Source: Desulfarculaceae bacterium
Lineage (GTDB): Bacteria; Desulfobacterota; Desulfarculia; Desulfarculales; Desulfarculaceae
DNA: 64,000 nt
Assembly (NCBI GenBank): GCA_021737645.1
Contig: JAIPDO010000015.1
Location: 1 to 64,000 of the forward strand
Reading direction: 5' to 3'
Shown: one piece after another, positions 1 to 64,000 of the stretch
Numbering within the stretch: the first letter of the stretch is position 1
How the letters are laid out: each line of letters opens with the position of its first letter
Notes under the pieces: generated by a model
Told to the model about the DNA's origin: nothing
Databases searched by the model: none
What the model saw: the letters and a program-made list of their open reading frames with translations, nothing else
Made by a program: the position numbers and the translations under genes

Positions 1-30
1 TCTCAGATTCGGCCCAGCGAGCCGGTGTAG

Positions 31-1041
31 GTGCGCGGCCTGGCCGGGGCGGTGGTGCTTTCCGGCCAGGTGTCTGCCCTGGAGGCCAAAAAGCGGGCCG
101 AGGCCCTGACCGAGGCCTACGCCCCCAAGAAAACCACCAGCCTTTTGGAGGTGGGCGGCAACCAGCAGGTGCAGTTGCAGGTGCGTTTCGCCGAGGTCAG
201 CCGCAAGGTTACCAAGCGCATGAACATCAATTTGCGCATCCTCAACCCGCTCACCGGCGACTTCCTCTACACCATGTTGGGAAGCCTCATCGCCCCCCAA
301 ACCGACGGCACCCTGCTCCTGTCGGACAAGGTAAATGCCATGGGCGGATTCCACTCGGGCCAGACCCAGATCTCGGCCTTTTTGGACATCCTCAAGGAAA
401 ACGGCCTGGCCAAGATTTTGGCCGAGCCCAATCTGGTGGCGGCCAGCGGCCAACAGGCCGACTTCCTGGCGGGCGGCGAGTTCCCCATCCCGGTGCCCCA
501 GAGGGAAAACATCACCATCACCTACAAAAAATTCGGTGTGCAGTTGAGCTTCTTGCCCGAGGTGCGCCCCGGCAAACGCATCCGCCTCACCGTGGCTCCG
601 GAGGTCAGCGAGCTGGACTGGTCCACCGCCGTGGTGGTGCAAGGCTTCACCGTGCCGGGGTTGACCACCCGTAAGGCCAAGACCCAGTTGGAGTTGGCCG
701 ACGGCCAGAGCTTCGCCATAGCCGGGCTGTTCCGCAACGACATCACCCAGTCGATAAGCAAGTTCCCGGTGCTGGGAGATCTGCCCATATTGGGCGCCTT
801 GTTCCGCAGCACCGAGTTCAAGAAGAACAAGACCGAACTGCTCATAGTGGTGACTCCCCGCATCGTGCGGCCGGGCCAGGAACGCCTGGGCCCCAACCCG
901 ATCACCACTTTCAGCGATCCGGACGATTTCGCTTTTTTCATGCTGGGCAAGCTGGCCTCCCCCAAGGCGGTCAGTCCCCAGGGTCCGCCCCGTTCTCCTC
1001 AGGAGTTGGAGGGCCGATTTGGACACGACTTGGCTTGGTAA
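31..1041 (+). CDS. cpaC: CpaC/RcpA-family pilus secretin (5' end missing; in-frame TAG just upstream)
   Basis: Outer-membrane secretin of the Tad/Flp pilus, the ring through which the pilus leaves the cell. The visible 336 residues hold the end of the BON/N-terminal part (VVLSGQV) and the whole secretin core: the QVQLQVRFAEVSR strand, ILAEPNLVAASGQ, GGEFPIPV, and the terminal VLGDLPILGALFRS...LLIVVTPRIVRP signature. The frame is open from base 1 except for TAG at 28-30; translating through it gives IRPSEPV-stop-VRGLAGAVVLSG, which matches the normal continuous family sequence around V-x-VRGL. So the annotated GTG at 31 is probably not a true start; the gene is interrupted by a nonsense change, a sequencing error, or read-through. 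It overlaps the next gene by 23 bases. Family call is firm; the state of the 5' end is uncertain. Confidence 0.88.
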   Translation: MRGLAGAVVLSGQVSALEAKKRAEALTEAYAPKKTTSLLEVGGNQQVQLQVRFAEVSRKVTKRMNINLRILNPLTGDFLYTMLGSLIAPQTDGTLLLSDKVNAMGGFHSGQTQISAFLDILKENGLAKILAEPNLVAASGQQADFLAGGEFPIPVPQRENITITYKKFGVQLSFLPEVRPGKRIRLTVAPEVSELDWSTAVVVQGFTVPGLTTRKAKTQLELADGQSFAIAGLFRNDITQSISKFPVLGDLPILGALFRSTEFKKNKTELLIVVTPRIVRPGQERLGPNPITTFSDPDDFAFFMLGKLASPKAVSPQGPPRSPQELEGRFGHDLAW

Positions 1042-2086
1042 GCTTGGCAGACTGCTCAAGGGAGAGCGGGCCGGCATCGCCGCCATCGCCGCGATCATGC
1101 TCACGGTTATGGTGGGTATGATCGGTGCGGTGGTGGATTTGGGGCTACTTTACGCCACCAAGAACGAGCTTCAAAACGCGGCCGACGCCGCCGCCCTGGC
1201 CGGGGCGACCACCCTGGTCACCTATGACCAGGACCGCAACATCACGGCCCAGCCCGACGTGGCCATAACCACGGCCCAGCAAGTCGCCCTGGCCAACCAG
1301 GCCCTGGGGGTCAACCTGCAACTGCGCCTGGAGGACATCACCCTGGGCCTGTGGGTGGAGCCGGAGAAGGACTTCGACCCGGACCACATCGGCCCCAGCA
1401 GCGACCCCAACTATCTGAGTGCCTGCCGGGTGGTGGTCAGGCGCGACGACCTCGCCAACTCGCCGGTGGACACCATCTTCGCCGGCGCGGTGGGCTTCAG
1501 CGTGGTCAACGTCACCGCCCTGTCCACAGCCCATCTGGGCTATGCCGGCTCGGTGGGCGACGGTATGGTGGACCTGCCCATCGCGGTCAAGGAAGAGGCC
1601 CTCAATTCCGGCGGGGGCCCCATTTGCGGCGAAAGCTTGACCTTCCGCAACGAGAGCAACGAAAACGGCGAATGGACCACCTTCTTCACCGCGCCGTCCA
1701 ACGACGTGGCGGTGGATAGATATGTTACGGGAGAATTGACCGTGCCCGCCCTGGAGGTGGGAGATTCGGTGAACGTCACCAACGGTACCCTGAGCCAAAA
1801 CACCTTCAACGACCTGAGTGAGCGTTTTCAGAACAACGGAACAGACCTAGACGGAGACGGAACCGCCGACGCCTGGCAGGTCCTGCTTCCGGTGATCTCC
1901 GAGGGCGGCGGTGGCGCCAGCACCGCCAGCATCGCGGGCTTCGCCCACATGATCATCACCGAAGTGCGCGACGCTCCCTACAAGGAGATCACCGCCGTGT
2001 TGCAATGCGGCCTGGTGGTGCCCAACAGCTCTACCGGCGGCGGCAACTTCGGCAGCCGTGCCACCACCCCCAAGCTGGTGGAATAA
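1019..2086 (+). CDS. TadG-like Flp pilus-assembly protein (first of two paralogues)
   Basis: 355 residues. The N-terminus carries the TadE/TadG-type hydrophobic anchor (GIAAIAAIMLTVMVGMIGAVVDLG, residues about 19-42) followed by the conserved LQNAADAAALAGA segment of the Tad family; the remainder is predicted to be extracytoplasmic. Residues 276-284 read D-x-D-x-D-G-x-x-D, a calcium-binding-loop pattern. The TTG at 1019 is taken as the start; it overlaps the secretin end, typical of translational coupling. It lies in the Tad operon between secretin and the CpaE-like gene, so a role as a minor pilin or pilus-tip component is likely, but its exact function is not shown. The following gene is a clear paralogue of the same length and layout. 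Confidence 0.8.
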   Translation: MDTTWLGKLGRLLKGERAGIAAIAAIMLTVMVGMIGAVVDLGLLYATKNELQNAADAAALAGATTLVTYDQDRNITAQPDVAITTAQQVALANQALGVNLQLRLEDITLGLWVEPEKDFDPDHIGPSSDPNYLSACRVVVRRDDLANSPVDTIFAGAVGFSVVNVTALSTAHLGYAGSVGDGMVDLPIAVKEEALNSGGGPICGESLTFRNESNENGEWTTFFTAPSNDVAVDRYVTGELTVPALEVGDSVNVTNGTLSQNTFNDLSERFQNNGTDLDGDGTADAWQVLLPVISEGGGGASTASIAGFAHMIITEVRDAPYKEITAVLQCGLVVPNSSTGGGNFGSRATTPKLVE

Positions 2087-2098
2087 GAGAGAAGACAC

Positions 2099-3169
2099 AT
2101 GCGGCCTGCCCAAGCCCATAGCCCCCAGCGATTCTCCAGCCTGGTGCGCCTGTGGCGCGGCCAAAGCGGGGCGGTGGCGGCCTTGGCGGCCTTTTTGCTC
2201 ACCGCCTTGGTGGGCATCACCGGCGCGGCGGTGGATTTGGGCCTGCTCTACTCCACCAAGGGCGAGCTGCAAAATGCGGCCGACGCCGCGGCCCTGGCCG
2301 GGGCGGCCACCATGGTCTCTTTCGGCGAAAACGGCGAAATTTCGGTCCAACCCATCACCGCCGTGACCACCGCTCAACAGGTATCGCTGGCCAACCAGGC
2401 CCATGGCGTCAACCTGACCTTGCGTAGCGAGGACGCGGTAATCGGTTATTGGGACACCGCAGCGAACGCCTTTGATCCCGGCCTGAGCGGCAGCAGCGAC
2501 CCCGACGACATCACCGGCTTTAAAGCCACGTTGCGCCGAGATGAGTTGGCCAACGGGCCGGTGGAGACCTTTTTCGCCGGGTTGGTCGGTTACGGGTCGG
2601 TGGGTGTCCAGGCAACCTCCACCGCCTTTTTGGGCTGGGCCGGCCTGGCCGAGCCAATGGCTGTGGATCTGCCTCTGGCCATCCACGCTTCGGCGCTCAC
2701 CAACGCCGGCAGCCCCGATTGCGGCAGCGAACTGCTGTTCAACAACGAGAACAACGAGACCGCCGAGTGGACCAGTTTTTTCACGTGGCCCACCAACGAC
2801 GTCACGGTGCGCGACTACGCTGAGGGCACGCAGCAAAGCCCGGAGCTCAAGGTGGGTGACAGCCTCAACGTGATCAACGGCAACCTGAGCACCGCCACCA
2901 TGAACACCCTGTCGGATCTATTCCAGGCCCAAGGCAGCGACACTGACGGCGATGGGGCGGCCGACTCCTGGGAGGTGCTGGTGCCTGTGGTGGAGCCGGG
3001 CGGCTCCTCCACCGTCTCCACGGTGGTGGGCTTTGCCCACTTGGTGATTACCGAAGCCGATTCCAGCAAGGTGCGCTTCTACTTGCAGTGCGATCGCGCC
3101 CTGATCGGCAGTAACAGTGGAGGGGGAAACTACGGCACCAGAGCTACGGTGCCAAGCTTAATTCAGTAG
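2099..3169 (+). CDS. TadG-like Flp pilus-assembly protein (second paralogue)
   Basis: 356 residues, the same architecture as the preceding gene: N-terminal hydrophobic anchor, LQNAADAAALAGAATMV segment, a shared GPICGE/SPDCGS cysteine region with NNENNE repeats, and a D-x-D-x-D-G-x-x-D loop near residue 280 followed by SWEVLVPVVEPGG. The extra N-terminal 20 residues are basic and hydrophilic, as expected for the cytoplasmic side. A purine-rich AAGAGAGAAG precedes the ATG. The tandem arrangement and even divergence indicate an old gene duplication. Probably a pilus-associated surface or minor-pilin protein; its role is inferred only from family and position. Confidence 0.8.
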   Translation: MRPAQAHSPQRFSSLVRLWRGQSGAVAALAAFLLTALVGITGAAVDLGLLYSTKGELQNAADAAALAGAATMVSFGENGEISVQPITAVTTAQQVSLANQAHGVNLTLRSEDAVIGYWDTAANAFDPGLSGSSDPDDITGFKATLRRDELANGPVETFFAGLVGYGSVGVQATSTAFLGWAGLAEPMAVDLPLAIHASALTNAGSPDCGSELLFNNENNETAEWTSFFTWPTNDVTVRDYAEGTQQSPELKVGDSLNVINGNLSTATMNTLSDLFQAQGSDTDGDGAADSWEVLVPVVEPGGSSTVSTVVGFAHLVITEADSSKVRFYLQCDRALIGSNSGGGNYGTRATVPSLIQ

Positions 3170-3179
3170 GAGAAGGTCC

Positions 3180-4316
3180 GTGAGCAACAACGATCCCCAG
3201 GTATTGGCATATCATCTCACCCGGTCGGGAGGGGAGCGCCTGCGCCAGTTGGTGGCCGGCGCGCCCAAGGCCACACTTCTGGGCATGGAATCCGCCGCCG
3301 AGGAGTTTGAGCGCAAGGCTTTGCAGTTGCAGCCCGAAGTGCTTTTGGTGGAGTTCGACCCGGACGAGACGGGCATAAGCGAACTTCTGGGACGCCTGCG
3401 CCGGGGGGCGCCCCGGGCATCCCTGGTGGCCTGGGCCCACAATCTCAGCTCCGAGGCGATCCTTTTGGCCATGCGCCTGGGGGTGCGGGAATATCTGCCC
3501 AGCCAGGCCGACGGAGCCGCCTTTGCCGAGGCCCTGCAACGTTTGCTGGCCTCCACCGCGCAGGGCGACCAACAGGGAACCCTGCTGGGGGTGATGGGAG
3601 TCAAGGGCGGTGTGGGGGCCAGCTCTCTGGCCCTTAGCCTGGCCTGGGTGGCCAGCCAGAGCCTGGGGGCGCGGGTGGCCATGTTGGATCTGGACCTGGC
3701 CGGCGGCGACCTGGCCTCCCTGCTGGACATCGAGCCCACCCGCAGCATGGTGCACGTGGCCGAGGAGTTCGAGCGCCTGGACAGCCTGCTCATGGACAGC
3801 CTGATGGTGGACGCCGCGCCGGGCCTGCGTCTTTTGGCCTCGCCGGGAGACGCGGTGGCCGCCGAAGAAATCAAGGGGGCCCATGTGGAGAAGGCCCTGG
3901 ATCTGGCCCTGGCCGAATATGCCCTGGTGGTGGTCGACCTGCCGTCCCGGGTGGACGAGGCCAGTCTGGCCGCCCTGGACCGGGCCAAACTTTTGCTGCT
4001 GGTCACCGAGCCCACCGTGCTGGGGCTCAAGGCGGCCCAGCGCTCCCTGGAGCTTTGCCGCAACCTCGGCCGCGAAAAAGACGAGGTGGCCCTGGTGGTC
4101 AACCGTCACGGAGCCAAGCAGTGCCTGCCCGCCAAGGAAGTGGCCCGGGTGCTGAAGCTTGATCCCTTGGCCGTTCTGCCCAACGACAGCCAGGTGCTCA
4201 TGGCCGCGGCCAATGCGGGCCGCCCGCCGGTGCGGGACTGGCCCCGATCCAAGTGGAGCAAGTCGGTGGCCACCCTGGCCAAAGAGCTGTTCAGCGGCAA
4301 CGGTGACGGCAAATGA
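3180..4316 (+). CDS. cpaE: CpaE/TadZ-like pilus localisation ATPase
   Basis: 378 residues, GTG start with AGGAGAAGG upstream. Residues 1-125 form a receiver-like domain without an obvious phosphoacceptor set, followed by a MinD/ParA-type ATPase whose deviant Walker A is VKGGVGASS (residues 141-149); [18 protein letters not shown] is the Walker A' / switch region. TadZ/CpaE proteins bind the pole or membrane and position the Tad secretion machinery. The stop overlaps the ATG of cpaF by four bases (ATGA), supporting co-translation. Confidence 0.88.
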
Positions 4317-5674
4317 GCCTGCGCGCCAGATTGGGGGCCATTTCCCCGGCCGGGCCGGTGCACGGCGACACCAAGCGCGACCTTCAGCGGGATATGGCCT
4401 TGCAGGAGATGAAGGCCCGCATCCACTACAAGGTAATCGAGTCGCTGGATCTGTCGGTGCTCACCAGCACCCAGGAGGGCCAGGCCAACCCGGAGTTGGA
4501 AGAGGCCATCCGTCTGGTGGTGGCGTCCGAGCCCGACCCCATGACCCTGCCCGAACGCGAGGCCTTGGCCAAGGAAATTAAAAACGAGGTCCTGGGCCTG
4601 GGGCCCCTGGAGCCGCTGCTGGCCGACGACTCCATCAGCGAGATTCTGGTCAACTGCTACAACAAGGTCTACGTGGAGCGCGGCGGCCGCCTGGAGCGCA
4701 TTTCGGTGCGCTTTAGGGACAACGAGCACCTGCTCAAGATCATCGACAAGATCGCCAGCGCGGTGGGAAGGCGCATCGATGAGTCCAGCCCCATGGTGGA
4801 CGCCCGCCTGGCCGACGGCAGCCGCGTCAACGCGGTGATCCCTCCCCTGGCCCTGGACGGCCCGGCGCTCTCCATTCGTAAGTTCGCCCGGGACCCCCTC
4901 AGGGTGGATGACCTGGTGCGCCTGGGCTCCTTCAGCGCCCAGACCGCCAAGTTTTTGGAGGCCTCGGTCAAGGCCCGGCTGAACATGCTCATCTCCGGCG
5001 GCACCGGCACCGGCAAGACCACCCTGCTCAACGTGCTCAGCTCCTTCATCCCCCACCGCGACCGCATCGTGACCATCGAGGACTCCGCCGAGCTGCAAAT
5101 GCAGCAGGAGCACGTGGTGCGCCTGGAGACCCGGCCGCCAAACATCGAGGGCCTGGGAGAGGTGGCCATGCGCGATCTGGTGAAAAACGCTCTGCGTATG
5201 CGGCCGGACCGCATCGTGGTGGGCGAGGTGCGCGGCGGCGAGGCCCTGGACATGATGCAGGCCATGAACACCGGCCACGACGGCAGCCTGACCACGGTGC
5301 ACGCCAACAGCGCCCGTGACGCCATCAGCCGTTTGGAGACCATGATCTCCATGGCCGGGCTGGAAATCCCCGACAAGGCCATCCGCCAGCAGATCGCCAG
5401 CGCCATTCAGATCGTCATCCAGGTGAGCCGCCTGGCCGACGGCTCCCGGCGGGTGACCAGCGTGCAGGAGCTTACCGGCATGGAGGGCGACACCCTGACC
5501 ATGCAGGAGATATTCATCTTCAAGCAAACCGGCGTGGACGAACGCGGCCGGGTGGTGGGTCACTTCGGCCCCACCGGCATCCGGCCACGCTGGAGCGACC
5601 GCATCGCCGCCTTCGGCATCGACCTGGAGGCCGACCTGTTCGGCGCAGGCGAGTCAATAAGAGGTGGGCTATGA
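4313..5674 (+). CDS. cpaF: CpaF/TadA secretion ATPase of the Tad pilus
   Basis: 453 residues, full length for the family. Hexameric ATPase that powers pilin extension and retraction at the cytoplasmic face. Walker [11 protein letters not shown] lies at residues 229-238; the Asp box ([11 protein letters not shown]), the Walker B region [18 protein letters not shown] and the His box [14 protein letters not shown] are all present. The N-terminal helical domain is about 95 residues. Start and stop overlap the neighbouring genes by four bases on both sides. Confidence 0.95.
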
Positions 5675-6642
5675 TTGTCTGGGGATTCGTAGCATTGATA
5701 TTTCTGGCCCTGCTGGGAGCGGCCTGGGCGGTTTACAATATGATGTTCGCCGGGCAGGCGGCCCGCGAGGTGGCCGTCCAACGCCGCCTGGCCTCCATCG
5801 TCCCCGACGATGCGCTCATGGAGCAGGCCATACAAAGCTATTTCCGCGACCGCGCCTACTCCACCATCCCCTACCTGAACCGCTTGCTGGGCCGTTTGCC
5901 CAACATTTCCGACCTTGAGTTGCTCATTCACCAGGCGGGCTCGCCCTGCAACCTGGGCACCCTGGTCTTGATGAGCGGGGTGCTGGCCAGCCTGGGATTT
6001 TTGGGAGGGATGTTGGAGAGCGGCCTGACCACGGCCCTGATCCTGGCCGTGGGCTGCGGAGCCTTGCCCCTGATGTGGCTGCGTTTTTTGCGCAAGCGCC
6101 GCCTGGCCGCCTTTGAAGAGCAGTTCGTGGAGGCGGTGGACCTGATGGCCAGGGCGCTGAGGGCCGGGCACTCCTTCGGCTCGGGGCTCAAAATGGCTTC
6201 CCAGGAGCTGGACGACCCGGTGGCCGAGGAGTTGGCCCGCACCTTTGAGGACTACTCGTTTGGGAAGGGCCTGGACGACGCCCTGGTGGACCTCACCCGC
6301 CGGGTGGGGTTGCAAGACGTCAAGTTTTTCGCCACCGCCGTGGCCCTGCAACGGGAGATCGGCGGCAACCTCACCGAGATTTTGGACAACATCGGCCACA
6401 TCACCAGAGCCCGCTTCGCCCTGCTGCGCCAGGTAAAGGCCCTTTCGGCCGAGGGACGCATCAGCGCCATCATCCTGTGCCTCATGGCCCCGGGCCTGCT
6501 GGGAGCCCTGTGGTTTTTGAGCCCCAACTACCTGGGCATTTTGTTCGAGCACCCCATGGGCAAAACCCTGCTCCTGGTGGGCGGCTGTTTCCAGGGGCTG
6601 GGCATTTTGGTCATCCGCAAACTCATCAACCTGAAGGTGTGA
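5671..6642 (+). CDS. tadB: TadB, inner-membrane platform protein of the Tad pilus
   Basis: 323 residues with an N-terminal membrane segment, a cytoplasmic T2SSF (GspF-type) domain ([22 protein letters not shown]...[15 protein letters not shown]) and two C-terminal membrane segments. Together with TadC it forms the membrane platform on which CpaF acts. ATG overlaps the end of cpaF (ATGA); the stop is one base before the next ATG. Confidence 0.92.
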
Positions 6643-6643
6643 G

Positions 6644-7603
6644 ATGAATATCTTAAACGCCCTTGGCGCCGACTCATCTCTGTGGCTGATCGGCCTGGCT
6701 TTCGGCCTGGCGGTGCTGCTGATCGTGACCGCTCTGGCCTCTTTGCTGGCAAAACGCGATCAAAGCCTGCAGCGCCGCCTGCGGCAACTGAGCGGGCAGT
6801 CAGAAGCGCCCCGCGAAGCGGGAAAGACCCTAAAGGTGCAGCTGAAAAGAGTCTTGTTTCGGCTGCTCAACAATCTGGCCAAGCCCGCCAAGCCCCGCCA
6901 GAATTGGCAGGAGAACGACCTGAGGGCCAAACTTCTGCAAGCCGGATTCCACTCTCCTACCGCGGTCAACACCTTTCTGGGCGTCAAGGTGGCCATGCTC
7001 ATAGCCGCGCCAATCCTGCTGCTTATCAGCCCTCTCCCCGACCGCCTGGGCAACTTACAAATGATCTTGGCCCTGGTGGGCTCGGCGACCCTGGGCTTTT
7101 TTACCCCTCAACTTATTCTGGAACGGCGCATCAGCTCCCGGCGCAAGGCCATCACCAGGGAGTTGCCCGACGTGTTGGACCTTTTGGTTATCTCGGTGGA
7201 AGCGGGCCTGGGCCTGGACCAGGCCATCCGCCGGGTGTCCCAGGAAGTAAAGCTGTCCTGCCCGGTGCTGGGCGGGGAGTTCACCCTGCTTTCCCTGGAA
7301 CTGAGGGCGGGCATCCCCCGTCAAATGGCTCTGAAAAACCTGGCTCGCCGCTGCGGAGTGGAGGGGGTGGGCGGCCTGGTGACCATGCTGATCCAGGCCG
7401 ACCGTTTTGGGGTAAGCGTGGGGCGCTCGCTAAGGGTGCATTCGGATTCGGTGCGCACCCAGCGCCGTCAGCAGATGGAAGAGGCCGCGGCCAAAATCCC
7501 CTTAAAGCTGCTGTTCCCGGTTTTGTTCATGATATTCCCCGCCATCATGGTGGTCATGGCCGGCCCGGCGGTTATCCGCGTCAGCCAAAACCTGATGCAT
7601 TAA
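6644..7603 (+). CDS. tadC: TadC, inner-membrane platform protein of the Tad pilus
   Basis: 319 residues, T2SSF-family partner of TadB. N-terminal membrane helix, basic linker, then ITRELPDVLDLLVISVEAGLGLDQAIRRV (the core of the T2SSF motif), QADRFGVSVGRSLRVHSDSVR and a C-terminal membrane helix FPVLFMIFPAIMVVMAGPAV. Tight spacing with tadB shows one transcription unit. Confidence 0.92.
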   Translation: MNILNALGADSSLWLIGLAFGLAVLLIVTALASLLAKRDQSLQRRLRQLSGQSEAPREAGKTLKVQLKRVLFRLLNNLAKPAKPRQNWQENDLRAKLLQAGFHSPTAVNTFLGVKVAMLIAAPILLLISPLPDRLGNLQMILALVGSATLGFFTPQLILERRISSRRKAITRELPDVLDLLVISVEAGLGLDQAIRRVSQEVKLSCPVLGGEFTLLSLELRAGIPRQMALKNLARRCGVEGVGGLVTMLIQADRFGVSVGRSLRVHSDSVRTQRRQQMEEAAAKIPLKLLFPVLFMIFPAIMVVMAGPAVIRVSQNLMH

Positions 7604-7617
7604 AGCGAGGCGAGACC

Positions 7618-9147
7618 ATGCGTAAACACCAAGCACTTTTTATGGCCGCATCCCTGCTGGCCGGCCTGAGCCTGATCCTGCTGGGCGGCTGCGCCGGCAG
7701 CCAGCAAGGCAACGCCCGCTGGTTGCAACGCGGCGAAGCGGAAGCCCTCTTGGCCGCCCATGCGGCGACGCCCGAAAAGAACCCCGATCCCGACCGCATG
7801 CCTGCCACGGCCAGCGATTTGGAGGCCCAGGGCGACATCATGGCCTCCCAAAGCTCAATCTACAACGCCATCAACAACTACCGTCTTGCCCTAAAGGAGG
7901 CCAAGGGCCCGAGCCGCCTGCGCCTGGAAGGCAAGTTGGCCGGGTTGGATCTGCGCCTGGGGCACTATGATAGCGCTCAAAAGAGCTTTGCCGGTCTCTG
8001 CGCCAAGCAGCCGGGCAACGCGGTGTTTTGGCAAGGCCGAGGACTGGCGCAGATGGGTCAGGGCGATCTGAGCGGGGCTGAAAAGTCCCTGAGCCGGGCG
8101 GTGAGCCTTAATCCCGCCCTGTGGCGGGCCCAAAACCTCTTGGGCGTGATCCACAATCGCCGCGGACAGCCTCGTCAGGCCATTGCCGCCTTCAGGGCCG
8201 CGTTGCAAACGCGCCCCAACAATCCGGCCCTGTACAACAACCTGGCCTTGGCCCAAGCCATGGCCAAAGACTTGCGCGGCTCCGAGGCCAGCCTGCGCCG
8301 GGCTATGGCCCTGGACCCGGAACACCGTCTGGCAGCCAACAACCTTGGGCTGCTTCTGGCCCGCCAGGGACGCGGCGACGAGGCCTTCCAGGTCTTTGCC
8401 CGCTCCCAGGGAGTGGCCCAGGCCCACAACAACATGGGGGTAATCCTGGCCTGGCAGGGGCAGCCCCGCCAGGCCCAGGAACAGTTCCGTTTGGCGGTGC
8501 AGGCCCTGCCTCGCTACTACCCTCTGGCCAACCGGCACCTAAAGCAGCTTGGCCTGCATGAGGTCAAGCCGGTGAACAAGCTGGCGACCCGGCCCATGAC
8601 CTCCCTGGCCGAGCGCGCCACCGCCAAGACCACGGCTCCTGCCGAACCCAAAACCGCACGGCGGGCCAAGGCCGCGCGGGAACCGGCGGTGAAGGCCGAA
8701 CCAAAGGCCACTCCACGCCCAATGGCGGCACCCAAAGCGCCGGGTTTGGCGGCCAAGCAAATAACCAGGCCGCCCGAGCCTCGGCCCCTGGGCGCCAAGC
8801 CCGTGGCCGTGGCCAAGCCGGCGCCTCAGGCCAAACCCGCCCCCCTGAACAAGCAGCAGCGCATAGCCCGGCACGCTGCCGAGGCCGAGGCCCTGGCCAA
8901 GGCCAAGGCCGAGGCTCTGGCCAAGGCCAAGGCCGAGGCTCTGGCCCAAGCCGAGGCCAAGGCTAAGGCCCAATCCGAGGCCAAGGCTAAGGCCGCCGCC
9001 AAAGCTCAGACAGAGTCCACAGCCAAGCCCGCCCAGACAGACGGCAAGGCCCAGGGCCTATGGATGCGGGCCGACGGCTCGTTGAGCTACGGCCCCGCAC
9101 CCGATGGCGAAAAGCCCTTCGGCGTGGTGTACGGTTCTGGTGATTGA
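7618..9147 (+). CDS. tadD: TadD-like TPR lipoprotein with Ala/Lys-rich tail
   Basis: 509 residues. ATG at 7618 was chosen because it begins a lipoprotein signal peptide (basic MRKH, hydrophobic stretch, lipobox LGGC with Cys about residue 24) and has GAGGCGAG upstream. Residues about 70-320 are consecutive tetratricopeptide repeats, as in TadD, which assists secretin assembly. From about residue 330 the chain is low-complexity Ala/Pro/Lys, including three 24-bp tandem repeats (8887-8958) encoding E-A-L-A-K-A-K-A. The tail is much longer than in ordinary TadD and may be a periplasm- or peptidoglycan-spanning segment (inference). Last gene of the Tad operon; a hairpin follows. Confidence 0.82.
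   Translation: MRKHQALFMAASLLAGLSLILLGGCAGSQQGNARWLQRGEAEALLAAHAATPEKNPDPDRMPATASDLEAQGDIMASQSSIYNAINNYRLALKEAKGPSRLRLEGKLAGLDLRLGHYDSAQKSFAGLCAKQPGNAVFWQGRGLAQMGQGDLSGAEKSLSRAVSLNPALWRAQNLLGVIHNRRGQPRQAIAAFRAALQTRPNNPALYNNLALAQAMAKDLRGSEASLRRAMALDPEHRLAANNLGLLLARQGRGDEAFQVFARSQGVAQAHNNMGVILAWQGQPRQAQEQFRLAVQALPRYYPLANRHLKQLGLHEVKPVNKLATRPMTSLAERATAKTTAPAEPKTARRAKAAREPAVKAEPKATPRPMAAPKAPGLAAKQITRPPEPRPLGAKPVAVAKPAPQAKPAPLNKQQRIARHAAEAEALAKAKAEALAKAKAEALAQAEAKAKAQSEAKAKAAAKAQTESTAKPAQTDGKAQGLWMRADGSLSYGPAPDGEKPFGVVYGSGD
8887..8958 (+). repeat. Three 24-bp tandem repeats inside the tadD-like gene
   Basis: Units at 8887-8910, 8911-8934 and 8935-8958 (consensus GAGGCYCTGGCCAAGGCCAAG-GCC) encode repeated EALAKAKA octapeptides in the lysine/alanine-rich C-terminal region. 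In-frame, so copy number changes would alter tail length without disrupting the protein. Confidence 0.85.
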
Positions 9148-9157
9148 CAAACAGAGA

Positions 9158-9203
9158 GCCCCCCGTAGCGGACCCCAAGGCGCTTGGGCCCGCTACGGGG
9201 GGC
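9158..9203 (+). terminator. Strong hairpin after the Tad operon
   Basis: A perfect 14-bp stem (GCCCCCCGTAGCGG at 9158-9171 pairing with 9190-9203) with an inner CCCAAG/CTTGGG stem, ten bases after the tadD stop. There is no clean T-run after it, so it may act as a terminator with weak U-tract or as an mRNA 3'-end stabiliser. Confidence 0.7.
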
Positions 9204-9217
9204 GTTGGAGGGCTGTT

Positions 9218-9478
9218 TAATCCGGATATTCCACGAAAGTTGTGCGTCCGACTGCGCCAGCCACCGGCATACTGCGTTGCCGGCTGCGCTCGGGCCTCGA
9301 CGTAGCTTGAGCTACGCCCGCGGCTCTCGCTTGCCGGACGCCTTGTCTGCTGCTGGCTGACTGTGCCGGGCCAGAGTACAAACTGTACATTGATGGTGTG
9401 AACACTTTTTTCATAATGGCCCCATGAATACTGCTTCGTTCATGGGTGCCACCCAATCTTCGTAAAATACCCGGCTTA
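9218..9478 (-). mobile_element. MITE-like inverted-repeat element, copy 1
   Basis: About 261 bp bounded by imperfect 25-bp inverted repeats (9218-9242 and 9454-9478, about 19 of 25 positions matching). The interior (9249-9373) is a palindrome-rich core that is strikingly similar, in reverse complement, to 17300-17435 and more distantly to 45020-45145. Its right end overlaps the stop codon of the TonB receptor gene. No transposase is encoded. Non-autonomous element or structured intergenic repeat; the terminal repeats are shared with copy 2, which favours a mobile origin. Confidence 0.65.
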
Positions 9479-11338
9479 GAACTCGGCCCGCAAGCCGACG
9501 AATCCGCTGAGGCCCAGGGTGCTGTAGTCGGCAATTTCCACGTAATCCTCGTCGAACAGGTTGACCACGTTACCGTAGACGCTGAGCCACTTGGTAAGCT
9601 TGTAGGTGGCTGCTGCGTTGACGGTGATATAGGAGTCCACCTCCCCGGTGTTGGCCGCATCGGTGTAGCGGTTGCCCACGTACAGGCCCCATACCCTTAT
9701 GTTCAGGCGGTCGCCAAATAGAGGCAGACGCACGCCCAGGGTGCCTTTGTCCTTGGGGTTGTAGGCCAGATCCTTGTCCGTGGCCTGATCCTGGGCGTCG
9801 GTGTAGGTCCAGGAGAAGTCCACCGCCAGCCAGGACAGCAGGTGGGCCTTGGCGTAGAACTCCAGGCCCTGGCTCTTGACCTCGTCCAGGTTCTGGTAGG
9901 TCCAGGTGTTCATGTCGAAGGTGATCAGGTCGTCGGTCTGGATGTTGAAGTAGGTCAAGCCCAGCTCGATGCGCTTGTTCCACAACAGTTGCACCACGCC
10001 CAGGTCCCAGCCCTTGCTCTTTTCCGGGTTCAGGTCCTTGTCGCCGTAGGGGCTGTAGAGCTGGTACAGGCTGGGGGCCTTGAAGCCGGTGCCGTAGGTG
10101 CCCTTGAAGGTGGTGCCGCTGGCCGCCAGGTTGTAGGAGGCGCCCACCCGCCAGGTGGCGTGCCCGCCGAAATCGTCGTGGTGGTCGTTGCGCACCCCAC
10201 CCAGAAGATAGAGCCCCTCGAGCACCTTGAGTTGGTCTTGCAGATAGAAGCTCAAGGTGTCCACGGTCTGCTCGCCCAGGCTGTCCCAGACGGTGCTGTA
10301 CTCGCCTTGCTCCTGCTGCCAGTTGACTCCCAGGGTTACGGTGTTGATGTCCTTGTAGAGCAAGTTGTGCCGCCACTGGGCGGTGGTCAGGTAGGACTTG
10401 TAGGTGGAATCGTCGCTGTAGTCGTGGTGAACCGAGCCGTAGGAAAAGGTCAGCTTGTGGTTCCACCAGGAGAAGGGCGCGTTGGTCAGGCCCACGATGT
10501 TGGTGTAGGACTCAGTCTTTACATTGTCGGCGGTGTCGCCGTATTTGCCGTTGACGTAGCCGTCGTAGTCCGTGTCGGCTTTGTTGTAGTAGCCGATGTA
10601 AAACACTTCGGTGTTGTCGTTGATGTCAAAGCCCACGCGTCCGTTGAACTGGTAGGCGCTGTAGGGGTCGTCCTCGCTGCCGCTGGCGATCTTGGAAACG
10701 CCGTCGGTGCTGATGCCCCCACCGGAGAGCATGAAGTTGAAGCGCTCTATCTGGCCCTGGGTTCCCGCGGTGCCCTGCCAGGTGCCGTAGGAACCGTAGC
10801 CGGCCGAGGCCCAGCCGCTGGGCGCTCCCTGGCCGCGCTTGGTGATTATGTTCACCACGCCGGCCATGGCGTCGGAGCCGTACAGGGTGGACTGAGGCCC
10901 CTGCACCACCTCGATCTGGGAGATGCCGCCGGTGAGCAGGTTGGCAATGTCCATGGACCCGCCGGTGCTGATGGGATCGGCCAGGCGCACCCCGTCGAGC
11001 ATGAGCTGGGTCTGGCCCGCCTGGGTGCCGCGCATGGTCAGGCTGGTGACCCCGCCAAAGGGGCCGTTGCTGCGGATATAGACGCCGGGAACGTCGCGCA
11101 GGGCGTCCATCAGGCTCCACTGAGCCTTCTCTTTGATTTCTTGGTCAGTAACCACAAAGGTGGTCGAGGGGACTTTGTTGATGTCCTCCTCGGTCATGGT
11201 GGCGGTGACCACCATCTCGCCTTGATGGACCGCCTTGGCCTTGCCTTCTTCTTCGGTGGCGGTCTCCGCGGCCCAAACAGGAACGGCCTGGGTGGCCATC
11301 AGGGCCAGACCGGCCAATATAACCAGCGACTTCCTCAT
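9476..11338 (-). CDS. btuB: BtuB-like TonB-dependent outer-membrane receptor (cobalamin-type)
   Basis: 620 residues. Signal peptide (MRKSLVILAGLALMATQAVPVWA), TonB-box-like GEMVVTATMT, plug domain (DVPGVYIRSNG, TMRGTQAGQTQLMLDGVRL, IEVVQGPQSTLYGSDAMAGVVNIITK) and a 22-strand barrel ending in the C-terminal Phe of Omp85-assembled proteins (GFVGLRAEF). Vitamin B12 specificity is inferred from two cobalamin riboswitches in the leader. Neighbouring cobQ lies upstream on the same strand. Start ATG at 11338 has GAGGGAGG upstream. The stop codon falls inside the end of repeat element copy 1. Confidence 0.88.
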   Translation of the reverse strand: MRKSLVILAGLALMATQAVPVWAAETATEEEGKAKAVHQGEMVVTATMTEEDINKVPSTTFVVTDQEIKEKAQWSLMDALRDVPGVYIRSNGPFGGVTSLTMRGTQAGQTQLMLDGVRLADPISTGGSMDIANLLTGGISQIEVVQGPQSTLYGSDAMAGVVNIITKRGQGAPSGWASAGYGSYGTWQGTAGTQGQIERFNFMLSGGGISTDGVSKIASGSEDDPYSAYQFNGRVGFDINDNTEVFYIGYYNKADTDYDGYVNGKYGDTADNVKTESYTNIVGLTNAPFSWWNHKLTFSYGSVHHDYSDDSTYKSYLTTAQWRHNLLYKDINTVTLGVNWQQEQGEYSTVWDSLGEQTVDTLSFYLQDQLKVLEGLYLLGGVRNDHHDDFGGHATWRVGASYNLAASGTTFKGTYGTGFKAPSLYQLYSPYGDKDLNPEKSKGWDLGVVQLLWNKRIELGLTYFNIQTDDLITFDMNTWTYQNLDEVKSQGLEFYAKAHLLSWLAVDFSWTYTDAQDQATDKDLAYNPKDKGTLGVRLPLFGDRLNIRVWGLYVGNRYTDAANTGEVDSYITVNAAATYKLTKWLSVYGNVVNLFDEDYVEIADYSTLGLSGFVGLRAEF

Positions 11339-11354
11339 TAAATTCCTCCCTCGA

Positions 11355-11540
11355 GGTTGCTGGGCTGGATGGGTCTTCCGGCTTGGGGCCCCCTACTTGC
11401 CCGCCTTCCCATCGCGCCGCGCGCGACAGTGGCTTGTTTGGGCTTTCGTTCCCCTCACGGCTGCGGGGCAGCGGGCGAATCTCACGCCACTTCCACGCAT
11501 CCAGTCCGATATGCCGGGAGGCATCCGCCTCCCATCTAGG
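11355..11540 (-). ncRNA. Cobalamin riboswitch, proximal copy
   Basis: On the minus strand the segment reads, in order, GGATGC, AAGTGGCGTGAGA, CTGCCCCGCAGCCGTGAGGG, AACGAAAGCC, AAGCCACTG, GATGGGAAGGCG, and AAGCCGGAAGACC, the characteristic order of the B12-box and core elements of cobalamin riboswitches. It lies directly before the ribosome-binding site of the TonB receptor, so it could control translation initiation as well as transcription. Edges are approximate. Confidence 0.8.
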
Positions 11541-11567
11541 CCCCGGTAGCCATCCGGGGCGAACCAT

Positions 11568-11599
11568 AAAAAAACCCCCGTTCCTTGCGGAACGGAGGG
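11568..11599 (-). terminator. Intrinsic terminator between the two cobalamin riboswitches
   Basis: On the minus strand: CCGTTCC-GCAA-GGAACGG stem with GCAA tetraloop (extended by CCC/GGG), followed by seven T residues. Classical rho-independent terminator, sited about 90 bases after the distal riboswitch and before the proximal one; most likely the expression platform of the distal riboswitch. Confidence 0.85.
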
Positions 11600-11689
11600 A
11601 CTGCACCCAGTTTGCTTGATCTCCCCAGCCGAAGCCGGGCGGCCTATGAGAGCCGCCAACACCGGTCGCCGCCGGTCTGAACTTCGGTG

Positions 11690-11865
11690 GAAACGGCAGG
11701 TCTTCTGGCTCCCGGATCATCCTCGGGCCGCGCCTTCCCACCGTCCTGATGAACGGCAGTGGCTAGTGGCAGCCTTTGTCCCCGGTTACAGCGGCGGGAC
11801 CGCGACGGTATCGCACCGTCTTCCCTTTTATGCCTCGCGGCACCGTTTCCTCTATGTTGCCTTAT
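11690..11865 (-). ncRNA. Cobalamin riboswitch, distal copy
   Basis: On the minus strand: GAGGAAACGGTGCC, AAGGGAAGACGGTGCGA, CCGCCGCTGTAACCGGGGA, GCCACTAGCCACTGCC, GACGGTGGGAAGGCGC and GAGCCAGAAGACCTGCC appear in the order of the cobalamin riboswitch consensus. It begins just after the cobQ stop and reads towards the TonB receptor. A terminator follows about 90 bases downstream. Confidence 0.88.
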
Positions 11866-11894
11866 CTCCTACGCCAGAGTTAATCCCCCGTCAA
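11866..11894 (-). promoter_or_regulatory. Possible sigma-70-type promoter of the riboswitch leader
   Basis: On the minus strand TTGACG (11894-11889), 17-bp spacer, TAGGAG (11871-11866), placing the start of transcription at the beginning of the distal riboswitch. The -35 is good, the -10 is weak. Confidence 0.4.
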
Positions 11895-11896
11895 GT

Positions 11897-13417
11897 TTAT
11901 TCTCGGGCCGCCACCGGCTCCAGCAAGCCTTCCAGGTTCAGGTGCTGCTCCAACAGGTCGGCCAGCAGCTCGAACTGCTCCTCGCGGAAGGCGGCATAGT
12001 TTTCGGCCTGTTCCGGGGCCGCGCCCCCCCTGGCCCAGGCCAGCAGGGACGCGCGCAAATCGTCGTTGTCCAGCACTCCGTGCAGATAGGTTCCCACCAC
12101 CCGGCCGTCGGGGCTCACCTGCCCCTCGTCCTGGTCGGTCCCCTGCCCCAGCACCTGGATCAGGCGAAAGGCGGGGCGTCTGGCCCCCTGGGCCTTGGTG
12201 CGGCCCATGTGGATTTCGTAGCCGGTCATCTCGCCTCCCACCGCGAAGGGCAGGCTCTCACCGCAGGCGGCCCGCACCCGGGTGGTGGTCTTGTCCCCGG
12301 CCATGACCGTGGAGATGGGCAGCAGGCCCAGGCCCACCTCCGCGCCGGGCGGCCCCTCCACCCCCTGGGGATCGGCTATCTCCGTGCCCAGAAGCTGATA
12401 CCCGCCGCACAGGCCCAGCACCTTGCCCCCCAGCGTGTGGAAGGCTTTTACCGCCTCGAACAGCCCGCTTTGGTGCAGGCGTTTGAGCGCGGCCAGGGTG
12501 TTCTTGGTGCCCGGCAAGATAAGGAGGTCCAGCCCGGCCAACTCCTCGAGGCGCTCCAGCCAGGAAAGCTCCACCCCTTGGGCGGCGGCCAGGGCGTCGA
12601 AGTCGGTGTAGTTGCTGATGTGGCTCAGGCGCACCACCCCCACCCGCACCGAACCGGCCCGGCCCCTGAGCTCGCCCCGCTCCAGGGCCACCCCATCCTC
12701 CTGGGGCAGCAGGATGTGCTCGAAACGGGGCACCAGGCCCAACACCGGCACCCCGCCCTTCTTGGCGATGTAGTCCATGCCGTCGCTGAACAGGGAGGCG
12801 TCGCCGCGGAACTTGTTGATCACCACCCCGGCCATCATCTTGCGCTCGGAGGGGGTCATCAGCCTCAGGGTTCCCAGTACCTGGGCGAAGACCCCGCCGG
12901 TGTCGATGTCCGCCGCCAGGATCACCTTGGCCCCGGCCCGGCGGGCCATGGGCAGGTTCACCAGGTCGTGACGCTTCAGGTTCACCTCGGCGCAGGAGCC
13001 CGCCCCCTCCAGGATCACCAGTTGGTGCCTGGCGTTCAGGCGGCGGAAGGCGGCCATGACCGTCCTGGTCAGGCGTGGCTTGAGTTTGTAATAGTCGATC
13101 CCGGCCATGTTGCCCAGGGGGCGGCCCATGAGCACTATCTGGGCGGATGCCTCCCCGCCGGGCTTGATCAGGATGGGGTTCATATCCACCGAGGGTTCCA
13201 AACCGGCGGCTTGGGCCTGGGCCACCTGGGCCCGGCCTATCTCGTGGCCCTGGGGGGTGATGCCCGAGTTAAGGGCCATGTTTTGGGCCTTGAAGGGGGC
13301 CACGTCAATGCCCCGGCGCTTGAACACCCGGCACAGCCCCATGACCAAGACGCTCTTGCCCACGTGGCTGCCGGTGCCGGCCACCATGATGGGGCGGTAG
13401 GTCGCGGCGGGTTTCAT
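11897..13417 (-). CDS. cobQ: Cobyric acid synthase (CobQ/CbiP)
   Basis: 506 residues, normal length. Glutamine- and ATP-dependent amidation of the b, d, e and g side chains of (adenosyl)cobyrinic acid a,c-diamide in the cytoplasm. The N-terminal dethiobiotin-synthetase-like domain carries P-loop AGTGSHVGKSVLV and FKAQNMALNSG; ILEGAGSCAEVNL and IDTGGVFAQVLGT follow. The class I glutamine amidotransferase domain has the nucleophile in GGKVLGLCGGYQLLG and the His in VVGTYLHGVLDN. Directly followed on the same strand by the riboswitch-controlled B12 receptor. Confidence 0.95.
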   Translation of the reverse strand: MKPAATYRPIMVAGTGSHVGKSVLVMGLCRVFKRRGIDVAPFKAQNMALNSGITPQGHEIGRAQVAQAQAAGLEPSVDMNPILIKPGGEASAQIVLMGRPLGNMAGIDYYKLKPRLTRTVMAAFRRLNARHQLVILEGAGSCAEVNLKRHDLVNLPMARRAGAKVILAADIDTGGVFAQVLGTLRLMTPSERKMMAGVVINKFRGDASLFSDGMDYIAKKGGVPVLGLVPRFEHILLPQEDGVALERGELRGRAGSVRVGVVRLSHISNYTDFDALAAAQGVELSWLERLEELAGLDLLILPGTKNTLAALKRLHQSGLFEAVKAFHTLGGKVLGLCGGYQLLGTEIADPQGVEGPPGAEVGLGLLPISTVMAGDKTTTRVRAACGESLPFAVGGEMTGYEIHMGRTKAQGARRPAFRLIQVLGQGTDQDEGQVSPDGRVVGTYLHGVLDNDDLRASLLAWARGGAAPEQAENYAAFREEQFELLADLLEQHLNLEGLLEPVAARE

Positions 13418-13456
13418 AAGCGGGCCGCCGGGGGTGAGTGGAGTTTCATGGGCGCC

Positions 13457-14803
13457 CTAGGGACGAGGCGGGTCGAGGTTCAGCTTGGCCAACTCCGCCT
13501 TATCCAGATCATAGCGTTTTTGCAGGGCTTGGGGGTCCAGGCCTATGAGCAGCCAACCCAGGCGCTTGTCCTTGAAGCTCATGGGAAAGGCCACCAATAT
13601 CTCCCGCCAGCTTCCGCCCTGGTCGCGCCCCTGGTGAAACACGGTGAGCACCCGGTGTTCAGCCCTGCTGTCGCCTTCAAAGGCGATGTGGCCGTAGCTG
13701 GACCCGGGCTTTTGCACCTCAGCCATCCGGTAGGGGTAGTAGGACTCCAAGACCTTTTTCCCGGTGTCCAACACCACCACTCCGGTGTAGGGCAAGGCGC
13801 TTTTGGATGGCGTGGAGAAAAACCGGCGGACTACCTCCTGGCTCCTTTCCATGTTGCCTTTGGCCAAATCCTCGGCCAGCAGGGAGCTGAGCAACTGCTG
13901 GTCGCGGGTGAGCTGGTCGCTGAACTGGGCGTGCAACTGGCTTTCACTTTTGCTCTGGCCGGCCAAATAGGGGTAGGCCCCCAGGGCCCCGACGCACAGG
14001 ACCAAGGCGATGACCGCAGCGATCAGCCAACCGCGCAGGCGGTGCATGTTGTTCTTGAGGCGCTCCACGCCGGTTACGTCGCGAGCCACCAGGAGCAGGC
14101 CCTTGAAGTCCTGCTGGGCGTCATAGAGCCCGCTGAGGCTCACGGACACGTAGCGGGACCCTTGTTGGGGGTGACGATAAGAGACCACCTGCTCGTGGCA
14201 GGTCTGGCCTCCCCTGACCGCACCGGCCAGTTCGCGGATTTGTTGGCCTTGTTCGAAAAGCTCTTCCATGGGCCGATGACCCGCCTGGCGCCAATCGCGG
14301 CCGTAAAGTTCGCTGGCCGCCCGGTTCAGGGCCGTCACCTTACCGGTTTGATCGGTAAGCACCACCGCGTCGGGCAGCATGTCGCAGAATTCCTTGAGCC
14401 CGAAAAGCTGGTTGCTGGCGGCGTCCAGGCGCTGGGCCAAGACTTGAGCCATGTTTTTACCCAGCTCGGGGAACTCCTGCAAAAAACGCCCTATGTCCTG
14501 GCGGGGCACGCACAGGGCCTTGCCCTGGATGCGGGCCCGGATGGTGGCGGTGCGCTTGTCCCCCATCAAAAAAGACATTTCCCCGAACACCGCCCCAGGT
14601 TCGGAGAGAATGGTGATCACCTGGTCGCCCTTGAGCACGTCCAGCTCGCCCTCTACCAAAACGAAGAGGTCCTGGGACTCCTCGCCCTCCAAAAAGAGGG
14701 TCTGGCCCTGGTGGAATAAGATCAGGTAACGCTCCAGCCGGGGATCGCTTTCATACGCCTCGATCATGCCACGCTCTTTCGTCCGGGCAAGGAACCCGAG
14801 CAT
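13457..14803 (-). CDS. Membrane sensor with cNMP-binding and PAS domains, no output domain seen
   Basis: 448 residues. Residues about 20-130 form a cyclic-nucleotide-binding (CRP-type) fold (LFLEGEESQDLFVLVEGELDVL, PGAVFGEMSFLMGDKRTATIRA); residues about 140-250 are a PAS domain (MLPDAVVLTDQTGKVTALNRAA); 259-281 is a single membrane helix; 282-448 resembles a periplasmic sensing domain (a Cache-like region with YTGVVVLDTGKKVLESYYPY). No kinase, cyclase, GGDEF or HTH region is present. The order is unusual: sensory modules are on both sides of the membrane. Start ATG 14803; an internal ATG at 14767 is an alternative. Function unknown. Confidence 0.7.
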   Translation of the reverse strand: MLGFLARTKERGMIEAYESDPRLERYLILFHQGQTLFLEGEESQDLFVLVEGELDVLKGDQVITILSEPGAVFGEMSFLMGDKRTATIRARIQGKALCVPRQDIGRFLQEFPELGKNMAQVLAQRLDAASNQLFGLKEFCDMLPDAVVLTDQTGKVTALNRAASELYGRDWRQAGHRPMEELFEQGQQIRELAGAVRGGQTCHEQVVSYRHPQQGSRYVSVSLSGLYDAQQDFKGLLLVARDVTGVERLKNNMHRLRGWLIAAVIALVLCVGALGAYPYLAGQSKSESQLHAQFSDQLTRDQQLLSSLLAEDLAKGNMERSQEVVRRFFSTPSKSALPYTGVVVLDTGKKVLESYYPYRMAEVQKPGSSYGHIAFEGDSRAEHRVLTVFHQGRDQGGSWREILVAFPMSFKDKRLGWLLIGLDPQALQKRYDLDKAELAKLNLDPPRP

Positions 14804-14875
14804 CCGAAACAGGGATGGGGACCATACGCCGCCACTGTCCGCCTAGCTTAACTCCGGGAGCAGCGCAAGACAAGA

Positions 14876-14924
14876 CCGGGCCGAAAACAGACCGGCCCGC
14901 CTCCCCAGGTGAGGAGCCGGGCCG
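14876..14924 (-). terminator. GC-rich hairpins after the nitroreductase gene
   Basis: Two overlapping stem options: CGGGCCG/CGGCCCG (14876-14899) and CGGCCCG-CCTC with GAGG-AGCCGGGCCG (14893-14924). They lie immediately downstream of the nitroreductase stop on the minus strand. No T-run, so termination strength is uncertain. Confidence 0.4.
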
Positions 14925-14942
14925 TCCGGGTGGAAGCGAAAG

Positions 14943-15515
14943 CTACCCGCCGTAGAAGTCGGTGAACACCTTGGGCTCTTTGCGCGGTGGGGCCTTGGCT
15001 TCTCCGGCGGGAACCCCCAGAGGGATGATTCCCGCCACCTCCAGGCCCTCGGGTGCGCCCAGAGCCCGGGCCATGGCCGCGGAATCGAAGAAAGTGAGCC
15101 ACAGGCTGCCCAGGCCCATCTCGGTGGCGGCCAGCATTAGGTTTTGCACCGCCGCCGAGGCCGCCGCCAGGGCTCCCTGGCTCTGACCGAAGAAGGTGCC
15201 CAGGCCCGCTTTTTTGGGATCGAAGAACACGGCCACGTACACCGGGGCCTGATCCAGGTAGGCGAAGCTGTATTTGCCCGCCCATCCTGGGCCTCCGCCG
15301 TCGACCACCGCCTGCTGGGAAGCCAGGCATAGCTCCTTGACCTTGGCCTTGGGCGCCTCGCCGCGAATGACCACAAAAGACCAGGGTTGCTGGTGCAGGG
15401 GGCTGGGGGCCCACACAGCCGCCTGGATGAGGGAGCCGATCTGCTCGTCGCTCACCGGCTTGTCCTCAAAGGCCCGCACGCTGCGCCGCTCACGAATAGC
15501 TTGCAATAATTCCAT
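14943..15515 (-). CDS. Nitroreductase-family FMN oxidoreductase
   Basis: 190 residues. Starts at the ATG at 15515 because GGGAGG lies eight bases upstream and MELLQAIRERRSVRAFEDKPVS is the normal family N-terminus (FMN-binding RRSVR). APSPLHQQPWSFVVI and the C-terminal AATEMGLGSLWLTFF / IIPLGVPAGE blocks complete the fold. NAD(P)H-dependent reduction; substrate not predictable. It lies 25 bases after the acyl-CoA ligase and is probably in its operon. Confidence 0.85.
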   Translation of the reverse strand: MELLQAIRERRSVRAFEDKPVSDEQIGSLIQAAVWAPSPLHQQPWSFVVIRGEAPKAKVKELCLASQQAVVDGGGPGWAGKYSFAYLDQAPVYVAVFFDPKKAGLGTFFGQSQGALAAASAAVQNLMLAATEMGLGSLWLTFFDSAAMARALGAPEGLEVAGIIPLGVPAGEAKAPPRKEPKVFTDFYGG

Positions 15516-15540
15516 GGCTTGCCTCCCGGTGCGCCGTTTC

Positions 15541-17229
15541 TCAGGCGGTTTTTTCTTTTTCCTGGCGGCGGCGCTCTTCATCGCGAATTTCGCGGCGCAG
15601 CAGCTTGCCCACCTTGGATTTGGGCAACATATCACGGAACTCGATGTAGGAAGGCACTTTGTACCCGGCCAGGCGGTCGCGGCAGAAGCGGATAAGCTCG
15701 GTGGCGCCCACCCCCTTGGCGTCTTCCTTCATCACCACGATGGCCTTGATGCGCTCGCCCACCTTCTGATCAGGCACCCCCACCACGCAGGCCCCCACCA
15801 CCACGGGGTGGTCCTGGAGCACCGCCTCGATCTCCGAGGCGCTGACCCGGTAGCCCTTGTGCTTGAGGATGTCCGCCGAGCGTTCCACATAGTAGATTTG
15901 GCCGTCTTCGCCCTGTTTCACAAAGTCGCCGGTGCGGTAGTAGACCTCGCCGTTGAGCTGCACAAAAGCGGCCGCGGTTTCCTCGGGCTTGTTGAGGTAC
16001 TCCTTCATGGCGTGGTCGCTGGTCACCAGCAGTTCGCCCAATTCGCCGGGCCCTGAGATATTCAGGGTGTCGGGCTCCACCAACAGCACCCGGCGGCTGG
16101 TGAGCGGCGCGCCGATGCTCATCTGCGGCGGCTCCCCGGCGTCGATGCGGCTGTAGGTCACGTGGCCCGCCTCGGTGGAGCCATAGACCTGGTAGATGGG
16201 CGAGCCCACCCGCTCCTTCCAGCGGGCCAAGACCTCCCGGGGCAGCACGTCGCCGCCGCAGTAGCAGTAGGTCAGTGAGCTGATGTCGTAGAAATGCTGG
16301 CGGTCGTTCTCCAGGATCATGCGGTACAGGGCGGGCACCCCCAACATCCAGCGCACCTTATAGCGCTGGATGGCGTCCAGGATGGCGTCCACGTGGGGTT
16401 GGGGCATGAGCACCGTGGTGTTGCCCTGATTCAGGCCCAGGGCCATCAACAGGCCCAGGGCCATGATGTGGAACAAGGGGTTGATGGCTATGTAGCTGTC
16501 CCGGCCGGGCCTGACGTGGCCCTCCAGGACGTCGTGCATGACATCGGCCACGTAGGAGCAGTGGCCCCAGTGGTTGCCCGGCACTCCCTTGGGGAAGCCG
16601 GTGGTGCCGCCGGTGTAGAGAATGTAGGAGAGGTCTTTCACCGGGTCCAGCTCCACCGCCGGGGGGCGGGGCGGGGCGGCCAGGATTTTCTTGAACCACA
16701 CCGTCTCCGGCCCGCCCTTCACCGTGCCGGTGGGTGCCTTGTCGAACATGGCGGCCACCAAACGCTTAAACGGCGATACCATATCCAGCAGGCTGGTGAC
16801 GATGACCAGCTCCAGGCCGCTGCCCTCCAGGATTTCGGCCACATAGCCGTAGTTGGTGTCGTGGCAGATGATGGCCTTGGCCTTGGCATCCTCCACCATG
16901 TAGGCGATCTCGTGGCTGGTGTAGATGGGCGATACCAACACCACCACCGCCCCGATCTTCTGGGTGGCCAGCCAGGCGATGACCAACTGGGGGCTGTTGT
17001 TCAGGTACAAGAGCACCCGGTCCCCCCGGCCGATGCCCCGCTGGGCCAGGCCGGTGGCGAAGCGGTCCACCATGTCCTTTAGCTTGGCGTAGGTGAAGCG
17101 CTGGCCCAGAAAGATGAGGGCCGCGTTGTGGGGAAACTTGGCCGCGGCCCGCTCGAAGCGGGTGAAGGTGAATTCCGGTTGGGTTGTTGGCATGGCAAGA
17201 CCGGATGTTTCATGGAGGTTGGGCGGCAT
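15541..17229 (-). CDS. AMP-dependent acyl-CoA synthetase/ligase
   Basis: 562 residues from the ATG at 17229, which has a GAGGGAG Shine-Dalgarno five bases upstream; the second ATG (17193, MPTTQPEF) has no clear site but is where family similarity begins. ANL-superfamily motifs: YILYTGGTTGFPKGV (P-loop), YQVYGSTEAGHVT, GEVYYRTGDFV, HKGYRVSASEIEAVL and the C-terminal lysine region PSYIEFRDMLPKSKVGKLLRRE. Converts a carboxylic acid, ATP and CoA to acyl-CoA; chain specificity unknown. It follows the livKHMGF-like cluster, suggesting it activates the imported substrate. The first 12 codons lie inside the terminal repeat of element copy 2. Confidence 0.88.
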   Translation of the reverse strand: MPPNLHETSGLAMPTTQPEFTFTRFERAAAKFPHNAALIFLGQRFTYAKLKDMVDRFATGLAQRGIGRGDRVLLYLNNSPQLVIAWLATQKIGAVVVLVSPIYTSHEIAYMVEDAKAKAIICHDTNYGYVAEILEGSGLELVIVTSLLDMVSPFKRLVAAMFDKAPTGTVKGGPETVWFKKILAAPPRPPAVELDPVKDLSYILYTGGTTGFPKGVPGNHWGHCSYVADVMHDVLEGHVRPGRDSYIAINPLFHIMALGLLMALGLNQGNTTVLMPQPHVDAILDAIQRYKVRWMLGVPALYRMILENDRQHFYDISSLTYCYCGGDVLPREVLARWKERVGSPIYQVYGSTEAGHVTYSRIDAGEPPQMSIGAPLTSRRVLLVEPDTLNISGPGELGELLVTSDHAMKEYLNKPEETAAAFVQLNGEVYYRTGDFVKQGEDGQIYYVERSADILKHKGYRVSASEIEAVLQDHPVVVGACVVGVPDQKVGERIKAIVVMKEDAKGVGATELIRFCRDRLAGYKVPSYIEFRDMLPKSKVGKLLRREIRDEERRRQEKEKTA

Positions 17230-17454
17230 TACTCCCTCACGCCTTTTTTATGCGATGTTTTGAAAATTGGGCGCCCGGTGTTCTTTGCGGGGTCGCCAGC
17301 GGCCCGGCACAGTCAGACGGCGGCAGACAAGGCGTCCGGCCAGCGACAGCCGCAGGCGTAGCCAGAGCGCTACGTCGAGGCTGGAGCGCCGCCGGCAACG
17401 CAGTATGCCGGTGGCTGGCGAAGCCGGACGCTCGACCTCCATGAAACATCCGGT

Positions 17455-17456
<2 letters not shown>
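17198..17456 (+). mobile_element. MITE-like inverted-repeat element, copy 2
   Basis: 259 bp with perfect 22-bp terminal inverted repeats: AGACCGGATGTTTCATGGAG... at 17198-17219 and its exact complement at 17435-17456. The inner core (17300-17435) includes a GGCGTAGC-N6-GCTACGTC palindrome and matches copy 1 closely and copy 3 more distantly. The terminal sequences align with those of copy 1, with mostly transition differences. It sits between livF and the acyl-CoA ligase, overlapping the stop of the former and, probably, the start of the latter. No coding capacity. Confidence 0.75.
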
Positions 17457-18193
<737 letters not shown>

Positions 18194-18201
<8 letters not shown>

Positions 18202-18970
18202 AGCTGAAGACCTCCTCGGAGCCGAAGTAGGCTTCCTTCACCTGCTTGTCCGCCATGACCTCCACCGGCACCCCCTCGGCGATCTTGGCCCCGAAGTTTA
18301 AGACCAACACCCGGTTGGCCAGGCGGAACAACTCGCGCAAGCGGTGCTCCACCATGATCAGGGTGATGCCCTCCATTTGGAGCTTTTCCATCAGCGGCAC
18401 CATGGAGGCCATCTCGCTCATGGACAGGCCGGAGAACACCTCGTCGCAGATGATGACCTCGGGCCGAAGCGCCAGGCAGCGGGCCAGTTCCAGGCGCTTG
18501 AGGTAGCCGGTGGGCAGGCTGGAGGCGGTCTTGTAGGGCACGTAGGACTCGCGCTCAAAGCCGATCTCTTCCAGGATGTCCACGGCCACCGTGTCCCGGG
18601 AGCCCATGCGCCCCCCGCCCCGCCAGCCTCCGGTGCGCCTGGCCCGTGGGCTGAACAGGGGCACGATGAGGTTCTTGTAGGCGGGCAGGCTGTAATAGGG
18701 GCGCATTACCTGGAAGGTGCGGGTTAGCCCCCGGTCGGCGATTTTGTGAGGGGCCGTGCCCACCAGGTTCTTGCCCTTGTAGAGCACCTGGCCGCTGTCG
18801 GCCTTGACGAACCCGGTGATCACGTTGACCAGGGTGGTCTTGCCGCTGCCGTTGGGCCCGATCACCCCCAGGATGTCGCCGGGCATCAGGTCGAAGCTCA
18901 CCTCGGTGAGGGCCTTGACCCCGCCGAAGGTTTTGTTCACGTCGCGCACGCTCAGAACGGGCTCGCTCAC
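18194..18970 (-). CDS. livG: HAAT-family ABC transporter ATPase, LivG-type
   Basis: 258 residues. Walker A GPNGSGKTTLVNVI, Q-loop region GLTRTFQVMRPY, and the LivG-type insertion before the signature. The signature itself is unusual: SLPTGYLKRLELARCLAL, with the Ser of the usual LSYG/LSGG replaced. Walker B EVIICDEVFSGLS has Cys-Asp-Glu. Second ATPase of the importer, three bases from livM. Confidence 0.88.
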
Positions 18971-18973
18971 TTG

Positions 18974-19996
18974 CTATATCTCCACCCAGTGCTCGAATTG
19001 GTTGTACTTGCGGCTGCCGTAGCTCATGAGCCCCTCGCTCTTGAACACGATGAATGCCATGAGGATCAGGGCGTAGACCGCGATGCGAAGAGTGCCGAAG
19101 TCCCTGAGCAGCTCGGAGATGGGCACCAGGATCAAACAGCCGATCACCGGCCCGGCCAGGGTGCCGCCCCCGCCCACCACCGTGGCCGCGATGGGGATGA
19201 TGGAAAAGTCCAGGGCGAACTGGCTGATGCCCGCCCACATGTAGATGTGAGCCAAACAGGCCCCGCCCAGGCAGCCCAGGGAAGAGGCGATGAACACCCC
19301 CAGAGCCTTGTAGGTGGTGATGTTTATGCCGCTGGCCTTGACCGCCTGGTCGTTGTCCTTCACCCCGCGAAACACCAGCCCCACGTCCTCGTTGACCAGC
19401 CGCCTGAGGGCGAACAAGGCCAACAGGAGGCAGATGATCAGGACGTACATCTCGCTCCAGCTATTGGGGAAGCCGTCCAGGCCCATGACGCCGTCGGTGC
19501 CGCCGAAGACGTCGAACGCCTCTATGAGCCGGGCGGCCAGCAGGGGGAACATCAGGCTGACGATGGCAAAGTAGACCCCCCTGAGCGGCAGGCAGGGCCA
19601 GAGCAGAACCGTGCACACCCCGCCCCCCAAGACCGTGGCCAGGGGGATGGTGGCCCACAGGGGTAGGCCCATTTCGGTGTTGAGCAGGGCCGCGATGTAG
19701 GCTCCAACTCCGATGTAGAGCGCCCCGCCCAGGCTGACCAGGCCCACGTAATGGGCCAGGAAGTCGAAGCCAATGGCCAGCAGGGAGTAGATGCAGATGA
19801 TGGTGAGCACCTTCTGCCAATAAGGCACCGGCCACAGCAGCAGAGGCATGATGAGCAGCCCGGCGATGAGCAGCAGGCGAGGCCCCAGCAAAAAGGCCAT
19901 CTCCCGCCAGGAGGCCACGGCGTATACTCCGTCGGAGCGAACCTTGACCCCCCGGTCCAGACGTTCCTTGCGCCTACTCTCGTGTGCTTTAGCCAT
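18974..19996 (-). CDS. livM: HAAT-family ABC transporter permease, LivM-type
   Basis: 340 residues with about nine hydrophobic segments. Family features: LVSLGGALYIGVGAYIAALL, GVKDNDQAVKASGINITTYK (the cytoplasmic EAA-like loop) and VVGGGGTLAGPVIGC. Preceded by a basic 25-residue N-terminus. Inner-membrane subunit paired with LivH four bases upstream. Confidence 0.9.
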   Translation of the reverse strand: MAKAHESRRKERLDRGVKVRSDGVYAVASWREMAFLLGPRLLLIAGLLIMPLLLWPVPYWQKVLTIICIYSLLAIGFDFLAHYVGLVSLGGALYIGVGAYIAALLNTEMGLPLWATIPLATVLGGGVCTVLLWPCLPLRGVYFAIVSLMFPLLAARLIEAFDVFGGTDGVMGLDGFPNSWSEMYVLIICLLLALFALRRLVNEDVGLVFRGVKDNDQAVKASGINITTYKALGVFIASSLGCLGGACLAHIYMWAGISQFALDFSIIPIAATVVGGGGTLAGPVIGCLILVPISELLRDFGTLRIAVYALILMAFIVFKSEGLMSYGSRKYNQFEHWVEI

Positions 19997-19999
19997 GGG

Positions 20000-20866
20000 C
20001 TAGACCCTCTCTTCCAGCTCTTTTTGTTTGCCGAACAGGCCCGAGGGCCGCAGGATCAGGGTGAGGATGATGGCCAGAATGGCCACCACCACCTGGAAGT
20101 GGGCCCCCAGGTAGGCCGTGGTGAGGATCTGGGCGAAGCCGATGACAAAGGCGGCCAGGATGGCCCCGGTCCAGGAGCCCAGCCCGCCCACTATGCACAC
20201 CGCCACAGCCATGATGAGCACGTGGTAGCCCGCCTCAACCACGATGCTGCCCAAAGGCAGCAGGATGAGAGCAGCCACCGCCGCGCTCAGCGAGCCCAAA
20301 GCCATGGAGGCCACGGCCATGCGGTCGCTGTCGATGCCCAGGGTCAGGGCGGCCCGCTCGTCCTGGGCCATGCCCTTGAGGGCCAGGCCCAGGCGGGTGT
20401 GGTTGACGAAGAAATAGAGCAGGCCCACCAACAGAGCCCCCAAAACCACCACCAGGATTCGCTGGAAGTCCACCGACACCCCGGCGATGTCCACGCTGCC
20501 ATCCAGGAAGGACGGCAAGGTGAAGGTGCCTCCCTTGAGCCCGCCCCAGCGCAGGCCTTCCAAAATGGCCAAGCCGATGGCGTAGGAGGCGATGATCTCG
20601 CTGATGGACATGCCCCGGATGCGCACCAGGATGAGCTGATACATGGCCCCGCCCACCACGGCCACCAGGGCCAAGGCTAGGGCGATGGCCAGGATGTAGG
20701 GCAGGCCCAGGCGGTTGAGCAGCAGCCAGCAGATGTATCCGGCCAAGACGTACAAGGCGCCGTGGGCGAAGTTGGGCAGGCGGCTGACTCCATAGACCAG
20801 GGTGAAGCCCAAGGCCATCAGGGCCAGGGTGGCGCTGTTGATCACCCCGTAGATAAGTATGTCCAT
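20000..20866 (-). CDS. livH: HAAT-family ABC transporter permease, LivH-type
   Basis: 288 residues, about eight membrane segments. The N-terminal INSATLALMALGFTLVYGVSRLPNFAHGALY motif is diagnostic of LivH; GMAQDERAALTLGIDSDRMAV is the coupling loop and IVGGLGSWTGAILAAFVIG the conserved C-terminal signature. Follows the binding-protein gene after a perfect stem-loop. Confidence 0.92.
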   Translation of the reverse strand: MDILIYGVINSATLALMALGFTLVYGVSRLPNFAHGALYVLAGYICWLLLNRLGLPYILAIALALALVAVVGGAMYQLILVRIRGMSISEIIASYAIGLAILEGLRWGGLKGGTFTLPSFLDGSVDIAGVSVDFQRILVVVLGALLVGLLYFFVNHTRLGLALKGMAQDERAALTLGIDSDRMAVASMALGSLSAAVAALILLPLGSIVVEAGYHVLIMAVAVCIVGGLGSWTGAILAAFVIGFAQILTTAYLGAHFQVVVAILAIILTLILRPSGLFGKQKELEERV

Positions 20867-20888
20867 CTTAGCTTATGCCCTTGGCTGG

Positions 20889-20922
20889 GGCGCGCCGGCC
20901 CGGTCTGGCGGACCGGCGCGCC
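20889..20922 (-). terminator. Stem-loop between the binding-protein and permease genes
   Basis: Perfect 10-bp stem GGCGCGCCGG (20889-20898) / CCGGCGCGCC (20913-20922) with a 14-base loop, no T-run. Typical position of an mRNA-stabilising or partial-termination hairpin that raises binding-protein levels over permease levels. A similar structure occupies the same place in the second HAAT operon. Confidence 0.6.
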
Positions 20923-20947
20923 GTGGTTCATAAGGTGCGGGCGAAGG

Positions 20948-22228
20948 TTACTTGCCCTGCTTCATCCAGGGCGGCAGCAGTATCTTGCCGGTGGCGATCT
21001 TGGGCGGGAACACCACCACCCGCTTGCCGGCCTGCCACTGGAACACGGTGCCCACCGCGCCCTCTTTGGGGTCCAGGCTGGGTATGATCTGGTTGGTCTT
21101 GGGATCGAAACGTATGCGCCCGTAGACCCCCATCAGGTCGGTCTTCTTGAGGGCGGCGGCCACCTTGTCGGAGTTGATGGTGCCCGCCCGCTCGATGGCG
21201 TCCTTGAGCACGTAAACCGCCATGTAGCTGGAAGAGGTGCCGTAGCCCTCGGGCTCCATGCCGTACTTCTTCTGATAGGCCTTGACGAACTTCATGGTCC
21301 AAGGAGTGGCGTTGCTGGGGGCGTTGCCCGCGTTGACCACGTTGGCCAGGCAGTACTCGCCCTTGCCGTCGGTGGCCTTCCAGAAGCCCGGCTGCTCAGC
21401 CGCGGCGATGATGGTGCCGAAGGGCAGGGCCGGTACCTTCATGTCGTACCACTGCTTGAGCAGAATGGCGCTCTCGGGCATGTCCATCCAGATGATGATG
21501 ACCTGGGCGCCCTTTTTCTTGGCCTCCAACAGGCCCATGGAAAAATCGGTGGTGCCGGTGGGGTAGACCACCGGATCGGCCAGAACCTTCCAGCCTTTCT
21601 TGCTCATCACCTTCTTGAGAATCTTGCCGCCGGTCCGGGCATGGGACACGTCCTGGACCATGATGAACAGCTTGTCCAGCTTGAACTGCTTGCCGATGTC
21701 CGACAAACAGGGCACCAGCTCGCCCAACACCATCCATTTGGCCTCGCCGGAGATGCGGAACAGGTACTTGAACTTCTCCGGCTTCTTGCCCACCATGGCG
21801 TGGTATTTGGGGGTCAGGGCTCCGGTGGTGAGGATGGAGACCATCTTGTGTTTGGACAGCAGCGCCATGGCCGCCAAGGCCGCCTCGGAGCGCACCGGCC
21901 CGCCCACGATGAAGTTGGCGTGCTTTTCCAGGATGAGCTTTTCCACGCCCATGAGGGCCTCGCTCACCGGCACTCCCGGCTCCAGGTCGCGGGTGTCGAT
22001 GACCTCCACCTTGAGGGGGCGCATCTCGCCGCCCACCTTGACCCCGCCGGCGGCGTTGATCTCTTCCACCGCCAGGTTGATGGCCCGCTCGGCGTCCCAG
22101 CCATAAAGGAAGGCCGTGGACAGCGGGCACCCCAGGACGATCGGTTTAGCCGCCAGGGCCGCGCCCGCCGGCAGTAACAAAGCCAGCATCGCTGCCAGCA
22201 CCATAAACAACCTAAGTTTCCTTTTCAT
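20948..22228 (-). CDS. HAAT-family periplasmic substrate-binding protein
   Basis: 426 residues, Peripla_BP_6 / LivK-like. Signal peptide MKRKLRLFMVLAAMLALLLPAGAALA, then KPIVLGCPLSTAFLYGWDAERAINLAVEEINAAGG, the usual first strand and ligand loop. GGPVRSEAALAAMALLSKHKM is the second ligand-contact region. Ligand not predictable. Its start is overlapped by the end of the small Fis-like gene. Confidence 0.9.
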   Translation of the reverse strand: MKRKLRLFMVLAAMLALLLPAGAALAAKPIVLGCPLSTAFLYGWDAERAINLAVEEINAAGGVKVGGEMRPLKVEVIDTRDLEPGVPVSEALMGVEKLILEKHANFIVGGPVRSEAALAAMALLSKHKMVSILTTGALTPKYHAMVGKKPEKFKYLFRISGEAKWMVLGELVPCLSDIGKQFKLDKLFIMVQDVSHARTGGKILKKVMSKKGWKVLADPVVYPTGTTDFSMGLLEAKKKGAQVIIIWMDMPESAILLKQWYDMKVPALPFGTIIAAAEQPGFWKATDGKGEYCLANVVNAGNAPSNATPWTMKFVKAYQKKYGMEPEGYGTSSSYMAVYVLKDAIERAGTINSDKVAAALKKTDLMGVYGRIRFDPKTNQIIPSLDPKEGAVGTVFQWQAGKRVVVFPPKIATGKILLPPWMKQGK

Positions 22229-22430
22229 GCTCCCACCCTTGTTTGGGTTCTGGCGAAGACCGCTTCTCTTCCCCGGACGGCGATGCCTCTTGTTGGCGCA
22301 ACAAGTTGGTCAAAGCCGCCGGAGTGATTCCCAGGATGCGGCTGGCTTGTTCTATGTCGCCCTTGGTGTGGGCCAGCACTTTTCGGATATGTCTTTGGCG
22401 AGCGTCTTGTAGGGTTCGGGTATGGTTCAT
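22212..22430 (-). CDS. Small Fis-type helix-turn-helix protein
   Basis: 72 residues from the ATG at 22430 (GGTGGACGG upstream); an in-frame TTG at 22451 is less likely. Residues about 14-46 (HIRKVLAHTKGDIEQASRILGITPAALTNLL) resemble the Fis/NtrC C-terminal HTH, with no receiver or AAA+ domain. The last codons overlap the start of the substrate-binding gene by 17 bases, so it is the leader gene of the transporter operon. Likely a DNA-binding regulator; target unknown. Confidence 0.72.
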   Translation of the reverse strand: MNHTRTLQDARQRHIRKVLAHTKGDIEQASRILGITPAALTNLLRQQEASPSGEEKRSSPEPKQGWEHEKET

Positions 22431-22470
22431 GCCCGTCCACCTGATAGTCAAAATTTTTCACGCCTTTTTA

Positions 22471-22487
22471 TTGCAAGGCCCATGCCG
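22471..22487 (-). promoter_or_regulatory. Sigma-54-like promoter before the Fis-like/liv operon
   Basis: On the minus strand CGGCATG-GGCC-TTGCAA: the invariant GG and GC are exactly 10 bases apart and 9 of 11 consensus positions of TGGCACG-N4-TTGC match. Transcription would start near 22460, about 30 bases before the small gene. An NtrC-family activator with a GAFTGA motif is encoded immediately upstream. Confidence 0.6.
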
Positions 22488-22645
22488 CCACCGGCCCGCG
22501 CAGTGCGGCACCACTCAACCTACCGGCATCACGCCCAAAGCAGCCGATGGACATGGCCGAGGCCTGGGGCCGATAACGGCGCGAGGGTAAAGTTTCTTGC
22601 TAGCGGGCTGGAAAAGGGCTTTCCAGGTGGTGGCGGACGGCCGCC

Positions 22646-24004
22646 TCAGACCGAGCGTTTTAGGCCATAGCGGGCCATGCGCTTGCGCAGGGTGGGCCGA
22701 GACACCCCCAGGGAGCGGGCGGCGGCGGAGATGTTCCACTCGGTCTGGTCCAGAGTGGAGGCTATGTGCTCCTGCTCCATCTCGTCCAGGCTGCGCAGAT
22801 CCGCCTCTCCGGGGGCCCCGGATCCGGCGGCATCCAGGGCCGCGTCCACCGCGTCGGCCAACAGCACCGCGCCCCTGGAATCCAGGGCTGCTTTGGTGAG
22901 CACGTTTCTCAGCTCGCGCACGTTGCCCGGCCAGGGGTGGCCCTTGAGTCGATCCATGGCCGCCGCCTCCACCCTGGTGACCCTGGTGTTTAGCTCCTGA
23001 TTTATCTGGAACAAAAAGAAGTGCACCAATTCGGCCAGGTCGGCCAGGCGCCGCCTCAGCGGCGGTACCTTGATGCTCACCACCTTGAGGCGGAACATCA
23101 GGTCCTGGCGAAAGCTCTTGGTCTGGACCATGGCTTCCAGGTCCTGATTGGTGGCCGCGATGATGCGTGCCTGGGAGCGGTGCACCTGGTTGCTGCCCAC
23201 CGGGGTGAACTCGCGGTATTCCAAAAAGCGCAGCAGCTTGGCTTGTAGAGCCAGGGGCAGATCGCCCACCTCGTCAAAAAATATGGTGCCCCGCCCGGCC
23301 AGCTCCAGGCGGCCCTTTTTGGTCTCCACCGCGCCGGTGAAGGCCCCACGCGCATGCCCGAACAGCTCTGATTCCAACAAATTGTCCACCAGGGTGGTGC
23401 AGTCCACGGTTACGAACGGCTCCTCGCGGTTGGGCGAGGAATCATGAATAACCCTGGCGATGAGTTCCTTGCCGCAGCCGGTCTCGCCCATGATCAGCAC
23501 CGAAGCCTGGTTGCGAGATAAAAGGCCGATGGTCTTGTAGATGGCGTGCATGGCCGGGGTGTCGCCGATGATGCGGTTGCGCGGGTCCGGCGGCTGGTCG
23601 TGGCCCACCACCGGGCGGCTATCCCGGGTGGCCACCGCGATGTGCATGGCCTTGTCTATGGCCCGGTCCAGCTCATCCACCTTGATGGGCTTGCGCAAAT
23701 AATCGTAGGCCCCCAGGCGCATGGCCTCAATGGTGGTCTCCATGTCGTGGAAGGCGGTGATGACGATCACCTTGACCTCCGGGTCTTGGCGGGTGATGCG
23801 GGGCAGCATCTCCAGGCCGGAGATGTCGGGCAGGCGCACGTCCAAGATTATCACCTGGGGCGATATTTCCCGCCAAAGGCCGAGGCCCTGTTCACCGGTG
23901 GCCGCGCTGGTTACCCTACAGCCCTTTTCCTTTAGAAACATCTCAAGGGATTCTCGCAGGGCGTGGTCGTCCTCGATCAGCAGAATGTCGTTCAGTTTTT
24001 CCAC
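22646..24004 (-). CDS. NtrC-family sigma-54-dependent response regulator
   Basis: 452 residues: receiver domain with acidic pair ED at 11-12 and phospho-acceptor D55 (IILDVRLPD); AAA+ domain with Walker A GETGCGKE (173-180) and the sigma-54 contact loop GAFTGA (220-225); C-terminal Fis-type HTH (WNISAAARSLGVSRPTLRKRM). The start overlaps the kinase gene by 13 bases. Likely activates the sigma-54-like promoter of the adjacent transporter operon (inference from position). Confidence 0.93.
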   Translation of the reverse strand: MEKLNDILLIEDDHALRESLEMFLKEKGCRVTSAATGEQGLGLWREISPQVIILDVRLPDISGLEMLPRITRQDPEVKVIVITAFHDMETTIEAMRLGAYDYLRKPIKVDELDRAIDKAMHIAVATRDSRPVVGHDQPPDPRNRIIGDTPAMHAIYKTIGLLSRNQASVLIMGETGCGKELIARVIHDSSPNREEPFVTVDCTTLVDNLLESELFGHARGAFTGAVETKKGRLELAGRGTIFFDEVGDLPLALQAKLLRFLEYREFTPVGSNQVHRSQARIIAATNQDLEAMVQTKSFRQDLMFRLKVVSIKVPPLRRRLADLAELVHFFLFQINQELNTRVTRVEAAAMDRLKGHPWPGNVRELRNVLTKAALDSRGAVLLADAVDAALDAAGSGAPGEADLRSLDEMEQEHIASTLDQTEWNISAAARSLGVSRPTLRKRMARYGLKRSV

Positions 24005-25563
24005 GGAAGCCTCAATATAAAAGTGGCCCCCAGACCGGGGCGGCTTTTGACCAGCACCTTGCCCCCGTGGGCCTCCACCACACGTTTGACGTTGCTCAGC
24101 CCCAGTCCGGTGCCGTGGGCCTTGTTGGTGGCAAAGGGGGCGAAAAGGTCCTCTTTTAGATTGGGGTCGATGCCCGGCCCGTTGTCATGCACCCCCAGCT
24201 CGGCCCATTGTTCCGGGTCTTCACCCGCCGGGCGGGTCCACACGGTGATGCGCCCGCCCGGCTCCACCGAATCGATGGCGTTGAGCAAAAGATTGAGCAG
24301 GGCCTGCTCGATCTTGTCCGGGTCCACCTGTGCCGGGGGCATGCCTTTGGCGTGGCGCTGGTAGAGGCCGATGCCCTGGGCGTGCATCTTTCCAGCCAAC
24401 AGGTCCAGGCAGTCCTTGGCCACCTGGGGCAAATGGGCCGGGCGCGGGTTCAGGCTCAGCGGCCTGGCCAGGTCCAACAGCTGGCGCAGGATGTCTTCCA
24501 GGCGGGTGAGCTCGCGCACCGTAAGCTCCAGGCGGCGGCGGTCGAACCCGTCCAGGTCCAGCTTTTGATTTAGGATCAACATGTTGAGAGTGCAGGTGGA
24601 CAGGGGGTTGCGTATCTCATGAGACAAGGAGGCGGCCACGTTGCCCACGTAGGCCATGCGCTCGTGCTCGCGGATGGTGGCCTCCATGGCCACCCGCTGG
24701 CTTATGTCCCGGCACACCCCGATGGTCACCGGCCCCTGGCCCAGGTCCACCACCCGAAACTTGATCTCCGTGGCCGCCTGCGAGGCCGGGCAACCGGCCC
24801 GGTCGTACTCCAACTGCCCCCCCCCGGAGCGCTTGCCCACCGAATCCCACACCGCGCCCATGACCAGAGGCCGGTCGTCCGGGGCCACGAAGTCGGAAAA
24901 ACGCTTCCCGAATATGCCTTCCAAATCGGCCCCGTGCATCTGGCAAAAGGCCTGGTTTGCAAAGACGATGCGCTCACCCTGCACGATGAAGTAGCCGTCG
25001 TTGATCTCGTTGACCAGGGCCTTGTAGCGCCGCTCGCTCTCGGCCAGCTCGGCGGTGCGGGCGTGAACCTGACGCTCCAGTTGGTGGGCGTGCTGGCGCA
25101 GATACCGCTCGTGCATGCCCTGGAAGCAGTCGGAAAAACGGTGGATGGTGTAGGCCAGGCAGGAGTTTATGCGGGGCAGGCATCCCGGCAGCATATGGGA
25201 CAACTCTCCCTGGCAGAGCCGGGTGACCACCAATTCCCTGAACAACTCAAAGGCCTTCTGCACGTCGGACAAGGGAAAGCCCGCGTGCAGGCGCTTTTCA
25301 GTGATGAAGTCGATGAAGCGGTCGATGCGCTCCAGGTTGCCGCTTTCCAAAGCATCCTGATTGGCCCGGAAGGCCTCGGTCACCGTAAGGTACAGCTCGC
25401 CGGTGGCCCGGCGGCGGTAGGAGGGCGACATGACGGTGAGGCGCTCCACCCATTGGTCGATGATCTCGTCCTGGTGGGCCACCAGCCACTGGAGGAACCG
25501 GGCGTAGGTGTCCGCCGGGCGGTGGGATAGGGCCAAGCGCTGCGGCTGGCTGGAGGCGGCCAT
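23992..25563 (-). CDS. PAS sensor histidine kinase with RsbRD-like N-terminal domain
   Basis: 523 residues from the ATG at 25563, preferred because GGGAG lies five bases before it; upstream in-frame starts to 25671 are possible. Residues about 10-160 are an all-helical RsbRD/RsbT-co-antagonist-like region (ARFLQWLVAHQDEIIDQWVERL), followed by a PAS domain (INDGYFIVQGERIVFANQAFC), H-box SLSHEIRNPLST, N-box LNLLLNAIDSV, and G-boxes DNGPGI and GTGLGLSNVK. No membrane segment, so it senses a cytoplasmic signal. Cognate partner of the NtrC-type regulator that overlaps its 3' end. Confidence 0.9.
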   Translation of the reverse strand: MAASSQPQRLALSHRPADTYARFLQWLVAHQDEIIDQWVERLTVMSPSYRRRATGELYLTVTEAFRANQDALESGNLERIDRFIDFITEKRLHAGFPLSDVQKAFELFRELVVTRLCQGELSHMLPGCLPRINSCLAYTIHRFSDCFQGMHERYLRQHAHQLERQVHARTAELAESERRYKALVNEINDGYFIVQGERIVFANQAFCQMHGADLEGIFGKRFSDFVAPDDRPLVMGAVWDSVGKRSGGGQLEYDRAGCPASQAATEIKFRVVDLGQGPVTIGVCRDISQRVAMEATIREHERMAYVGNVAASLSHEIRNPLSTCTLNMLILNQKLDLDGFDRRRLELTVRELTRLEDILRQLLDLARPLSLNPRPAHLPQVAKDCLDLLAGKMHAQGIGLYQRHAKGMPPAQVDPDKIEQALLNLLLNAIDSVEPGGRITVWTRPAGEDPEQWAELGVHDNGPGIDPNLKEDLFAPFATNKAHGTGLGLSNVKRVVEAHGGKVLVKSRPGLGATFILRLPWKN

Positions 25564-25879
25564 AAACTCCCAGGCAAACGGAGGTGACAGCCAAGGCTCC
25601 CCCACCGGCGCGGGCCGCCGGAGAGGGAAGCTGGTTTTTATCGGGTCCATCACGCGTAACGGCCCGGCCACTATGGGAAGGGCGGCTCGCGGGTTTTATT
25701 ATGCCTTGGGAGCGGCAGCGCGGTTTTTCCTGGATGGATTGGCTGGCTGGTGCTTTCGCGCCGCCGTCGCTTGCACCTTTGTAGCACACCCAGGCGGCCG
25801 GTAACAAGGCGGCCGGGCCGTAGCCAAAAGGAGCGCCACACCCAAACATGTGAAAAGGATAATTTACCCAGGGGAATGG

Positions 25880-25909
25880 TTGACTTTCGTCGCGGCGATC
25901 ACCTATAAA
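25880..25909 (+). promoter_or_regulatory. Sigma-70-type promoter of the tetR-like gene
   Basis: TTGACT (25880-25885), 18-bp spacer, TATAAA (25904-25909), 64 bases upstream of the regulator ATG. Close to consensus and in an AT-richer patch. The 409-bp gap 25564-25972 otherwise shows no gene; it must also contain the kinase promoter on the other strand. Confidence 0.6.
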
Positions 25910-25972
25910 TGTCCTTCAGGCTATGAACCGCGTTCAGCGAAACCCTTCGCGAGAGGCAAGGCGCAAACGACC

Positions 25973-26602
25973 ATGGGTGTGGCGGAGCGAAGGGCCAGGG
26001 AGAAGGAGCAGCGCCGGGAGGCCATCCTGGACGCGGCCAAGGAGATTTTTTCCCGCAAGAGCTACCAGGGTGCCACCATGGAGGAGATCGCCGCCCTGGC
26101 CGAGCTTAGCCCCGCCACCTTGTACTTGTATTTCAATAACAAAAGCGAGCTGTTCGCCTCGCTGAACATAAAGATGCTGGCCTTTTTGTGCGCCCGTTTG
26201 GAACAGGTGGCCGGCCAAGAGGGCCTGGAGCCTCCCGAGAAGGTGCGCCGCCTGGCCCAAGCCATGCACGACGTTTACACCTTCGACCCTCTCATCCTGA
26301 CCAACGTGCTGCACATGCAGGCCAGTCAAGAGCTGATGGACCTGTCGCCCGAGTTGAAGGAGCAGATCAACTCCATGGCTGCCCGGGGGCTCCGGCTCAT
26401 GGCCGGCATTTTCCAACAAGGCATCGACCAGGGTTATTTCAGGCCCCACCACCCCGTGGCCCAGGCCGACCTGGTATGGGCGGTGTTCAGCGGCCTGGTG
26501 CTTTGGGAACAAAGCAAGCACGGCTTCGCGCCCGATAAGGACTATCTCCAGACCACCTTGGAGTTGGCAATAGAAATCATGGCCCGGGGCATAAGCAACT
26601 AG
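25973..26602 (+). CDS. TetR-family transcriptional regulator
   Basis: 209 residues from the ATG at 25973 (MGVAERRAREKEQRR); the in-frame upstream extension lacks TetR similarity. Residues 15-62 form the HTH (REAILDAAKEIFSRKSYQGATMEEIAALAELSPATLYLYFNNKSEL). The C-terminal domain is all-helical and of unknown ligand; TetR proteins beside acyl-CoA ligases often bind acyl-CoAs (family knowledge). Faces the second HAAT operon 68 bases downstream, its probable target. Confidence 0.9.
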   Translation: MGVAERRAREKEQRREAILDAAKEIFSRKSYQGATMEEIAALAELSPATLYLYFNNKSELFASLNIKMLAFLCARLEQVAGQEGLEPPEKVRRLAQAMHDVYTFDPLILTNVLHMQASQELMDLSPELKEQINSMAARGLRLMAGIFQQGIDQGYFRPHHPVAQADLVWAVFSGLVLWEQSKHGFAPDKDYLQTTLELAIEIMARGISN

Positions 26603-26669
26603 CGCCCCGGCTCAGTTCTCCGCCCGCGCGGAGGCTAGCCCCTCACCTCATATCGTCGGCGGGAGGAGC

Positions 26670-27449
26670 ATGGCGGCCCAACCCATTCTCAGCGTTGAGG
26701 GAATTTCCCTGTCTTTCGGAGGCCTTACGGTGCTTTCGGAAATGAGCTTCCAGGTAAACCCCGGGGAAATATTCGCCATCATCGGCCCCAACGGGGCGGG
26801 CAAGACCTCCATCCTCAACTGCATTGGCGGTTTTTACCGGCCCTCGGCCGGGCGCATCCTCTTCCAAGGCGAGGACATAACCCGCATGTCCCCCGACCGG
26901 CGGGCGGCCCGGGGGCTGGCCCGCACCTTCCAGAACATCGCCCTGTTTCGGGGCATGACCGTGCTGGACAACATAAAGCTGGGGGCCCACGCCCACCTCA
27001 AGACCGGCCTGGCCTCGGCCCTGATGTATTGGGGCCCGGCCCACCGGGAGGAGATGGCCCTCAGGGATCGAGTGGAGACGCAGGTTATCGATTTCCTGGA
27101 GATCGAGCCCATCCGCAAGCAGGCCGTGGGCTCGTTGGCCTATGGCCTGCAAAAGCGGGTGGAGTTGGCTCGGGCCCTGGCCATGGAACCCAAGGTGCTG
27201 CTCATGGACGAGCCGGTGGCGGGCATGAACGCCGAGGAAACCGAGGACATGGCCCGCTTCGTCTTGGACATCAAGGAGGAGAGGGACGTCACCATCGTGC
27301 TCATCGAGCACGACATGAACGTGATCATGGACATCAGCGACCGGGTGATGGTGGTCAACTTCGGCCAGAAGATCGCCGAGGGCACTCCGGAAGAGGTGCA
27401 GCACCACCCCGAGGTGATAAAGGCCTACCTGGGCGAGAAGAAGGGCTAG
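26670..27449 (+). CDS. livG: HAAT-family ABC transporter ATPase, LivG-type (second system)
   Basis: 259 residues. Walker A GPNGAGKTSILNCI, GLARTFQNIALFRGMTVLDN, LivG insertion (HAHLKTGLASALMYWGPAHREE), atypical signature SLAYGLQKRVELARAL, Walker B VLLMDEPVAGMN and switch His EHDMN. GGGAGGAGC precedes the ATG. First structural gene of the second transporter operon. Confidence 0.92.
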   Translation: MAAQPILSVEGISLSFGGLTVLSEMSFQVNPGEIFAIIGPNGAGKTSILNCIGGFYRPSAGRILFQGEDITRMSPDRRAARGLARTFQNIALFRGMTVLDNIKLGAHAHLKTGLASALMYWGPAHREEMALRDRVETQVIDFLEIEPIRKQAVGSLAYGLQKRVELARALAMEPKVLLMDEPVAGMNAEETEDMARFVLDIKEERDVTIVLIEHDMNVIMDISDRVMVVNFGQKIAEGTPEEVQHHPEVIKAYLGEKKG

Positions 27450-27456
27450 GGCACGG

Positions 27457-28341
27457 ATGGATATTCTGCTGCAACTGATCGTCAGCGGCATCGCGGTGGG
27501 CGGGGTCTACGCCCTCATCGCCCTGGGTTTTGTGCTCATCTACAAGGCCACCAGCATCATCAACTTCGCCACCGGCGAGTTCATGATGATCGGGGCCTAT
27601 TTCTTCTACACCTTCATGGTGATGACCGGGCTGCCCCCCATACCATCCTTTTTGCTGGTCATGCTCTGCTCGGCCCTGCTGGGGCTGTTCGTGGAGCGGG
27701 CCATACTCCGGCACATGCTGGGCCAGCCCACTATCAGCATCGTAATGGTGACCATCGGCCTCAGCTCCATCCTCATGGGCCTGGCCGAGATGATCTGGTC
27801 CACCGATTTCAAGAGCTTCCCCGCCCTGTTCCCCCGGGCTCCGATCATCATCGGCGACATCATCGTGCGCTCCAACTTGTTCTGGGGCTTCGTGGTGGCC
27901 ATGATCGCGGTTATCGTCTTCGCCCTGCTGTTCAAGTACGCCAAGGTGGGGGTGGCCATGCGGGCCACCGCCGGAGACCAGATGGCCGCCTTTTCCATGG
28001 GCATCAACGTGCGCAGCATGTTCACCGTGGCCTGGGCCATGGGGGCCATCGCCGCGGCCCTGGGCGGGGTGATCATCGGCAACATCGGAGGCATCCAGCC
28101 CACCCTGGGCAACATAGGGCTGAAAATCTTCCCGGTGGTGATCCTGGGAGGCCTGGACTCCATCGCCGGAGCGGTGGTGGGGGGCTTCATCGTGGGCCTG
28201 GTGGAAAACATCGCCGGAGGATACCTGGACCCCTACGTGGGCGGCGGAGTCAAGGACCTGGCTCCCTTCGTGGTTCTGGTCTTGATCCTGTTTGTCAAGC
28301 CATACGGGCTCTTCGGCAAACAAGACATCGAGCGGTTGTAG
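27457..28341 (+). CDS. livH: HAAT-family ABC transporter permease, LivH-type (second system)
   Basis: 294 residues with eight or so membrane segments. GIAVGGVYALIALGFVLIYKATSIINFATGEFMM is the diagnostic N-terminal motif; MRATAGDQMAAFSMGINVRSM the coupling loop; VVILGGLDSIAGAVVGGFIVG the C-terminal signature. Seven bases after the ATPase gene. Confidence 0.92.
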   Translation: MDILLQLIVSGIAVGGVYALIALGFVLIYKATSIINFATGEFMMIGAYFFYTFMVMTGLPPIPSFLLVMLCSALLGLFVERAILRHMLGQPTISIVMVTIGLSSILMGLAEMIWSTDFKSFPALFPRAPIIIGDIIVRSNLFWGFVVAMIAVIVFALLFKYAKVGVAMRATAGDQMAAFSMGINVRSMFTVAWAMGAIAAALGGVIIGNIGGIQPTLGNIGLKIFPVVILGGLDSIAGAVVGGFIVGLVENIAGGYLDPYVGGGVKDLAPFVVLVLILFVKPYGLFGKQDIERL

Positions 28342-28362
28342 TGGGAAGGGGTTGAGCTAGCC

Positions 28363-29406
28363 ATGCGCATGGGCGACTTCAAACAGACCTACGCCGCCGA
28401 CGAGGCGGTGTTCCGCTCGGGCACGGTGCGTTTCTGGCTGGTGGTGCTGTTTTTGGCCATCGCCGCCTTTCCCTTCATGGTCGGGCCCTATCTCCTATAC
28501 ATGGCCAACCTCACCGGCGTGGCCATCATCGCGGCGGTGGGCCTGAACATCCTCACCGGCGCGGCGGGCCAGATTTCCCTGGGGCACGCCGCCTTCGTGG
28601 GCATCGGCGCCTACACCAGCGCCATCCTCACCACCAAGCTGGGTCTGCCTTTTCTGCTGTGCCTGCCCCTGTCCGGGCTTTCGGCGGCCTTTTTCGGGGT
28701 GATCGTGGGCGCGCCGTCCATGCGCATGAAAGGCCTGTACCTGTGCATCGCCACCTTGGCCGCCCAGGTGATCTTCGACTTCATCTTCGTGCACTGGACC
28801 TCGGTGACCGGAGGCATCCGGGGCATCAACGTGCCCTCGGCCGAACTTTTCGGTTACAAACTGGACACCGAGTTCAAGCTCTACTTCGTCACCATACCCA
28901 TCATGATCGCGGCGGTCACCGCGGCCCGCAACCTGTTCCGCACCAGGGTGGGCCGGGCCTTCATCGCCATCCGCGACCGCGACATCTCCGCCGAACTCAT
29001 GGGCATCAACCTTTTCCAGTACAAGCTCTACGCCTTCGCGGCCAGCAGCTTCTACGCCGGGGTGGCCGGTTGCCTGCAGGTTTACCTGCTCAGGATCGTC
29101 ACCCCGGAGCACTTCCCCCTGCACGAGTCCATCCGCTACCTGGCCATGATCATCGTGGGCGGCCTGGGCTCGGTGTTGGGCTCCATCTTCGGAGCCATCT
29201 TCATGACCATGGTGCCCGAGGCCCTGCAAAGCGGCCTGGCCCTGTTCCAGGGCCTGGACGACAAGCTGATGAGCTATCTATTCCCGCTGCAAACCGTGGT
29301 TTTCGGCCTGCTGATCGTGGTGTTTCTGGTATTCGAGCCCCACGGCCTGGCCGAGATGTGGCGGCGGGTGAAAAACTATTTCCGGCTTTGGCCTTTTGAA
29401 CACTAG
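28363..29406 (+). CDS. livM: HAAT-family ABC transporter permease, LivM-type (second system)
   Basis: 347 residues. NILTGAAGQISLGHAAFVGIGAYTSAIL, AIRDRDISAELMGINLFQYK and IIVGGLGSVLGSIFGAIF are the LivM landmarks. A 30-residue hydrophilic N-terminus precedes the first helix. Spaced 21 bases from the LivH-type gene. Confidence 0.92.
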   Translation: MRMGDFKQTYAADEAVFRSGTVRFWLVVLFLAIAAFPFMVGPYLLYMANLTGVAIIAAVGLNILTGAAGQISLGHAAFVGIGAYTSAILTTKLGLPFLLCLPLSGLSAAFFGVIVGAPSMRMKGLYLCIATLAAQVIFDFIFVHWTSVTGGIRGINVPSAELFGYKLDTEFKLYFVTIPIMIAAVTAARNLFRTRVGRAFIAIRDRDISAELMGINLFQYKLYAFAASSFYAGVAGCLQVYLLRIVTPEHFPLHESIRYLAMIIVGGLGSVLGSIFGAIFMTMVPEALQSGLALFQGLDDKLMSYLFPLQTVVFGLLIVVFLVFEPHGLAEMWRRVKNYFRLWPFEH

Positions 29407-29517
29407 CGGCCCCGAGGCGGCCGGGGAGAGGCCGGTACAGAGGCATAAGAAGGATGTCCGGCCACGGCGCGAGGGCGCTGGGCGGACGTGGGTTTTACCG
29501 ATGGCGAGGAGGGACAG

Positions 29518-30699
29518 ATGAAATCGCTAAGGGTTACCTTGGGAGTACTTTTAACCTTGTGCCTGGTCCTGGGGGCCGGGGCGGCGCTGGCGGCCGACAC
29601 CATTAAAATAACCGCCCAGCAGCCCATCACCGGGCGCTTCGCCTTTGCGGGCAAGCACATCCACCAGGGCTTGGCCGATTCCATTGCCTGGGCCAACGAG
29701 CAGGGCGGAGTGGACGGCGTCAAGTTCGAGTACATCTACGAGGACAGCGGCTACGACCTCAAACGAGCGGTGGCCTCATTTAAGAAAATGATGGCCAAGT
29801 ACAACCCGGCCATGGACTACGGCGAGTCCACCGGGCAGGGCAAGGCCCTGGCCCCGGAGATCAACAGCCGTTACCACGTGCTCTACGGCTCCACCAGCTT
29901 CAGCCAGGAGCTGGCCGACCGGGCCCAAAACCCCTACATGTTCGTCTCCGGCCCCACCTACGCCCAGCAGTTCGGCATCCTGATCAAGTACATCGCGGCC
30001 AACCCCAAGACCAAGGGCAAAAAGCCCACGGTGGCCTTCTTCTACAGCGACACCGCCTTCGGCCGCGACCCCATTCCCTACGCCCGTGAAATGGCCAAGA
30101 AGCTGGGCGTGGAGGTGGTGGCCGAGGAAGTCACCGCGGTGGGCGCGGTGGACATCACCAGCCAGCTTTTGGACCTGAAGCGCCACAACCCCGACTACTG
30201 CATCTTCCAGGGCTACGTGGTTCCGCCCATTCCGTCGATCATCCGCGGGGCCAAGGACTTCGGCCTCAAGACCACCTTCATGGGCACCTTCTGGACCATG
30301 TCCAAGATGCTTCTGGACAAGCTGGGAGCCGACGGCGAAGGCTACATGGGCGTGATGCCCTATGCCTACTGGTATCACACCGACGTGCCGATGATTAAGG
30401 TCATCCAGGACTTCAACAAGCGCCATCACCCGGATGTGAAATACCGCCCCAACAGCTACATGCAGGGCTGGTTCACGGGCATGGTCTTCGTAAAGCTGGC
30501 CAAAATGTGCAAGGCCAAGGGCCTCGCCATCACCGGCTCCAACCTCAAAGACATGATCCCCCAGGTCAAGGACTGGGACACCCAGGGCTTTGCCGGCATG
30601 GTGAGCTTCAAGCACAGCAACGCCACCGCCGTGGGCAAGGTCTACGTGGGCAAGGGCGGCAAGTTCATGCCGGCCTCCGACTGGATCTACCTGGACTAA
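29518..30699 (+). CDS. HAAT-family periplasmic substrate-binding protein (second system)
   Basis: 393 residues from the ATG at 29518, which has GAGGAGGG upstream and begins a signal peptide (MKSLRVTLGVLLTLCLVLGAGAALAA). Peripla_BP_6 fold: QQPITGRFAFAGKHIHQGLADSIAWANEQGG, EDSGYDLKRAVASFKKM, YGSTSFSQELADRAQNPYMF. Diverged from the first system's binding protein, so a different ligand is likely. Followed by a long stem-loop. Confidence 0.9.
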   Translation: MKSLRVTLGVLLTLCLVLGAGAALAADTIKITAQQPITGRFAFAGKHIHQGLADSIAWANEQGGVDGVKFEYIYEDSGYDLKRAVASFKKMMAKYNPAMDYGESTGQGKALAPEINSRYHVLYGSTSFSQELADRAQNPYMFVSGPTYAQQFGILIKYIAANPKTKGKKPTVAFFYSDTAFGRDPIPYAREMAKKLGVEVVAEEVTAVGAVDITSQLLDLKRHNPDYCIFQGYVVPPIPSIIRGAKDFGLKTTFMGTFWTMSKMLLDKLGADGEGYMGVMPYAYWYHTDVPMIKVIQDFNKRHHPDVKYRPNSYMQGWFTGMVFVKLAKMCKAKGLAITGSNLKDMIPQVKDWDTQGFAGMVSFKHSNATAVGKVYVGKGGKFMPASDWIYLD

Positions 30700-30706
30700 C
30701 CCTCAC

Positions 30707-30747
30707 GGGCCGGGGGCGGACCGCCGCGCGGGGTCCGGCCCCGGCCC
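30707..30747 (+). terminator. Long GC-rich stem-loop after the second binding-protein gene
   Basis: GGGCCGGGG-GC-GGACC pairs with GGTCC-G-GCCCCGGCCC around a GC-rich loop; it starts seven bases after the stop codon and is followed by TTTA only. Same position relative to the binding protein as the hairpin at 20889-20922; probably mRNA stabilisation or partial attenuation. Confidence 0.6.
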
Positions 30748-30764
30748 TTTAGGCGAACAAGGCC

Positions 30765-31589
30765 ATGAGTGAGCAACAAGCGGACCAGGAGGCCATCCTC
30801 AAGGTCAACAACATCGAGGTGGTGTACAACCACGTGGTGCTGGTGCTCAAGGGCCTGTCCCTGCGGGTGCCCCAAGGCCAGATAGTGAGCCTTTTGGGCT
30901 CCAACGGGGCCGGCAAGAGCACCACCCTCAAGGCAATCAGCGGGCTCTTGCCCCTCGAGGACGGCGAGATCACCGATGGGTGGATCGAGTTCGCGGGCGA
31001 AAAACTCGGCCAGGATCTGCCCAACGTGCTGGTGCGCAAGGGCATCTTCCAGGTCATGGAGGGCAGGCGCATCTTCGAGGACCTCACCGTGGAGGAGAAC
31101 CTGGCCTGCGGGGCCTACACCCGCCGGGACCGCTCCGGGGTCAAGGCCGACCTGGACAAGTGCTTCGCCTACTTCCCGGTGCTCAAAAGCCGCCTGGGGC
31201 GGCTGGCCGGCTACCTGAGCGGAGGGGAGCAGCAGATGCTGGCCATCAGCCGGGCCCTGTTGGCCCGGCCCAAGCTGATGATGCTCGACGAGCCCTCCCT
31301 GGGCCTGGCCCCCCTGTTGGTGGAGGAGATATTCGCCATCATTCAGGAGATAAACCAGAAGGAAGGCACCAGCATCCTGTTGGTGGAGCAGAACGCCCAG
31401 ATGGCGCTCAGCGTAAGCTCCTACGGCTACATCATGGAAAACGGCCGGGTGGTGCTGGACGGGCCGGTGGAGCGCCTCTTGGCGGACCAGGACGTGCAAG
31501 AGTTTTACCTGGGGCTGGGCCAGGGCGGCGGCCGCAAAAGCTACCGCGAGGTCAAGCATTACAAGCGGAGGAAACGTTGGTTGAGCTGA
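30765..31589 (+). CDS. livF: HAAT-family ABC transporter ATPase, LivF-type (second system)
   Basis: 274 residues. Walker A GSNGAGKSTTLKAI, signature LSGGEQQMLAISRALL, Walker B LMMLDEPSLGLAP, switch LLVEQNAQ. A C-terminal basic extension (GGGRKSYREVKHYKRRKRWLS) is longer than in LivF. The 3' end overlaps the acyl-CoA synthetase start by 13 bases and contains its ribosome-binding site. Confidence 0.9.
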   Translation: MSEQQADQEAILKVNNIEVVYNHVVLVLKGLSLRVPQGQIVSLLGSNGAGKSTTLKAISGLLPLEDGEITDGWIEFAGEKLGQDLPNVLVRKGIFQVMEGRRIFEDLTVEENLACGAYTRRDRSGVKADLDKCFAYFPVLKSRLGRLAGYLSGGEQQMLAISRALLARPKLMMLDEPSLGLAPLLVEEIFAIIQEINQKEGTSILLVEQNAQMALSVSSYGYIMENGRVVLDGPVERLLADQDVQEFYLGLGQGGGRKSYREVKHYKRRKRWLS

Positions 31590-33391
31590 GCGGCAAAACC
31601 CTGGGCCAGTTCTTTCTGGAGCAGGTGGCCAAGCGCGGCGGCCAGGTGGCTCTCAGGGAAAAGGAATTCGGCATCTGGCAGGAGATCACCTGGAGCGGCT
31701 ACCGCGACCACGTGAAGCACTTCGCCCTGGGGCTCAGAGCCCTGGGCTTCGGCCGGGGCGACCATCTGGCCATCATCAGCGAGAACTGCCGGGAGTGGCT
31801 CTACTCCGACCTGGCGGCCATCTGCCTGGGCGGGGTGTCGGTGGGGGTGTATCCCACCAGCCCCTACCCCGAGGTCAACTACGTGGTCAAGCACTCCGAC
31901 AGCAAGTTCGTGGTGGCCGAAGACCAGGAGCAGACCGACAAAATTCTGGAGGTCTGGGACGACCTTCCCCTGTTGGAAAAAATCATCGTAAAGGACATGA
32001 AAGGCCTCAGGCACTACCCCCAGGACATCATAATGTCCTTCGAGGCGGTGGAGGAGTTGGGCCGGGAACTGGAGAGAGAGCGGCCCGGCTGGTTCGAACA
32101 GCGGGTGGCCCAGGGCCGGGCCGATGAGGTGTGCATCATGGTCTACACCTCGGGCACCACCGGCAAGCCCAAAGGGGCCATGATAAACCACGTCAACATA
32201 GAGTCCATGACCCTGGGCACCATCGAGGCCATCGGGGCCACGGACCAGGATTCGGTGGTGTCCTATCTGCCTCTGTGCCACGTGGCCGAAAAGATCTTCA
32301 GCCTGTTTTTGCCCATGTACGTGGGCTACCCGGTCAATTTCGCCGAAAGCATCGCCACCATCCAGAGCGACCTCAGGGAAATCGCCCCTTCGGTTTTCCT
32401 GGGGGTGCCGCGCATATGGGAAAAGCTGCAATCGGCCATCTACATAAACATCAAGGACTCCAGCCGCCTCAAACGATGGCTGTTTGAGCGCTGCCACGCC
32501 GTGGGCCGGCGCATGGCCGAGGAACGCCTGGAGGGGCGCACCCCTGGTCTGGGCCTGAAGCTGGCCTCCTGGGCGGCCTATTGGCTGATGCTCAGGGCCC
32601 TGCAAAACTTCGTGGGCATGAGAAAATCGCGCTTTTGTTTTTCCGCCGCGGCCAAGGTGAGCCCCGAGGTGCTGCGCTTTTTCCACGATCTGGGCATCAG
32701 GGTCAAGGAAGGCTACGGCATGACCGAGACCACCGGCCTTAGCTTCATCCACATGGACGAGGACATCCGCATAGGCACGGTGGGCAAGCCCATCGCGGGC
32801 ATAGAGTACGCCATCGCCGACGACGGCGAGTTGCTCAAGAGGGGCGCCCCGGTGTTCGTGGGCTACTACAAGAACGACGAGGCCACCCGCCAGACGGTGA
32901 TCGACGGCTGGCTGCACACCGGCGACATAGCCGAAATGGACCAGCACGGCCACGTGTGCATCGTGGACCGTAAAAAAGACATCATCATCACCAGCGGGGG
33001 CAAGAACATCGCCCCCAGCGAGATCGAGAACGCCCTCAAGGTGAGCCCCTACATCAAGGAGGCCATCGTCATCGGCGAGGGGCGCAACTTCATCGCCGCC
33101 CTGATCCAGATCGACTTCGACAACGTGGGCAAGTGGGCCACGGACAACCACCTGGCCTACACCAACTTCAGGAACCTGGCCCAAAACCCCGAGGTGACCC
33201 GCCTGATCCAGGCCGAGGTGGACCGGGTCAACGCCCAGTTCGCCAGGGTGGAAAACGTGCGCAAATTCATGCTGTTGACCAAGGAATTGGACCACGATGA
33301 CGACGAGCTGACCGCCACCATGAAGGTGCGCCGGAGCAATATCTACCAGAAGTTCGCCGAAGAGATCGAACAGGTCTACGGCAGGAGCTAG
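31577..33391 (+). CDS. Long-chain-type AMP-dependent acyl-CoA synthetase
   Basis: 604 residues from a TTG at 31577 with GGAGG five bases upstream; longer in-frame ORF upstream is antifamily sequence. ANL motifs: VYTSGTTGKPKGAM, YGMTETTGLS, GWLHTGDIAEMD, VDRKKDIIITSGGKNIAPSEIEN. The FAA1/FadD15-like length and ELDHDDDELTATMKVRR C-terminus indicate a long-chain or aryl-type acid ligase. Co-translated with livF, so it probably activates the imported acid to its CoA thioester. Confidence 0.92.
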   Translation: MVELSGKTLGQFFLEQVAKRGGQVALREKEFGIWQEITWSGYRDHVKHFALGLRALGFGRGDHLAIISENCREWLYSDLAAICLGGVSVGVYPTSPYPEVNYVVKHSDSKFVVAEDQEQTDKILEVWDDLPLLEKIIVKDMKGLRHYPQDIIMSFEAVEELGRELERERPGWFEQRVAQGRADEVCIMVYTSGTTGKPKGAMINHVNIESMTLGTIEAIGATDQDSVVSYLPLCHVAEKIFSLFLPMYVGYPVNFAESIATIQSDLREIAPSVFLGVPRIWEKLQSAIYINIKDSSRLKRWLFERCHAVGRRMAEERLEGRTPGLGLKLASWAAYWLMLRALQNFVGMRKSRFCFSAAAKVSPEVLRFFHDLGIRVKEGYGMTETTGLSFIHMDEDIRIGTVGKPIAGIEYAIADDGELLKRGAPVFVGYYKNDEATRQTVIDGWLHTGDIAEMDQHGHVCIVDRKKDIIITSGGKNIAPSEIENALKVSPYIKEAIVIGEGRNFIAALIQIDFDNVGKWATDNHLAYTNFRNLAQNPEVTRLIQAEVDRVNAQFARVENVRKFMLLTKELDHDDDELTATMKVRRSNIYQKFAEEIEQVYGRS

Positions 33392-33933
33392 ATCCAGCCT
33401 CTCTCGCCATGGGCCACGAGCCAGCGGCCCAGGCTTTCCTCCCATAGCCGGCCGGCCTCCAATTCCCGTCCCACCGCCCGGCGCAGAGCCAGCATCTCGG
33501 CATCACCGAGGCTGGTGCACAGCTCGGGGCAGAAAAAATTGAGGCATATGCCGTAGCGGGCCACCAGCCCACAGCCCTGGGACCCGTTGAACAGGCAGTC
33601 GCCGGGACGCCGGTCGTCTTGGGGCGGCTCCACCCCCAGGGACAGGTTGGCCAACAGCAGCAGGGGATAGTACCAGTCCTCGGCCCCCTCGAAGCAGCAA
33701 CTGGCCCCGCCGCCTTGACCAGCGCACACCGCGCAGGCCTCAAAGGCCAGCTTGGTGCGCATAAGGCCGTGGCTTCGCAGGATTTCCTGGTAATACTCGC
33801 CCAGCAGGCGGGCCTGTTCGACGTCGGCGGCCAGCTGTGGCCCGTAGGCCTCTAATAAGGCTCTGGCCTTGACCAGGGCCGCCAGGGCTGCCGCCCCGGC
33901 GGGCGCGGTCCCGGAAATATTTCGTTCGCTCAA
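33388..33933 (-). CDS. Cysteine-rich protein, possibly YkgJ-like
   Basis: 181 residues, convergent with the acyl-CoA synthetase (stop codons overlap). The first 60 residues are helical; then nine cysteines in two clusters: C67-x2-C70-x8-C79-C80 and C113, C121, C130, C135, C139. The second block (GCGLVARYGICLNFFCPELC) resembles the metal- or FeS-binding CxBx/YkgJ pattern. Function not known. Its start overlaps the end of the next gene by four bases, so the two are coupled. Confidence 0.6.
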   Translation of the reverse strand: MSERNISGTAPAGAAALAALVKARALLEAYGPQLAADVEQARLLGEYYQEILRSHGLMRTKLAFEACAVCAGQGGGASCCFEGAEDWYYPLLLLANLSLGVEPPQDDRRPGDCLFNGSQGCGLVARYGICLNFFCPELCTSLGDAEMLALRRAVGRELEAGRLWEESLGRWLVAHGERGWI

Positions 33934-34343
33934 ATAAGGCGCCAGTGCTGGTATTGGGAGAGGGACTTCTCGTATTCCTTCAAAAAGGAGCGAATGCCCA
34001 CCGTCTCGACCAGGGCGGTGCTGTCAAGCTGGGCGTTAACCGCGTAGGCATGGCCGTTGGTGCGAAAGAAAAAGGCGGAGTGGTTTATATAGCGCCGGTT
34101 GCTGTAGGTGATGATGCCCGCCCCCTGGAGCACCTGTTCGGCGGTGGCCCTACGGAAACCCAGGCCGCGCACCCCCCTGAGCAGCTTTAGCTTGTCTATG
34201 CGCCCGCGCAATTCATCGCAGGCGCAACGGGCCACCAGCACCTCCGCGGGGGGAGGCTGCAATTCACAATAGATGAAGGCGTTGATCACCGCAGTCGGGA
34301 AACAACCATAAGGAGATACTTGGACAGAGAATTTTCGCCGCAT
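33930..34343 (-). CDS. Small protein with a possible papain-like (C39-type) Cys-His pair
   Basis: 137 residues from the ATG at 34343 (MRRKFSVQVS); an in-frame start at 34370 is possible but AAGGAG-like signals are absent for both. Q8, C14 in QVSPYGCFPTAVINAF and H98 in TNGHAYAVN follow the spacing and context of peptidase C39-like folds (oxyanion Gln, nucleophile Cys, His). No signal peptide or membrane helix. Coupled to the Cys-rich protein downstream. The enzyme assignment is a hypothesis only. Confidence 0.55.
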   Translation of the reverse strand: MRRKFSVQVSPYGCFPTAVINAFIYCELQPPPAEVLVARCACDELRGRIDKLKLLRGVRGLGFRRATAEQVLQGAGIITYSNRRYINHSAFFFRTNGHAYAVNAQLDSTALVETVGIRSFLKEYEKSLSQYQHWRLI

Positions 34344-34370
34344 CGCCAACGAGCCCAGGCCGGCGGCCAA

Positions 34371-34713
34371 GCTGCTTCACCGCGGAGGGGAAACCGGTTC
34401 CCCACCCGTGCTGGACAACCGCTCGGCCGGCAAAAACGTTATTGATCAGGACGTGGGTTTATCCGGCTGGGAGGTTTAGGCCATCACCCGCCGGGACCTG
34501 GGCGTCGCTGTTTTTTCCTGCTGACCAAGCCATGATACCCGATATACGCCGCACAATCATCAGGCGGTTTTGGCTTGAGCGGCCTGGTGGGAGTAGACTT
34601 TAAGATTAAGCGCCAAGGCAATCCCTGGACCTTGGCGGCGTTTAGCGATTCCGGTCCAGCCGCCACCATATGGGCCGATACTCACCCAGGGAAGGACAAG
34701 GTTAAGCGCAACC
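34371..34713 (+). other. 343-bp intergenic region without a recognised gene
   Basis: Between divergent genes, so it should carry promoters in both directions. It contains an 8-bp-stem hairpin CGCCAAGG (34611-34618) / CCTTGGCG (34630-34637) with no T-run, and short open frames on both strands (for example 34560-34757, minus) without convincing start sites. I see nothing that I can name. Confidence 0.5.
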
Positions 34714-35229
34714 ATGGCCAGCCAGCCACAACCCGCCATAACCTGGCGAGAAGACATGATTCCTCAAGACGTGACCGCCATAGAGCGGCTCGCATCGGCC
34801 AGTGGTTTTTTCCGCCCCGACGAGGTGCTTCTGGCCGCCGAACTGGCCACCGAGCACCTGAACAAGGGCCCGGACAGCGGCTACAATTTCATTTTCGCCC
34901 AGGAAGGGGACCAGACCCTGGGCTACGCCTGCTACGGCCACATCGCCGGAACCCTGCACTCTTGGAACCTTTTTTGGATCATCGTGCACCAAAGCACCCG
35001 CAGCCGGGGCCTGGGAAGCCGACTTTTGGCCCAGGTGGAGCAGCGGGTGGCCGCCGCCGGGGGTGAACGGCTCTACATAGAGACATCTTCCCAGCCCCTG
35101 TACCACCCCACCCGGCGCTTTTATCAAAGCCGGGGCTACACCCTGCTCACCGTGCTGGAGGATTTTTACGCTCGGGGCGACGGCAAGGTGATCTACGCCA
35201 AGGCCATGCCGGATTTGGCTCGGGGTTAA
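34714..35229 (+). CDS. GNAT-family N-acetyltransferase
   Basis: 171 residues. GNAT motif A HQSTRSRGLGSRLLAQVEQRV binds acetyl-CoA; motif B LYHPTRRFYQSRGYTLL is near the C-terminus. Substrate unknown. Its stop overlaps the convergent PEP-synthase-like gene by four bases. The start ATG has AAGCGCAACC upstream; no strong Shine-Dalgarno. Confidence 0.85.
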   Translation: MASQPQPAITWREDMIPQDVTAIERLASASGFFRPDEVLLAAELATEHLNKGPDSGYNFIFAQEGDQTLGYACYGHIAGTLHSWNLFWIIVHQSTRSRGLGSRLLAQVEQRVAAAGGERLYIETSSQPLYHPTRRFYQSRGYTLLTVLEDFYARGDGKVIYAKAMPDLARG

Positions 35230-37817
35230 GCGCCGGACGGAGGCCCCAAGGCGGCCAGGTCGGCGGCGATCTTGGCCCGGTAGTGCTCCACCCGCTGGGG
35301 ACTGGCCATGATCATGTCCAACTGGCGGGTGTGCATTATCAAGTAACCAAGGGCCTTTAGCAAAGTCAGGCACTCGGGGGCGGGCAGATCCTCGGACCGG
35401 GCCAGCAGGGCGTCGCCCTTGATGCTCACCGCCATGCCCAGACCGGCCAGGAACTCATCCAAAAAGGCCAGGCGGGCGCGCCGGCGGCCCGGATCGGCCG
35501 CCCCGCCCCTAAAACAGAAGCTCACCAGATTGTCCGACGCCCGTGGGGTGACCATGGCCTCCAAAGAGGAGAAGTGAAAGCCCACCCTGGATTGCAAGTT
35601 TAAGAATTCCTTGGTGATCAAGAAGTAGTTGCGCTCGGCCAGGCGGCTTTTGACCCCCGTGGCCAGGGCCGGGTTGGCCGTGGCCTGGAACATCACCGAG
35701 GCCATGCCCTTGGCGTCCAGGGGCGGCGGCCCTTGCCAGGGCACCTCCAGCATGCCCTCCCAAAAAGCATGGAAAGACGCACACAGGATGTCCTCCAGGC
35801 ACACGTACTTGCCGCCCAGGGGCTTACGCACTCCGTCTTCCAGGTCGATGATCCACCACTGCATGGGCGCGTGATAGTAGAGCTGGCGGGCGGCGTTCAG
35901 GGGAAAATGCTCCTGGGCCGCCAGGGAGAACATCTCCTCCACCGCCTTTTGGTGGCAAAAGCGAGTGAGGTCGTGCAGGGTTCGGCAGGCCTGGGGGGTG
36001 AAGTCCGGGTCCTCGGGGTCCAGCAGGTTCAACGGGGCGGCCTGGGCGATGACCTGAGCTAGGGCCCGGCGCACCGGAGTGTCGGGCAGGCTCTGGCCGC
36101 TTTGCGGGCGTCCGGGCAGGGGCAGACGCCCGGCGTACACCGCCCGGCCGTTCGCGTCCACCGTGACCTCTTGGCCCGGAGCCAGATCCCGGCCCCCCGG
36201 CCCCACCCCCAGCAGGGCGGGCACCCCGAACTCACGGGCCACGCTGGCCAGATGCCCCGCCGCCCCGCCTTTGATTCCCACCAGGGCCGCGGCCCGGCCC
36301 AGCAAGGGGGCCCAGCGGGGCAAAGGCTGCTCCACGGCCAGCACCTCGCCCTCCTGGAAAGACACCGCGTCGCCGCCGGTCTGCACCCAGCGCACCTTGC
36401 CCGCCGCCGCGCCGGGGCCGGCGGTTATGCCGCCCCGCAGAATCAGCTGCTCCTCGGCCCCGCTCACCAGGGCCTCCAGCTTAGTCGCCCCGCTTGAGGG
36501 CAAGGGGCGGCATTGCAGAATGTACAGCTTGCCATTCTTGTCCAAGGCCCATTCCACGTCCTGGGGCCCGTGGAAATGCTCGTGCAGCATCAGGGCCGCC
36601 TGGGCCAGCTCCAGGGCCTGGGCCCGGCTCAGGCTGGGTTCCTGCCGGAGTTCCGGCCCCACCAGGGTGGGCAGCACCCCCTCCGCCGGGTCGCAGACAT
36701 ATTGCCTCTGTTTAGCCGCCACCTGGGACTGGGCCAGGCGTAGCGGCGGGCCGGGGGTCACCCGGAACAGGTCGCAGTCCCAGGAGCCATCCACCACCGC
36801 CTTGGGTAGTCCCCAGCAGGAGCTGATGAGCACCCCTTGCCGCGCCGAGTCCAGGGGGTCGGCAGTGTAGGCCACCCCCCCGGCCTGGGCCTGGATCATG
36901 GCCAGGCAACCCACGGCCATGGCCGCGTCCTCGTCGCGCAGGCCCATGTGGCGGCGATAGCTCACCGCCGGGGGGCTGTACAGGCTGGCGATAACCCCCC
37001 GGTAGGCCTCGTCCCAGCGGGTTGGCTCCACGTTGAGCTCGCTGGTGAACTGCCCGGCAAAGGAGGTGCCCGCCGCGTCCTCGCCCTGAGCGCTGGAGCG
37101 CAGGGCCAGGCGCAGGGGCGTTGGCGCTGCTTGGGCCAGGGCGGCCAAACCCTCCTGCACCGCCTGGGCCAACTCGGTGGGGATTTCCGAGCGCATGAAC
37201 AGGCCTTGGATCTGGGAGCAGGTGGCCAAGAGGCTGTCCATGCGCTCCAGGTCGGCGATCTGCAATAGCCGGGCGATCTCTTCGGCCAAGCCGTTATGCT
37301 CCACCACCAGGGCATAGGCCCGGGTGGTGATGACCAAACCCGGCGGCACCGACAGGCCCAGCTCGGCGGCCACCCGGCCCAGCACGGCCATCTTCGGCCC
37401 GCACAGGGCCTCGCCGCCAATGGCCGCCTGCTCCAGGGGCCGCACCAGGGGGCCCTCGGTGGGCGCGGGCGCGGAGCCCAGGGCGGCCTCCACCGAGGCC
37501 TGCACCGCCTTGAAGCTTTCGCCCAGGCCGGGGTAGCGGTCCGGGGCCAGGGCCTCCAGGTTTTGGATCATGCGGAAGACGTTGACCGCCGTAGCCGTGG
37601 CCCGGCCCCGCACAAAGGCCATGGTGGGGCTATGCTCCCCGGCCTGGGCCTGCTCCAGATCGGCCAGGGCCTCCAGGGCGCGTTGGTTGGCGGAGAGAAG
37701 ATCACGGAAGCAACGGTAGCGGGCCGCGAAATCGGCCCGCAGGCGCTCCACCTCGTCGGCGCCCGGCGTTTGGGGCGCTTGGGTGAAAAGGCGGCGGAAG
37801 TGATCGACCAGGTTCAC
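35226..37817 (-). CDS. PEP-synthase-like ATP-grasp/phospho-His protein with novel C-terminal domain (A)
   Basis: 863 residues, GTG start. Residues 1-125: helical N-terminal region not found in PEP synthase. About 130-440: PPDK/PEP-synthase ATP-binding domain (R240-S-S-A-x-GEDAAGTSFAGQF, GPQDVEWALDKNGKLYILQCRPL). About 460-565: swivelling phosphohistidine domain with H522 in GGAAGHLASVAREFGVPALLG. About 575-863: an unrecognised domain in place of the PEP/pyruvate TIM barrel. So ATP could phosphorylate His522, but the acceptor must be something other than pyruvate (inference; compare rifampin phosphotransferase). A paralogue lies two genes upstream on the same strand, with a kinase and a lone receiver between them. 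Confidence 0.75.
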   Translation of the reverse strand: MNLVDHFRRLFTQAPQTPGADEVERLRADFAARYRCFRDLLSANQRALEALADLEQAQAGEHSPTMAFVRGRATATAVNVFRMIQNLEALAPDRYPGLGESFKAVQASVEAALGSAPAPTEGPLVRPLEQAAIGGEALCGPKMAVLGRVAAELGLSVPPGLVITTRAYALVVEHNGLAEEIARLLQIADLERMDSLLATCSQIQGLFMRSEIPTELAQAVQEGLAALAQAAPTPLRLALRSSAQGEDAAGTSFAGQFTSELNVEPTRWDEAYRGVIASLYSPPAVSYRRHMGLRDEDAAMAVGCLAMIQAQAGGVAYTADPLDSARQGVLISSCWGLPKAVVDGSWDCDLFRVTPGPPLRLAQSQVAAKQRQYVCDPAEGVLPTLVGPELRQEPSLSRAQALELAQAALMLHEHFHGPQDVEWALDKNGKLYILQCRPLPSSGATKLEALVSGAEEQLILRGGITAGPGAAAGKVRWVQTGGDAVSFQEGEVLAVEQPLPRWAPLLGRAAALVGIKGGAAGHLASVAREFGVPALLGVGPGGRDLAPGQEVTVDANGRAVYAGRLPLPGRPQSGQSLPDTPVRRALAQVIAQAAPLNLLDPEDPDFTPQACRTLHDLTRFCHQKAVEEMFSLAAQEHFPLNAARQLYYHAPMQWWIIDLEDGVRKPLGGKYVCLEDILCASFHAFWEGMLEVPWQGPPPLDAKGMASVMFQATANPALATGVKSRLAERNYFLITKEFLNLQSRVGFHFSSLEAMVTPRASDNLVSFCFRGGAADPGRRRARLAFLDEFLAGLGMAVSIKGDALLARSEDLPAPECLTLLKALGYLIMHTRQLDMIMASPQRVEHYRAKIAADLAALGPPSGA

Positions 37818-37835
37818 GGGATCACCGGCGCGGCC

Positions 37836-38249
37836 TTAGCTCTGGTCGGGCGGCGGGGAGCCGGTGAGTTCGCCGACCACCTTGCGCCGGTCAAAGGCCT
37901 CCATGATGCGTTCGATGAGCTCGTCGAGCTTCACCGGCTTGATGAGATAGTCAAAGGCCTCCAGGGCCAGGCCCTCCACCCCGGACTCCACCGAGGCGTG
38001 GCCGGTTAAGAGGATCACCTCCACCTCGGGGTGGCATTGTTTGATCTGGCGCAGGGCCTCGATGCCGTTCATGCCCGGCATCTTCACGTCCAGCACCACC
38101 ACATCGGCCTTTTCGCGCTCCAGGTGCTCCAGGGCGGCCTCGCCGCTGGTGACTCCGGCGGCATCCACCGAGCGCCGTTGCAGGCGCCGCACCAGGGACT
38201 CCAGAAAGTCCCTTTCGTCGTCCACCACCAATACCTTGAATGAGCTCAT
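37836..38249 (-). CDS. Stand-alone response-regulator receiver
   Basis: 137 residues from the ATG at 38249, which follows GGAGAGAG; the longer frame start at 38267 is less likely. Receiver fold only: acidic D10-D11, phospho-acceptor D54 (VVVLDVKMPGMNG), T/S in LLTGHASVE and K in DYLIKPVKLDEL. No DNA-binding or enzymatic output, so it acts by protein interaction. It lies between the kinase gene and PEP-synthase-like gene A (18-base spacing), making the latter a plausible target. Confidence 0.9.
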   Translation of the reverse strand: MSSFKVLVVDDERDFLESLVRRLQRRSVDAAGVTSGEAALEHLEREKADVVVLDVKMPGMNGIEALRQIKQCHPEVEVILLTGHASVESGVEGLALEAFDYLIKPVKLDELIERIMEAFDRRKVVGELTGSPPPDQS

Positions 38250-38270
38250 GTCTCTCTCCGCTCCCATGTT

Positions 38271-39929
38271 TCACGGCGTGTCGGGCGGCGTGTTGGGCAG
38301 GCGCACCACAAAGGTGGCCCCCAGCCCCGGATGGTTCTCCAACTCCAGAGAGCCGCCCAGGCGCTGGGTGATGGAGTGGCTGATGGAAAGCCCCAGGCCG
38401 GTCCCCTGGCCGGGATCCTTGGTGGTGAAGAAAGGATCGAAGATGCGCCCGGCCAGATCAGCCGGCACTCCGGGGCCGCTGTCGCTTACCTTCACCGTCA
38501 GCCAGGAGCCGTCGGCCCGGCTCATAACCCTCACCCGCCCCCCCTGGCCCACCGCGTCCAGGGCGTTGTCCATGAGGTTCAGGAAAACCTGCTGCAACTG
38601 GGCCCGGTCGCTTTTGATCAGCGGCAGGTCGGGGCTGAGGTCCAGCTGCACCTTGACGTTGTTGAACAGGGCTTCCTTCTCTATGAAGGAGTAGGACTCG
38701 CGCAAAACGTCGTTGATGTCGATGCCCTCCAAATGGGGCTCCATGCGCCGGGCGAACTTGAGCATGCGGTGGGTCACCCCCCGAGCCCGCTCCACCTGGT
38801 TTTGGATGCGCTCCAGGTTTTCCCCCACCACCTCGCCTTCTTCCAGCTTGGCCAGCTCGCTGGGCACCAATATGTCCTGCACCTCCCCGGCCAGCTCGCT
38901 CATGGCGGCCAGGGGGTTGTTTATCTCGTGGGCCACCCCGGCGGCCATGCGCCCCAGGGAAACCAGGCGGGCCGAGTGGGCCAGTTGGGCGTCGATGGCC
39001 GCCCGCTCGGCGTCGTTGGTCTGTAGCTGGCGGATGAACAGGCGCACCAAGATGAACACCGCCATGATGATGAACAGGCTGGCCAACCCCAGCACGGCCA
39101 ACTCCACGTTGCGGGCCAGGTTCAGCGGCCCCAGTATCTCCTTGGGGTCCTGGTCGATGACCAGCAACCACTTGCCGCCACATATCCAGGAAAAGGCGGT
39201 GAGCACCTGGCGTCCGTCGGCGGTGGTGCGCTCCACCACCGAGCTGCCCGGAGCCACCGAGTGCATATCCACCGGGGCGGGGTCCAGGACCTTGCCGCCC
39301 AGGCGCGAGGGGGTCTGCAAGCGGCCCTGGCGATCCAGGATGTAGGCGTCGCCGGATTTGCCCACCTGGGCGGTGCGCACCAGGCGGTTGAACACGTCCG
39401 AGTCGATGGTGGCCCTGAGCACCCAACTGTCGCTGCCGTTGTCGTGCTTCACCGCGATTACGAAGTGGGGCACCTGACGATAACCCAGGAACACGTCGCT
39501 GGTGTACACGCCCTTTTGCATGGCCTGCTGAAACCAGGGGGCGTCCAGGTATTTCTGCTCCTTGAGCAGATAGGGTCCCACGTAGGCCCGGTGCCGGCCG
39601 TCCTTGTCGATGATGCCCAGGTCCACGAAGCTCCAGGATCGGCGGTTCATGATGGACAACAGGTTGGCCAACTCGCTTTCGTTGCTCAACTGGGTGAGGC
39701 GCGCCCCGTGGGCCAACACCTCCAACAGGGCGGTGCGCTCGGCCAGGAACAACTCGATGGCCGAGGCCCGGTTCAGGGCCCGGATGCGCAATTCCTCTTT
39801 GACTGCCTGAGTGTTGGCGTAGTTGTAGTAGTAGTACAGGCCCAGCCCCAGGCCGTTCAAAGGCAACAGGGCCACCAGTAGGGCCACGATGGTCATGCGC
39901 CGCGAGAGGTTGGCATAGGGACGGGTCAT
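38271..39929 (-). CDS. Membrane sensor histidine kinase with periplasmic Cache domain
   Basis: 552 residues. Membrane helix at about 14-34, periplasmic dCache-type sensor (DLGIIDKDGRHRAYVGPY, APWFQQAMQKGVYTSDVFLGYR), second helix (VELAVLGLASLFIIMAVFILV), then H-box AAGVAHEINNPLAAM, N-box NLMDNALDAV, G-boxes DSGPGV and GQGTGLGLSIS. GGAGGGGGAGCC precedes the ATG. Overlaps PEP-synthase-like gene B by four bases and is followed by the lone receiver, its likely phosphotransfer partner. Confidence 0.92.
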   Translation of the reverse strand: MTRPYANLSRRMTIVALLVALLPLNGLGLGLYYYYNYANTQAVKEELRIRALNRASAIELFLAERTALLEVLAHGARLTQLSNESELANLLSIMNRRSWSFVDLGIIDKDGRHRAYVGPYLLKEQKYLDAPWFQQAMQKGVYTSDVFLGYRQVPHFVIAVKHDNGSDSWVLRATIDSDVFNRLVRTAQVGKSGDAYILDRQGRLQTPSRLGGKVLDPAPVDMHSVAPGSSVVERTTADGRQVLTAFSWICGGKWLLVIDQDPKEILGPLNLARNVELAVLGLASLFIIMAVFILVRLFIRQLQTNDAERAAIDAQLAHSARLVSLGRMAAGVAHEINNPLAAMSELAGEVQDILVPSELAKLEEGEVVGENLERIQNQVERARGVTHRMLKFARRMEPHLEGIDINDVLRESYSFIEKEALFNNVKVQLDLSPDLPLIKSDRAQLQQVFLNLMDNALDAVGQGGRVRVMSRADGSWLTVKVSDSGPGVPADLAGRIFDPFFTTKDPGQGTGLGLSISHSITQRLGGSLELENHPGLGATFVVRLPNTPPDTP

Positions 39930-42511
39930 TGCGGCTCCCCCTCCTCCTCACCATCTGCCAAGTTGTAGTTTTTGGCGGCATAGGCCTGGGCCAGCCAATC
40001 GACCATGGGCCTGCCGCTCATGAGCATGTCCATCTGCCGGGTAAATAGGATCAGCCGCCCCAACTCCTCCAGCAGCCCCAGCATCAGCTCGGCGGGATAC
40101 TTCTTGATAAAGGCGCTCACCTGATCGCCGGTGCGCTCCACGGAAAAGCCCATGTCCGTGAGCAGGCGCTGGATAAGCTCGGCCCTGAGTTGACGGCGAT
40201 CCTCGGTGGCCGCCCCGCCGTGGAAACGGAAGCTGATGTAGTTGTCGTTCTGCTGGTTGCCGCAGAAGCTGTCCAGGGCTGTAAAGTGATAGCCCACCCG
40301 ACAGTTGAAGTTGAGGTACTCCGCGCTGACGATGGCATAGGCCCGCTGACCCATGTCGCGCACCTGGCCGTCCTTGGGCGGGGTGAGCAGCGAGGCGCTG
40401 AACACCGAGGCCAAGCCCTTGAGGCTCACCGGGCGGGGCCGGTTCCAGTCCACCGCCGGGTCCATAAGGCCCTTGATGAGGGCTGCGCCGGGAATGGAGA
40501 CAATCTGCTCCGGCTTCAAGGCCGTCCCCACGCCGGGAGCCAGGCCGTCGCCCAGGTCGATGAACCACAGTTCAAAGGGCAGCACCGCCTCCAGACGCAG
40601 GGCCCCACCGCCGGGATCGCGCCCCACCTCGTCGCCCAGGCGGAACATCTCCTTGAAGGACATCTCATGCACGTAGCGGATGATGTCGTGGAAGGTGGCG
40701 CAACGGGCCGGGACAAAGCGCGGCGAATGGGGATCGGTGAGGTTGAGCTTGTTGATCAGCCCGGCGGCCTGGTGCCAATAGGGGGCCGGGGCCGGGCGGG
40801 GGCGGCACAGGGCGGTGGAGGGCTCGGGGCCGGTGAGCTCGGCCACCTGGCCGGGGTAGACGCGCTTAGCCCCGGCGTCCACGGTTATCACCTGGCCGTT
40901 GGTGATTAGCTTGGTGGCCTCGCCAATGCCCACTAGGGCGGGCACTCCCATCTCCCGGGCCAGGGAGGCCAAATGCCCGGCCACTCCGCCCACGTCGGTG
41001 ACCAGGGCCGCCGCCCGGGGCAGGGCCGCAGCCAGGGCTGGGGAGGAACTCCGGGCCACCAAGACCCCACCGTCGGGGAAGTCCTTTAGCTCCGCGTCTG
41101 GGCTGACCACAAAGGCAGGCCCGGCTCCGGCTCCGGGCCGGGCGGTGTGCCCACCGACCAGCAGGGGCTCCACCTCGGGCGCGGCGGCCTCGCCGCAGCG
41201 GGCGGCCAACACCTGCAGGGGCCGCGACTGAAGGATCACCAGGCGACCGTGGCCGGTGAGGGCCCACTCCACGTCCTGGGGACAGGCGAAGCGCTCTTCC
41301 AGCTCCAGGCCCAGGCGGGCCAACTCCAGGGCCTGGCCCTCGCTGAGCGGCGGCTCTTCGCGCCCCGCCGCGTCCAGGCTGTTGCGGCTGAGGCCCTGGG
41401 CCGCCAGCCCCAGGCTCTCGCCCTGGCCGCCGGGGGCGTAGTCCAACAGCAGGGGGGGATGCCTGCGCTCCAGGCGGTAGAGGTCCGGGTCCACCGAGCC
41501 CTCCACCAAGCCCTGGCCCAGGCCGCGCACCGCGCTGATCAGCAGCGGGCCCTTGCCTCCGCCCAGGGGATCGGTGGTGTACATCACCCCGCTGGCCTTG
41601 GGCTCCACCATGGCCTGCACCAACACCGCCATCTCGGCGTCCTGGTCCAGCAAGCCCCGGCGGCGGCGATACACCACCGCTTCGGGGGCGTACAGGGCGG
41701 CCACCACCGCCCGGTAGGCCGAGGCTGCCTGGGCGGGGGGCACCCCCAACAAGCTGCGATATAGACCGGCAAAGGAGCTTTGGGTGTCCTCGCCCACCGC
41801 GCTGGAGCGCAGGGAAATGAGCCCTCTGGCCCCCAATTGGGCCAAGCGCCGGCCCGCTTCGCTGAGCTCCTTTTCCAGCTCCGGCGGCAGGGGCGCGTCC
41901 AAAATTTTCTGTTGCAGCAGGCGGCTGAAATCCTCCACCTCGCCCAGGGAGGAGCCTTCCAGAATCATCACCGCCTGGCGGAGCTGGCCTCCCAGGCCGC
42001 TGAACTCCATGAAGCGGCGGAAGGCCTCGGTGGTGACCACGAAACCCTCGGGCACCGGCAGCCCGGCCCGGGAAAGCTCAGCCAGGTTGGAGGCCTTGCT
42101 GCCCGCCAGGTGGGCCTCACCGGGCTCCAGGTCTTCCAGGGGAAGCACTAAAACCCCGGAGCGCGAACCGCCGCCCTCTTCCAATATCTGGTCGATGTCC
42201 GCCCGGATGCGGTGGAAGGCCCCCTCCAGCAGGGGGTAGCGGCCCGCGGAGATATAGTTGAGGTGGCGGATCATCTTATAGACCTTGGCGCTGGCCGCTA
42301 TGTAGCGGCTGCGCAGGAAATCCAGGCCCACCTGTCCGCCCTCGGCCAGCTGCTGCTCGATCTCGGCAATGATGGCCAGTACCTCGTTGTTGGCCCTGAG
42401 CAAATACTTGAACTCACGGAACCTCAGCTTGAGGTCACTGTGGGCTCGGTTGCCTCCGCCCCCGTTGCCGTTAACCAGGCGGTGCAGGATTTTGCCTAGG
42501 CGTTTGACCAT
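39926..42511 (-). CDS. PEP-synthase-like ATP-grasp/phospho-His protein with novel C-terminal domain (B)
   Basis: 861 residues, paralogue of protein A with the same four-part layout: helical N-terminus (1-125), ATP-binding domain (LAGSKASNLAEL, R235-SSAVGEDTQSSFAGLY, CPQDVEWALTGHGRLVILQSRPL), phosphohistidine domain with H513 in GGVAGHLASLAREMGVPALVG, and an unrecognised 300-residue C-terminal domain instead of the PEP-binding barrel. The two C-terminal domains share landmarks (FHD.. RY.HE/ KAVEEMF; WWIIDL/LWFIDLGDG; FLNLQSRVGFHFSSL / YLNFNCRVGYHFTAL; ISFRFHGGAA/VSFCFRGGAA). Translationally coupled to the sensor kinase. Reaction unknown. Confidence 0.75.
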   Translation of the reverse strand: MVKRLGKILHRLVNGNGGGGNRAHSDLKLRFREFKYLLRANNEVLAIIAEIEQQLAEGGQVGLDFLRSRYIAASAKVYKMIRHLNYISAGRYPLLEGAFHRIRADIDQILEEGGGSRSGVLVLPLEDLEPGEAHLAGSKASNLAELSRAGLPVPEGFVVTTEAFRRFMEFSGLGGQLRQAVMILEGSSLGEVEDFSRLLQQKILDAPLPPELEKELSEAGRRLAQLGARGLISLRSSAVGEDTQSSFAGLYRSLLGVPPAQAASAYRAVVAALYAPEAVVYRRRRGLLDQDAEMAVLVQAMVEPKASGVMYTTDPLGGGKGPLLISAVRGLGQGLVEGSVDPDLYRLERRHPPLLLDYAPGGQGESLGLAAQGLSRNSLDAAGREEPPLSEGQALELARLGLELEERFACPQDVEWALTGHGRLVILQSRPLQVLAARCGEAAAPEVEPLLVGGHTARPGAGAGPAFVVSPDAELKDFPDGGVLVARSSSPALAAALPRAAALVTDVGGVAGHLASLAREMGVPALVGIGEATKLITNGQVITVDAGAKRVYPGQVAELTGPEPSTALCRPRPAPAPYWHQAAGLINKLNLTDPHSPRFVPARCATFHDIIRYVHEMSFKEMFRLGDEVGRDPGGGALRLEAVLPFELWFIDLGDGLAPGVGTALKPEQIVSIPGAALIKGLMDPAVDWNRPRPVSLKGLASVFSASLLTPPKDGQVRDMGQRAYAIVSAEYLNFNCRVGYHFTALDSFCGNQQNDNYISFRFHGGAATEDRRQLRAELIQRLLTDMGFSVERTGDQVSAFIKKYPAELMLGLLEELGRLILFTRQMDMLMSGRPMVDWLAQAYAAKNYNLADGEEEGEPQ

Positions 42512-42530
42512 TTCCCTTTGTTCCAGGCCC

Positions 42531-42821
42531 TTAGGAGTCGCGCCGGGTTGGCTTGGGGCTCTGCCCCAGGGCGCCGAAGAGGTTCACCGGACGCCAGGGC
42601 TGATTGGTAGCATCTTCCACTGAAACCTTCACCTTGGGAGCCCAGCGCCTAAAGGCCCAGCGGGTGCCCAGGATGGTCAGGATCACCGGCGGCAAAAAGG
42701 CCTGCAAAAAGCGCCAGGCCACCACTTCCATCTCGAAGTGGGCGTACCAGATGGCAAAGGTCAGTTCACTCAAAAGCAGGATGTCCATTACGGCCAAGAT
42801 TAGGCCTCGCCGAAAATCCAT
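42531..42821 (-). CDS. Small two-helix membrane protein
   Basis: 96 residues. Two hydrophobic segments (LILAVMDILLLSELTFAIWYA and FLQAFLPPVILTILGTRWAF) joined by a short acidic loop, then a cytoplasmic basic/Pro-rich tail. AAGGAG precedes the ATG. No family recognised. Nineteen bases upstream of PEP-synthase-like gene B, so probably the first gene of that operon. Confidence 0.65.
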   Translation of the reverse strand: MDFRRGLILAVMDILLLSELTFAIWYAHFEMEVVAWRFLQAFLPPVILTILGTRWAFRRWAPKVKVSVEDATNQPWRPVNLFGALGQSPKPTRRDS

Positions 42822-42866
42822 GTCCGCTCCTTATGGCCCCTAGCCCGCATGTTTCACAAAGGAGGC

Positions 42867-42914
42867 CTTCCCTGCCCCTCCCCCGGACCGAAGCCCCGGG
42901 GAGGGGCGGGGAAG
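42867..42914 (-). terminator. Hairpin between the lipoprotein and the two-helix protein genes
   Basis: CTTCCC-T-GCCCCTCCCC (42867-42883) pairs with GGGGAGGGGC-G-GGGAAG (42898-42914) around a 14-base loop, ten bases after the lipoprotein stop. Followed on the minus strand by CCTCCTTTGTG, so only a weak T-run. It may separate or attenuate the two halves of the locus. Confidence 0.6.
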
Positions 42915-42923
42915 CCCGAGGGT

Positions 42924-43247
42924 TCATTTTTTACGCAGGTCCTGCTTGCTTACGTTCATGACCTTGATGGCCACGTTTTGGCCTTTTTCCACGAAAAAGG
43001 CCACCCGGATGACGTTGCCCAAATCCGGGGCCAGACCCACCTTGGCTTTGGAGATGTCGAAGACGGCCTTGTCGCCCTTGAGGGGATTGAGCTTGGGCTG
43101 GCTGTTGGCCAGCACCAGGGCCTTGCCGCCGTCGGTGAGGGCCAGACAGGTGCCCTGGTAGACATGGGACTCGTCGGCCTTGTCCAGGCAGCCGGTGCCC
43201 AGCGCCAGAGCCGCAAGCAGGATGCCGAGCAGTAGTGTCTTTTTCAT
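42924..43247 (-). CDS. Small lipoprotein of unknown function
   Basis: 107 residues from the ATG at 43247 (GGGAGGCAT upstream). Lipoprotein signal MKKTLLLGILLAALALGTGC with lipobox LGTGC. The mature part is a small beta-rich domain (GTCLALTDGGKALVLANSQPKL, VIRVAFFVEKGQNVAIKVMNV). No family recognised. Eight bases after the TauE/SafE gene. Confidence 0.75.
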   Translation of the reverse strand: MKKTLLLGILLAALALGTGCLDKADESHVYQGTCLALTDGGKALVLANSQPKLNPLKGDKAVFDISKAKVGLAPDLGNVIRVAFFVEKGQNVAIKVMNVSKQDLRKK

Positions 43248-43258
43248 CACATGCCTCC

Positions 43259-44296
43259 CTAGGCCTTGGCCCCGGCCGAGGCCAACTTCTTTTCACGCAG
43301 TTCGTTGGCCGCGCCCCGGAACATGATGACCATGATGTAGATGCAGATGATGCTGATGGCTCCCAGGATGATCACCGTGGCCGCCGTGGTGATGCCGTAT
43401 TGCTTGAGGATGATGGAGACCATGCAGGCCAGCACCGCGCTGCCGAACACCACCCGGATGCCGTAGCCCTGGGCGTACTTGGTGGCCACGGTGCCGATCT
43501 GGGCGCCGATGGCCGCGCCGCACAGCATCACGAACACCGCCACCAGCTCGATGCGCCCCTTGAGGCTGTAGGTGAAAGCGCCGTACAGGCCGCTGATCAT
43601 CACCTCGAACAGGTCGGTGCCCACGGCCACGTGGGTTGGGGCGCCGATGAAGTAGATGAGCGCGGGCATGCGCAGCAGGCCGCCGCCGATGCCCAGGAAG
43701 CCGGCCAGAACGCCGGTGATGAAGCTGACCGCGATGGGCAGCCAAATCGAGCAGGTGATGTTTGCCACCCTGAAGTGCATCATGGGCGGGATGTTGATCT
43801 TGTGCAGCGCCGGGGCCCAGTTCACCCCGCCGGTGGCCCCGGTGTGGCTGGGGTCGTCGCTCTTGTTGCGGTTTTTCACCGCCTTGTAATAATCATAAAA
43901 AACCATCAAGGCGATGAGCGCCAAAAACACCACATAGACCCAGCGCACCACCGGACCGATGCGCCCGATGCGCTCCAGGGCCATGACGATCTGAGCACCC
44001 ACCTCGATGCCGGCCATGGTGCCGATGAGCATGATGAAGCCCAGGCGGTAGTCCACGTTGCCGAATTTGCTGTGGCGCATGGTGGAAATCATCGACTTGC
44101 CCGCGATGTGGGCTATGTCGGTGCCGATGGCGAAGGCCATGGGGAAGCCCAGGATGTTCAGGCCGGGGGTTACCATCCAGGCCCCGCCCATTCCGAAAAA
44201 GCCGCCGATCACCCCCACCGAGTAGCCGATCAACACCAGGCCGGGCCAGAATATCTCCACCCCCGCGATGGGCATGTGCATGTAAAGCCATTCCAT
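43259..44296 (-). CDS. TauE/SafE-family membrane anion exporter
   Basis: 345 residues with about eight membrane helices and two homologous halves, each bearing the family's glycine motif: GGFFGMGGAWMVTPGLNILGFPMAFAIGTD and GFLGIGGGLLRMPALIYFIGAPTHVAVGTD. The family moves sulfite, sulfoacetate and related anions across the inner membrane. AAGGAGCG precedes the ATG. In a strain with sulfur metabolism, sulfite or sulfur-anion export is plausible but not shown. Confidence 0.88.
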   Translation of the reverse strand: MEWLYMHMPIAGVEIFWPGLVLIGYSVGVIGGFFGMGGAWMVTPGLNILGFPMAFAIGTDIAHIAGKSMISTMRHSKFGNVDYRLGFIMLIGTMAGIEVGAQIVMALERIGRIGPVVRWVYVVFLALIALMVFYDYYKAVKNRNKSDDPSHTGATGGVNWAPALHKINIPPMMHFRVANITCSIWLPIAVSFITGVLAGFLGIGGGLLRMPALIYFIGAPTHVAVGTDLFEVMISGLYGAFTYSLKGRIELVAVFVMLCGAAIGAQIGTVATKYAQGYGIRVVFGSAVLACMVSIILKQYGITTAATVIILGAISIICIYIMVIMFRGAANELREKKLASAGAKA

Positions 44297-44323
44297 GATA
44301 GTCGCTCCTTGTGCGCGGGTTGC

Positions 44324-44620
44324 CTAGTGTTCCACGTGCCCGGCGCTTTTACCAAGATCCAGGCCGACGTGGCTCATGATCAGGTCCATGAGCAGTCCCA
44401 GGGACACGCCCAGGGCGGAGGTGATCACCACCGCCCAGGTGGCGAACAGCCACATATCCTGGTTGTAAAGCGTGGCCAGATAGAAGTTGAAGCTGCTCAA
44501 GGCCCTGGTGTCGGCCACCACCACCAGTTCGGTAGCCGCGCCTCCCCCGGCCCAGGCCCCGGCGGGCAACAGGCTCAATAAGGCGGCAACCATGCCCCCC
44601 AACGCGAGTTTCCTAACCAT
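44324..44620 (-). CDS. Small secreted/membrane protein beside TauE/SafE
   Basis: 98 residues: signal peptide (MVRKLALGGMVAALLSLLPAGAWA), a short extracytoplasmic stretch, then one membrane helix (WLFATWAVVITSALGVSLGLLMDLI). GAGGGAGAAGG precedes the ATG. First gene of the TauE/SafE operon, 27 bases upstream of it; perhaps an accessory subunit of the exporter. Confidence 0.65.
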   Translation of the reverse strand: MVRKLALGGMVAALLSLLPAGAWAGGGAATELVVVADTRALSSFNFYLATLYNQDMWLFATWAVVITSALGVSLGLLMDLIMSHVGLDLGKSAGHVEH

Positions 44621-44741
44621 ATGCCTTCTCCCTCACTAGTTTTTTGCCCTTTGGTCCGCTTTGGCCCCGCCGGACCCCATGGGCCGGGCAGAACTTTTTG
44701 CTCATGGCTATCAGTTAAGACCAAAGGGGTTCGGAGGGTAA

Positions 44742-44759
44742 ATGAGGTGGACACCTCAT
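44742..44759. promoter_or_regulatory. 18-bp palindrome upstream of the TauE/SafE operon
   Basis: ATGAGGTG-GA-CACCTCAT, perfect 8-bp arms, 122 bases before the first gene. A probable regulator-binding site; the NarL-type regulator encoded just upstream is an obvious candidate binder. The region 44621-45145 (525 bp) otherwise holds a hairpin and the copy 3 repeat. Confidence 0.5.
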
Positions 44760-44798
44760 AGATGGCTTAACTAGGCACTAAAAAAAGAGGGGGAAACA

Positions 44799-44833
44799 CC
44801 CTGCCCCGTAGGTGTAATCACCATGGGGCAGGG
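44799..44833 (-). terminator. Hairpin downstream of the NarL-type regulator gene
   Basis: CCCTGCCCC (44799-44807) / GGGGCAGGG (44825-44833) with inner GGTG/CACC. On the minus strand it is followed within 20 bases by CTCTTTTTTT, so it can end the kinase/regulator transcript. Confidence 0.6.
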
Positions 44834-45019
44834 GGAAGCCACCCTACCACCAGAGCCGCCGCTAAACGGAACATGGCCGTAAACAGGTTAAATTTTAACT
44901 AGTTAATGGATTGCACGGGTTTGCCGGAAAATAACGTCATTAATGCAGATGTTGGGTTTCGGGCCGGCGCCCTCAACGCCAACCTACACGATCTTTAGAA
45001 CCCTACTTCCAACCATCCG

Positions 45020-45145
45020 CCCAGCGGCACAGCCAGGCGGCGGCAGGCAAGGCGCCGACGAGCGACAAACGAAGCTGTAGCCAGGCCTACAGCGAGTTTG
45101 GAGCGATGTCGGCAACGCAGCATCCCGCCGTCTGGCGAAGCCGCC
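45020..45145 (+). repeat. Dispersed repeat core, copy 3 (diverged)
   Basis: Resembles the cores of the elements at 9218-9478 and 17198-17456: GGCACAG, GGCGGCAGGCAAGGCG, AGCGACAA, CTGTAGCCAGGCCTACAG, GGCAACGCAG and TCTGGCGAAGCCG in the same order. I find no clear terminal inverted repeats. It abuts the stop codon of the NarL-type regulator. Confidence 0.6.
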
Positions 45146-45820
45146 CTATCTCCCCCAGGTGTCGGGGTCCACCAGGCCTGTGGCTAGGGCGTACTTGACC
45201 AGGCCGATGACGTCGCGGCGGCCCAGCTTGGACATGATCTTGGCCCGGTGGTTGTCCACCGTCTTGGGGCTGAGGAACAGCTTTTCGGCGATCTGCTTGT
45301 TGGAAAAGCCCTCCACCACCAGGGAGAGGATCTGGCGTTCGCGGTCGGTGAGGGTCTCCCCGCCGCCGGTGGACGGCTCAGTGGGAGAGGGCATCTTGAC
45401 GAACTCGTCCACAATGTGCCCGGCCACCGGCGAGTCCAGATAGCTGTCCCCGTCCAGCACCGCCTGCACCGCGTCCAAAAGCTTTTCACCCGCCGAGTCC
45501 TTGAGCACATAGCCCCGGGCCCCGGCCTTGAGGGCCTCCATGATGAAGGTCTTGCGCGAGTGCACGCTGAGGATAACCACCCGAATATCAGGGAACTCCT
45601 TGGTAAGCTCCCTGGTCATGTCGATTCCGTTCATCTCGGGCATGGTGATGTCGGTGACGACCACGTTGGGCAGGAGCTTGCTGATCAGGGCCAGGCCCTC
45701 CAAGCCGTTGGCCGCCTCGCCAACCACCTCCAGGGCGGGGTTGGACGCCAACACCTGTTTGATGCCCTCGCGCACGATGCCGTGATCGTCGCAAATCACC
45801 ACGCTATGCTTCTGGCTCAT
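45146..45820 (-). CDS. NarL/FixJ-family response regulator
   Basis: 224 residues. Receiver with D11-D12 and phospho-acceptor D57 (VVTDITMPEMNG), linker, and a LuxR-type HTH (LTDRERQILSLVVEGFSNKQIAEKLFLSPKTVDNHRAKIMSKLG). Binds DNA when phosphorylated. Overlaps its kinase gene by four bases (ATGA). Next downstream on the same strand is the TauE/SafE operon with a palindromic site. Confidence 0.93.
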   Translation of the reverse strand: MSQKHSVVICDDHGIVREGIKQVLASNPALEVVGEAANGLEGLALISKLLPNVVVTDITMPEMNGIDMTRELTKEFPDIRVVILSVHSRKTFIMEALKAGARGYVLKDSAGEKLLDAVQAVLDGDSYLDSPVAGHIVDEFVKMPSPTEPSTGGGETLTDRERQILSLVVEGFSNKQIAEKLFLSPKTVDNHRAKIMSKLGRRDVIGLVKYALATGLVDPDTWGR

Positions 45821-47862
45821 GACTGACCTCCGGGGTGCACCTCGGCCACCAACACGGTGCCCTGGGTGGAGGTCTTTATGGTAAGCCGACCGCCCACCAG
45901 GTTCAAGCGCTCATGCATGCCCAGGAGCCCCAAACGGCTTCCACCGCCCTGCTCCAATATCTGCTCCACGTCGAACCCCCGCCCGAAATCGCGCACCTCG
46001 GCCCGGATGAGCCCGTCGCGGGAGCTTAGGCTCACCTCTGCCTTGGTGCTTTGGGAATGCTTCAGCACGTTGGTGAGCGCCTCCTGCACAAAGCGGAAAA
46101 GGGTGGTCTTAACCGCCGGGCCCAGGGCCCGGTCGTCGATTTTGTCCAGATGGGTGGTCACCGCCAGCACCCCGTCTTCGGACAGGCTCTCGCACAAATC
46201 GGTCAGGGCGGCTGTGAGACCGAAATTGTCCAAGATGGCCGGGCGCAGGCGGTAGGCCAGCGAGCGGCTGCGGTCCATGACCTCCTGGGTCAGGCGGATT
46301 TGCCGGTCCAGGTCCGGCCGCACCTGCTCGTGATTGCGGGCCAGGGTTTGCAGACCGATCTTGAGCGCCGAGAGCAACTGGCCCATCTCGTCGTGCAGGT
46401 CCAGAGCCAGGCGCTTGCGCTCCTCTTCCTGGGCGTTGATGAGCTGGCCGGAGAGCTCGCGCACCCGGCGCTCGGCTAAGACCTGCTGGGTGACGTCCCG
46501 GGCCACTCCCCTGCGGCCCAGGCTGCGGCCCCGGGCGTCGCTGAGACCCCGGGAGTGGATGGAGAGCCAGCGCACCCGGCCGTCGGCCGTCTGGTGCCTG
46601 AGCGCCAGGATGCTCATGGGCTCGTCCTGTTCGGTGCGGGCCTTTTGCTGGTCGTACTTGGGCCGGTCCTGGGGCAAGATGAACTCCTGTTGGGTGCGCC
46701 CCAGCATCTCTCCCGGCTGATAGCCCAGCACCCCTTCCACCGCCCGGCTGACAAAGGTGTAGCGCCCGTCCTGGTCCAGCTCGAACACCACGTCGGGCAG
46801 GTCCTGCACCAGGCTGAGGTAGCGCTGGGTGGAAACCTCCAGGTCGGCGGTGCGCTCGGCCACCAGGGCCTCCAGGTGGCGGGCCTCGCCCTTGATGCTC
46901 ACCAGGCGGCGCTCCTGGGCCCGGTAGCGGGTGAACAGCAGGGCGCCCAAGAAGATCAGGCAGCACAAGAGCAGAGTCAGGAACAGGAAGATGCTGCGGA
47001 ACATGGCCCGGTTGGGGGCCATGGCCGTCTGGTAGTCGTGCATGACCACCACGCTCCAGCCCGAGGCGGGCACCACGGCCACCGCCGCGAAGACCTGCTC
47101 GCCGCCGCCGGGCAGGCGGGCAACCCCGGCCCAGTGGGCCTGCTTGGGGCCCAGGTTGCGGCGCACCTGGGAGGCCATGTCCTCCAGGGCTCCGGCGGGC
47201 AGCTCGGCCTTGGCCAGGCCGGCGGCCACCACCCGGCCCTCCTGGTCGAACAAAAAGTAGGTGCGCCCAGGCCGGGCGGCCATTTGGCGGAAGAAATTTT
47301 TCCAGAATGCGGGAGGCTGGGTCACTCCCAGGTAGGCGGCGGTCTTGCCGTCCTGGCTAACCACCGGCACCGACAGCACCAGGCACGGCCCCACCGGGCC
47401 GCAGCGGCCCGGCTCCAGGCCCGACACCCAGGGGGCGGGAGGCAACACCCCCACCGGAGGCAGTTTCACGTCCCCACCCACCTTGGGCACCCGAATCATG
47501 TAGAGGCCTTCGGGGTCCACCAGAAACACCGAGTTGGTCTGGGGTCCCATGGCCAATACCGGCTGTAGGAAAGCGGCCAGATCCGAGGGTTCGCCGTGGG
47601 CCAGGGCCCGGCGTAGGCGGTCGCGGGAGGCGATGACCCCCAGCAGATTGAGCAGGCCATCCTGCTGCTCGGAGATGAAGCGCGAGGCGGTCTCGGCCTG
47701 GACCAGGTTGGCCTCCAGGTTTTCGCTGAGCGCCTGCTCCTGGATGGTCCCGAACACGGCCAGGGAATAGATCGCACCCAAGAGGATCACTGCCAACAGG
47801 GCGCCGTAGCCCACCCACTGGCTGCGGCGCGGCGAGCCTGCTGAAGTTTTCTTGCCGGACAA
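45817..47862 (-). CDS. NarX/DegS-type sensor histidine kinase with periplasmic sensor and PAS domains
   Basis: 681 residues from a TTG at 47862, preferred because GGGAGGG lies seven bases upstream and the frame beyond has no family features; start uncertain. N-terminal helix (WVGYGALLAVILLGAIYSLAVFG), periplasmic Cache-like sensor, second helix (SIFLFLTLLLCCLIFLGALLF), PAS domain (DLPDVVFELDQDGRYTFVSRAV), then HisKA_3 with H in LALDLHDEMGQLL and HATPase boxes EALTNVLKHS, DFGRGFD, LGLLGMHERL. Confidence 0.88.
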   Translation of the reverse strand: MSGKKTSAGSPRRSQWVGYGALLAVILLGAIYSLAVFGTIQEQALSENLEANLVQAETASRFISEQQDGLLNLLGVIASRDRLRRALAHGEPSDLAAFLQPVLAMGPQTNSVFLVDPEGLYMIRVPKVGGDVKLPPVGVLPPAPWVSGLEPGRCGPVGPCLVLSVPVVSQDGKTAAYLGVTQPPAFWKNFFRQMAARPGRTYFLFDQEGRVVAAGLAKAELPAGALEDMASQVRRNLGPKQAHWAGVARLPGGGEQVFAAVAVVPASGWSVVVMHDYQTAMAPNRAMFRSIFLFLTLLLCCLIFLGALLFTRYRAQERRLVSIKGEARHLEALVAERTADLEVSTQRYLSLVQDLPDVVFELDQDGRYTFVSRAVEGVLGYQPGEMLGRTQQEFILPQDRPKYDQQKARTEQDEPMSILALRHQTADGRVRWLSIHSRGLSDARGRSLGRRGVARDVTQQVLAERRVRELSGQLINAQEEERKRLALDLHDEMGQLLSALKIGLQTLARNHEQVRPDLDRQIRLTQEVMDRSRSLAYRLRPAILDNFGLTAALTDLCESLSEDGVLAVTTHLDKIDDRALGPAVKTTLFRFVQEALTNVLKHSQSTKAEVSLSSRDGLIRAEVRDFGRGFDVEQILEQGGGSRLGLLGMHERLNLVGGRLTIKTSTQGTVLVAEVHPGGQS

Positions 47863-47967
47863 GATGCACCCTCCCAGCGCGGGGCAGGGGCGAGGCGCCC
47901 CGCACCGCCCCAATATATAACGAGGCGGCCCGTATCCCAAGCTTAATGCAAAGGCGCGGGAGGGTGC

Positions 47968-50900
47968 TCAGGCGCTTTGGCCCGCGCCCAGCTTTTTGCG
48001 GTACAGGGCGTAATAGGCCACCGGCACCACCAGCAGGCTGAAGGCGGTGGAGGCGGCCAGGCCGAAGATCAGGGCCCAGGCCAGGCCCGAGAAAATGGGG
48101 TCCAGGGTGATGGGCCAGGCCCCCAGGGCGGTGGTGGCGGCGGTGAGCACAATGGGCCGGAAGCGCACCGCCCCGCTGGCCAGGATGGCCTCCTGGAAGG
48201 AGAGGCCCTCGTCCAGCTGGTTGTGCACGAACTCGATCAGCACCACCGAGTTGCGGATGACGATGCCGCCCAGAGCGATCATGCCGATCATGCTGGTGGC
48301 GGTGAAAAAGATGGGGTTGGGCAGGCCGGCCACCGGGGAGGCCCCCACCAGGTTGAGCAGCCAGAAGCCGGGCATGATACCCAAAAGGGTCAGGGGGATA
48401 GCCACCATGAGCAGCGGCGGCACCAGGAAGCTGCCGGTCTGCACCACCAGCAGGATGAAGATGCCCACCAGGGCCGCGCCAAAGGCCAGGCCCAGGTCGC
48501 GGAACACCCTGAGGGTAATGTGCCACTCTCCCTCGCCGTCCCAGGATACCTCCACCCCCGGCGGCAGTTTTTGCTCGGCCAGTTTGGCCTGCATGTCCAA
48601 GATGGCCGTGGCCGGGGAGCGCCCGGCCAGCTCTGAATAGACCATCACCACCGGCCTGAGGTCCTTGTGCATCACCGGCTGCTCGCTGTCCATCCGCTGG
48701 AAGCGGCCCAATTCGCCCAGAGGCACGCTGCCTCCCTGGGCCGTGGCCAGGGGAAGCTGGCTAAGTTCGGCCAGGCTGGAGCGGGCCAGGCGGGGCAGAA
48801 TGAGCCGCACCGGCAGGGGCTGGCGCTCGTGAGCCAAGTGCACCGCCGCGGGCTGGGCCCCGCTCAGGGCCAAGCGCAGGGTCTGGATGATCCTGCCGGT
48901 GCTCACCCCGTGCAGGCCCGCCTTTTCCTTGTCCACCACGAAGTCCCAACGGGTCCGCACCGCCTCGCTGGAGTCGTCGATGTCCACCACCAGATCCTCG
49001 GCCCCCATGACCCGGCGCACTACCGCCGCCCCCTTGATAAGATCGGCGTAGGGCGTGCCGGGGCGGCCATGGACCTCGGCCACCACCGTGGCCAAGACCG
49101 GTGGGCCGGGGGGCAGCTCCACCAGCTTGAGGTTCACCCCGTGGCGGCGGGCCATTTCCGTTAGCTCCGCGCGCAGGCGCAGCATGATCTCGTGGCTCTG
49201 CTGCTCGCGGTTGTCCTTGGGGGCCAGGTTCACCCTGATGTCGGCCACGTTGCCGCCCCGGCGCAGGTAGTAGTGGCGCACCATGCCGTTGAAGTCCATG
49301 GGCGAGGCCGAACCCACCGTGGAGGTGAAGTTGATCACCTCGGGCACCCCGGCCAGATAGGCCTCAAAGGCCCGCACCGCCCGGTCGGTGGACTCCAGGG
49401 TGGTGCCCTCGGGCAGGTCCAAAATAAGCTGAAACTCGTTCTTGTTGTCAAAGGGCAGCATCTTCACCGGCACCAGACGCAGGGCCACCAGGGACACCGA
49501 GGCTATGAGCGCCGCCACGATGCCCAGACCCAGGGCCCAGCGCAGTGAGCGGCGCTCCAGAAACGGCCGCACCACCGCCCCATAGGCCCGGCGCAAGAAC
49601 GGGGAAGTGAGTTCCTGGGGCGGCGGGGGCTCCTTCCCGGCCTGGGCCTTGCCAGGTGCCAGGCGCCTGAGCAGGCGATAGCTGAGCCAGGGCACCACGG
49701 TCAGGGCCCACAGGGTGCTGAAGGTCACGGTTAGCGGCACGTTGGCGGCCATGGGGGCCATGTAGGGGCCCATCATGCCGGTGATGAAAAACATCGGCGC
49801 GAAGCTGACGATGATGGCCAGGGTGGACATGATCACCGGCGGCATCACCTCGTTGACCGCCACCAGGGTGGCGTCCAGGGCATTGCGCTTGCCCATGCGG
49901 ATGTGGCGCTGGATGTTGTCCACGTTGGTGATGGGGTCGTCCACCACCAGGCCCAGGGACAGGATCAGGGCGAACATGGTCACCCGGTTGATGGTATAGC
50001 CGAACAGGTAGTTGACGAACAGGGCCATGGCAAACGACAGGGGCACCGCGATGGCCACGATGAGCGCCTCGCGCCAGCCCAGGGTGAAGGCCAACAGGGC
50101 CACCACGGTGAGCACCGCGAAGAACAGCGAGTTCATCAGCTCGTCGCTCTTGGCCTGGGCGGTATGGCCGTAGTTGCGGGTCACGGTGAGGCCCACCCCG
50201 TCGGGCAATACCTTTTTCCCAAGCCCCTCGGCCCGGTCCAGGATTTCCTGGGCCACGGCGACCGCGTTGGTGCCACGCTTTTTGGCCAGGGCCAGGGTCA
50301 CCGCGTTCTGCTCCGGCCCGTCCTGGGGCAGGCCCTGCTGCTTGAGCCACAACCGCCCGAAGCCGATGCGGCTGTAGGTTTGGGCTTCGGCCGGACCGTC
50401 TATGATCTTGGCCACGTCGCGCAGATACACCGGACGGCCCTGGTGCACCCCCACCACCAGCTCGCCCACCTGGCGGGGGCTGGTGAGGAAAGAGTCACTG
50501 GTTAGCTGAAAGGTTTGCCCGGCCTGGTCGAAGCTCCCGGCCAGGGCCGCGGCGTCGGCCCCGGTCAGGGCCTTTTGCACCGCCAGAGCGGTAAGCCCGT
50601 GGGCGGCCAGGGACTGGGGCAAGAGCTCCACCCTAAGTTGGCGGGGCCGCCCGCCCACGATGCCGGTGCGGGAAATGTCGGGCACCTGGGAGAGGTAGAA
50701 GAGCATCTCCTCGGCCATGCGCCGCAGCTCATAGTCCGAGTAGCGGGCCGAATGCAGGGTAAGGGTGACGATGGGGACGTCGTCTATCTCCACCGGCTTG
50801 ACCACCCAGCCCTTGACCAGGGGGGGCACGGTGTCGGTGTTCATGGCGATCTTGTTGTAGAGCTTGACCAGGGAGCGCTCCCGGTCCTGGCCCACGAAAA

Positions 50901-51228
50901 AGCGCACCGTGACCACCGCCTGGCCCCGCCGGGCTTGGGAATAGACGTGCTCCACCCCGTCTATCTGCCACAGCAGGCGCTCCAGGGGGGTGGTGACCAG
51001 GCGCTCCACTTCGGCGGCGGAGGCCCCCGGCGCGCTGACCATGACATCGGCCAGGGGCACCACGATCTGGGGCTCCTCCTCGCGGGGAGTGAGCATGACC
51101 GCCGCCGCGCCCAGGGCCACGGCCAGGATCATAAGAAGCACCGACAAATGGCCGGTGACAAACGGGCGCACCAGCCGGGCCACGGGGCCCAGGCGAGACT
51201 GAGCTGGCTCCGGGGAGTTAGCGGCCAT
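47968..51228 (-). CDS. RND-family efflux pump inner-membrane transporter
   Basis: 1086 residues, full length. Proton-driven export through a tripartite envelope complex. Twelve membrane helices and two large periplasmic loops; the proton-relay pair is visible in SLGLVVDDPITNVDNIQRH, and the conserved ALGGIVIRNSVVLIEFVHNQLDEG and RFRPIVLTAATTALGAWPI motifs are in the second half. Sequence looks more like the HAE1/metal-mixed clade without the Met triad of CusA, so substrate is open. Overlaps the adaptor gene by 11 bases. Confidence 0.93.
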   Translation of the reverse strand: MAANSPEPAQSRLGPVARLVRPFVTGHLSVLLMILAVALGAAAVMLTPREEEPQIVVPLADVMVSAPGASAAEVERLVTTPLERLLWQIDGVEHVYSQARRGQAVVTVRFFVGQDRERSLVKLYNKIAMNTDTVPPLVKGWVVKPVEIDDVPIVTLTLHSARYSDYELRRMAEEMLFYLSQVPDISRTGIVGGRPRQLRVELLPQSLAAHGLTALAVQKALTGADAAALAGSFDQAGQTFQLTSDSFLTSPRQVGELVVGVHQGRPVYLRDVAKIIDGPAEAQTYSRIGFGRLWLKQQGLPQDGPEQNAVTLALAKKRGTNAVAVAQEILDRAEGLGKKVLPDGVGLTVTRNYGHTAQAKSDELMNSLFFAVLTVVALLAFTLGWREALIVAIAVPLSFAMALFVNYLFGYTINRVTMFALILSLGLVVDDPITNVDNIQRHIRMGKRNALDATLVAVNEVMPPVIMSTLAIIVSFAPMFFITGMMGPYMAPMAANVPLTVTFSTLWALTVVPWLSYRLLRRLAPGKAQAGKEPPPPQELTSPFLRRAYGAVVRPFLERRSLRWALGLGIVAALIASVSLVALRLVPVKMLPFDNKNEFQLILDLPEGTTLESTDRAVRAFEAYLAGVPEVINFTSTVGSASPMDFNGMVRHYYLRRGGNVADIRVNLAPKDNREQQSHEIMLRLRAELTEMARRHGVNLKLVELPPGPPVLATVVAEVHGRPGTPYADLIKGAAVVRRVMGAEDLVVDIDDSSEAVRTRWDFVVDKEKAGLHGVSTGRIIQTLRLALSGAQPAAVHLAHERQPLPVRLILPRLARSSLAELSQLPLATAQGGSVPLGELGRFQRMDSEQPVMHKDLRPVVMVYSELAGRSPATAILDMQAKLAEQKLPPGVEVSWDGEGEWHITLRVFRDLGLAFGAALVGIFILLVVQTGSFLVPPLLMVAIPLTLLGIMPGFWLLNLVGASPVAGLPNPIFFTATSMIGMIALGGIVIRNSVVLIEFVHNQLDEGLSFQEAILASGAVRFRPIVLTAATTALGAWPITLDPIFSGLAWALIFGLAASTAFSLLVVPVAYYALYRKKLGAGQSA

Positions 51229-52294
51229 GGGCCTCAGCCGGAATCAAAAGCTCCTCGCCACCCTTCAGGCCGGAAAGCACCTCGACCAAATCACCCTGGC
51301 TCCGGCCGGTGGTGACCATGGCCCGCCGCCAGAGCCCGTCCTGCTTCAAGGTGACCATCTCCAACTGGCCCACCATTTTTATGGCCCTGGCCGGAATCAA
51401 GACTGCCTGGCGTTTGCCAATCGGAATGAGCAAGCGGCCGTACATGCCCGCGAAAAGCTCCGGGGCCTGGGGCAGGGTCGCCTTTACCAAAAAGGTGCGG
51501 GTGGCCGGGTCGGCGGTGGGCACGATCTGCTCCACCTTGGCGGCCAGCCTCTTGCCTTGCGCGGGCAGCTCAACCGTGAGTTCCTGGCCCGGATGCACCC
51601 GGCCCACCATCCGCTCGGGCACCAGAGCCTCCAGACGCAGGCCTTGGCCCGCCTCCATGAGCAGCAGGGGCCGTCCGGGCAGGGCCATGTCGCCGGGCTC
51701 GGCCAGGCGTTTTAGCACTCTGCCCGGCACCGTAGCGCTCACCTTGGTGTACCCCAGGGCCAGGGAGGCCTGCTCCACTTGGCGCTTGGCCTGGGCCTGT
51801 TGGGCCAAGGCCCTCTCCAGGCCCTCGGTGGCCTGCTCCATTTGGCGCTGGGTGGCGGCCTGCCCTTGTAGTAATTGCTTTATCCTATTGTGCTCCGAGC
51901 GGGCCCGCTGCACCACCGCCCTGGTCTCCACCAACCCCTGGCGGGCCTGCTCCAAACGAGCCTGATACTCCCGGCCGTCCAGCACCACCAACTCCTGGCC
52001 TTGCTTGACCATTTGGCCCGGCTCCGCCTTCAGGGACAGGATGCGCCCCGGCACCTGGGCCTCCACCCGGATCTCGCTCACCGGGCGCAAGGTGCCCACC
52101 GCCTGGTGATACACCGGCAACTCCACCCGCCGGGCCTTGACTATCTCACCCTTGGGCGCGGCCTGGGTTTGGGCCTCGACCCGCCCCGGAGCGATCTTGC
52201 CGAAGTTAAAAAAACCGCCGGTATGGAGAATCAAGGCCACCAGGGCCAAGCATCCGGCTATAACAGTTAGCAGCTTCAGCATGTTAGGGCGCAT
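51218..52294 (-). CDS. RND efflux periplasmic adaptor (membrane fusion protein)
   Basis: 358 residues from the ATG at 52294 (MRPNMLKLLTVIAG); the longer frame upstream lies inside the tolC gene. N-terminal anchor (LTVIAGCLALVALILHTGGFF), lipoyl halves (VEAQVPGRILSLKAEPGQMVKQGQELVVLDG and VSATVPGRVLKRLAEPGDMALPGRPLLLM), a coiled-coil hairpin between them, beta-barrel and MP domain. Bridges the RND pump and TolC-type channel. Confidence 0.9.
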   Translation of the reverse strand: MRPNMLKLLTVIAGCLALVALILHTGGFFNFGKIAPGRVEAQTQAAPKGEIVKARRVELPVYHQAVGTLRPVSEIRVEAQVPGRILSLKAEPGQMVKQGQELVVLDGREYQARLEQARQGLVETRAVVQRARSEHNRIKQLLQGQAATQRQMEQATEGLERALAQQAQAKRQVEQASLALGYTKVSATVPGRVLKRLAEPGDMALPGRPLLLMEAGQGLRLEALVPERMVGRVHPGQELTVELPAQGKRLAAKVEQIVPTADPATRTFLVKATLPQAPELFAGMYGRLLIPIGKRQAVLIPARAIKMVGQLEMVTLKQDGLWRRAMVTTGRSQGDLVEVLSGLKGGEELLIPAEAHGR

Positions 52295-53765
52295 GGCGAA
52301 TTCCCTCCCGGCGGGCCCACAAGCCCAGGGAGCGGGCGATGTCGGCGGTGGCCTTGGCCTTGTCGTAGCGGGCGGCGGCAGCCCTTTGGCGAGCCCTGGT
52401 AAGGTCCAGTTCGGCTTCCAGATAGCGGGTGACCGTGGCCGCCCCGCCATCGAACTGGCGCTGCACCAGGGTTAGCGACTGATCGGCGCTGGCCAAACTG
52501 GCCCGGCTGACCCGGCAGCGGGCCTGGGCCGCCGTCAGGTTCAAGTAAGCGCTTTTAACCTCAAGCTGCACTTGGCGGGTGGTCTTGCGGTCCACGGCCA
52601 GCATGCGCTCCAGACCGGCGGCGGCGGCCCGCACCTGGGCATCGGTGCTCAGGCCGGTGAACAGGTCCCAGTTCAGCACCAACCCCGCTACCCAGTTGCT
52701 GTTTTCGGTCTCAAACTGGCCGGGGGCGGCAGCGTCCATGTACACCCGGCCCTGGGCGTCCAGGGTGGGCAAATATCCCGCCCGGGCCTGGTCCACGGCC
52801 AAGGCCGCCCGCTCCACCTGGCGGCGGGCCTTTTTCAGCTCCGGCCGCAGATCCAAAGCCAGGGCCAGGCCCTCGCGGTAGGCTGCCGGGGTCTTGGCCT
52901 GGGGCGCGTCGCCCTGCTCCAGGGCGAACTCCGCGTCGGGGTCGGCCCCCATGAGGTTGGCCAGGGCGGCCAGGGCCAGGCGGTGCTGGTTCTCGGCCCG
53001 CACCCGCTCTTCCTGGGCCTGGGCCAAGCGCACCTGAAGAGAGAGCACGTCCGCCTTGAGCGCCCCGCCCGCCTTGAAGCGCAGGCGCATGGAGCGGAGC
53101 TGGGCCTCAACCGTCTTTTGGGACTGGGCGGCTATGTTCGCGAAATCACGGGCCGCCAGGCCGTTGTAAAAGGCTTGGATCACTGATGCCACCAGGGCGT
53201 TTTCCACACTCTGGCGGTCCAAACGGCTTATCTGGAGGCCGGTGGCGGCCATGCGACGGCGCAGAAGGTCGCGCCCTCCCCGGTAAAGGTTCCACTGGGC
53301 CTGGAGTCCGGCCTCGAAGTTCTGGAAGGTGCCGGGCTGATTAAAGTTTACGCTCGAACCCAAGGCCCGCTGGTCGATGGTGGAGAACAGATAGGCGCTG
53401 GGCGCGTCGCCCCGCTGGTAAGAGCCCTGGGCCCTAAGCACCGGCCAGAAGGCGGCCAGGGCCTGGTCCACCAAGGCCTCTGACTGGCGTATGCGGGCCA
53501 GGGCTATTTCCTGGTCCGGGCTGTGGGCCAGGCCCAGGCCCACAGCCTGGCGCAGGCTCAGCCGGGCCGGCACCTTGGCCTCGGGCAGAGCGCCGGGTGC
53601 GGCCTTTTCCCCTGCGGCGGCAGGCGCGACGGCGCGTTGGGCCTTGATAGCCTCGTAGCTCTTGGGCTTGGCCGTGGCGCAGCCCACGGCCAGAGCCAAC
53701 GCCGCCATCACAACGGCCGCCGGCCAGGCTGGGGGGCAAATTTTGCGGAACAGGCAAGAAAACAT
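52284..53765 (-). CDS. TolC-family outer-membrane efflux lipoprotein
   Basis: 493 residues from the ATG at 53765; an in-frame upstream ATG at 53801 lies in the palindromic operator. Lipoprotein signal with AVGCAT, then two OEP (TolC) repeats: long heptad helices such as RLRFKAGGALKADVLSLQVRLAQAQE and QRQFDGGAATVTRYLEAELDLTRARQ. Exit duct of the RND pump. First gene of the operon; overlaps the adaptor by 11 bases. Confidence 0.9.
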   Translation of the reverse strand: MFSCLFRKICPPAWPAAVVMAALALAVGCATAKPKSYEAIKAQRAVAPAAAGEKAAPGALPEAKVPARLSLRQAVGLGLAHSPDQEIALARIRQSEALVDQALAAFWPVLRAQGSYQRGDAPSAYLFSTIDQRALGSSVNFNQPGTFQNFEAGLQAQWNLYRGGRDLLRRRMAATGLQISRLDRQSVENALVASVIQAFYNGLAARDFANIAAQSQKTVEAQLRSMRLRFKAGGALKADVLSLQVRLAQAQEERVRAENQHRLALAALANLMGADPDAEFALEQGDAPQAKTPAAYREGLALALDLRPELKKARRQVERAALAVDQARAGYLPTLDAQGRVYMDAAAPGQFETENSNWVAGLVLNWDLFTGLSTDAQVRAAAAGLERMLAVDRKTTRQVQLEVKSAYLNLTAAQARCRVSRASLASADQSLTLVQRQFDGGAATVTRYLEAELDLTRARQRAAAARYDKAKATADIARSLGLWARREGIRHAP

Positions 53766-53775
53766 TGACTGCCTA

Positions 53776-53819
53776 ACAATTGTTGAAATATTGAGGCACA
53801 ATAGTAATCTCTATTGTGC
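53776..53819 (-). promoter_or_regulatory. Two palindromic operators upstream of the efflux operon
   Basis: AACAATTGTT at 53776-53785 and GCACAATAG-TAATCT-CTATTGTGC at 53796-53819 (perfect 9-bp arms), in an AT-rich patch immediately before the tolC-like start. Typical of a TetR- or MarR-type repressor site, but no such regulator gene adjoins. The whole gap 53766-54116 is divergent regulatory DNA; a TTGTCA at 53925-53930 may belong to the plus-strand promoter. Confidence 0.55.
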
Positions 53820-54116
53820 GCAAATACGAGGTGGGTTTCAACACAGGCTTGGCCTCGGGGGCGCAAAACCCGGCGATTTACACCTTATTTTCTTGTGTGA
53901 AATTCTCCTTTGGAGTAATCTTCTTTGTCAATCAGTCAACTACTATAGCTTATATCGATGTGGGTTGAAGCCAGGGGCCGCGATGAGCCAACAGCTTGAG
54001 ACAAAAATCCCCTGGTTTTTGTGCGCGTTCTCACAAAAGCCTTTTCGCTCCTGGGCCTGATGCGCGGTCCGCTGAGGGCGAAAAGGATAAAACCAGCAAC
54101 GAGGGAGACCGGCCAG

Positions 54117-56162
54117 ATGATCATAGAAGCCTTGGCACTGGGTGGATTGGGATGCCTGGCGGCCATGGGTTTGGGCGTAGCGGCCAAGATGTTCTACGTG
54201 GAAGTAGACCCCCTGGTGGCCGCCATTGAAGAGGCTCTGCCTGGGGCCAACTGCGGAGGCTGCGGCTATGCCGGTTGCGCCACCGCCGCCGGCGAGATAG
54301 CCAAGGGCAAGATGGCCCCCAACGGTTGCGTGGGCGGTGGTCCCACCGTGGCCGTGGCCGTGGCCACCATATTGGGCGTCAGCGTCTCGGAGACCGAACC
54401 CCAGATCGCCCAGGTGGGCTGCCGCTATCCTTTGCAGCGGGCCGACCTGAAGTACCGCTACAGCGGCGCGGCCGACTGCCGGGCGGCAATCCTGTTGGCG
54501 GGCGGCCCCAAGGAATGCCCGGTGGGCTGCATCGGCCTGGGTTCCTGCGTGCAGGCCTGCCCCTTCGACGCCCTGAGCATCGGCCCCGACGGCCTGCCGG
54601 TGGTGGACGAATACCGCTGCACCGGCTGCGGCACCTGTGAGCGCACCTGCCCGGTGGGCATCATGGGACTCACCTCGGTGAGCGACCGCATCATGAACGA
54701 AATAACCGTGGAGGACTGCTCGGCCCCCTGCCAGCGCCGCTGTCCGGCGGGCATCGACATTCCCCAGCAGATCAAGCGCACCGCCCTGGGCGACTACCAG
54801 GGAGCCCTGTCGGTCATCAAGGAGCGCAACCCTCTGCCGCTGATCTGCGGGCGCATCTGCCCCCACCCCTGCGAAACCGAATGCCGCCGCAACCTGGCCG
54901 ACGAGGCGGTGGCCATCAACCCCCTCAAGCGCTTCGTGGCCGACCATGAGCGCGAAAGCGGCCAGCGGGTCATGCCCTACAAGGCCCCGGCCACCGGCAA
55001 GAGGGTGGCGGTCATCGGCGGCGGCGTGGAGGGACTCTCCACCGCCTACTTCCTGGCCCGCCTGGGCCACAGCCCGGTGATCTACGAGGCACGGAGCGAT
55101 CTGGGCGGCCTGCTGCGCACCGCCATCCCGGCCGAGCGCCTGCCCCGGGATGTGCTGGATTGGGAGATCGAAGGCATCCTGGCCATGGGCGTGGAGGCCA
55201 AGACCGGCCAGAGCCTGGGCCGGGACTTTGACCTGGGCTCGTTGTACGCCGAAGGCTTCGACATGGTGGTCCTGGCCACCGGCGGCTGGGACGCGGCGCT
55301 TATGCTTGGCGCCCCCGCCCCCATGAAGCCGGGCATGCCCGGCCTGGAGCTGCTATTGCCCCTGATGATCTCCTGGGCCCAGGGCCGCGAGGTCGAGTTG
55401 GGCCAGCGGGTGGTCCTGGTGGGCGGCGGCAAGCAGACCCTGGCCGCGGCCCGTGGCTGCCAAGAGCGCGGGGCCAAGGAGGTCACCATCCTGTGGCCCG
55501 CGGGCGAAGACGCCACCGGCGTGGCCCACCAAGAGCTGGAAAAGGCCCAGGAAGAGGGCATCAAGATGCGCTTCAGGGCCACGGTGATCAGCCTGGAAGG
55601 CGCCGGCGGCCGCTTGACCGGCCTCAGCTACAGCCAGCCGCCCAACGGCCACGCGGCCCGTGAGGAGACCCTGGCCGTGGATACGGTGGTGGCGGCCAGC
55701 GGGCGGGTGCCCGGAGCCATCTTCACCCCCACCGCGCCCCGCGACGAAGAAGGCAAACTCACCGGAGACGCCTGGCGCACGGTGATGCCCTACGCCCCGC
55801 CCAGCGGCGGCCCCGGCGGCCTGTTCCAGGCCGATGAGGCCATCAGCGACTTCCGGGCGGCGGTGGAAGCCATCGGCGCCGGACGCCGGGCAGCGGCCTC
55901 GGTGAATCAGCTGTTGAGCGGCGAGGAAGTGGCCTCGCCCCAAGGCATGCTGGCCCGGGACACCCAGGTGTTGAGTGTAGATCAGGTCTTCAACCTGATA
56001 CAGGCGCCCGAACGCCAGCCCATGCCCCAGGCCGACGAAATGGCCCTGCTCAATGGCACCTCCGAGGCCGAGTTGGGGCTCAGCGAACAGGCGGCGCGGG
56101 AAGAGGCCAAGCGTTGCCTCAACTGCGGGCTGATCTGCTACTACCGCACTAAATACAACTAG
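54117..56162 (+). CDS. RnfB-like ferredoxin fused to a GltD-type NAD(P)H/FAD oxidoreductase
   Basis: 681 residues from the ATG at 54117 (GAGGGAG upstream); the frame upstream has no family features. Residues 1-25: membrane helix; 30-80: RnfB-type 4Fe-4S motif (C46-x2-C49-x4-C54, C71). About 135-190: two ferredoxin 4Fe-4S motifs (CIGLGSCVQACP, CTGCGTCERTCP). About 200-280: GltD-type FeS domain (CSAPCQRRCPAGIDIPQQI, CGRICPHPCETECRR). About 295-640: FAD site VAVIGGGVEGLSTAYFLARLG and NAD(P) site VVLVGGGKQTLAAARG. C-terminal CLNCGLICYY. Likely shuttles electrons between NAD(P)H, ferredoxin and the formate dehydrogenase encoded downstream. Confidence 0.82.
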   Translation: MIIEALALGGLGCLAAMGLGVAAKMFYVEVDPLVAAIEEALPGANCGGCGYAGCATAAGEIAKGKMAPNGCVGGGPTVAVAVATILGVSVSETEPQIAQVGCRYPLQRADLKYRYSGAADCRAAILLAGGPKECPVGCIGLGSCVQACPFDALSIGPDGLPVVDEYRCTGCGTCERTCPVGIMGLTSVSDRIMNEITVEDCSAPCQRRCPAGIDIPQQIKRTALGDYQGALSVIKERNPLPLICGRICPHPCETECRRNLADEAVAINPLKRFVADHERESGQRVMPYKAPATGKRVAVIGGGVEGLSTAYFLARLGHSPVIYEARSDLGGLLRTAIPAERLPRDVLDWEIEGILAMGVEAKTGQSLGRDFDLGSLYAEGFDMVVLATGGWDAALMLGAPAPMKPGMPGLELLLPLMISWAQGREVELGQRVVLVGGGKQTLAAARGCQERGAKEVTILWPAGEDATGVAHQELEKAQEEGIKMRFRATVISLEGAGGRLTGLSYSQPPNGHAAREETLAVDTVVAASGRVPGAIFTPTAPRDEEGKLTGDAWRTVMPYAPPSGGPGGLFQADEAISDFRAAVEAIGAGRRAAASVNQLLSGEEVASPQGMLARDTQVLSVDQVFNLIQAPERQPMPQADEMALLNGTSEAELGLSEQAAREEAKRCLNCGLICYYRTKYN

Positions 56163-56227
56163 CACCCAACAGGCGTGCCATTACCCGGCCCCCCGCGCGG
56201 CCAACTTGACCGAGAGCGGATAGAGAC

Positions 56228-57010
56228 ATGAAGCAAAAAATTATTGATCGCGCCAAAGAGCTTTTGACCAGCGGTGAAATCGGCGGTTTCCTGGCCCTCA
56301 AGCAGGAGGGCGTGCACATCGCCCCGCATCTTTTCACCGACCCGGCCGAGCTGGACATGCTCTCCCTGGGCGACGGCCAGGGACTGGGCGATGCCCGCTA
56401 CCCTCTGGTGAAGCTGCTTTACAACTTGGCCGAGCGCTTCCCCCAGGAGAAGTTCGGCATCATGGTTCGGGGTTGCGACGAGCGGGCCCTGAACCAACTC
56501 CTCAACGAGGACCGTTCCTGCCCTCTCCGGGCCGGGCGGGTGGTGCCGGTGGGTTTCTCCTGCCCCGAGGAGCTGGCCCAGGCCTGCGAGTGCGCCAAGC
56601 CCTGGCCCGACGCCCTGGTCGCCGGGGAAAAGACGGAAGGCTTCCCTCCGCCCGAGGCCGACACCAGCGACCTCATGCTCGAGTTGCAACAGTGGTTCGG
56701 CGAAGCGGACCGTTGCCTCAAGTGCCTGGGCTGCAAAAACTCCTGCCCGGTGTGCGTGTGTCATGAGTGCACCCTGGAGGAGGAGGCCATGCTGCCCCAG
56801 CGTCAGCTGCCGCCTACGCCCAACTTCCTGTTCACCCGCGCGGTGCACATGGTGGACCGTTGCGTGTACTGCGGCCTGTGCGAGGCGGCCTGCCCGGCGG
56901 GCATCCCCTTGAAAAAACTCTACCGCCTGGTGGCTCAGTTGGTGGGTCAGGGCATCCCCCTGGTGGGAGCGGCCCCCCGGCCCCAGCCCCAACCACCGGC
57001 CCAGCTTTAA
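56228..57010 (+). CDS. 4Fe-4S protein with HdrC/FrhB-like features
   Basis: 260 residues. The first 130 resemble the C-terminal region of F420 hydrogenase/formate dehydrogenase beta subunits (KFGIMVRGCDERALNQLLNED, VVPVGFSCPEELAQAC). The second half holds Cys-rich cluster-binding segments CLKCLGCKNSCPVCVCHEC and CVYCGLCEAACPAGIPL. No membrane helix. Between the RnfB-GltD fusion and fdhA (15-base spacing), so it is probably the electron-transfer subunit joining them. Exact cluster types uncertain. Confidence 0.75.
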   Translation: MKQKIIDRAKELLTSGEIGGFLALKQEGVHIAPHLFTDPAELDMLSLGDGQGLGDARYPLVKLLYNLAERFPQEKFGIMVRGCDERALNQLLNEDRSCPLRAGRVVPVGFSCPEELAQACECAKPWPDALVAGEKTEGFPPPEADTSDLMLELQQWFGEADRCLKCLGCKNSCPVCVCHECTLEEEAMLPQRQLPPTPNFLFTRAVHMVDRCVYCGLCEAACPAGIPLKKLYRLVAQLVGQGIPLVGAAPRPQPQPPAQL

Positions 57011-57025
57011 GAGAGAGACGGGATC

Positions 57026-59065
57026 ATGGATTACAAAAGCACCTTGTCCGTTTGCCCTTATTGCGGCTGCGGGTGCAGTTTTTACCTGGAAACCATCGAC
57101 GGAAAGCTGGTGGGCACCAAACCCTCGGCCACCAGCCCGGTGAACCAGGGCAAGCTTTGCGTAAAGGGCTGGAAGGTGCACGAGTTCGTGCAGAGCCCCC
57201 GGCGGCTCACCAACCCCCTGCTGCGTAAAAACGGCGAATTGGTGGAGGTTTCCTGGGACGAGGCCCTGGACTACGTGGCCGACAAGCTGCGCCGGATCAA
57301 GGCCGACCACGGCCCGGACTCCATCGCCTTTTTGGCCTCGGCCAAGATAACCAACGAGGACAATTACGTCCTGCAAAAATTCGCCCGCGCGGCGGTCGGC
57401 ACCAACAACGTCGATCACTGCGCACGCCTCTGACACAGCTCCACGGTGGCCGGTCTGGCCGCCGCCTTCGGCTCCGGAGCAATGACCAATTCCATAGAGG
57501 AACTGGCCGGCGCCGACACCATTTTCGTGATCGGCTCCAACACCACCGCCGCCCACCCCCTGGTGGCCGACCGGCTCTACCGGGCCAAGAAAAACGGGGC
57601 CACCATCATCGTGGCCGACCCCCGCAAGATTCAGCTGGCCCTTACCGCTGACCTCTACGTCAGCCAGGCCCTGGGCTCCGACGCCGCCCTTATCAACGGC
57701 ATCGCCCATATCATCATTAAAGAAGGCTGGCAGAACCAACAGTTCATCGACGACAACACCGAGGGCTACGAAGAGTTCAAGGCCATGGTCCAAGGCTACA
57801 CCCCCGAGCGCACCACCGAGCTAACCGGCGTGTCGGCCGAAGACCTCTACTTCATCGCCGAGAAATACGCCAAGGCCCCGGCGGGCTCCATCGTCTACTG
57901 CATGGGCATCACCCAACACACCTCGGGCGTGGACAACGTAAAGAGCCTGGCCAACCTGGCCATGCTCACCGGCCAGATCGGCCGGGAGTCCACCGGTGTG
58001 AACCCTCTGCGCGGCCAGAACAACGTGCAGGGCGCCTGCGACATGGGCGGCCTGCCCGATGTGTACCCCGGCTACCAGAAGGTGGACGTGCCCGAAATCC
58101 AGGCCAAGTTCGCCAAGGCCTGGGGCGCCGAGCTCAGCCCCAAGGCTGGCCTCAAGATCCCGGACATGCTCTCCGGCCTGAACGACGGCTCGGTGAAGGC
58201 GCTGATCGTGGTGGGTGAAAACCCCATGATGAGCGACCCGGACCAGCACCACGTGGAGCAGGCGCTCAAAAAGACCGAGCTCTTGGTTGTCCAGGACATC
58301 TTCGACCACCAGACCGCCCAGCTGGCCCATGTGGTTTTGCCTGGAGCCTCCTACGCCGAGAAGGACGGCACCTTCAGCAATACCGAGCGCCGGATACAGC
58401 GCCTGCACAAGGCGGTGGAGCCGGTGGGAGACTCCAAGGCCGACTGGGAAATCACCCAGGAAATCAGCAACCGCTTCGGCTACCCCATGAACTACGCCTC
58501 CCCGTCCGAGATCATGGATGAGATAGCCACGGTGACCCCGCAGTACGCCGGCATCAGCTTCGAGCGTCTGGAGGGCGAGGGGCTGCTGTGGCCCTGCCCC
58601 ACCCAGGACCACCCCGGCACCAAGTTCCTGCACGCTGGGGGCAAGTTCGCCCGGGGCAAGGGCCTGTTCCACGCCATCGAGTGGCGCGCCCCGGCCGAGG
58701 TGGTGGACGAGGAATACCCCCTGTGGCTCACCACCGGGCGGGCCCACGTGCACTATCACACCGGCACCATGACCCGTAACTCCCCCTCCCTGCACGCCCT
58801 GATGCCCGAAGGCTTCGCCGAGATCAACCCGGTGGAGGCCGAGAGGTTGGGGGTGAGCGAGGGCGAGATGCTCCAGCTCACCACCCGGCGCGGCACCATC
58901 CAGGCCAAGGCCATGATCACCGACCGGGTGCGGCCGGGCATGGTCTTCGTGCCCTTCCACTTCATGGAGGCCTGCGCCAACGTGCTCACCAACCCGGCCC
59001 TGGACCCGGTGTGCAAGATCCCCGAGTTCAAGGTCTGCGCGGTCAAGCTGGACAAGGCGGCATAG
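57026..59065 (+). CDS. fdhA: Selenocysteine formate dehydrogenase, catalytic subunit (UGA read as Sec136)
   Basis: 679 residues if TGA at 57431-57433 is decoded as selenocysteine; both halves are otherwise one frame. Molybdopterin-bis(MGD) enzyme that interconverts formate and CO2. 4Fe-4S ligands C10, C13, C17 and C45 (CPYCGCGCSF, GKLCVKGW). Active site reads DHCARL-U-HSSTVAGL, matching known Sec-type FdhF/FdhA. A bacterial SECIS hairpin starts 13 bases after the UGA. The C-terminal molydopterin-dinucleotide domain (LWLTTGRAHVHYHTGTMTRN, VFVPFHF) is intact. No Tat signal, so it is cytoplasmic. Conventional gene finders would split this into 57026-57433 and 57446-59065. Confidence 0.93.
57431..57464 (+). 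promoter_or_regulatory. UGA(Sec) codon and bacterial SECIS element
   Basis: TGA at 57431; stem CGGTGGCC (57444-57451) / GGCCGCCG (57457-57464) with one G-U pair and apical loop GGTCT (57452-57456). The loop GGUCU occupies positions 22-26 counted from the U of UGA, as I recall for the E. coli fdhF SECIS, which is bound by SelB. Confidence 0.9.
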
Positions 59066-59074
59066 GAGGGCTCG

Positions 59075-59167
59075 GTGAAGCGCCTACTGGAACGCTGGTG
59101 GTGGCTGCTGGTGCTGGCCGCCCTGGTGGCGGGCTGGACCAGCGGGGTGGTGCCCCTGCCGGTTTGA
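59075..59167 (+). CDS. 30-residue single-helix membrane peptide downstream of fdhA
   Basis: GTG start with GGAGG (59065-59069) at ideal spacing; the GGAGG overlaps the fdhA stop. Encodes a basic start (MKRLLER), WWW, a hydrophobic helix (LLVLAALVAGW) and a short tail to TGA at 59165-59167. Too short for usual gene callers. The good ribosome-binding site, charge pattern and position before the terminator support a real peptide; function unknown, possibly a small membrane partner of the Fdh complex. Confidence 0.6.
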   Translation: MKRLLERWWWLLVLAALVAGWTSGVVPLPV

Positions 59168-59226
59168 GTGTCCAGCCTTTGCGGGGTGCCGGGCGCGACC
59201 CCCTAAGTTAGCAAACCGATAAAAGA

Positions 59227-59261
59227 CCCCGGCCGGAGGCTATCCTCCAGCCGGGGTTTTT
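59227..59261. terminator. Bidirectional intrinsic terminator between fdh and tct operons
   Basis: CCCCGGC (59227-59233) / GCCGGGG (59250-59256) with inner GGAGG/CCTCC, followed by TTTTT on the plus strand; the AAAA before the stem gives a T-run on the minus strand. Serves the convergent fdhA and tctC transcripts. Confidence 0.85.
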
Positions 59262-59301
59262 CATGCCTGTCTCCGGGGCGGTGCGTCCCGAAGGTTAGAG
59301 G

Positions 59302-60288
59302 TTACTTTTTCTTCTTCAGCTCGGCCAGCAGGCCCTCCAGGTAGGCCTGGCGCTCCTTGAACATCTTGATGACCTGGTCCCGGGTCATGACCTTTACCGG
59401 GCTGCCGCTGGCCTTCATCTTCTTCAGGGTCTTCTTGTCGTTGAACATCTTGGGGAAAGCCTCGGCCAGCTTGGCGATAACCGCCGGGGGCGCGCCCTTG
59501 GGCAGGATCACCCCGCGGTAGTTCACGCTGGAGTTGTCCACGTCGATGCCGTTTTCCTTGAAGGTGGGCACGTCGGGCAAGAAGTCGTGGCGCTCAAGGT
59601 CGGCAACGGCCAGTATCTTTATGCGGTCCTTGTTGCGGAAAGAGTCGGACAGGTTGTTGAAGCCTGCCTTCACCTTGCCCGAAACCACCGACTGCATGGC
59701 CGGCACCCCGCCCTTTTCGGGGATGTAGGTCAGCTTGATGCCCGCGGCCTTCATCAGCTGCAGGGTGGCAATGTGGTGACCCACGTACATGCCCGCGCCG
59801 GACACGGTGATCTTGCCGGGGTTCTTCTTGGCGTAGGCCACGAAATCCTTGACGTTGTTGAAGGGGCTGTCCTTGGGCACTATGAGCACCGCGGGGTCGG
59901 CGCCCCAGTTGGCCACCGGCTCAAAGGCGTTGATGTCGTACTTGGTGGGATAGACGATGCTTTGGGCGATGAAGTGGGGCACGTTGTAGGACGCGATGGT
60001 GTAGCCGTCCTTGGAACCCTTCTGTACGAACCAGTTCCAGCCCACCTGACCGCCCGCGCCGGGTTTGTTGATGATCACGATGGGCTGGCCCAGATACTTG
60101 TCCTGGCCCGCCATCATGGTCACGATACGGGCCTGGAAGTCGGTGGCGCCGCCCGGCGAATAGGTTACGATCATGCTGATGGGCTTGTCCGGATAGTCCT
60201 CTGCCATGGCCGGCATGGAGCACGCCAGCACCAGGGCGGCCGCCAAGGCCACCGCCGCGAAACGGGTAAAAAATTTCATACTCTTCAT
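59302..60288 (-). CDS. tctC: Tripartite tricarboxylate transporter substrate-binding protein (TctC family)
   Basis: 328 residues. Signal peptide MKSMKFFTRFAAVALAAALVLACSMPAMA, then YPDKPISMIVTYSPGGATDFQARIV and INKPGAGGQVGWN, the ligand-binding motifs of Bug/TctC proteins. GGAG precedes the ATG by five bases. Periplasmic carboxylate binding; ligand unknown. Last gene of the tctA-tctB-tctC order, with a hairpin at 60318-60352 just upstream. Confidence 0.9.
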   Translation of the reverse strand: MKSMKFFTRFAAVALAAALVLACSMPAMAEDYPDKPISMIVTYSPGGATDFQARIVTMMAGQDKYLGQPIVIINKPGAGGQVGWNWFVQKGSKDGYTIASYNVPHFIAQSIVYPTKYDINAFEPVANWGADPAVLIVPKDSPFNNVKDFVAYAKKNPGKITVSGAGMYVGHHIATLQLMKAAGIKLTYIPEKGGVPAMQSVVSGKVKAGFNNLSDSFRNKDRIKILAVADLERHDFLPDVPTFKENGIDVDNSSVNYRGVILPKGAPPAVIAKLAEAFPKMFNDKKTLKKMKASGSPVKVMTRDQVIKMFKERQAYLEGLLAELKKKK

Positions 60289-60317
60289 ACCATCTCCCTC
60301 CTGGAGAATTTAGTAAC

Positions 60318-60352
60318 GGCCGTCGGGCCCGTACGCTGCCCTATTGACGGCC
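60318..60352 (-). terminator. Stem-loop between tctB and tctC
   Basis: GGCCGTC (60318-60324) / GACGGCC (60346-60352), no T-run. May stabilise the downstream binding-protein mRNA. Weak support. Confidence 0.35.
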
Positions 60353-60387
60353 CATAACTGCCTCTCTCCTACCTCCCTGCCGGCCAC

Positions 60388-60828
60388 TCAGAGCAGCAGG
60401 CCGCGCGGGGTTTGCACCTCCAAAAGCACGCTGAACAAGACGTAGAGCACAACGGTGAAGATGAAAGATCCCAGGGCCCAGCGCAGGCCCTGCTTGGTGT
60501 TCAGCTTCTTGTAGCCCATTACGAAAGTTACGGTGATGAAGAACAGGAAAGAAGCCAAGTAAAAACCCAGGGTCTCCAATACGAACAAGTAAATGACGAT
60601 GATGACGAACAGGCTCCCCACCTTCAGGAAGGGAAAGGGGGCCCGCTTGGCCTCGGGCTTGCGGAACAGCAAATGCTGCAAGCACAGCAGGCCCGAGAGT
60701 ATGCCCATGATGATGATGATGGTGCGGGGGAACACCGCCGCCCGCGCCTCCTCGATGTGGCCCAGAGTGGCATACAGCGCCACCGAGCCCACAAAACATA
60801 CCAAGCCGACTATGGCGTCGCGGTTCAT
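60388..60828 (-). CDS. tctB: Tripartite tricarboxylate transporter small membrane subunit (TctB family)
   Basis: 146 residues with four predicted helices (IVGLVCFVGSVALYATL, PRTIIIIMGILSGLLCLQHLLF, GSLFVIIVIYLFVLETLGFYLASFLFFITVTFVMG, WALGSFIFTVVLYVLFSVLL). Typical size and arrangement for TctB. Overlaps tctA by four bases. Confidence 0.88.
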   Translation of the reverse strand: MNRDAIVGLVCFVGSVALYATLGHIEEARAAVFPRTIIIIMGILSGLLCLQHLLFRKPEAKRAPFPFLKVGSLFVIIVIYLFVLETLGFYLASFLFFITVTFVMGYKKLNTKQGLRWALGSFIFTVVLYVLFSVLLEVQTPRGLLL

Positions 60829-62351
60829 GACCCCACCTCCCCGGCCTGGATCCGAGCCTTTTCCTTCCTATACTGGCGCGCCTCGCTGTACACGCTGTAG
60901 GTGATGGACCCCACGCACAGGACGATGATCACCAGATTGAGGCTGCCGGTGAAAAAATAATTGAACACGCCGACGTCGGTGTCGGCGATGAGCTTGCCCT
61001 TCAAGAAGTTGTTTTCCGCTATTCCTCCCAGGATTATGCCCAGCACCACCGGCGCGCCGGAGAAGCCCACCTTGCGCCCTATGTACATCAGGGTGCCCAG
61101 GGAGAACATCACCACCACGTCGTCAAAGCTGTTTTGCACGCTGTAGGTGCCGAACACCGCCAGCACGGTGACCGCCGCGGCCATCTCCAGGTCAGGCACC
61201 TTCATAACCGTGTGCGAGTAGCGCGACATCAGCAGGCCGAAGACGCACATGGCCACCTGGGCCAGCACCAGTGAGGCGATAAAGGTGTAGGTGACCTCGG
61301 CGTGGGAGCGGAACAGGTCCGGCCCAGGAAACAGACCATGGATAAGAAGACCGCCCAGCAGCACCGCCGCGGTGGGCGAGCCGGGCACGCTCAGGGTCAA
61401 CAGGGGAATCAACGAAGGCCCCACCATGGCGTTGTTGGCCGACTCGGCCGCGGCCACACCCTCGGGGTTGCCGGTGCCGAAGGACCGAGGGTTCTTGCTG
61501 AACTTGCGCACCTGGTCGTAGGCGATGAGCCCGGCCACCTGGCCGCCCGCTCCGGGGATGATGCCGATGAGCGCCCCCACCACAGACCCGATGGACAGAG
61601 CCTTTACCTTGCCCAGGTTCTCTCGCAGGGTTTGCCAGAGGATGCCCTTTTGGGGCTTGAAGTTTACTTCGTCGCGATCCTGGAAGGCCGTCTCCATGAG
61701 GGAGAAGACCTGGGGTATGGCGAAAAGCCCGATAAGGGCGGGTACGATGGCCACCCCACCGGTAAGCACGTCGTGGAACACGAAACGGGGCGTGGCCAGC
61801 ATGGGGCTGAAGCCGATCACCGAGATCAATAGGCCGAACATGCCGCCGATGAGCCCCTTGAGCACCGAGCCCGAGGTGAGCCCGGCCATGACCGTGATGC
61901 CGAAAATGGCGATCCAGAACATCTCCGAAGGGCCGAACTTCATGGCCACCTCGGCCAGGGGCGGGGTGAACAGGATCATGATGATCATGCCGAAGATGCC
62001 GCCCACCAACGAGGAGATAAAACAGTAGTAAAGGGCCTTCTGGGCCTGGCCCTGTTTGGCCATGGGGTGGCCGTCCAAAAGGGTGGCTATGTTGGCCGGG
62101 GCGCCGGGGATGTTTATCAAGATGGCCGAGATGGCCCCGCCGGCCACGGTGGCGGTGTACACCGCACCCAAAAGAACCAACCCGGTGGCCGGCTCCATGT
62201 GAAAGGTGAAAGGCACCAACAGGGCCACGGCCATGGTGGGGCTGAGCCCCGGCGTGGCTCCCAGGAACAGGCCGCCGATGACCCCCAACACCAACACCAG
62301 CAGGTTGATGGGGGTCAGGGCCTGGGGAAAATACGTTAGAAAGTCGACCAA
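60825..62351 (-). CDS. tctA: Tripartite tricarboxylate transporter large membrane subunit (TctA family)
   Basis: 508 residues, TTG start with GAGAGGTGAGG upstream, about 12 helices. Diagnostic GATPGLSPTMAVALLVPFTF, AVYTATVAGGAISAILINIPGAPANIATLLDG, GALIGIIPGAGGQVAGLIAYDQ and LSVPGSPTAAVLLGGLLIHGL motifs. Secondary carboxylate importer channel working with TctB and the binding protein. Confidence 0.93.
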   Translation of the reverse strand: MVDFLTYFPQALTPINLLVLVLGVIGGLFLGATPGLSPTMAVALLVPFTFHMEPATGLVLLGAVYTATVAGGAISAILINIPGAPANIATLLDGHPMAKQGQAQKALYYCFISSLVGGIFGMIIMILFTPPLAEVAMKFGPSEMFWIAIFGITVMAGLTSGSVLKGLIGGMFGLLISVIGFSPMLATPRFVFHDVLTGGVAIVPALIGLFAIPQVFSLMETAFQDRDEVNFKPQKGILWQTLRENLGKVKALSIGSVVGALIGIIPGAGGQVAGLIAYDQVRKFSKNPRSFGTGNPEGVAAAESANNAMVGPSLIPLLTLSVPGSPTAAVLLGGLLIHGLFPGPDLFRSHAEVTYTFIASLVLAQVAMCVFGLLMSRYSHTVMKVPDLEMAAAVTVLAVFGTYSVQNSFDDVVVMFSLGTLMYIGRKVGFSGAPVVLGIILGGIAENNFLKGKLIADTDVGVFNYFFTGSLNLVIIVLCVGSITYSVYSEARQYRKEKARIQAGEVGS

Positions 62352-62402
62352 ACCTCACCTCTCCAGGCTAACTTTTTGGTTTGCCGCGTCACAGGGCCTG
62401 GT

Positions 62403-63920
62403 TTACTTGTAGCCCAGCATCTCGGGAAGCTTCAGGCGCTGAATCTTGCCCGAGGGCCCTTTGGGCATCTCCTGCAAAATTTTTATCTCCTTGGGGCTCT
62501 TGTACTTGCCCAGATGCTCCAGGCAGTGGGCGCCCAACTCATCCAAGGTGCACAGGCAGTCCGGCTTGAGGGTCACGCACAAAAGAATCTCTTCACCGTA
62601 ATGCTGGTCCGGAATGCCCACCGCCGCCGCGTCCAGCACCGCCGGGTGCTTGTAGGCCGCCTCGTCTATCTCCCGGGGGGCGATGTTCTCTCCGCCCTTG
62701 ATGATAAGTTCCTTGAGACGGCCGGTGACAAAGACGAAGCCGTCGTCGTCCATGTAGCCCAGATCGCCGGTGTGCAGCCAGCCGTCCGGCTCCAGGGTCT
62801 TGGCGGTCACCTCGGGGTTTTTGTAATACTCCTTCATCACGTTGTCGCCCTTGATCATGATCTCGCCGATGGTGCCCCGGGGGACCTGGGCCCCGTGCTC
62901 GTCGATGATCTTGGCGATGTTGCCCACGGCGCATCCGGGCGAACCGTACTTGCGTTTGGCCGGGTCCAAGGGGTTACTAAACACCGGGGCCGCCGTCTCG
63001 GTGAGGCCCATGGTCTCCACAATGCCCACTTTGAACTTTTCCTCGAACTGGTGGTGCAGCGAAGGCGGCAGGGCGCTGGAAGCGCTACGCCCGAAGCGGA
63101 GCTGCTCCAACTGGTAATCCTCGCCGTCTATATCGCTGCCGCTGACCAGATAGGAGATGATAGTGGGCACCACGCTGAACCAGGTGCAGCGGTAGTCGCT
63201 GATCAGGGGCCAGAACTCGCCCACGCTGAACTTGTTGGGCACCACCAGAGTGGAGCCCAGCACCACGGTGGACATCAGCGAAACCACCAGGGCGTTGATG
63301 TGATAGAGCACCAGGGAGCACAGGGCCACGTCTTCCTTGACCAAATCGTGGGCCTGGATCACGTATTCCCCGCCGGCCACCATGTTCTTGTTGGTGAGGA
63401 TGACTCCCTTGGGCACACCCGTGGTCCCCGAGGTGTAAAGCAGCAGGGCCGCGTCTTCCTCCGCGACCGGGGGCAGACTCTCGGGCGCGGAGCAGGTGTG
63501 GGGCAAGGCCTCTTCGGCGTTGCGGTCTATGACCATTACCTCAATGGGGCGCTCCACCCCCTCCAATGCCTTTTCCAGGCGCTCCCGCTGGAACTCGGTT
63601 ACGAACACCAGCTTGCAGTCGGAGTGCTCCAGCACGTATCGAAGCTGGTCCGGCTGGGCTTGCAGATTCAGAGGAGCCACCACCAGCCCGGCGTACATGG
63701 TACCCACGATTATCTTGGCGCTCTGAATGCTGTTGCCCATCATGAAGGAGACCTTGTCTCCCTTGAGCAATCCCTTGGAGTAATAAAAATCAGCCATCTT
63801 GAGGCAGCTTTGTTTGAGCCCGGCGTAATTGAGGCTCAATCCCGGCTCCGGGGCGACCAGAAAGGTCTTTTCCGGCTGCTCTGCCGCGTGCTTATCTACA
63901 AAATACCTAATGGTGCGCAT
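62403..63920 (-). CDS. AMP-dependent acyl-CoA synthetase/ligase (with the Tct transporter)
   Basis: 505 residues. ANL motifs: LLYTSGTTGVPKGVILTNKN, MGLTETAAPVFSNP, DGWLHTGDLGYMDDDGFVFVTGRLKELIIKGGENIAPREID and the C-terminal KGPSGKIQRLKLPEM. First gene of the operon that continues into tctA (51-base gap). Probably forms the CoA thioester of the carboxylate taken up by TctABC; specificity unknown. Confidence 0.9.
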   Translation of the reverse strand: MRTIRYFVDKHAAEQPEKTFLVAPEPGLSLNYAGLKQSCLKMADFYYSKGLLKGDKVSFMMGNSIQSAKIIVGTMYAGLVVAPLNLQAQPDQLRYVLEHSDCKLVFVTEFQRERLEKALEGVERPIEVMVIDRNAEEALPHTCSAPESLPPVAEEDAALLLYTSGTTGVPKGVILTNKNMVAGGEYVIQAHDLVKEDVALCSLVLYHINALVVSLMSTVVLGSTLVVPNKFSVGEFWPLISDYRCTWFSVVPTIISYLVSGSDIDGEDYQLEQLRFGRSASSALPPSLHHQFEEKFKVGIVETMGLTETAAPVFSNPLDPAKRKYGSPGCAVGNIAKIIDEHGAQVPRGTIGEIMIKGDNVMKEYYKNPEVTAKTLEPDGWLHTGDLGYMDDDGFVFVTGRLKELIIKGGENIAPREIDEAAYKHPAVLDAAAVGIPDQHYGEEILLCVTLKPDCLCTLDELGAHCLEHLGKYKSPKEIKILQEMPKGPSGKIQRLKLPEMLGYK

Positions 63921-63960
63921 TGCTTACCTCGCCCTCCTCGGCGGAGTCCACAAAACGACA

Positions 63961-63994
63961 AAACCTGGTGGGAGCTTAACTCCTCACCAGGTTT
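63961..63994 (-). terminator. Hairpin at the window edge
   Basis: AAACCTGGTG-GGAG (63961-63974) pairs with CTCC-T-CACCAGGTTT (to 63994). On the minus strand it would be followed by TTTTGTCG, so it may terminate a gene beyond the window and lies upstream of the acyl-CoA ligase. Confidence 0.6.
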
Positions 63995-64000
63995 CGCTGT

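Follow-up and report, generated by a model that had tools for sequence, protein, structure and literature searches.

PEP-synthase-like proteins beside lone receivers and anion transporters in Desulfobacterota

The locus in the Desulfarculaceae contig

The window, meaning the whole 64-kb stretch of DNA analyzed here, contains a run of minus-strand genes in which two large PEP-synthase-like (PEPS-like) proteins lie on either side of a sensor kinase and a stand-alone receiver. The genes of this run and of the region above it are as follows.

35226-37817, minus strand: PEPS-like protein, lower copy, clade II, 863 aa (ORF and Pfam)
37836-38267, minus strand: stand-alone receiver, 143 aa, retaining its phosphorylation residues (ORF and Pfam)
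38271-39929, minus strand: dCache_1 - HisKA - HATPase_c sensor kinase, 552 aa (ORF and Pfam)
39926-42511, minus strand: PEPS-like protein, upper copy, clade I, 861 aa, H513 (ORF and Pfam)
42531-42821, minus strand: 96-aa protein with two hydrophobic stretches (ORF; also present in L118-L120)
42924-43250, minus strand: 108-aa lipoprotein-like protein (putative lipobox, by eye)
43259-44296, minus strand: TauE/TSUP (PF01925) transporter, type 1
44324-44620, minus strand: 98-aa protein with two hydrophobic stretches
45146-45820, minus strand: NarL/LuxR-type DNA-binding response regulator (Pfam; upstream in L118 and L008 too)
45817-47940, minus strand: PAS - HisKA_3 - HATPase_c kinase with a sub-threshold dCache match, partner of 45146-45820

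The ORF coordinates bear out the five-gene system of the first-pass annotation in its order, overlaps and 18-base gap: from the 96-aa gene down to the lower PEPS-like gene, the spacings are a 19-base gap, a 4-base overlap, a 3-base gap and an 18-base gap. The same-strand run extends beyond these five, however: above the 96-aa gene, ~1.8 kb of DNA holds three further genes (lipoprotein-like, TauE and small membrane protein), preceded by spacings of 102, 8 and 27 bases in turn. From this spacing we infer a single operon, of which the 98-aa gene is probably the first and for which the TauE transporter would probably be the output or target. A promoter scan gave no excess of matches (2 found vs 1.7 expected). 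The NarL/LuxR-type kinase-regulator pair, whose genes overlap by 4 bases, lies 525 bases above the 98-aa gene, and its regulator is a possible candidate for transcriptional control of the operon. The earlier statement that no DNA-binding output is coded thus holds for the operon and fails for its neighbourhood.

In the 143-aa protein, Pfam detected Response_reg alone and no output domain. It retains D16, D17, D60, T88 and K110, and the corresponding D, D, D, T/S and K are kept in 50/50 receivers aligned. Pattern matching recovers the H-, N- and G-boxes of the 552-aa kinase, so that both proteins carry the residues expected of a two-component pair (H- and G-boxes in the kinase; Asp, Thr and Lys in the receiver). 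Given their adjacency, the Cache kinase may phosphorylate the lone receiver.

Domains and catalytic residues of the PEPS-like proteins

Both large proteins contain the ATP-binding and phosphohistidine domains first assigned to them (Pfam PPDK_N and PEP-utilizers), and the phospho-His positions, H513 in the upper copy and H522 in the lower, also agree. The two copies are 36% identical. The lower one consists of N-terminal helices (~1-120), PPDK_N (138-446), a phospho-His domain (487-556) and a C-terminal domain (~566-863). As in the ATP-grasp domain of PEP synthase and pyruvate phosphate dikinase (PPDK), the catalytic Lys, Arg, Glu, Gln and Arg of PPDK_N are present, and so is the mobile domain with its phospho-His.

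Our comparison set comprised 159 members after partial ORFs and identical copies had been removed: 2 from the window, 78 from L007-L087, 64 from L118-L157 and 15 from L188-L200. Patterns derived from the lower copy found 80 loci (80 kept of 94), and 53 further regions were picked by hand, many for containing pairs; alignments A1 and A2 leave out L076, along with some rows that were nearly identical to others or contained X. The full catalytic set (K142, R240, E422, Q435, R437 and H522) is complete in 149/159 members. An HPt-like N-terminal bundle was considered, but the aligned members show no conserved His in that region. PSRP-type regulation is linked to a Thr two residues before the phospho-His; we dropped an earlier view that this Thr is always absent and such regulation therefore excluded, since it is present in 43/159 members.

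The C-terminal domain sets these proteins apart. No Pfam family matches the C-terminal ~290 residues of either window protein, the PEP/pyruvate TIM barrel (PEP-utilizers_C, PF02896) is absent from both and from 67/67 C-terminal domains, and Foldseek gave 0 matches against the PDB at E<=0.001 for the model of the lower copy's domain. The reading of this region as something other than the barrel is thereby supported. Within it, D616, H622, H748, G771, G772, R782 and D834 are invariant in 159/159 members. A first copy without the Lys, Glu and His of its ATP and phospho-His sites, but with the C-terminal residues kept, occurs in one genus; its orthologues were sought with the dead copy as query at E<=1e-200, a search that a less similar live orthologue could escape.

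The PEPS-like proteins could in principle be ordinary PEP synthase or PPDK paralogues for gluconeogenesis that stand beside signalling genes by chance. Their best NCBIfam matches are indeed PEP synthase models, and in the order and residues of the ATP-grasp and phospho-His domains they match PpsA (2ols) and PPDK. These matches are partial, however, covering only ~121-582 and scoring 288.7 and 276.9 against a 598-bit cut-off; the PEPS-like proteins have extra N-terminal helices and another C-terminal domain, and the same genome encodes a separate dikinase with PPDK_N and PEP-utilizers_C on C100. For want of the barrel we rejected a plain PEP synthase/dikinase identity, and with the linkage to signalling genes beyond chance (below) we regard this explanation as scarcely credible.

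Rph, PigC and RedH also have a third domain that is not a barrel, and matches to Rph (5hv1) and PigC/RedH were seen for the ATP-grasp and phospho-His parts. They were rejected as the identity of these proteins on NCBIfam scores far below the cut-offs; for rifampicin phosphotransferase, 196.6 and 229.6 bits compare with 999, and the best stretch is the ATP-grasp part only. In Rph the third domain lies between the ATP-grasp and His domains, whereas in PEPS-like proteins it stands at the C-terminus. We place the PEPS-like proteins in the ATP-grasp/phospho-histidine 'dikinase' superfamily, as a distinct and widespread family in which an undescribed C-terminal domain replaces the barrel, and the dikinase superfamily gains a third domain without recognised family or fold.

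Family spread, neighbouring genes and rival roles

The family is present in 107/297 Desulfobacterota genomes, and other members occur in MAGs labelled Thermoanaerobaculales, Acidobacteria, Myxococcota and Candidatus Magnetobacteriaceae (L016, L019, L059, L063, L084). Within 4 kb of family members we found a lone receiver for 89/106, a histidine kinase for 80/106 and a TauE/SLC13/SulP transporter for 52/106, counts in which both members of a pair share neighbours. True PEP synthase/dikinase loci from the same phylum gave 0/18, 1/18 and 0/18, respectively (18 counted of 20, as 2 had no 4-kb flanks); the transporter references were taken from PEPS-like neighbourhoods and applied to these controls as well. 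Chance linkage to signalling genes is ruled out by this comparison. The most constant neighbours are receivers without a DNA-binding domain, although a receiver is directly adjacent on the same strand for only 48/145 members. The PEPS-kinase-receiver-PEPS order recurs in several lineages, the linkage described in the first-pass annotation is widely conserved, and neither of the results it had named as contrary (scattered orthologues, a standard barrel) turned up. Its treatment of the pair as the basic unit did not survive: of the 97 members flanked by 4.5 kb in each direction, 67 lack a same-strand partner inside that distance, in a sample where many regions were selected for pairs.

The nearby transporters come from three families (PF01925, PF00939/PF03600 and PF00916), and each of two deep PEPS-like clades is mostly accompanied by its own TauE type. 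Taking the nearest transporter within 2.5 kb, and with kinship uncorrected, clade I has 16 of type 1 and 0 of type 2, and clade II has 1 and 28. Within 6 kb the match is looser (24 and 4 for clade I, 4 and 36 for clade II), and the window's lower copy is an exception to it. No TauE/SLC13/SulP transporter lies within 4 kb of 54/106 members, nor in the regions retrieved around the six g70 quartets.

In the dikinase superfamily, a small substrate is handled by a third domain; Rph phosphorylates rifampicin, and phenylphosphate synthase phosphorylates phenol. A PEPS-like protein might likewise be a metabolic enzyme that phosphorylates or activates the compound imported by the neighbouring transporter, with the two-component genes merely regulating or sensing locally. 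The invariant C-terminal residues do resemble an active site, yet in the genus with the dead first copy they are kept though the ATP and His sites are gone, and the most constant neighbours are receivers that lack a DNA-binding domain. Since three different transporter families are involved, a shared regulator fits better than one metabolic step, and we consider a metabolic role unlikely.

Phosphate may alternatively flow the other way. PTS enzyme I is a phospho-His protein of the same superfamily that passes phosphate to proteins, and a PEPS-like protein acting similarly would use ATP to phosphorylate the receiver or a partner, the receiver being acceptor and downstream effector. The intact phosphorylation residues of all 50 aligned receivers would suit this, as would a weak PtsI match of the upper copy (E 2.8e-07, 29.6 bits), far under the 824-bit cut-off. 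A kinase nearby in so many loci would be redundant, however, the receiver has no output domain, and the phospho-His domain is fused to the C-terminal domain rather than to the receiver, making this direction quite improbable.

Proposed receiver control of anion uptake and the Desulfovibrio nitrate cluster

We see about an even chance that the PEPS-like proteins are ATP-driven phosphotransferases under receiver control, acting as a switch on the anion transporter next to them, and we infer the signalling steps, direction of control, phosphate acceptor and target of this switch as follows. The Cache kinase would sense a periplasmic ligand and phosphorylate the lone receiver, which would bind one or both PEPS-like proteins, perhaps through the N-terminal helices, and set their activity. 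ATP would charge H522/H513, and the phosphate would pass on to a group that the C-terminal domain contains or binds, altering how active or how abundant the TauE anion transporter encoded in the same run is. Less probably, the system may represent a new class of two-component output in which the receiver drives a PEPS-like hetero-oligomer: one chain would provide the ATP-charged phospho-His and hand its phosphate to the partner's C-terminal domain, which would gate the anion transporter directly; the dead first copy would be the pseudo-enzyme form of this machine. If true, it would be a counterpart of PTS control that runs on ATP and through which sulfate reducers regulate electron-acceptor uptake.

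Sulfate reduction begins with anion uptake, a step about whose control little is known. The families adjoining PEPS-like genes are those of the TSUP (TauE), DASS and SulP putative sulfate transporters of sulfate reducers (Marietou 2018, PMC5840216). The main text of that paper lacks the terms 'phosphoenolpyruvate', 'histidine kinase' and 'response regulator' and has 'PEP' once, in the reference list, and in the literature we consulted no PEPS-like protein was directly linked to a transporter. Many sulfate reducers carry an overlooked enzyme family, a dikinase part with an undescribed domain, beside signalling and anion transporter genes; found in about one-third of sampled Desulfobacterota genomes and tied to receivers and three kinds of putative sulfate transporter, it would offer a molecular handle on uptake control.

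The system had been called undescribed. This overstates the case, since genetics has already revealed a homologous cluster in Desulfovibrio, though without a mechanism: the 'nitrate cluster' DVU0251-DVU0245 / Dde_0597-0605 (Korte 2014, PMC4001038). Its transporter, receiver and PEPS-like genes all give nitrate resistance when hit by a transposon. D. vulgaris single mutants in DVU0251 (TauE), DVU0250, DVU0247 (lone receiver) and DVU0246 (PPDK plus mobile domain) grew equally with and without 100 mM nitrate, whereas nitrate inhibited the mutant in DVU0245 (phosphatase) (PMC4001038). These data do not all agree: nitrate fitness was high for the G20 phosphatase homologue Dde_0605 (2.08) and low for DVU0245 (-6.04), and the low pool value of DVU0250 (-5.82) contrasts with its resistance as a single mutant (PMC4001038). 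Loss of import or of a modification could yield the same phenotype, as a metabolic role would allow; nitrate, however, is not expected to be phosphorylated. The DVU0248 kinase gene is a pseudogene in DvH and the receiver mutant still shows the phenotype (PMC4001038), so this kinase is dispensable there, a point against the switching proposal and in favour of reverse phosphate flow. Receiver control of the transporter would give a testable explanation for how sulfate reducers resist nitrate in the control of oil-field souring.

Like the window, the nitrate cluster as reported contains TauE, a sensor kinase, a lone receiver and a protein with PPDK_N and the mobile domain, and loci of the same annotated order hold a PEPS-like protein of the window's family. 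The order TauE - hyp - PtxB - HK - RR - PEPS - phosphatase is complete in 16/22 homologous loci, and PEPS is followed by the phosphatase in 22/22. In these loci TauE precedes PEPS, so losing PEPS should have no polar effect on TauE. At 2235 bp (744 codons), DVU0246 is shorter than all 82 family members compared (824-914 aa); judging from the homologous loci, it presumably carries the C-terminal domain. In the window, TauE, kinase, receiver and PEPS-like genes form a single same-strand run whose order differs from that of the reported cluster, with two PEPS-like copies against one. The cluster's PtxB-like binding protein and dual-specificity phosphatase had no match in the 64-kb window (phmmer, L192 references, E<=1e-5), which makes the window a related system rather than the same one. 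The nitrate-cluster homologues L192 and L199 fall in a branch of clade I other than that of the window's upper copy.

The window locus

Five minus-strand genes were recovered at 35226-42821, in full agreement with the first-pass annotation, and their spacings of 19, -4, 3 and 18 bases include the 4-base overlap and the 18-base gap that it had described. As it had also proposed, both large proteins carry an ATP-binding PPDK_N domain and a PEP-utilizers mobile domain in Pfam, which gives no further domain in either. These PEP-synthase-like (PEPS-like) proteins, here called the upper and lower copies, share 36% identity. The kinase is built as dCache_1 - HisKA - HATPase_c, and the small protein is a receiver domain only, with its phosphorylation residues intact. 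The same-strand run extends directly upstream by three more genes, with gaps of 102, 8 and 27 bases, followed by a 525-base gap:

Upstream, minus strand: lipoprotein-like gene, 108 aa
Upstream, minus strand: TauE-family (PF01925) transporter gene
Upstream, minus strand: 98-aa protein with two hydrophobic stretches
45146-47940, upstream of the run beyond the 525-base gap: NarL/LuxR-type regulator and its kinase
47968-53801: AcrB-type RND efflux pump with membrane-fusion and outer-membrane proteins (Pfam ACR_tran, HlyD, OEP)

The NarL/LuxR-type pair is a possible transcriptional regulator. Three loci of the same genus (L118-L120) share the order 2TMb - TauE - lipoprotein - 2TM - PEPS - HK - RR - PEPS, where HK is the kinase and RR the lone receiver, with a second receiver in L119. 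A LuxR-type regulator also lies upstream in L118 and in the near relative L008, and its place is taken in L119 and L120 by a match to a CBS-domain protein.

Neighbors, quartets and clades

Neighbors were counted for 159 non-identical, near full-length members of the family, 106 of which have 4 kb on both sides. A lone receiver lies within 4 kb of 89 of these 106, a kinase of 80 and both of 77, whereas 20 true PEP synthase/dikinase loci used as controls, 18 with 4-kb flanks, gave 0/18 for the receiver and 1/18 for the kinase. The linkage seen in the window therefore recurs. A TauE, SLC13 or SulP transporter is found within 4 kb of 52/106 members and of none of the 18 controls. The receiver is directly adjacent on the same strand in 48 of 145 members, mostly upstream. 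The joint occurrence of TauE, kinases, receivers and a PEPS-like gene in two MAGs labelled Thermoanaerobaculales/Acidobacteria (L016, L019) suggests that the unit was transferred, or that the sequences were mis-binned.

Most members stand singly: among the 97 flanked by 4.5 kb on each side, 67 lack a same-strand partner within that distance. Among 26 rows of same-strand PEPS-like neighbors less than 4.5 kb apart, 16 have a kinase and then a receiver between the two genes, an arrangement that we call the quartet. A FastTree phylogeny rooted at its midpoint divides the family into clade I (57 members) and clade II (102), with support of 1.0 and 0.996, and places the upper window protein in clade I and the lower in clade II. 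Quartets joining clades I and II occur in the window genus and L008, those of clade II alone in g70 (one genus within f41), and those of clade I alone in L133-L135 (the second L134 copy being absent from the tree) and L065; L057 combines a clade II copy with one absent from the tree. Because quartets fall in several lineages and clade combinations, the arrangement appears to have evolved more than once. L127-L131 have tandem or receiver-spaced pairs, likewise of clades II and I.

The clades differ in their transporters. Within 2.5 kb, the nearest transporter is a type-1 TauE, the kind found in the window, for 16 clade I members and one of clade II, and a type-2 TauE for 0 and 28, respectively; SLC13 accounts for 6 and 12, SulP for 0 and 3, and 35 and 58 members lack all of them. 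Fisher's test of clade against TauE type at this distance (2.6e-11) ignores kinship, and therefore shows co-inheritance of clade and type rather than independent events. With a looser match within 6 kb, clade I has 24 type-1 and 4 type-2 neighbors and clade II has 4 and 36. The four clade II exceptions include three lower copies, those of the window, L118 and L008, each of which sits in one gene run with a type-1 TauE. A recurrent membrane protein with no Pfam family (235 aa in L076; the 10500-11209 region of L007) occurs in 39/81 loci and regularly comes after a type-2 TauE next to clade II PEPS-like genes; it may be a transporter subunit.

The C-terminal domain and its persistence in dead copies

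The C-terminal domain, which would have undone the first-pass reading had it been a standard PEP/pyruvate barrel, is not one: it belongs to no Pfam family, a scan of 67 members at E<=1 giving scattered matches only (best E-value 0.014), none common to more than two members. It is present in 107/297 Desulfobacterota genomes (E<=1e-5, with at most about seven candidates scored per genome). A profile search of PDB sequences returned one stray match (E 0.2). Its AlphaFold2 model (pLDDT 82.5) had no Foldseek match in the PDB at E<=0.001, the best being 7e-3 with a TM of 0.15 over the query, which would not by itself prove a new fold. The full-length model (pLDDT 84.3) matches PEP synthase, Rph and PPDK.

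In lower-copy numbering, K142, R240, D420, E422, Q435, R437 and the phosphohistidine H522 are invariant in 64 aligned members, as are D616, R619, H622, G746, H748, N763, G771, G772, R778, R782, Q832 and D834 of the C-terminal domain. Among the 159 members, 149 have the complete set K142, R240, E422, Q435, R437 and H522, and the ten C-terminal positions checked are all conserved in 148. The two copies in the window look intact.

In the g70 quartet (L121-L126, L250-L270) the first copy, for which 41 genomes of the genus gave 21 orthologues, no longer has its active site and is a maintained pseudo-enzyme. E422 is lost in 21/21, K142 in all 19 aligned there and H522 in 21/21 (Arg in 20; Glu, possibly misaligned, in one). 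The full set of eleven C-terminal residues checked persists in 19/21, one of the remaining two differing at two sites and the other being truncated. The kinase follows in 20/21, and the remaining locus ends too early. Mean identity among six first copies is 85% in the N-terminal, 84% in the C-terminal and 67% in the ATP-grasp domain; in the live second copies ATP-grasp is highest (80%), with 71% for the N-terminal and 78% for the C-terminal domain. By eye, the quartet comes after flagellar-type genes in L121 and L123. Outside g70, L136 (7302-9707) has lost its ATP-site residues and nearly all of its His domain and retains the N- and C-terminal domains, and L195_10683 has lost the ATP-site residues, keeps the His and differs at one of ten C-terminal residues. 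Because these dead copies keep it, the C-terminal domain appears to have a use without phosphotransfer in its own chain. The L136 gene adjoins a receiver, a TauE and a TauE companion.

Anion transport, the Desulfovibrio nitrate cluster and the host

In Desulfovibrio vulgaris, single mutants with insertions in DVU0251 (TauE), DVU0250, DVU0247 (receiver) and DVU0246 (PPDK plus mobile domain) are reported to grow in 100 mM nitrate, and a DVU0245 (phosphatase) mutant to be inhibited there; a leaky thiosulfate transporter was suggested (Korte et al. 2014, PMC4001038). Among 22 loci resembling this nitrate cluster, 20 of them chosen by match to the L192 protein, all seven genes keep their order in 16, PtxB to phosphatase in 20, and PEPS-like gene and phosphatase occur together in 22. 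The key family residues are present in the L192 and L199 proteins, and from the gene order of homologous loci we infer that DVU0246 is a family member. A phmmer search of the window with the L192 references gave no PtxB-like protein and no phosphatase at E<=1e-5.

The pattern of kinase, lone receiver, ATP-driven His phosphotransferase and transporter, together with the shared phenotype, leads us to favor a device that controls anion transport rather than a metabolic enzyme. If it is such a device, the PEPS-like protein of the Desulfovibrio form could be counteracted by the adjoining phosphatase. Counting against a simple model, the same report gives the kinase DVU0248 as a pseudogene, opposite behavior of the phosphatase homologue in G20 and conflicting results for DVU0250 (PMC4001038). 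Beyond that report, searches of open-licence papers yielded none on the family or its transporter link. PMC3431258 names DVU0251 once. In the portions available, Marietou 2018 (PMC5840216) covers the transporter families but not PEPS-like genes, and Trotter 2023 (PMC10102598) and PMC6052904 have no match to DVU024x and to Dde_059x or Dde_060x, respectively.

The host probably reduces sulfate or sulfite, since its genome has a dsrA match above cut-off, with a second, sub-threshold match beside it. It codes three PEPS-like proteins and, on contig C100, a separate dikinase with a barrel domain. The third PEPS-like gene (contig C98) adjoins a lone receiver, and slightly further away are another TauE-like transporter, two more receivers, a kinase and a sigma-54 regulator. 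About 15 kb separate this cluster (L007, which has a type-2 TauE) from dsrA (C98:64396-65610) on the same contig.
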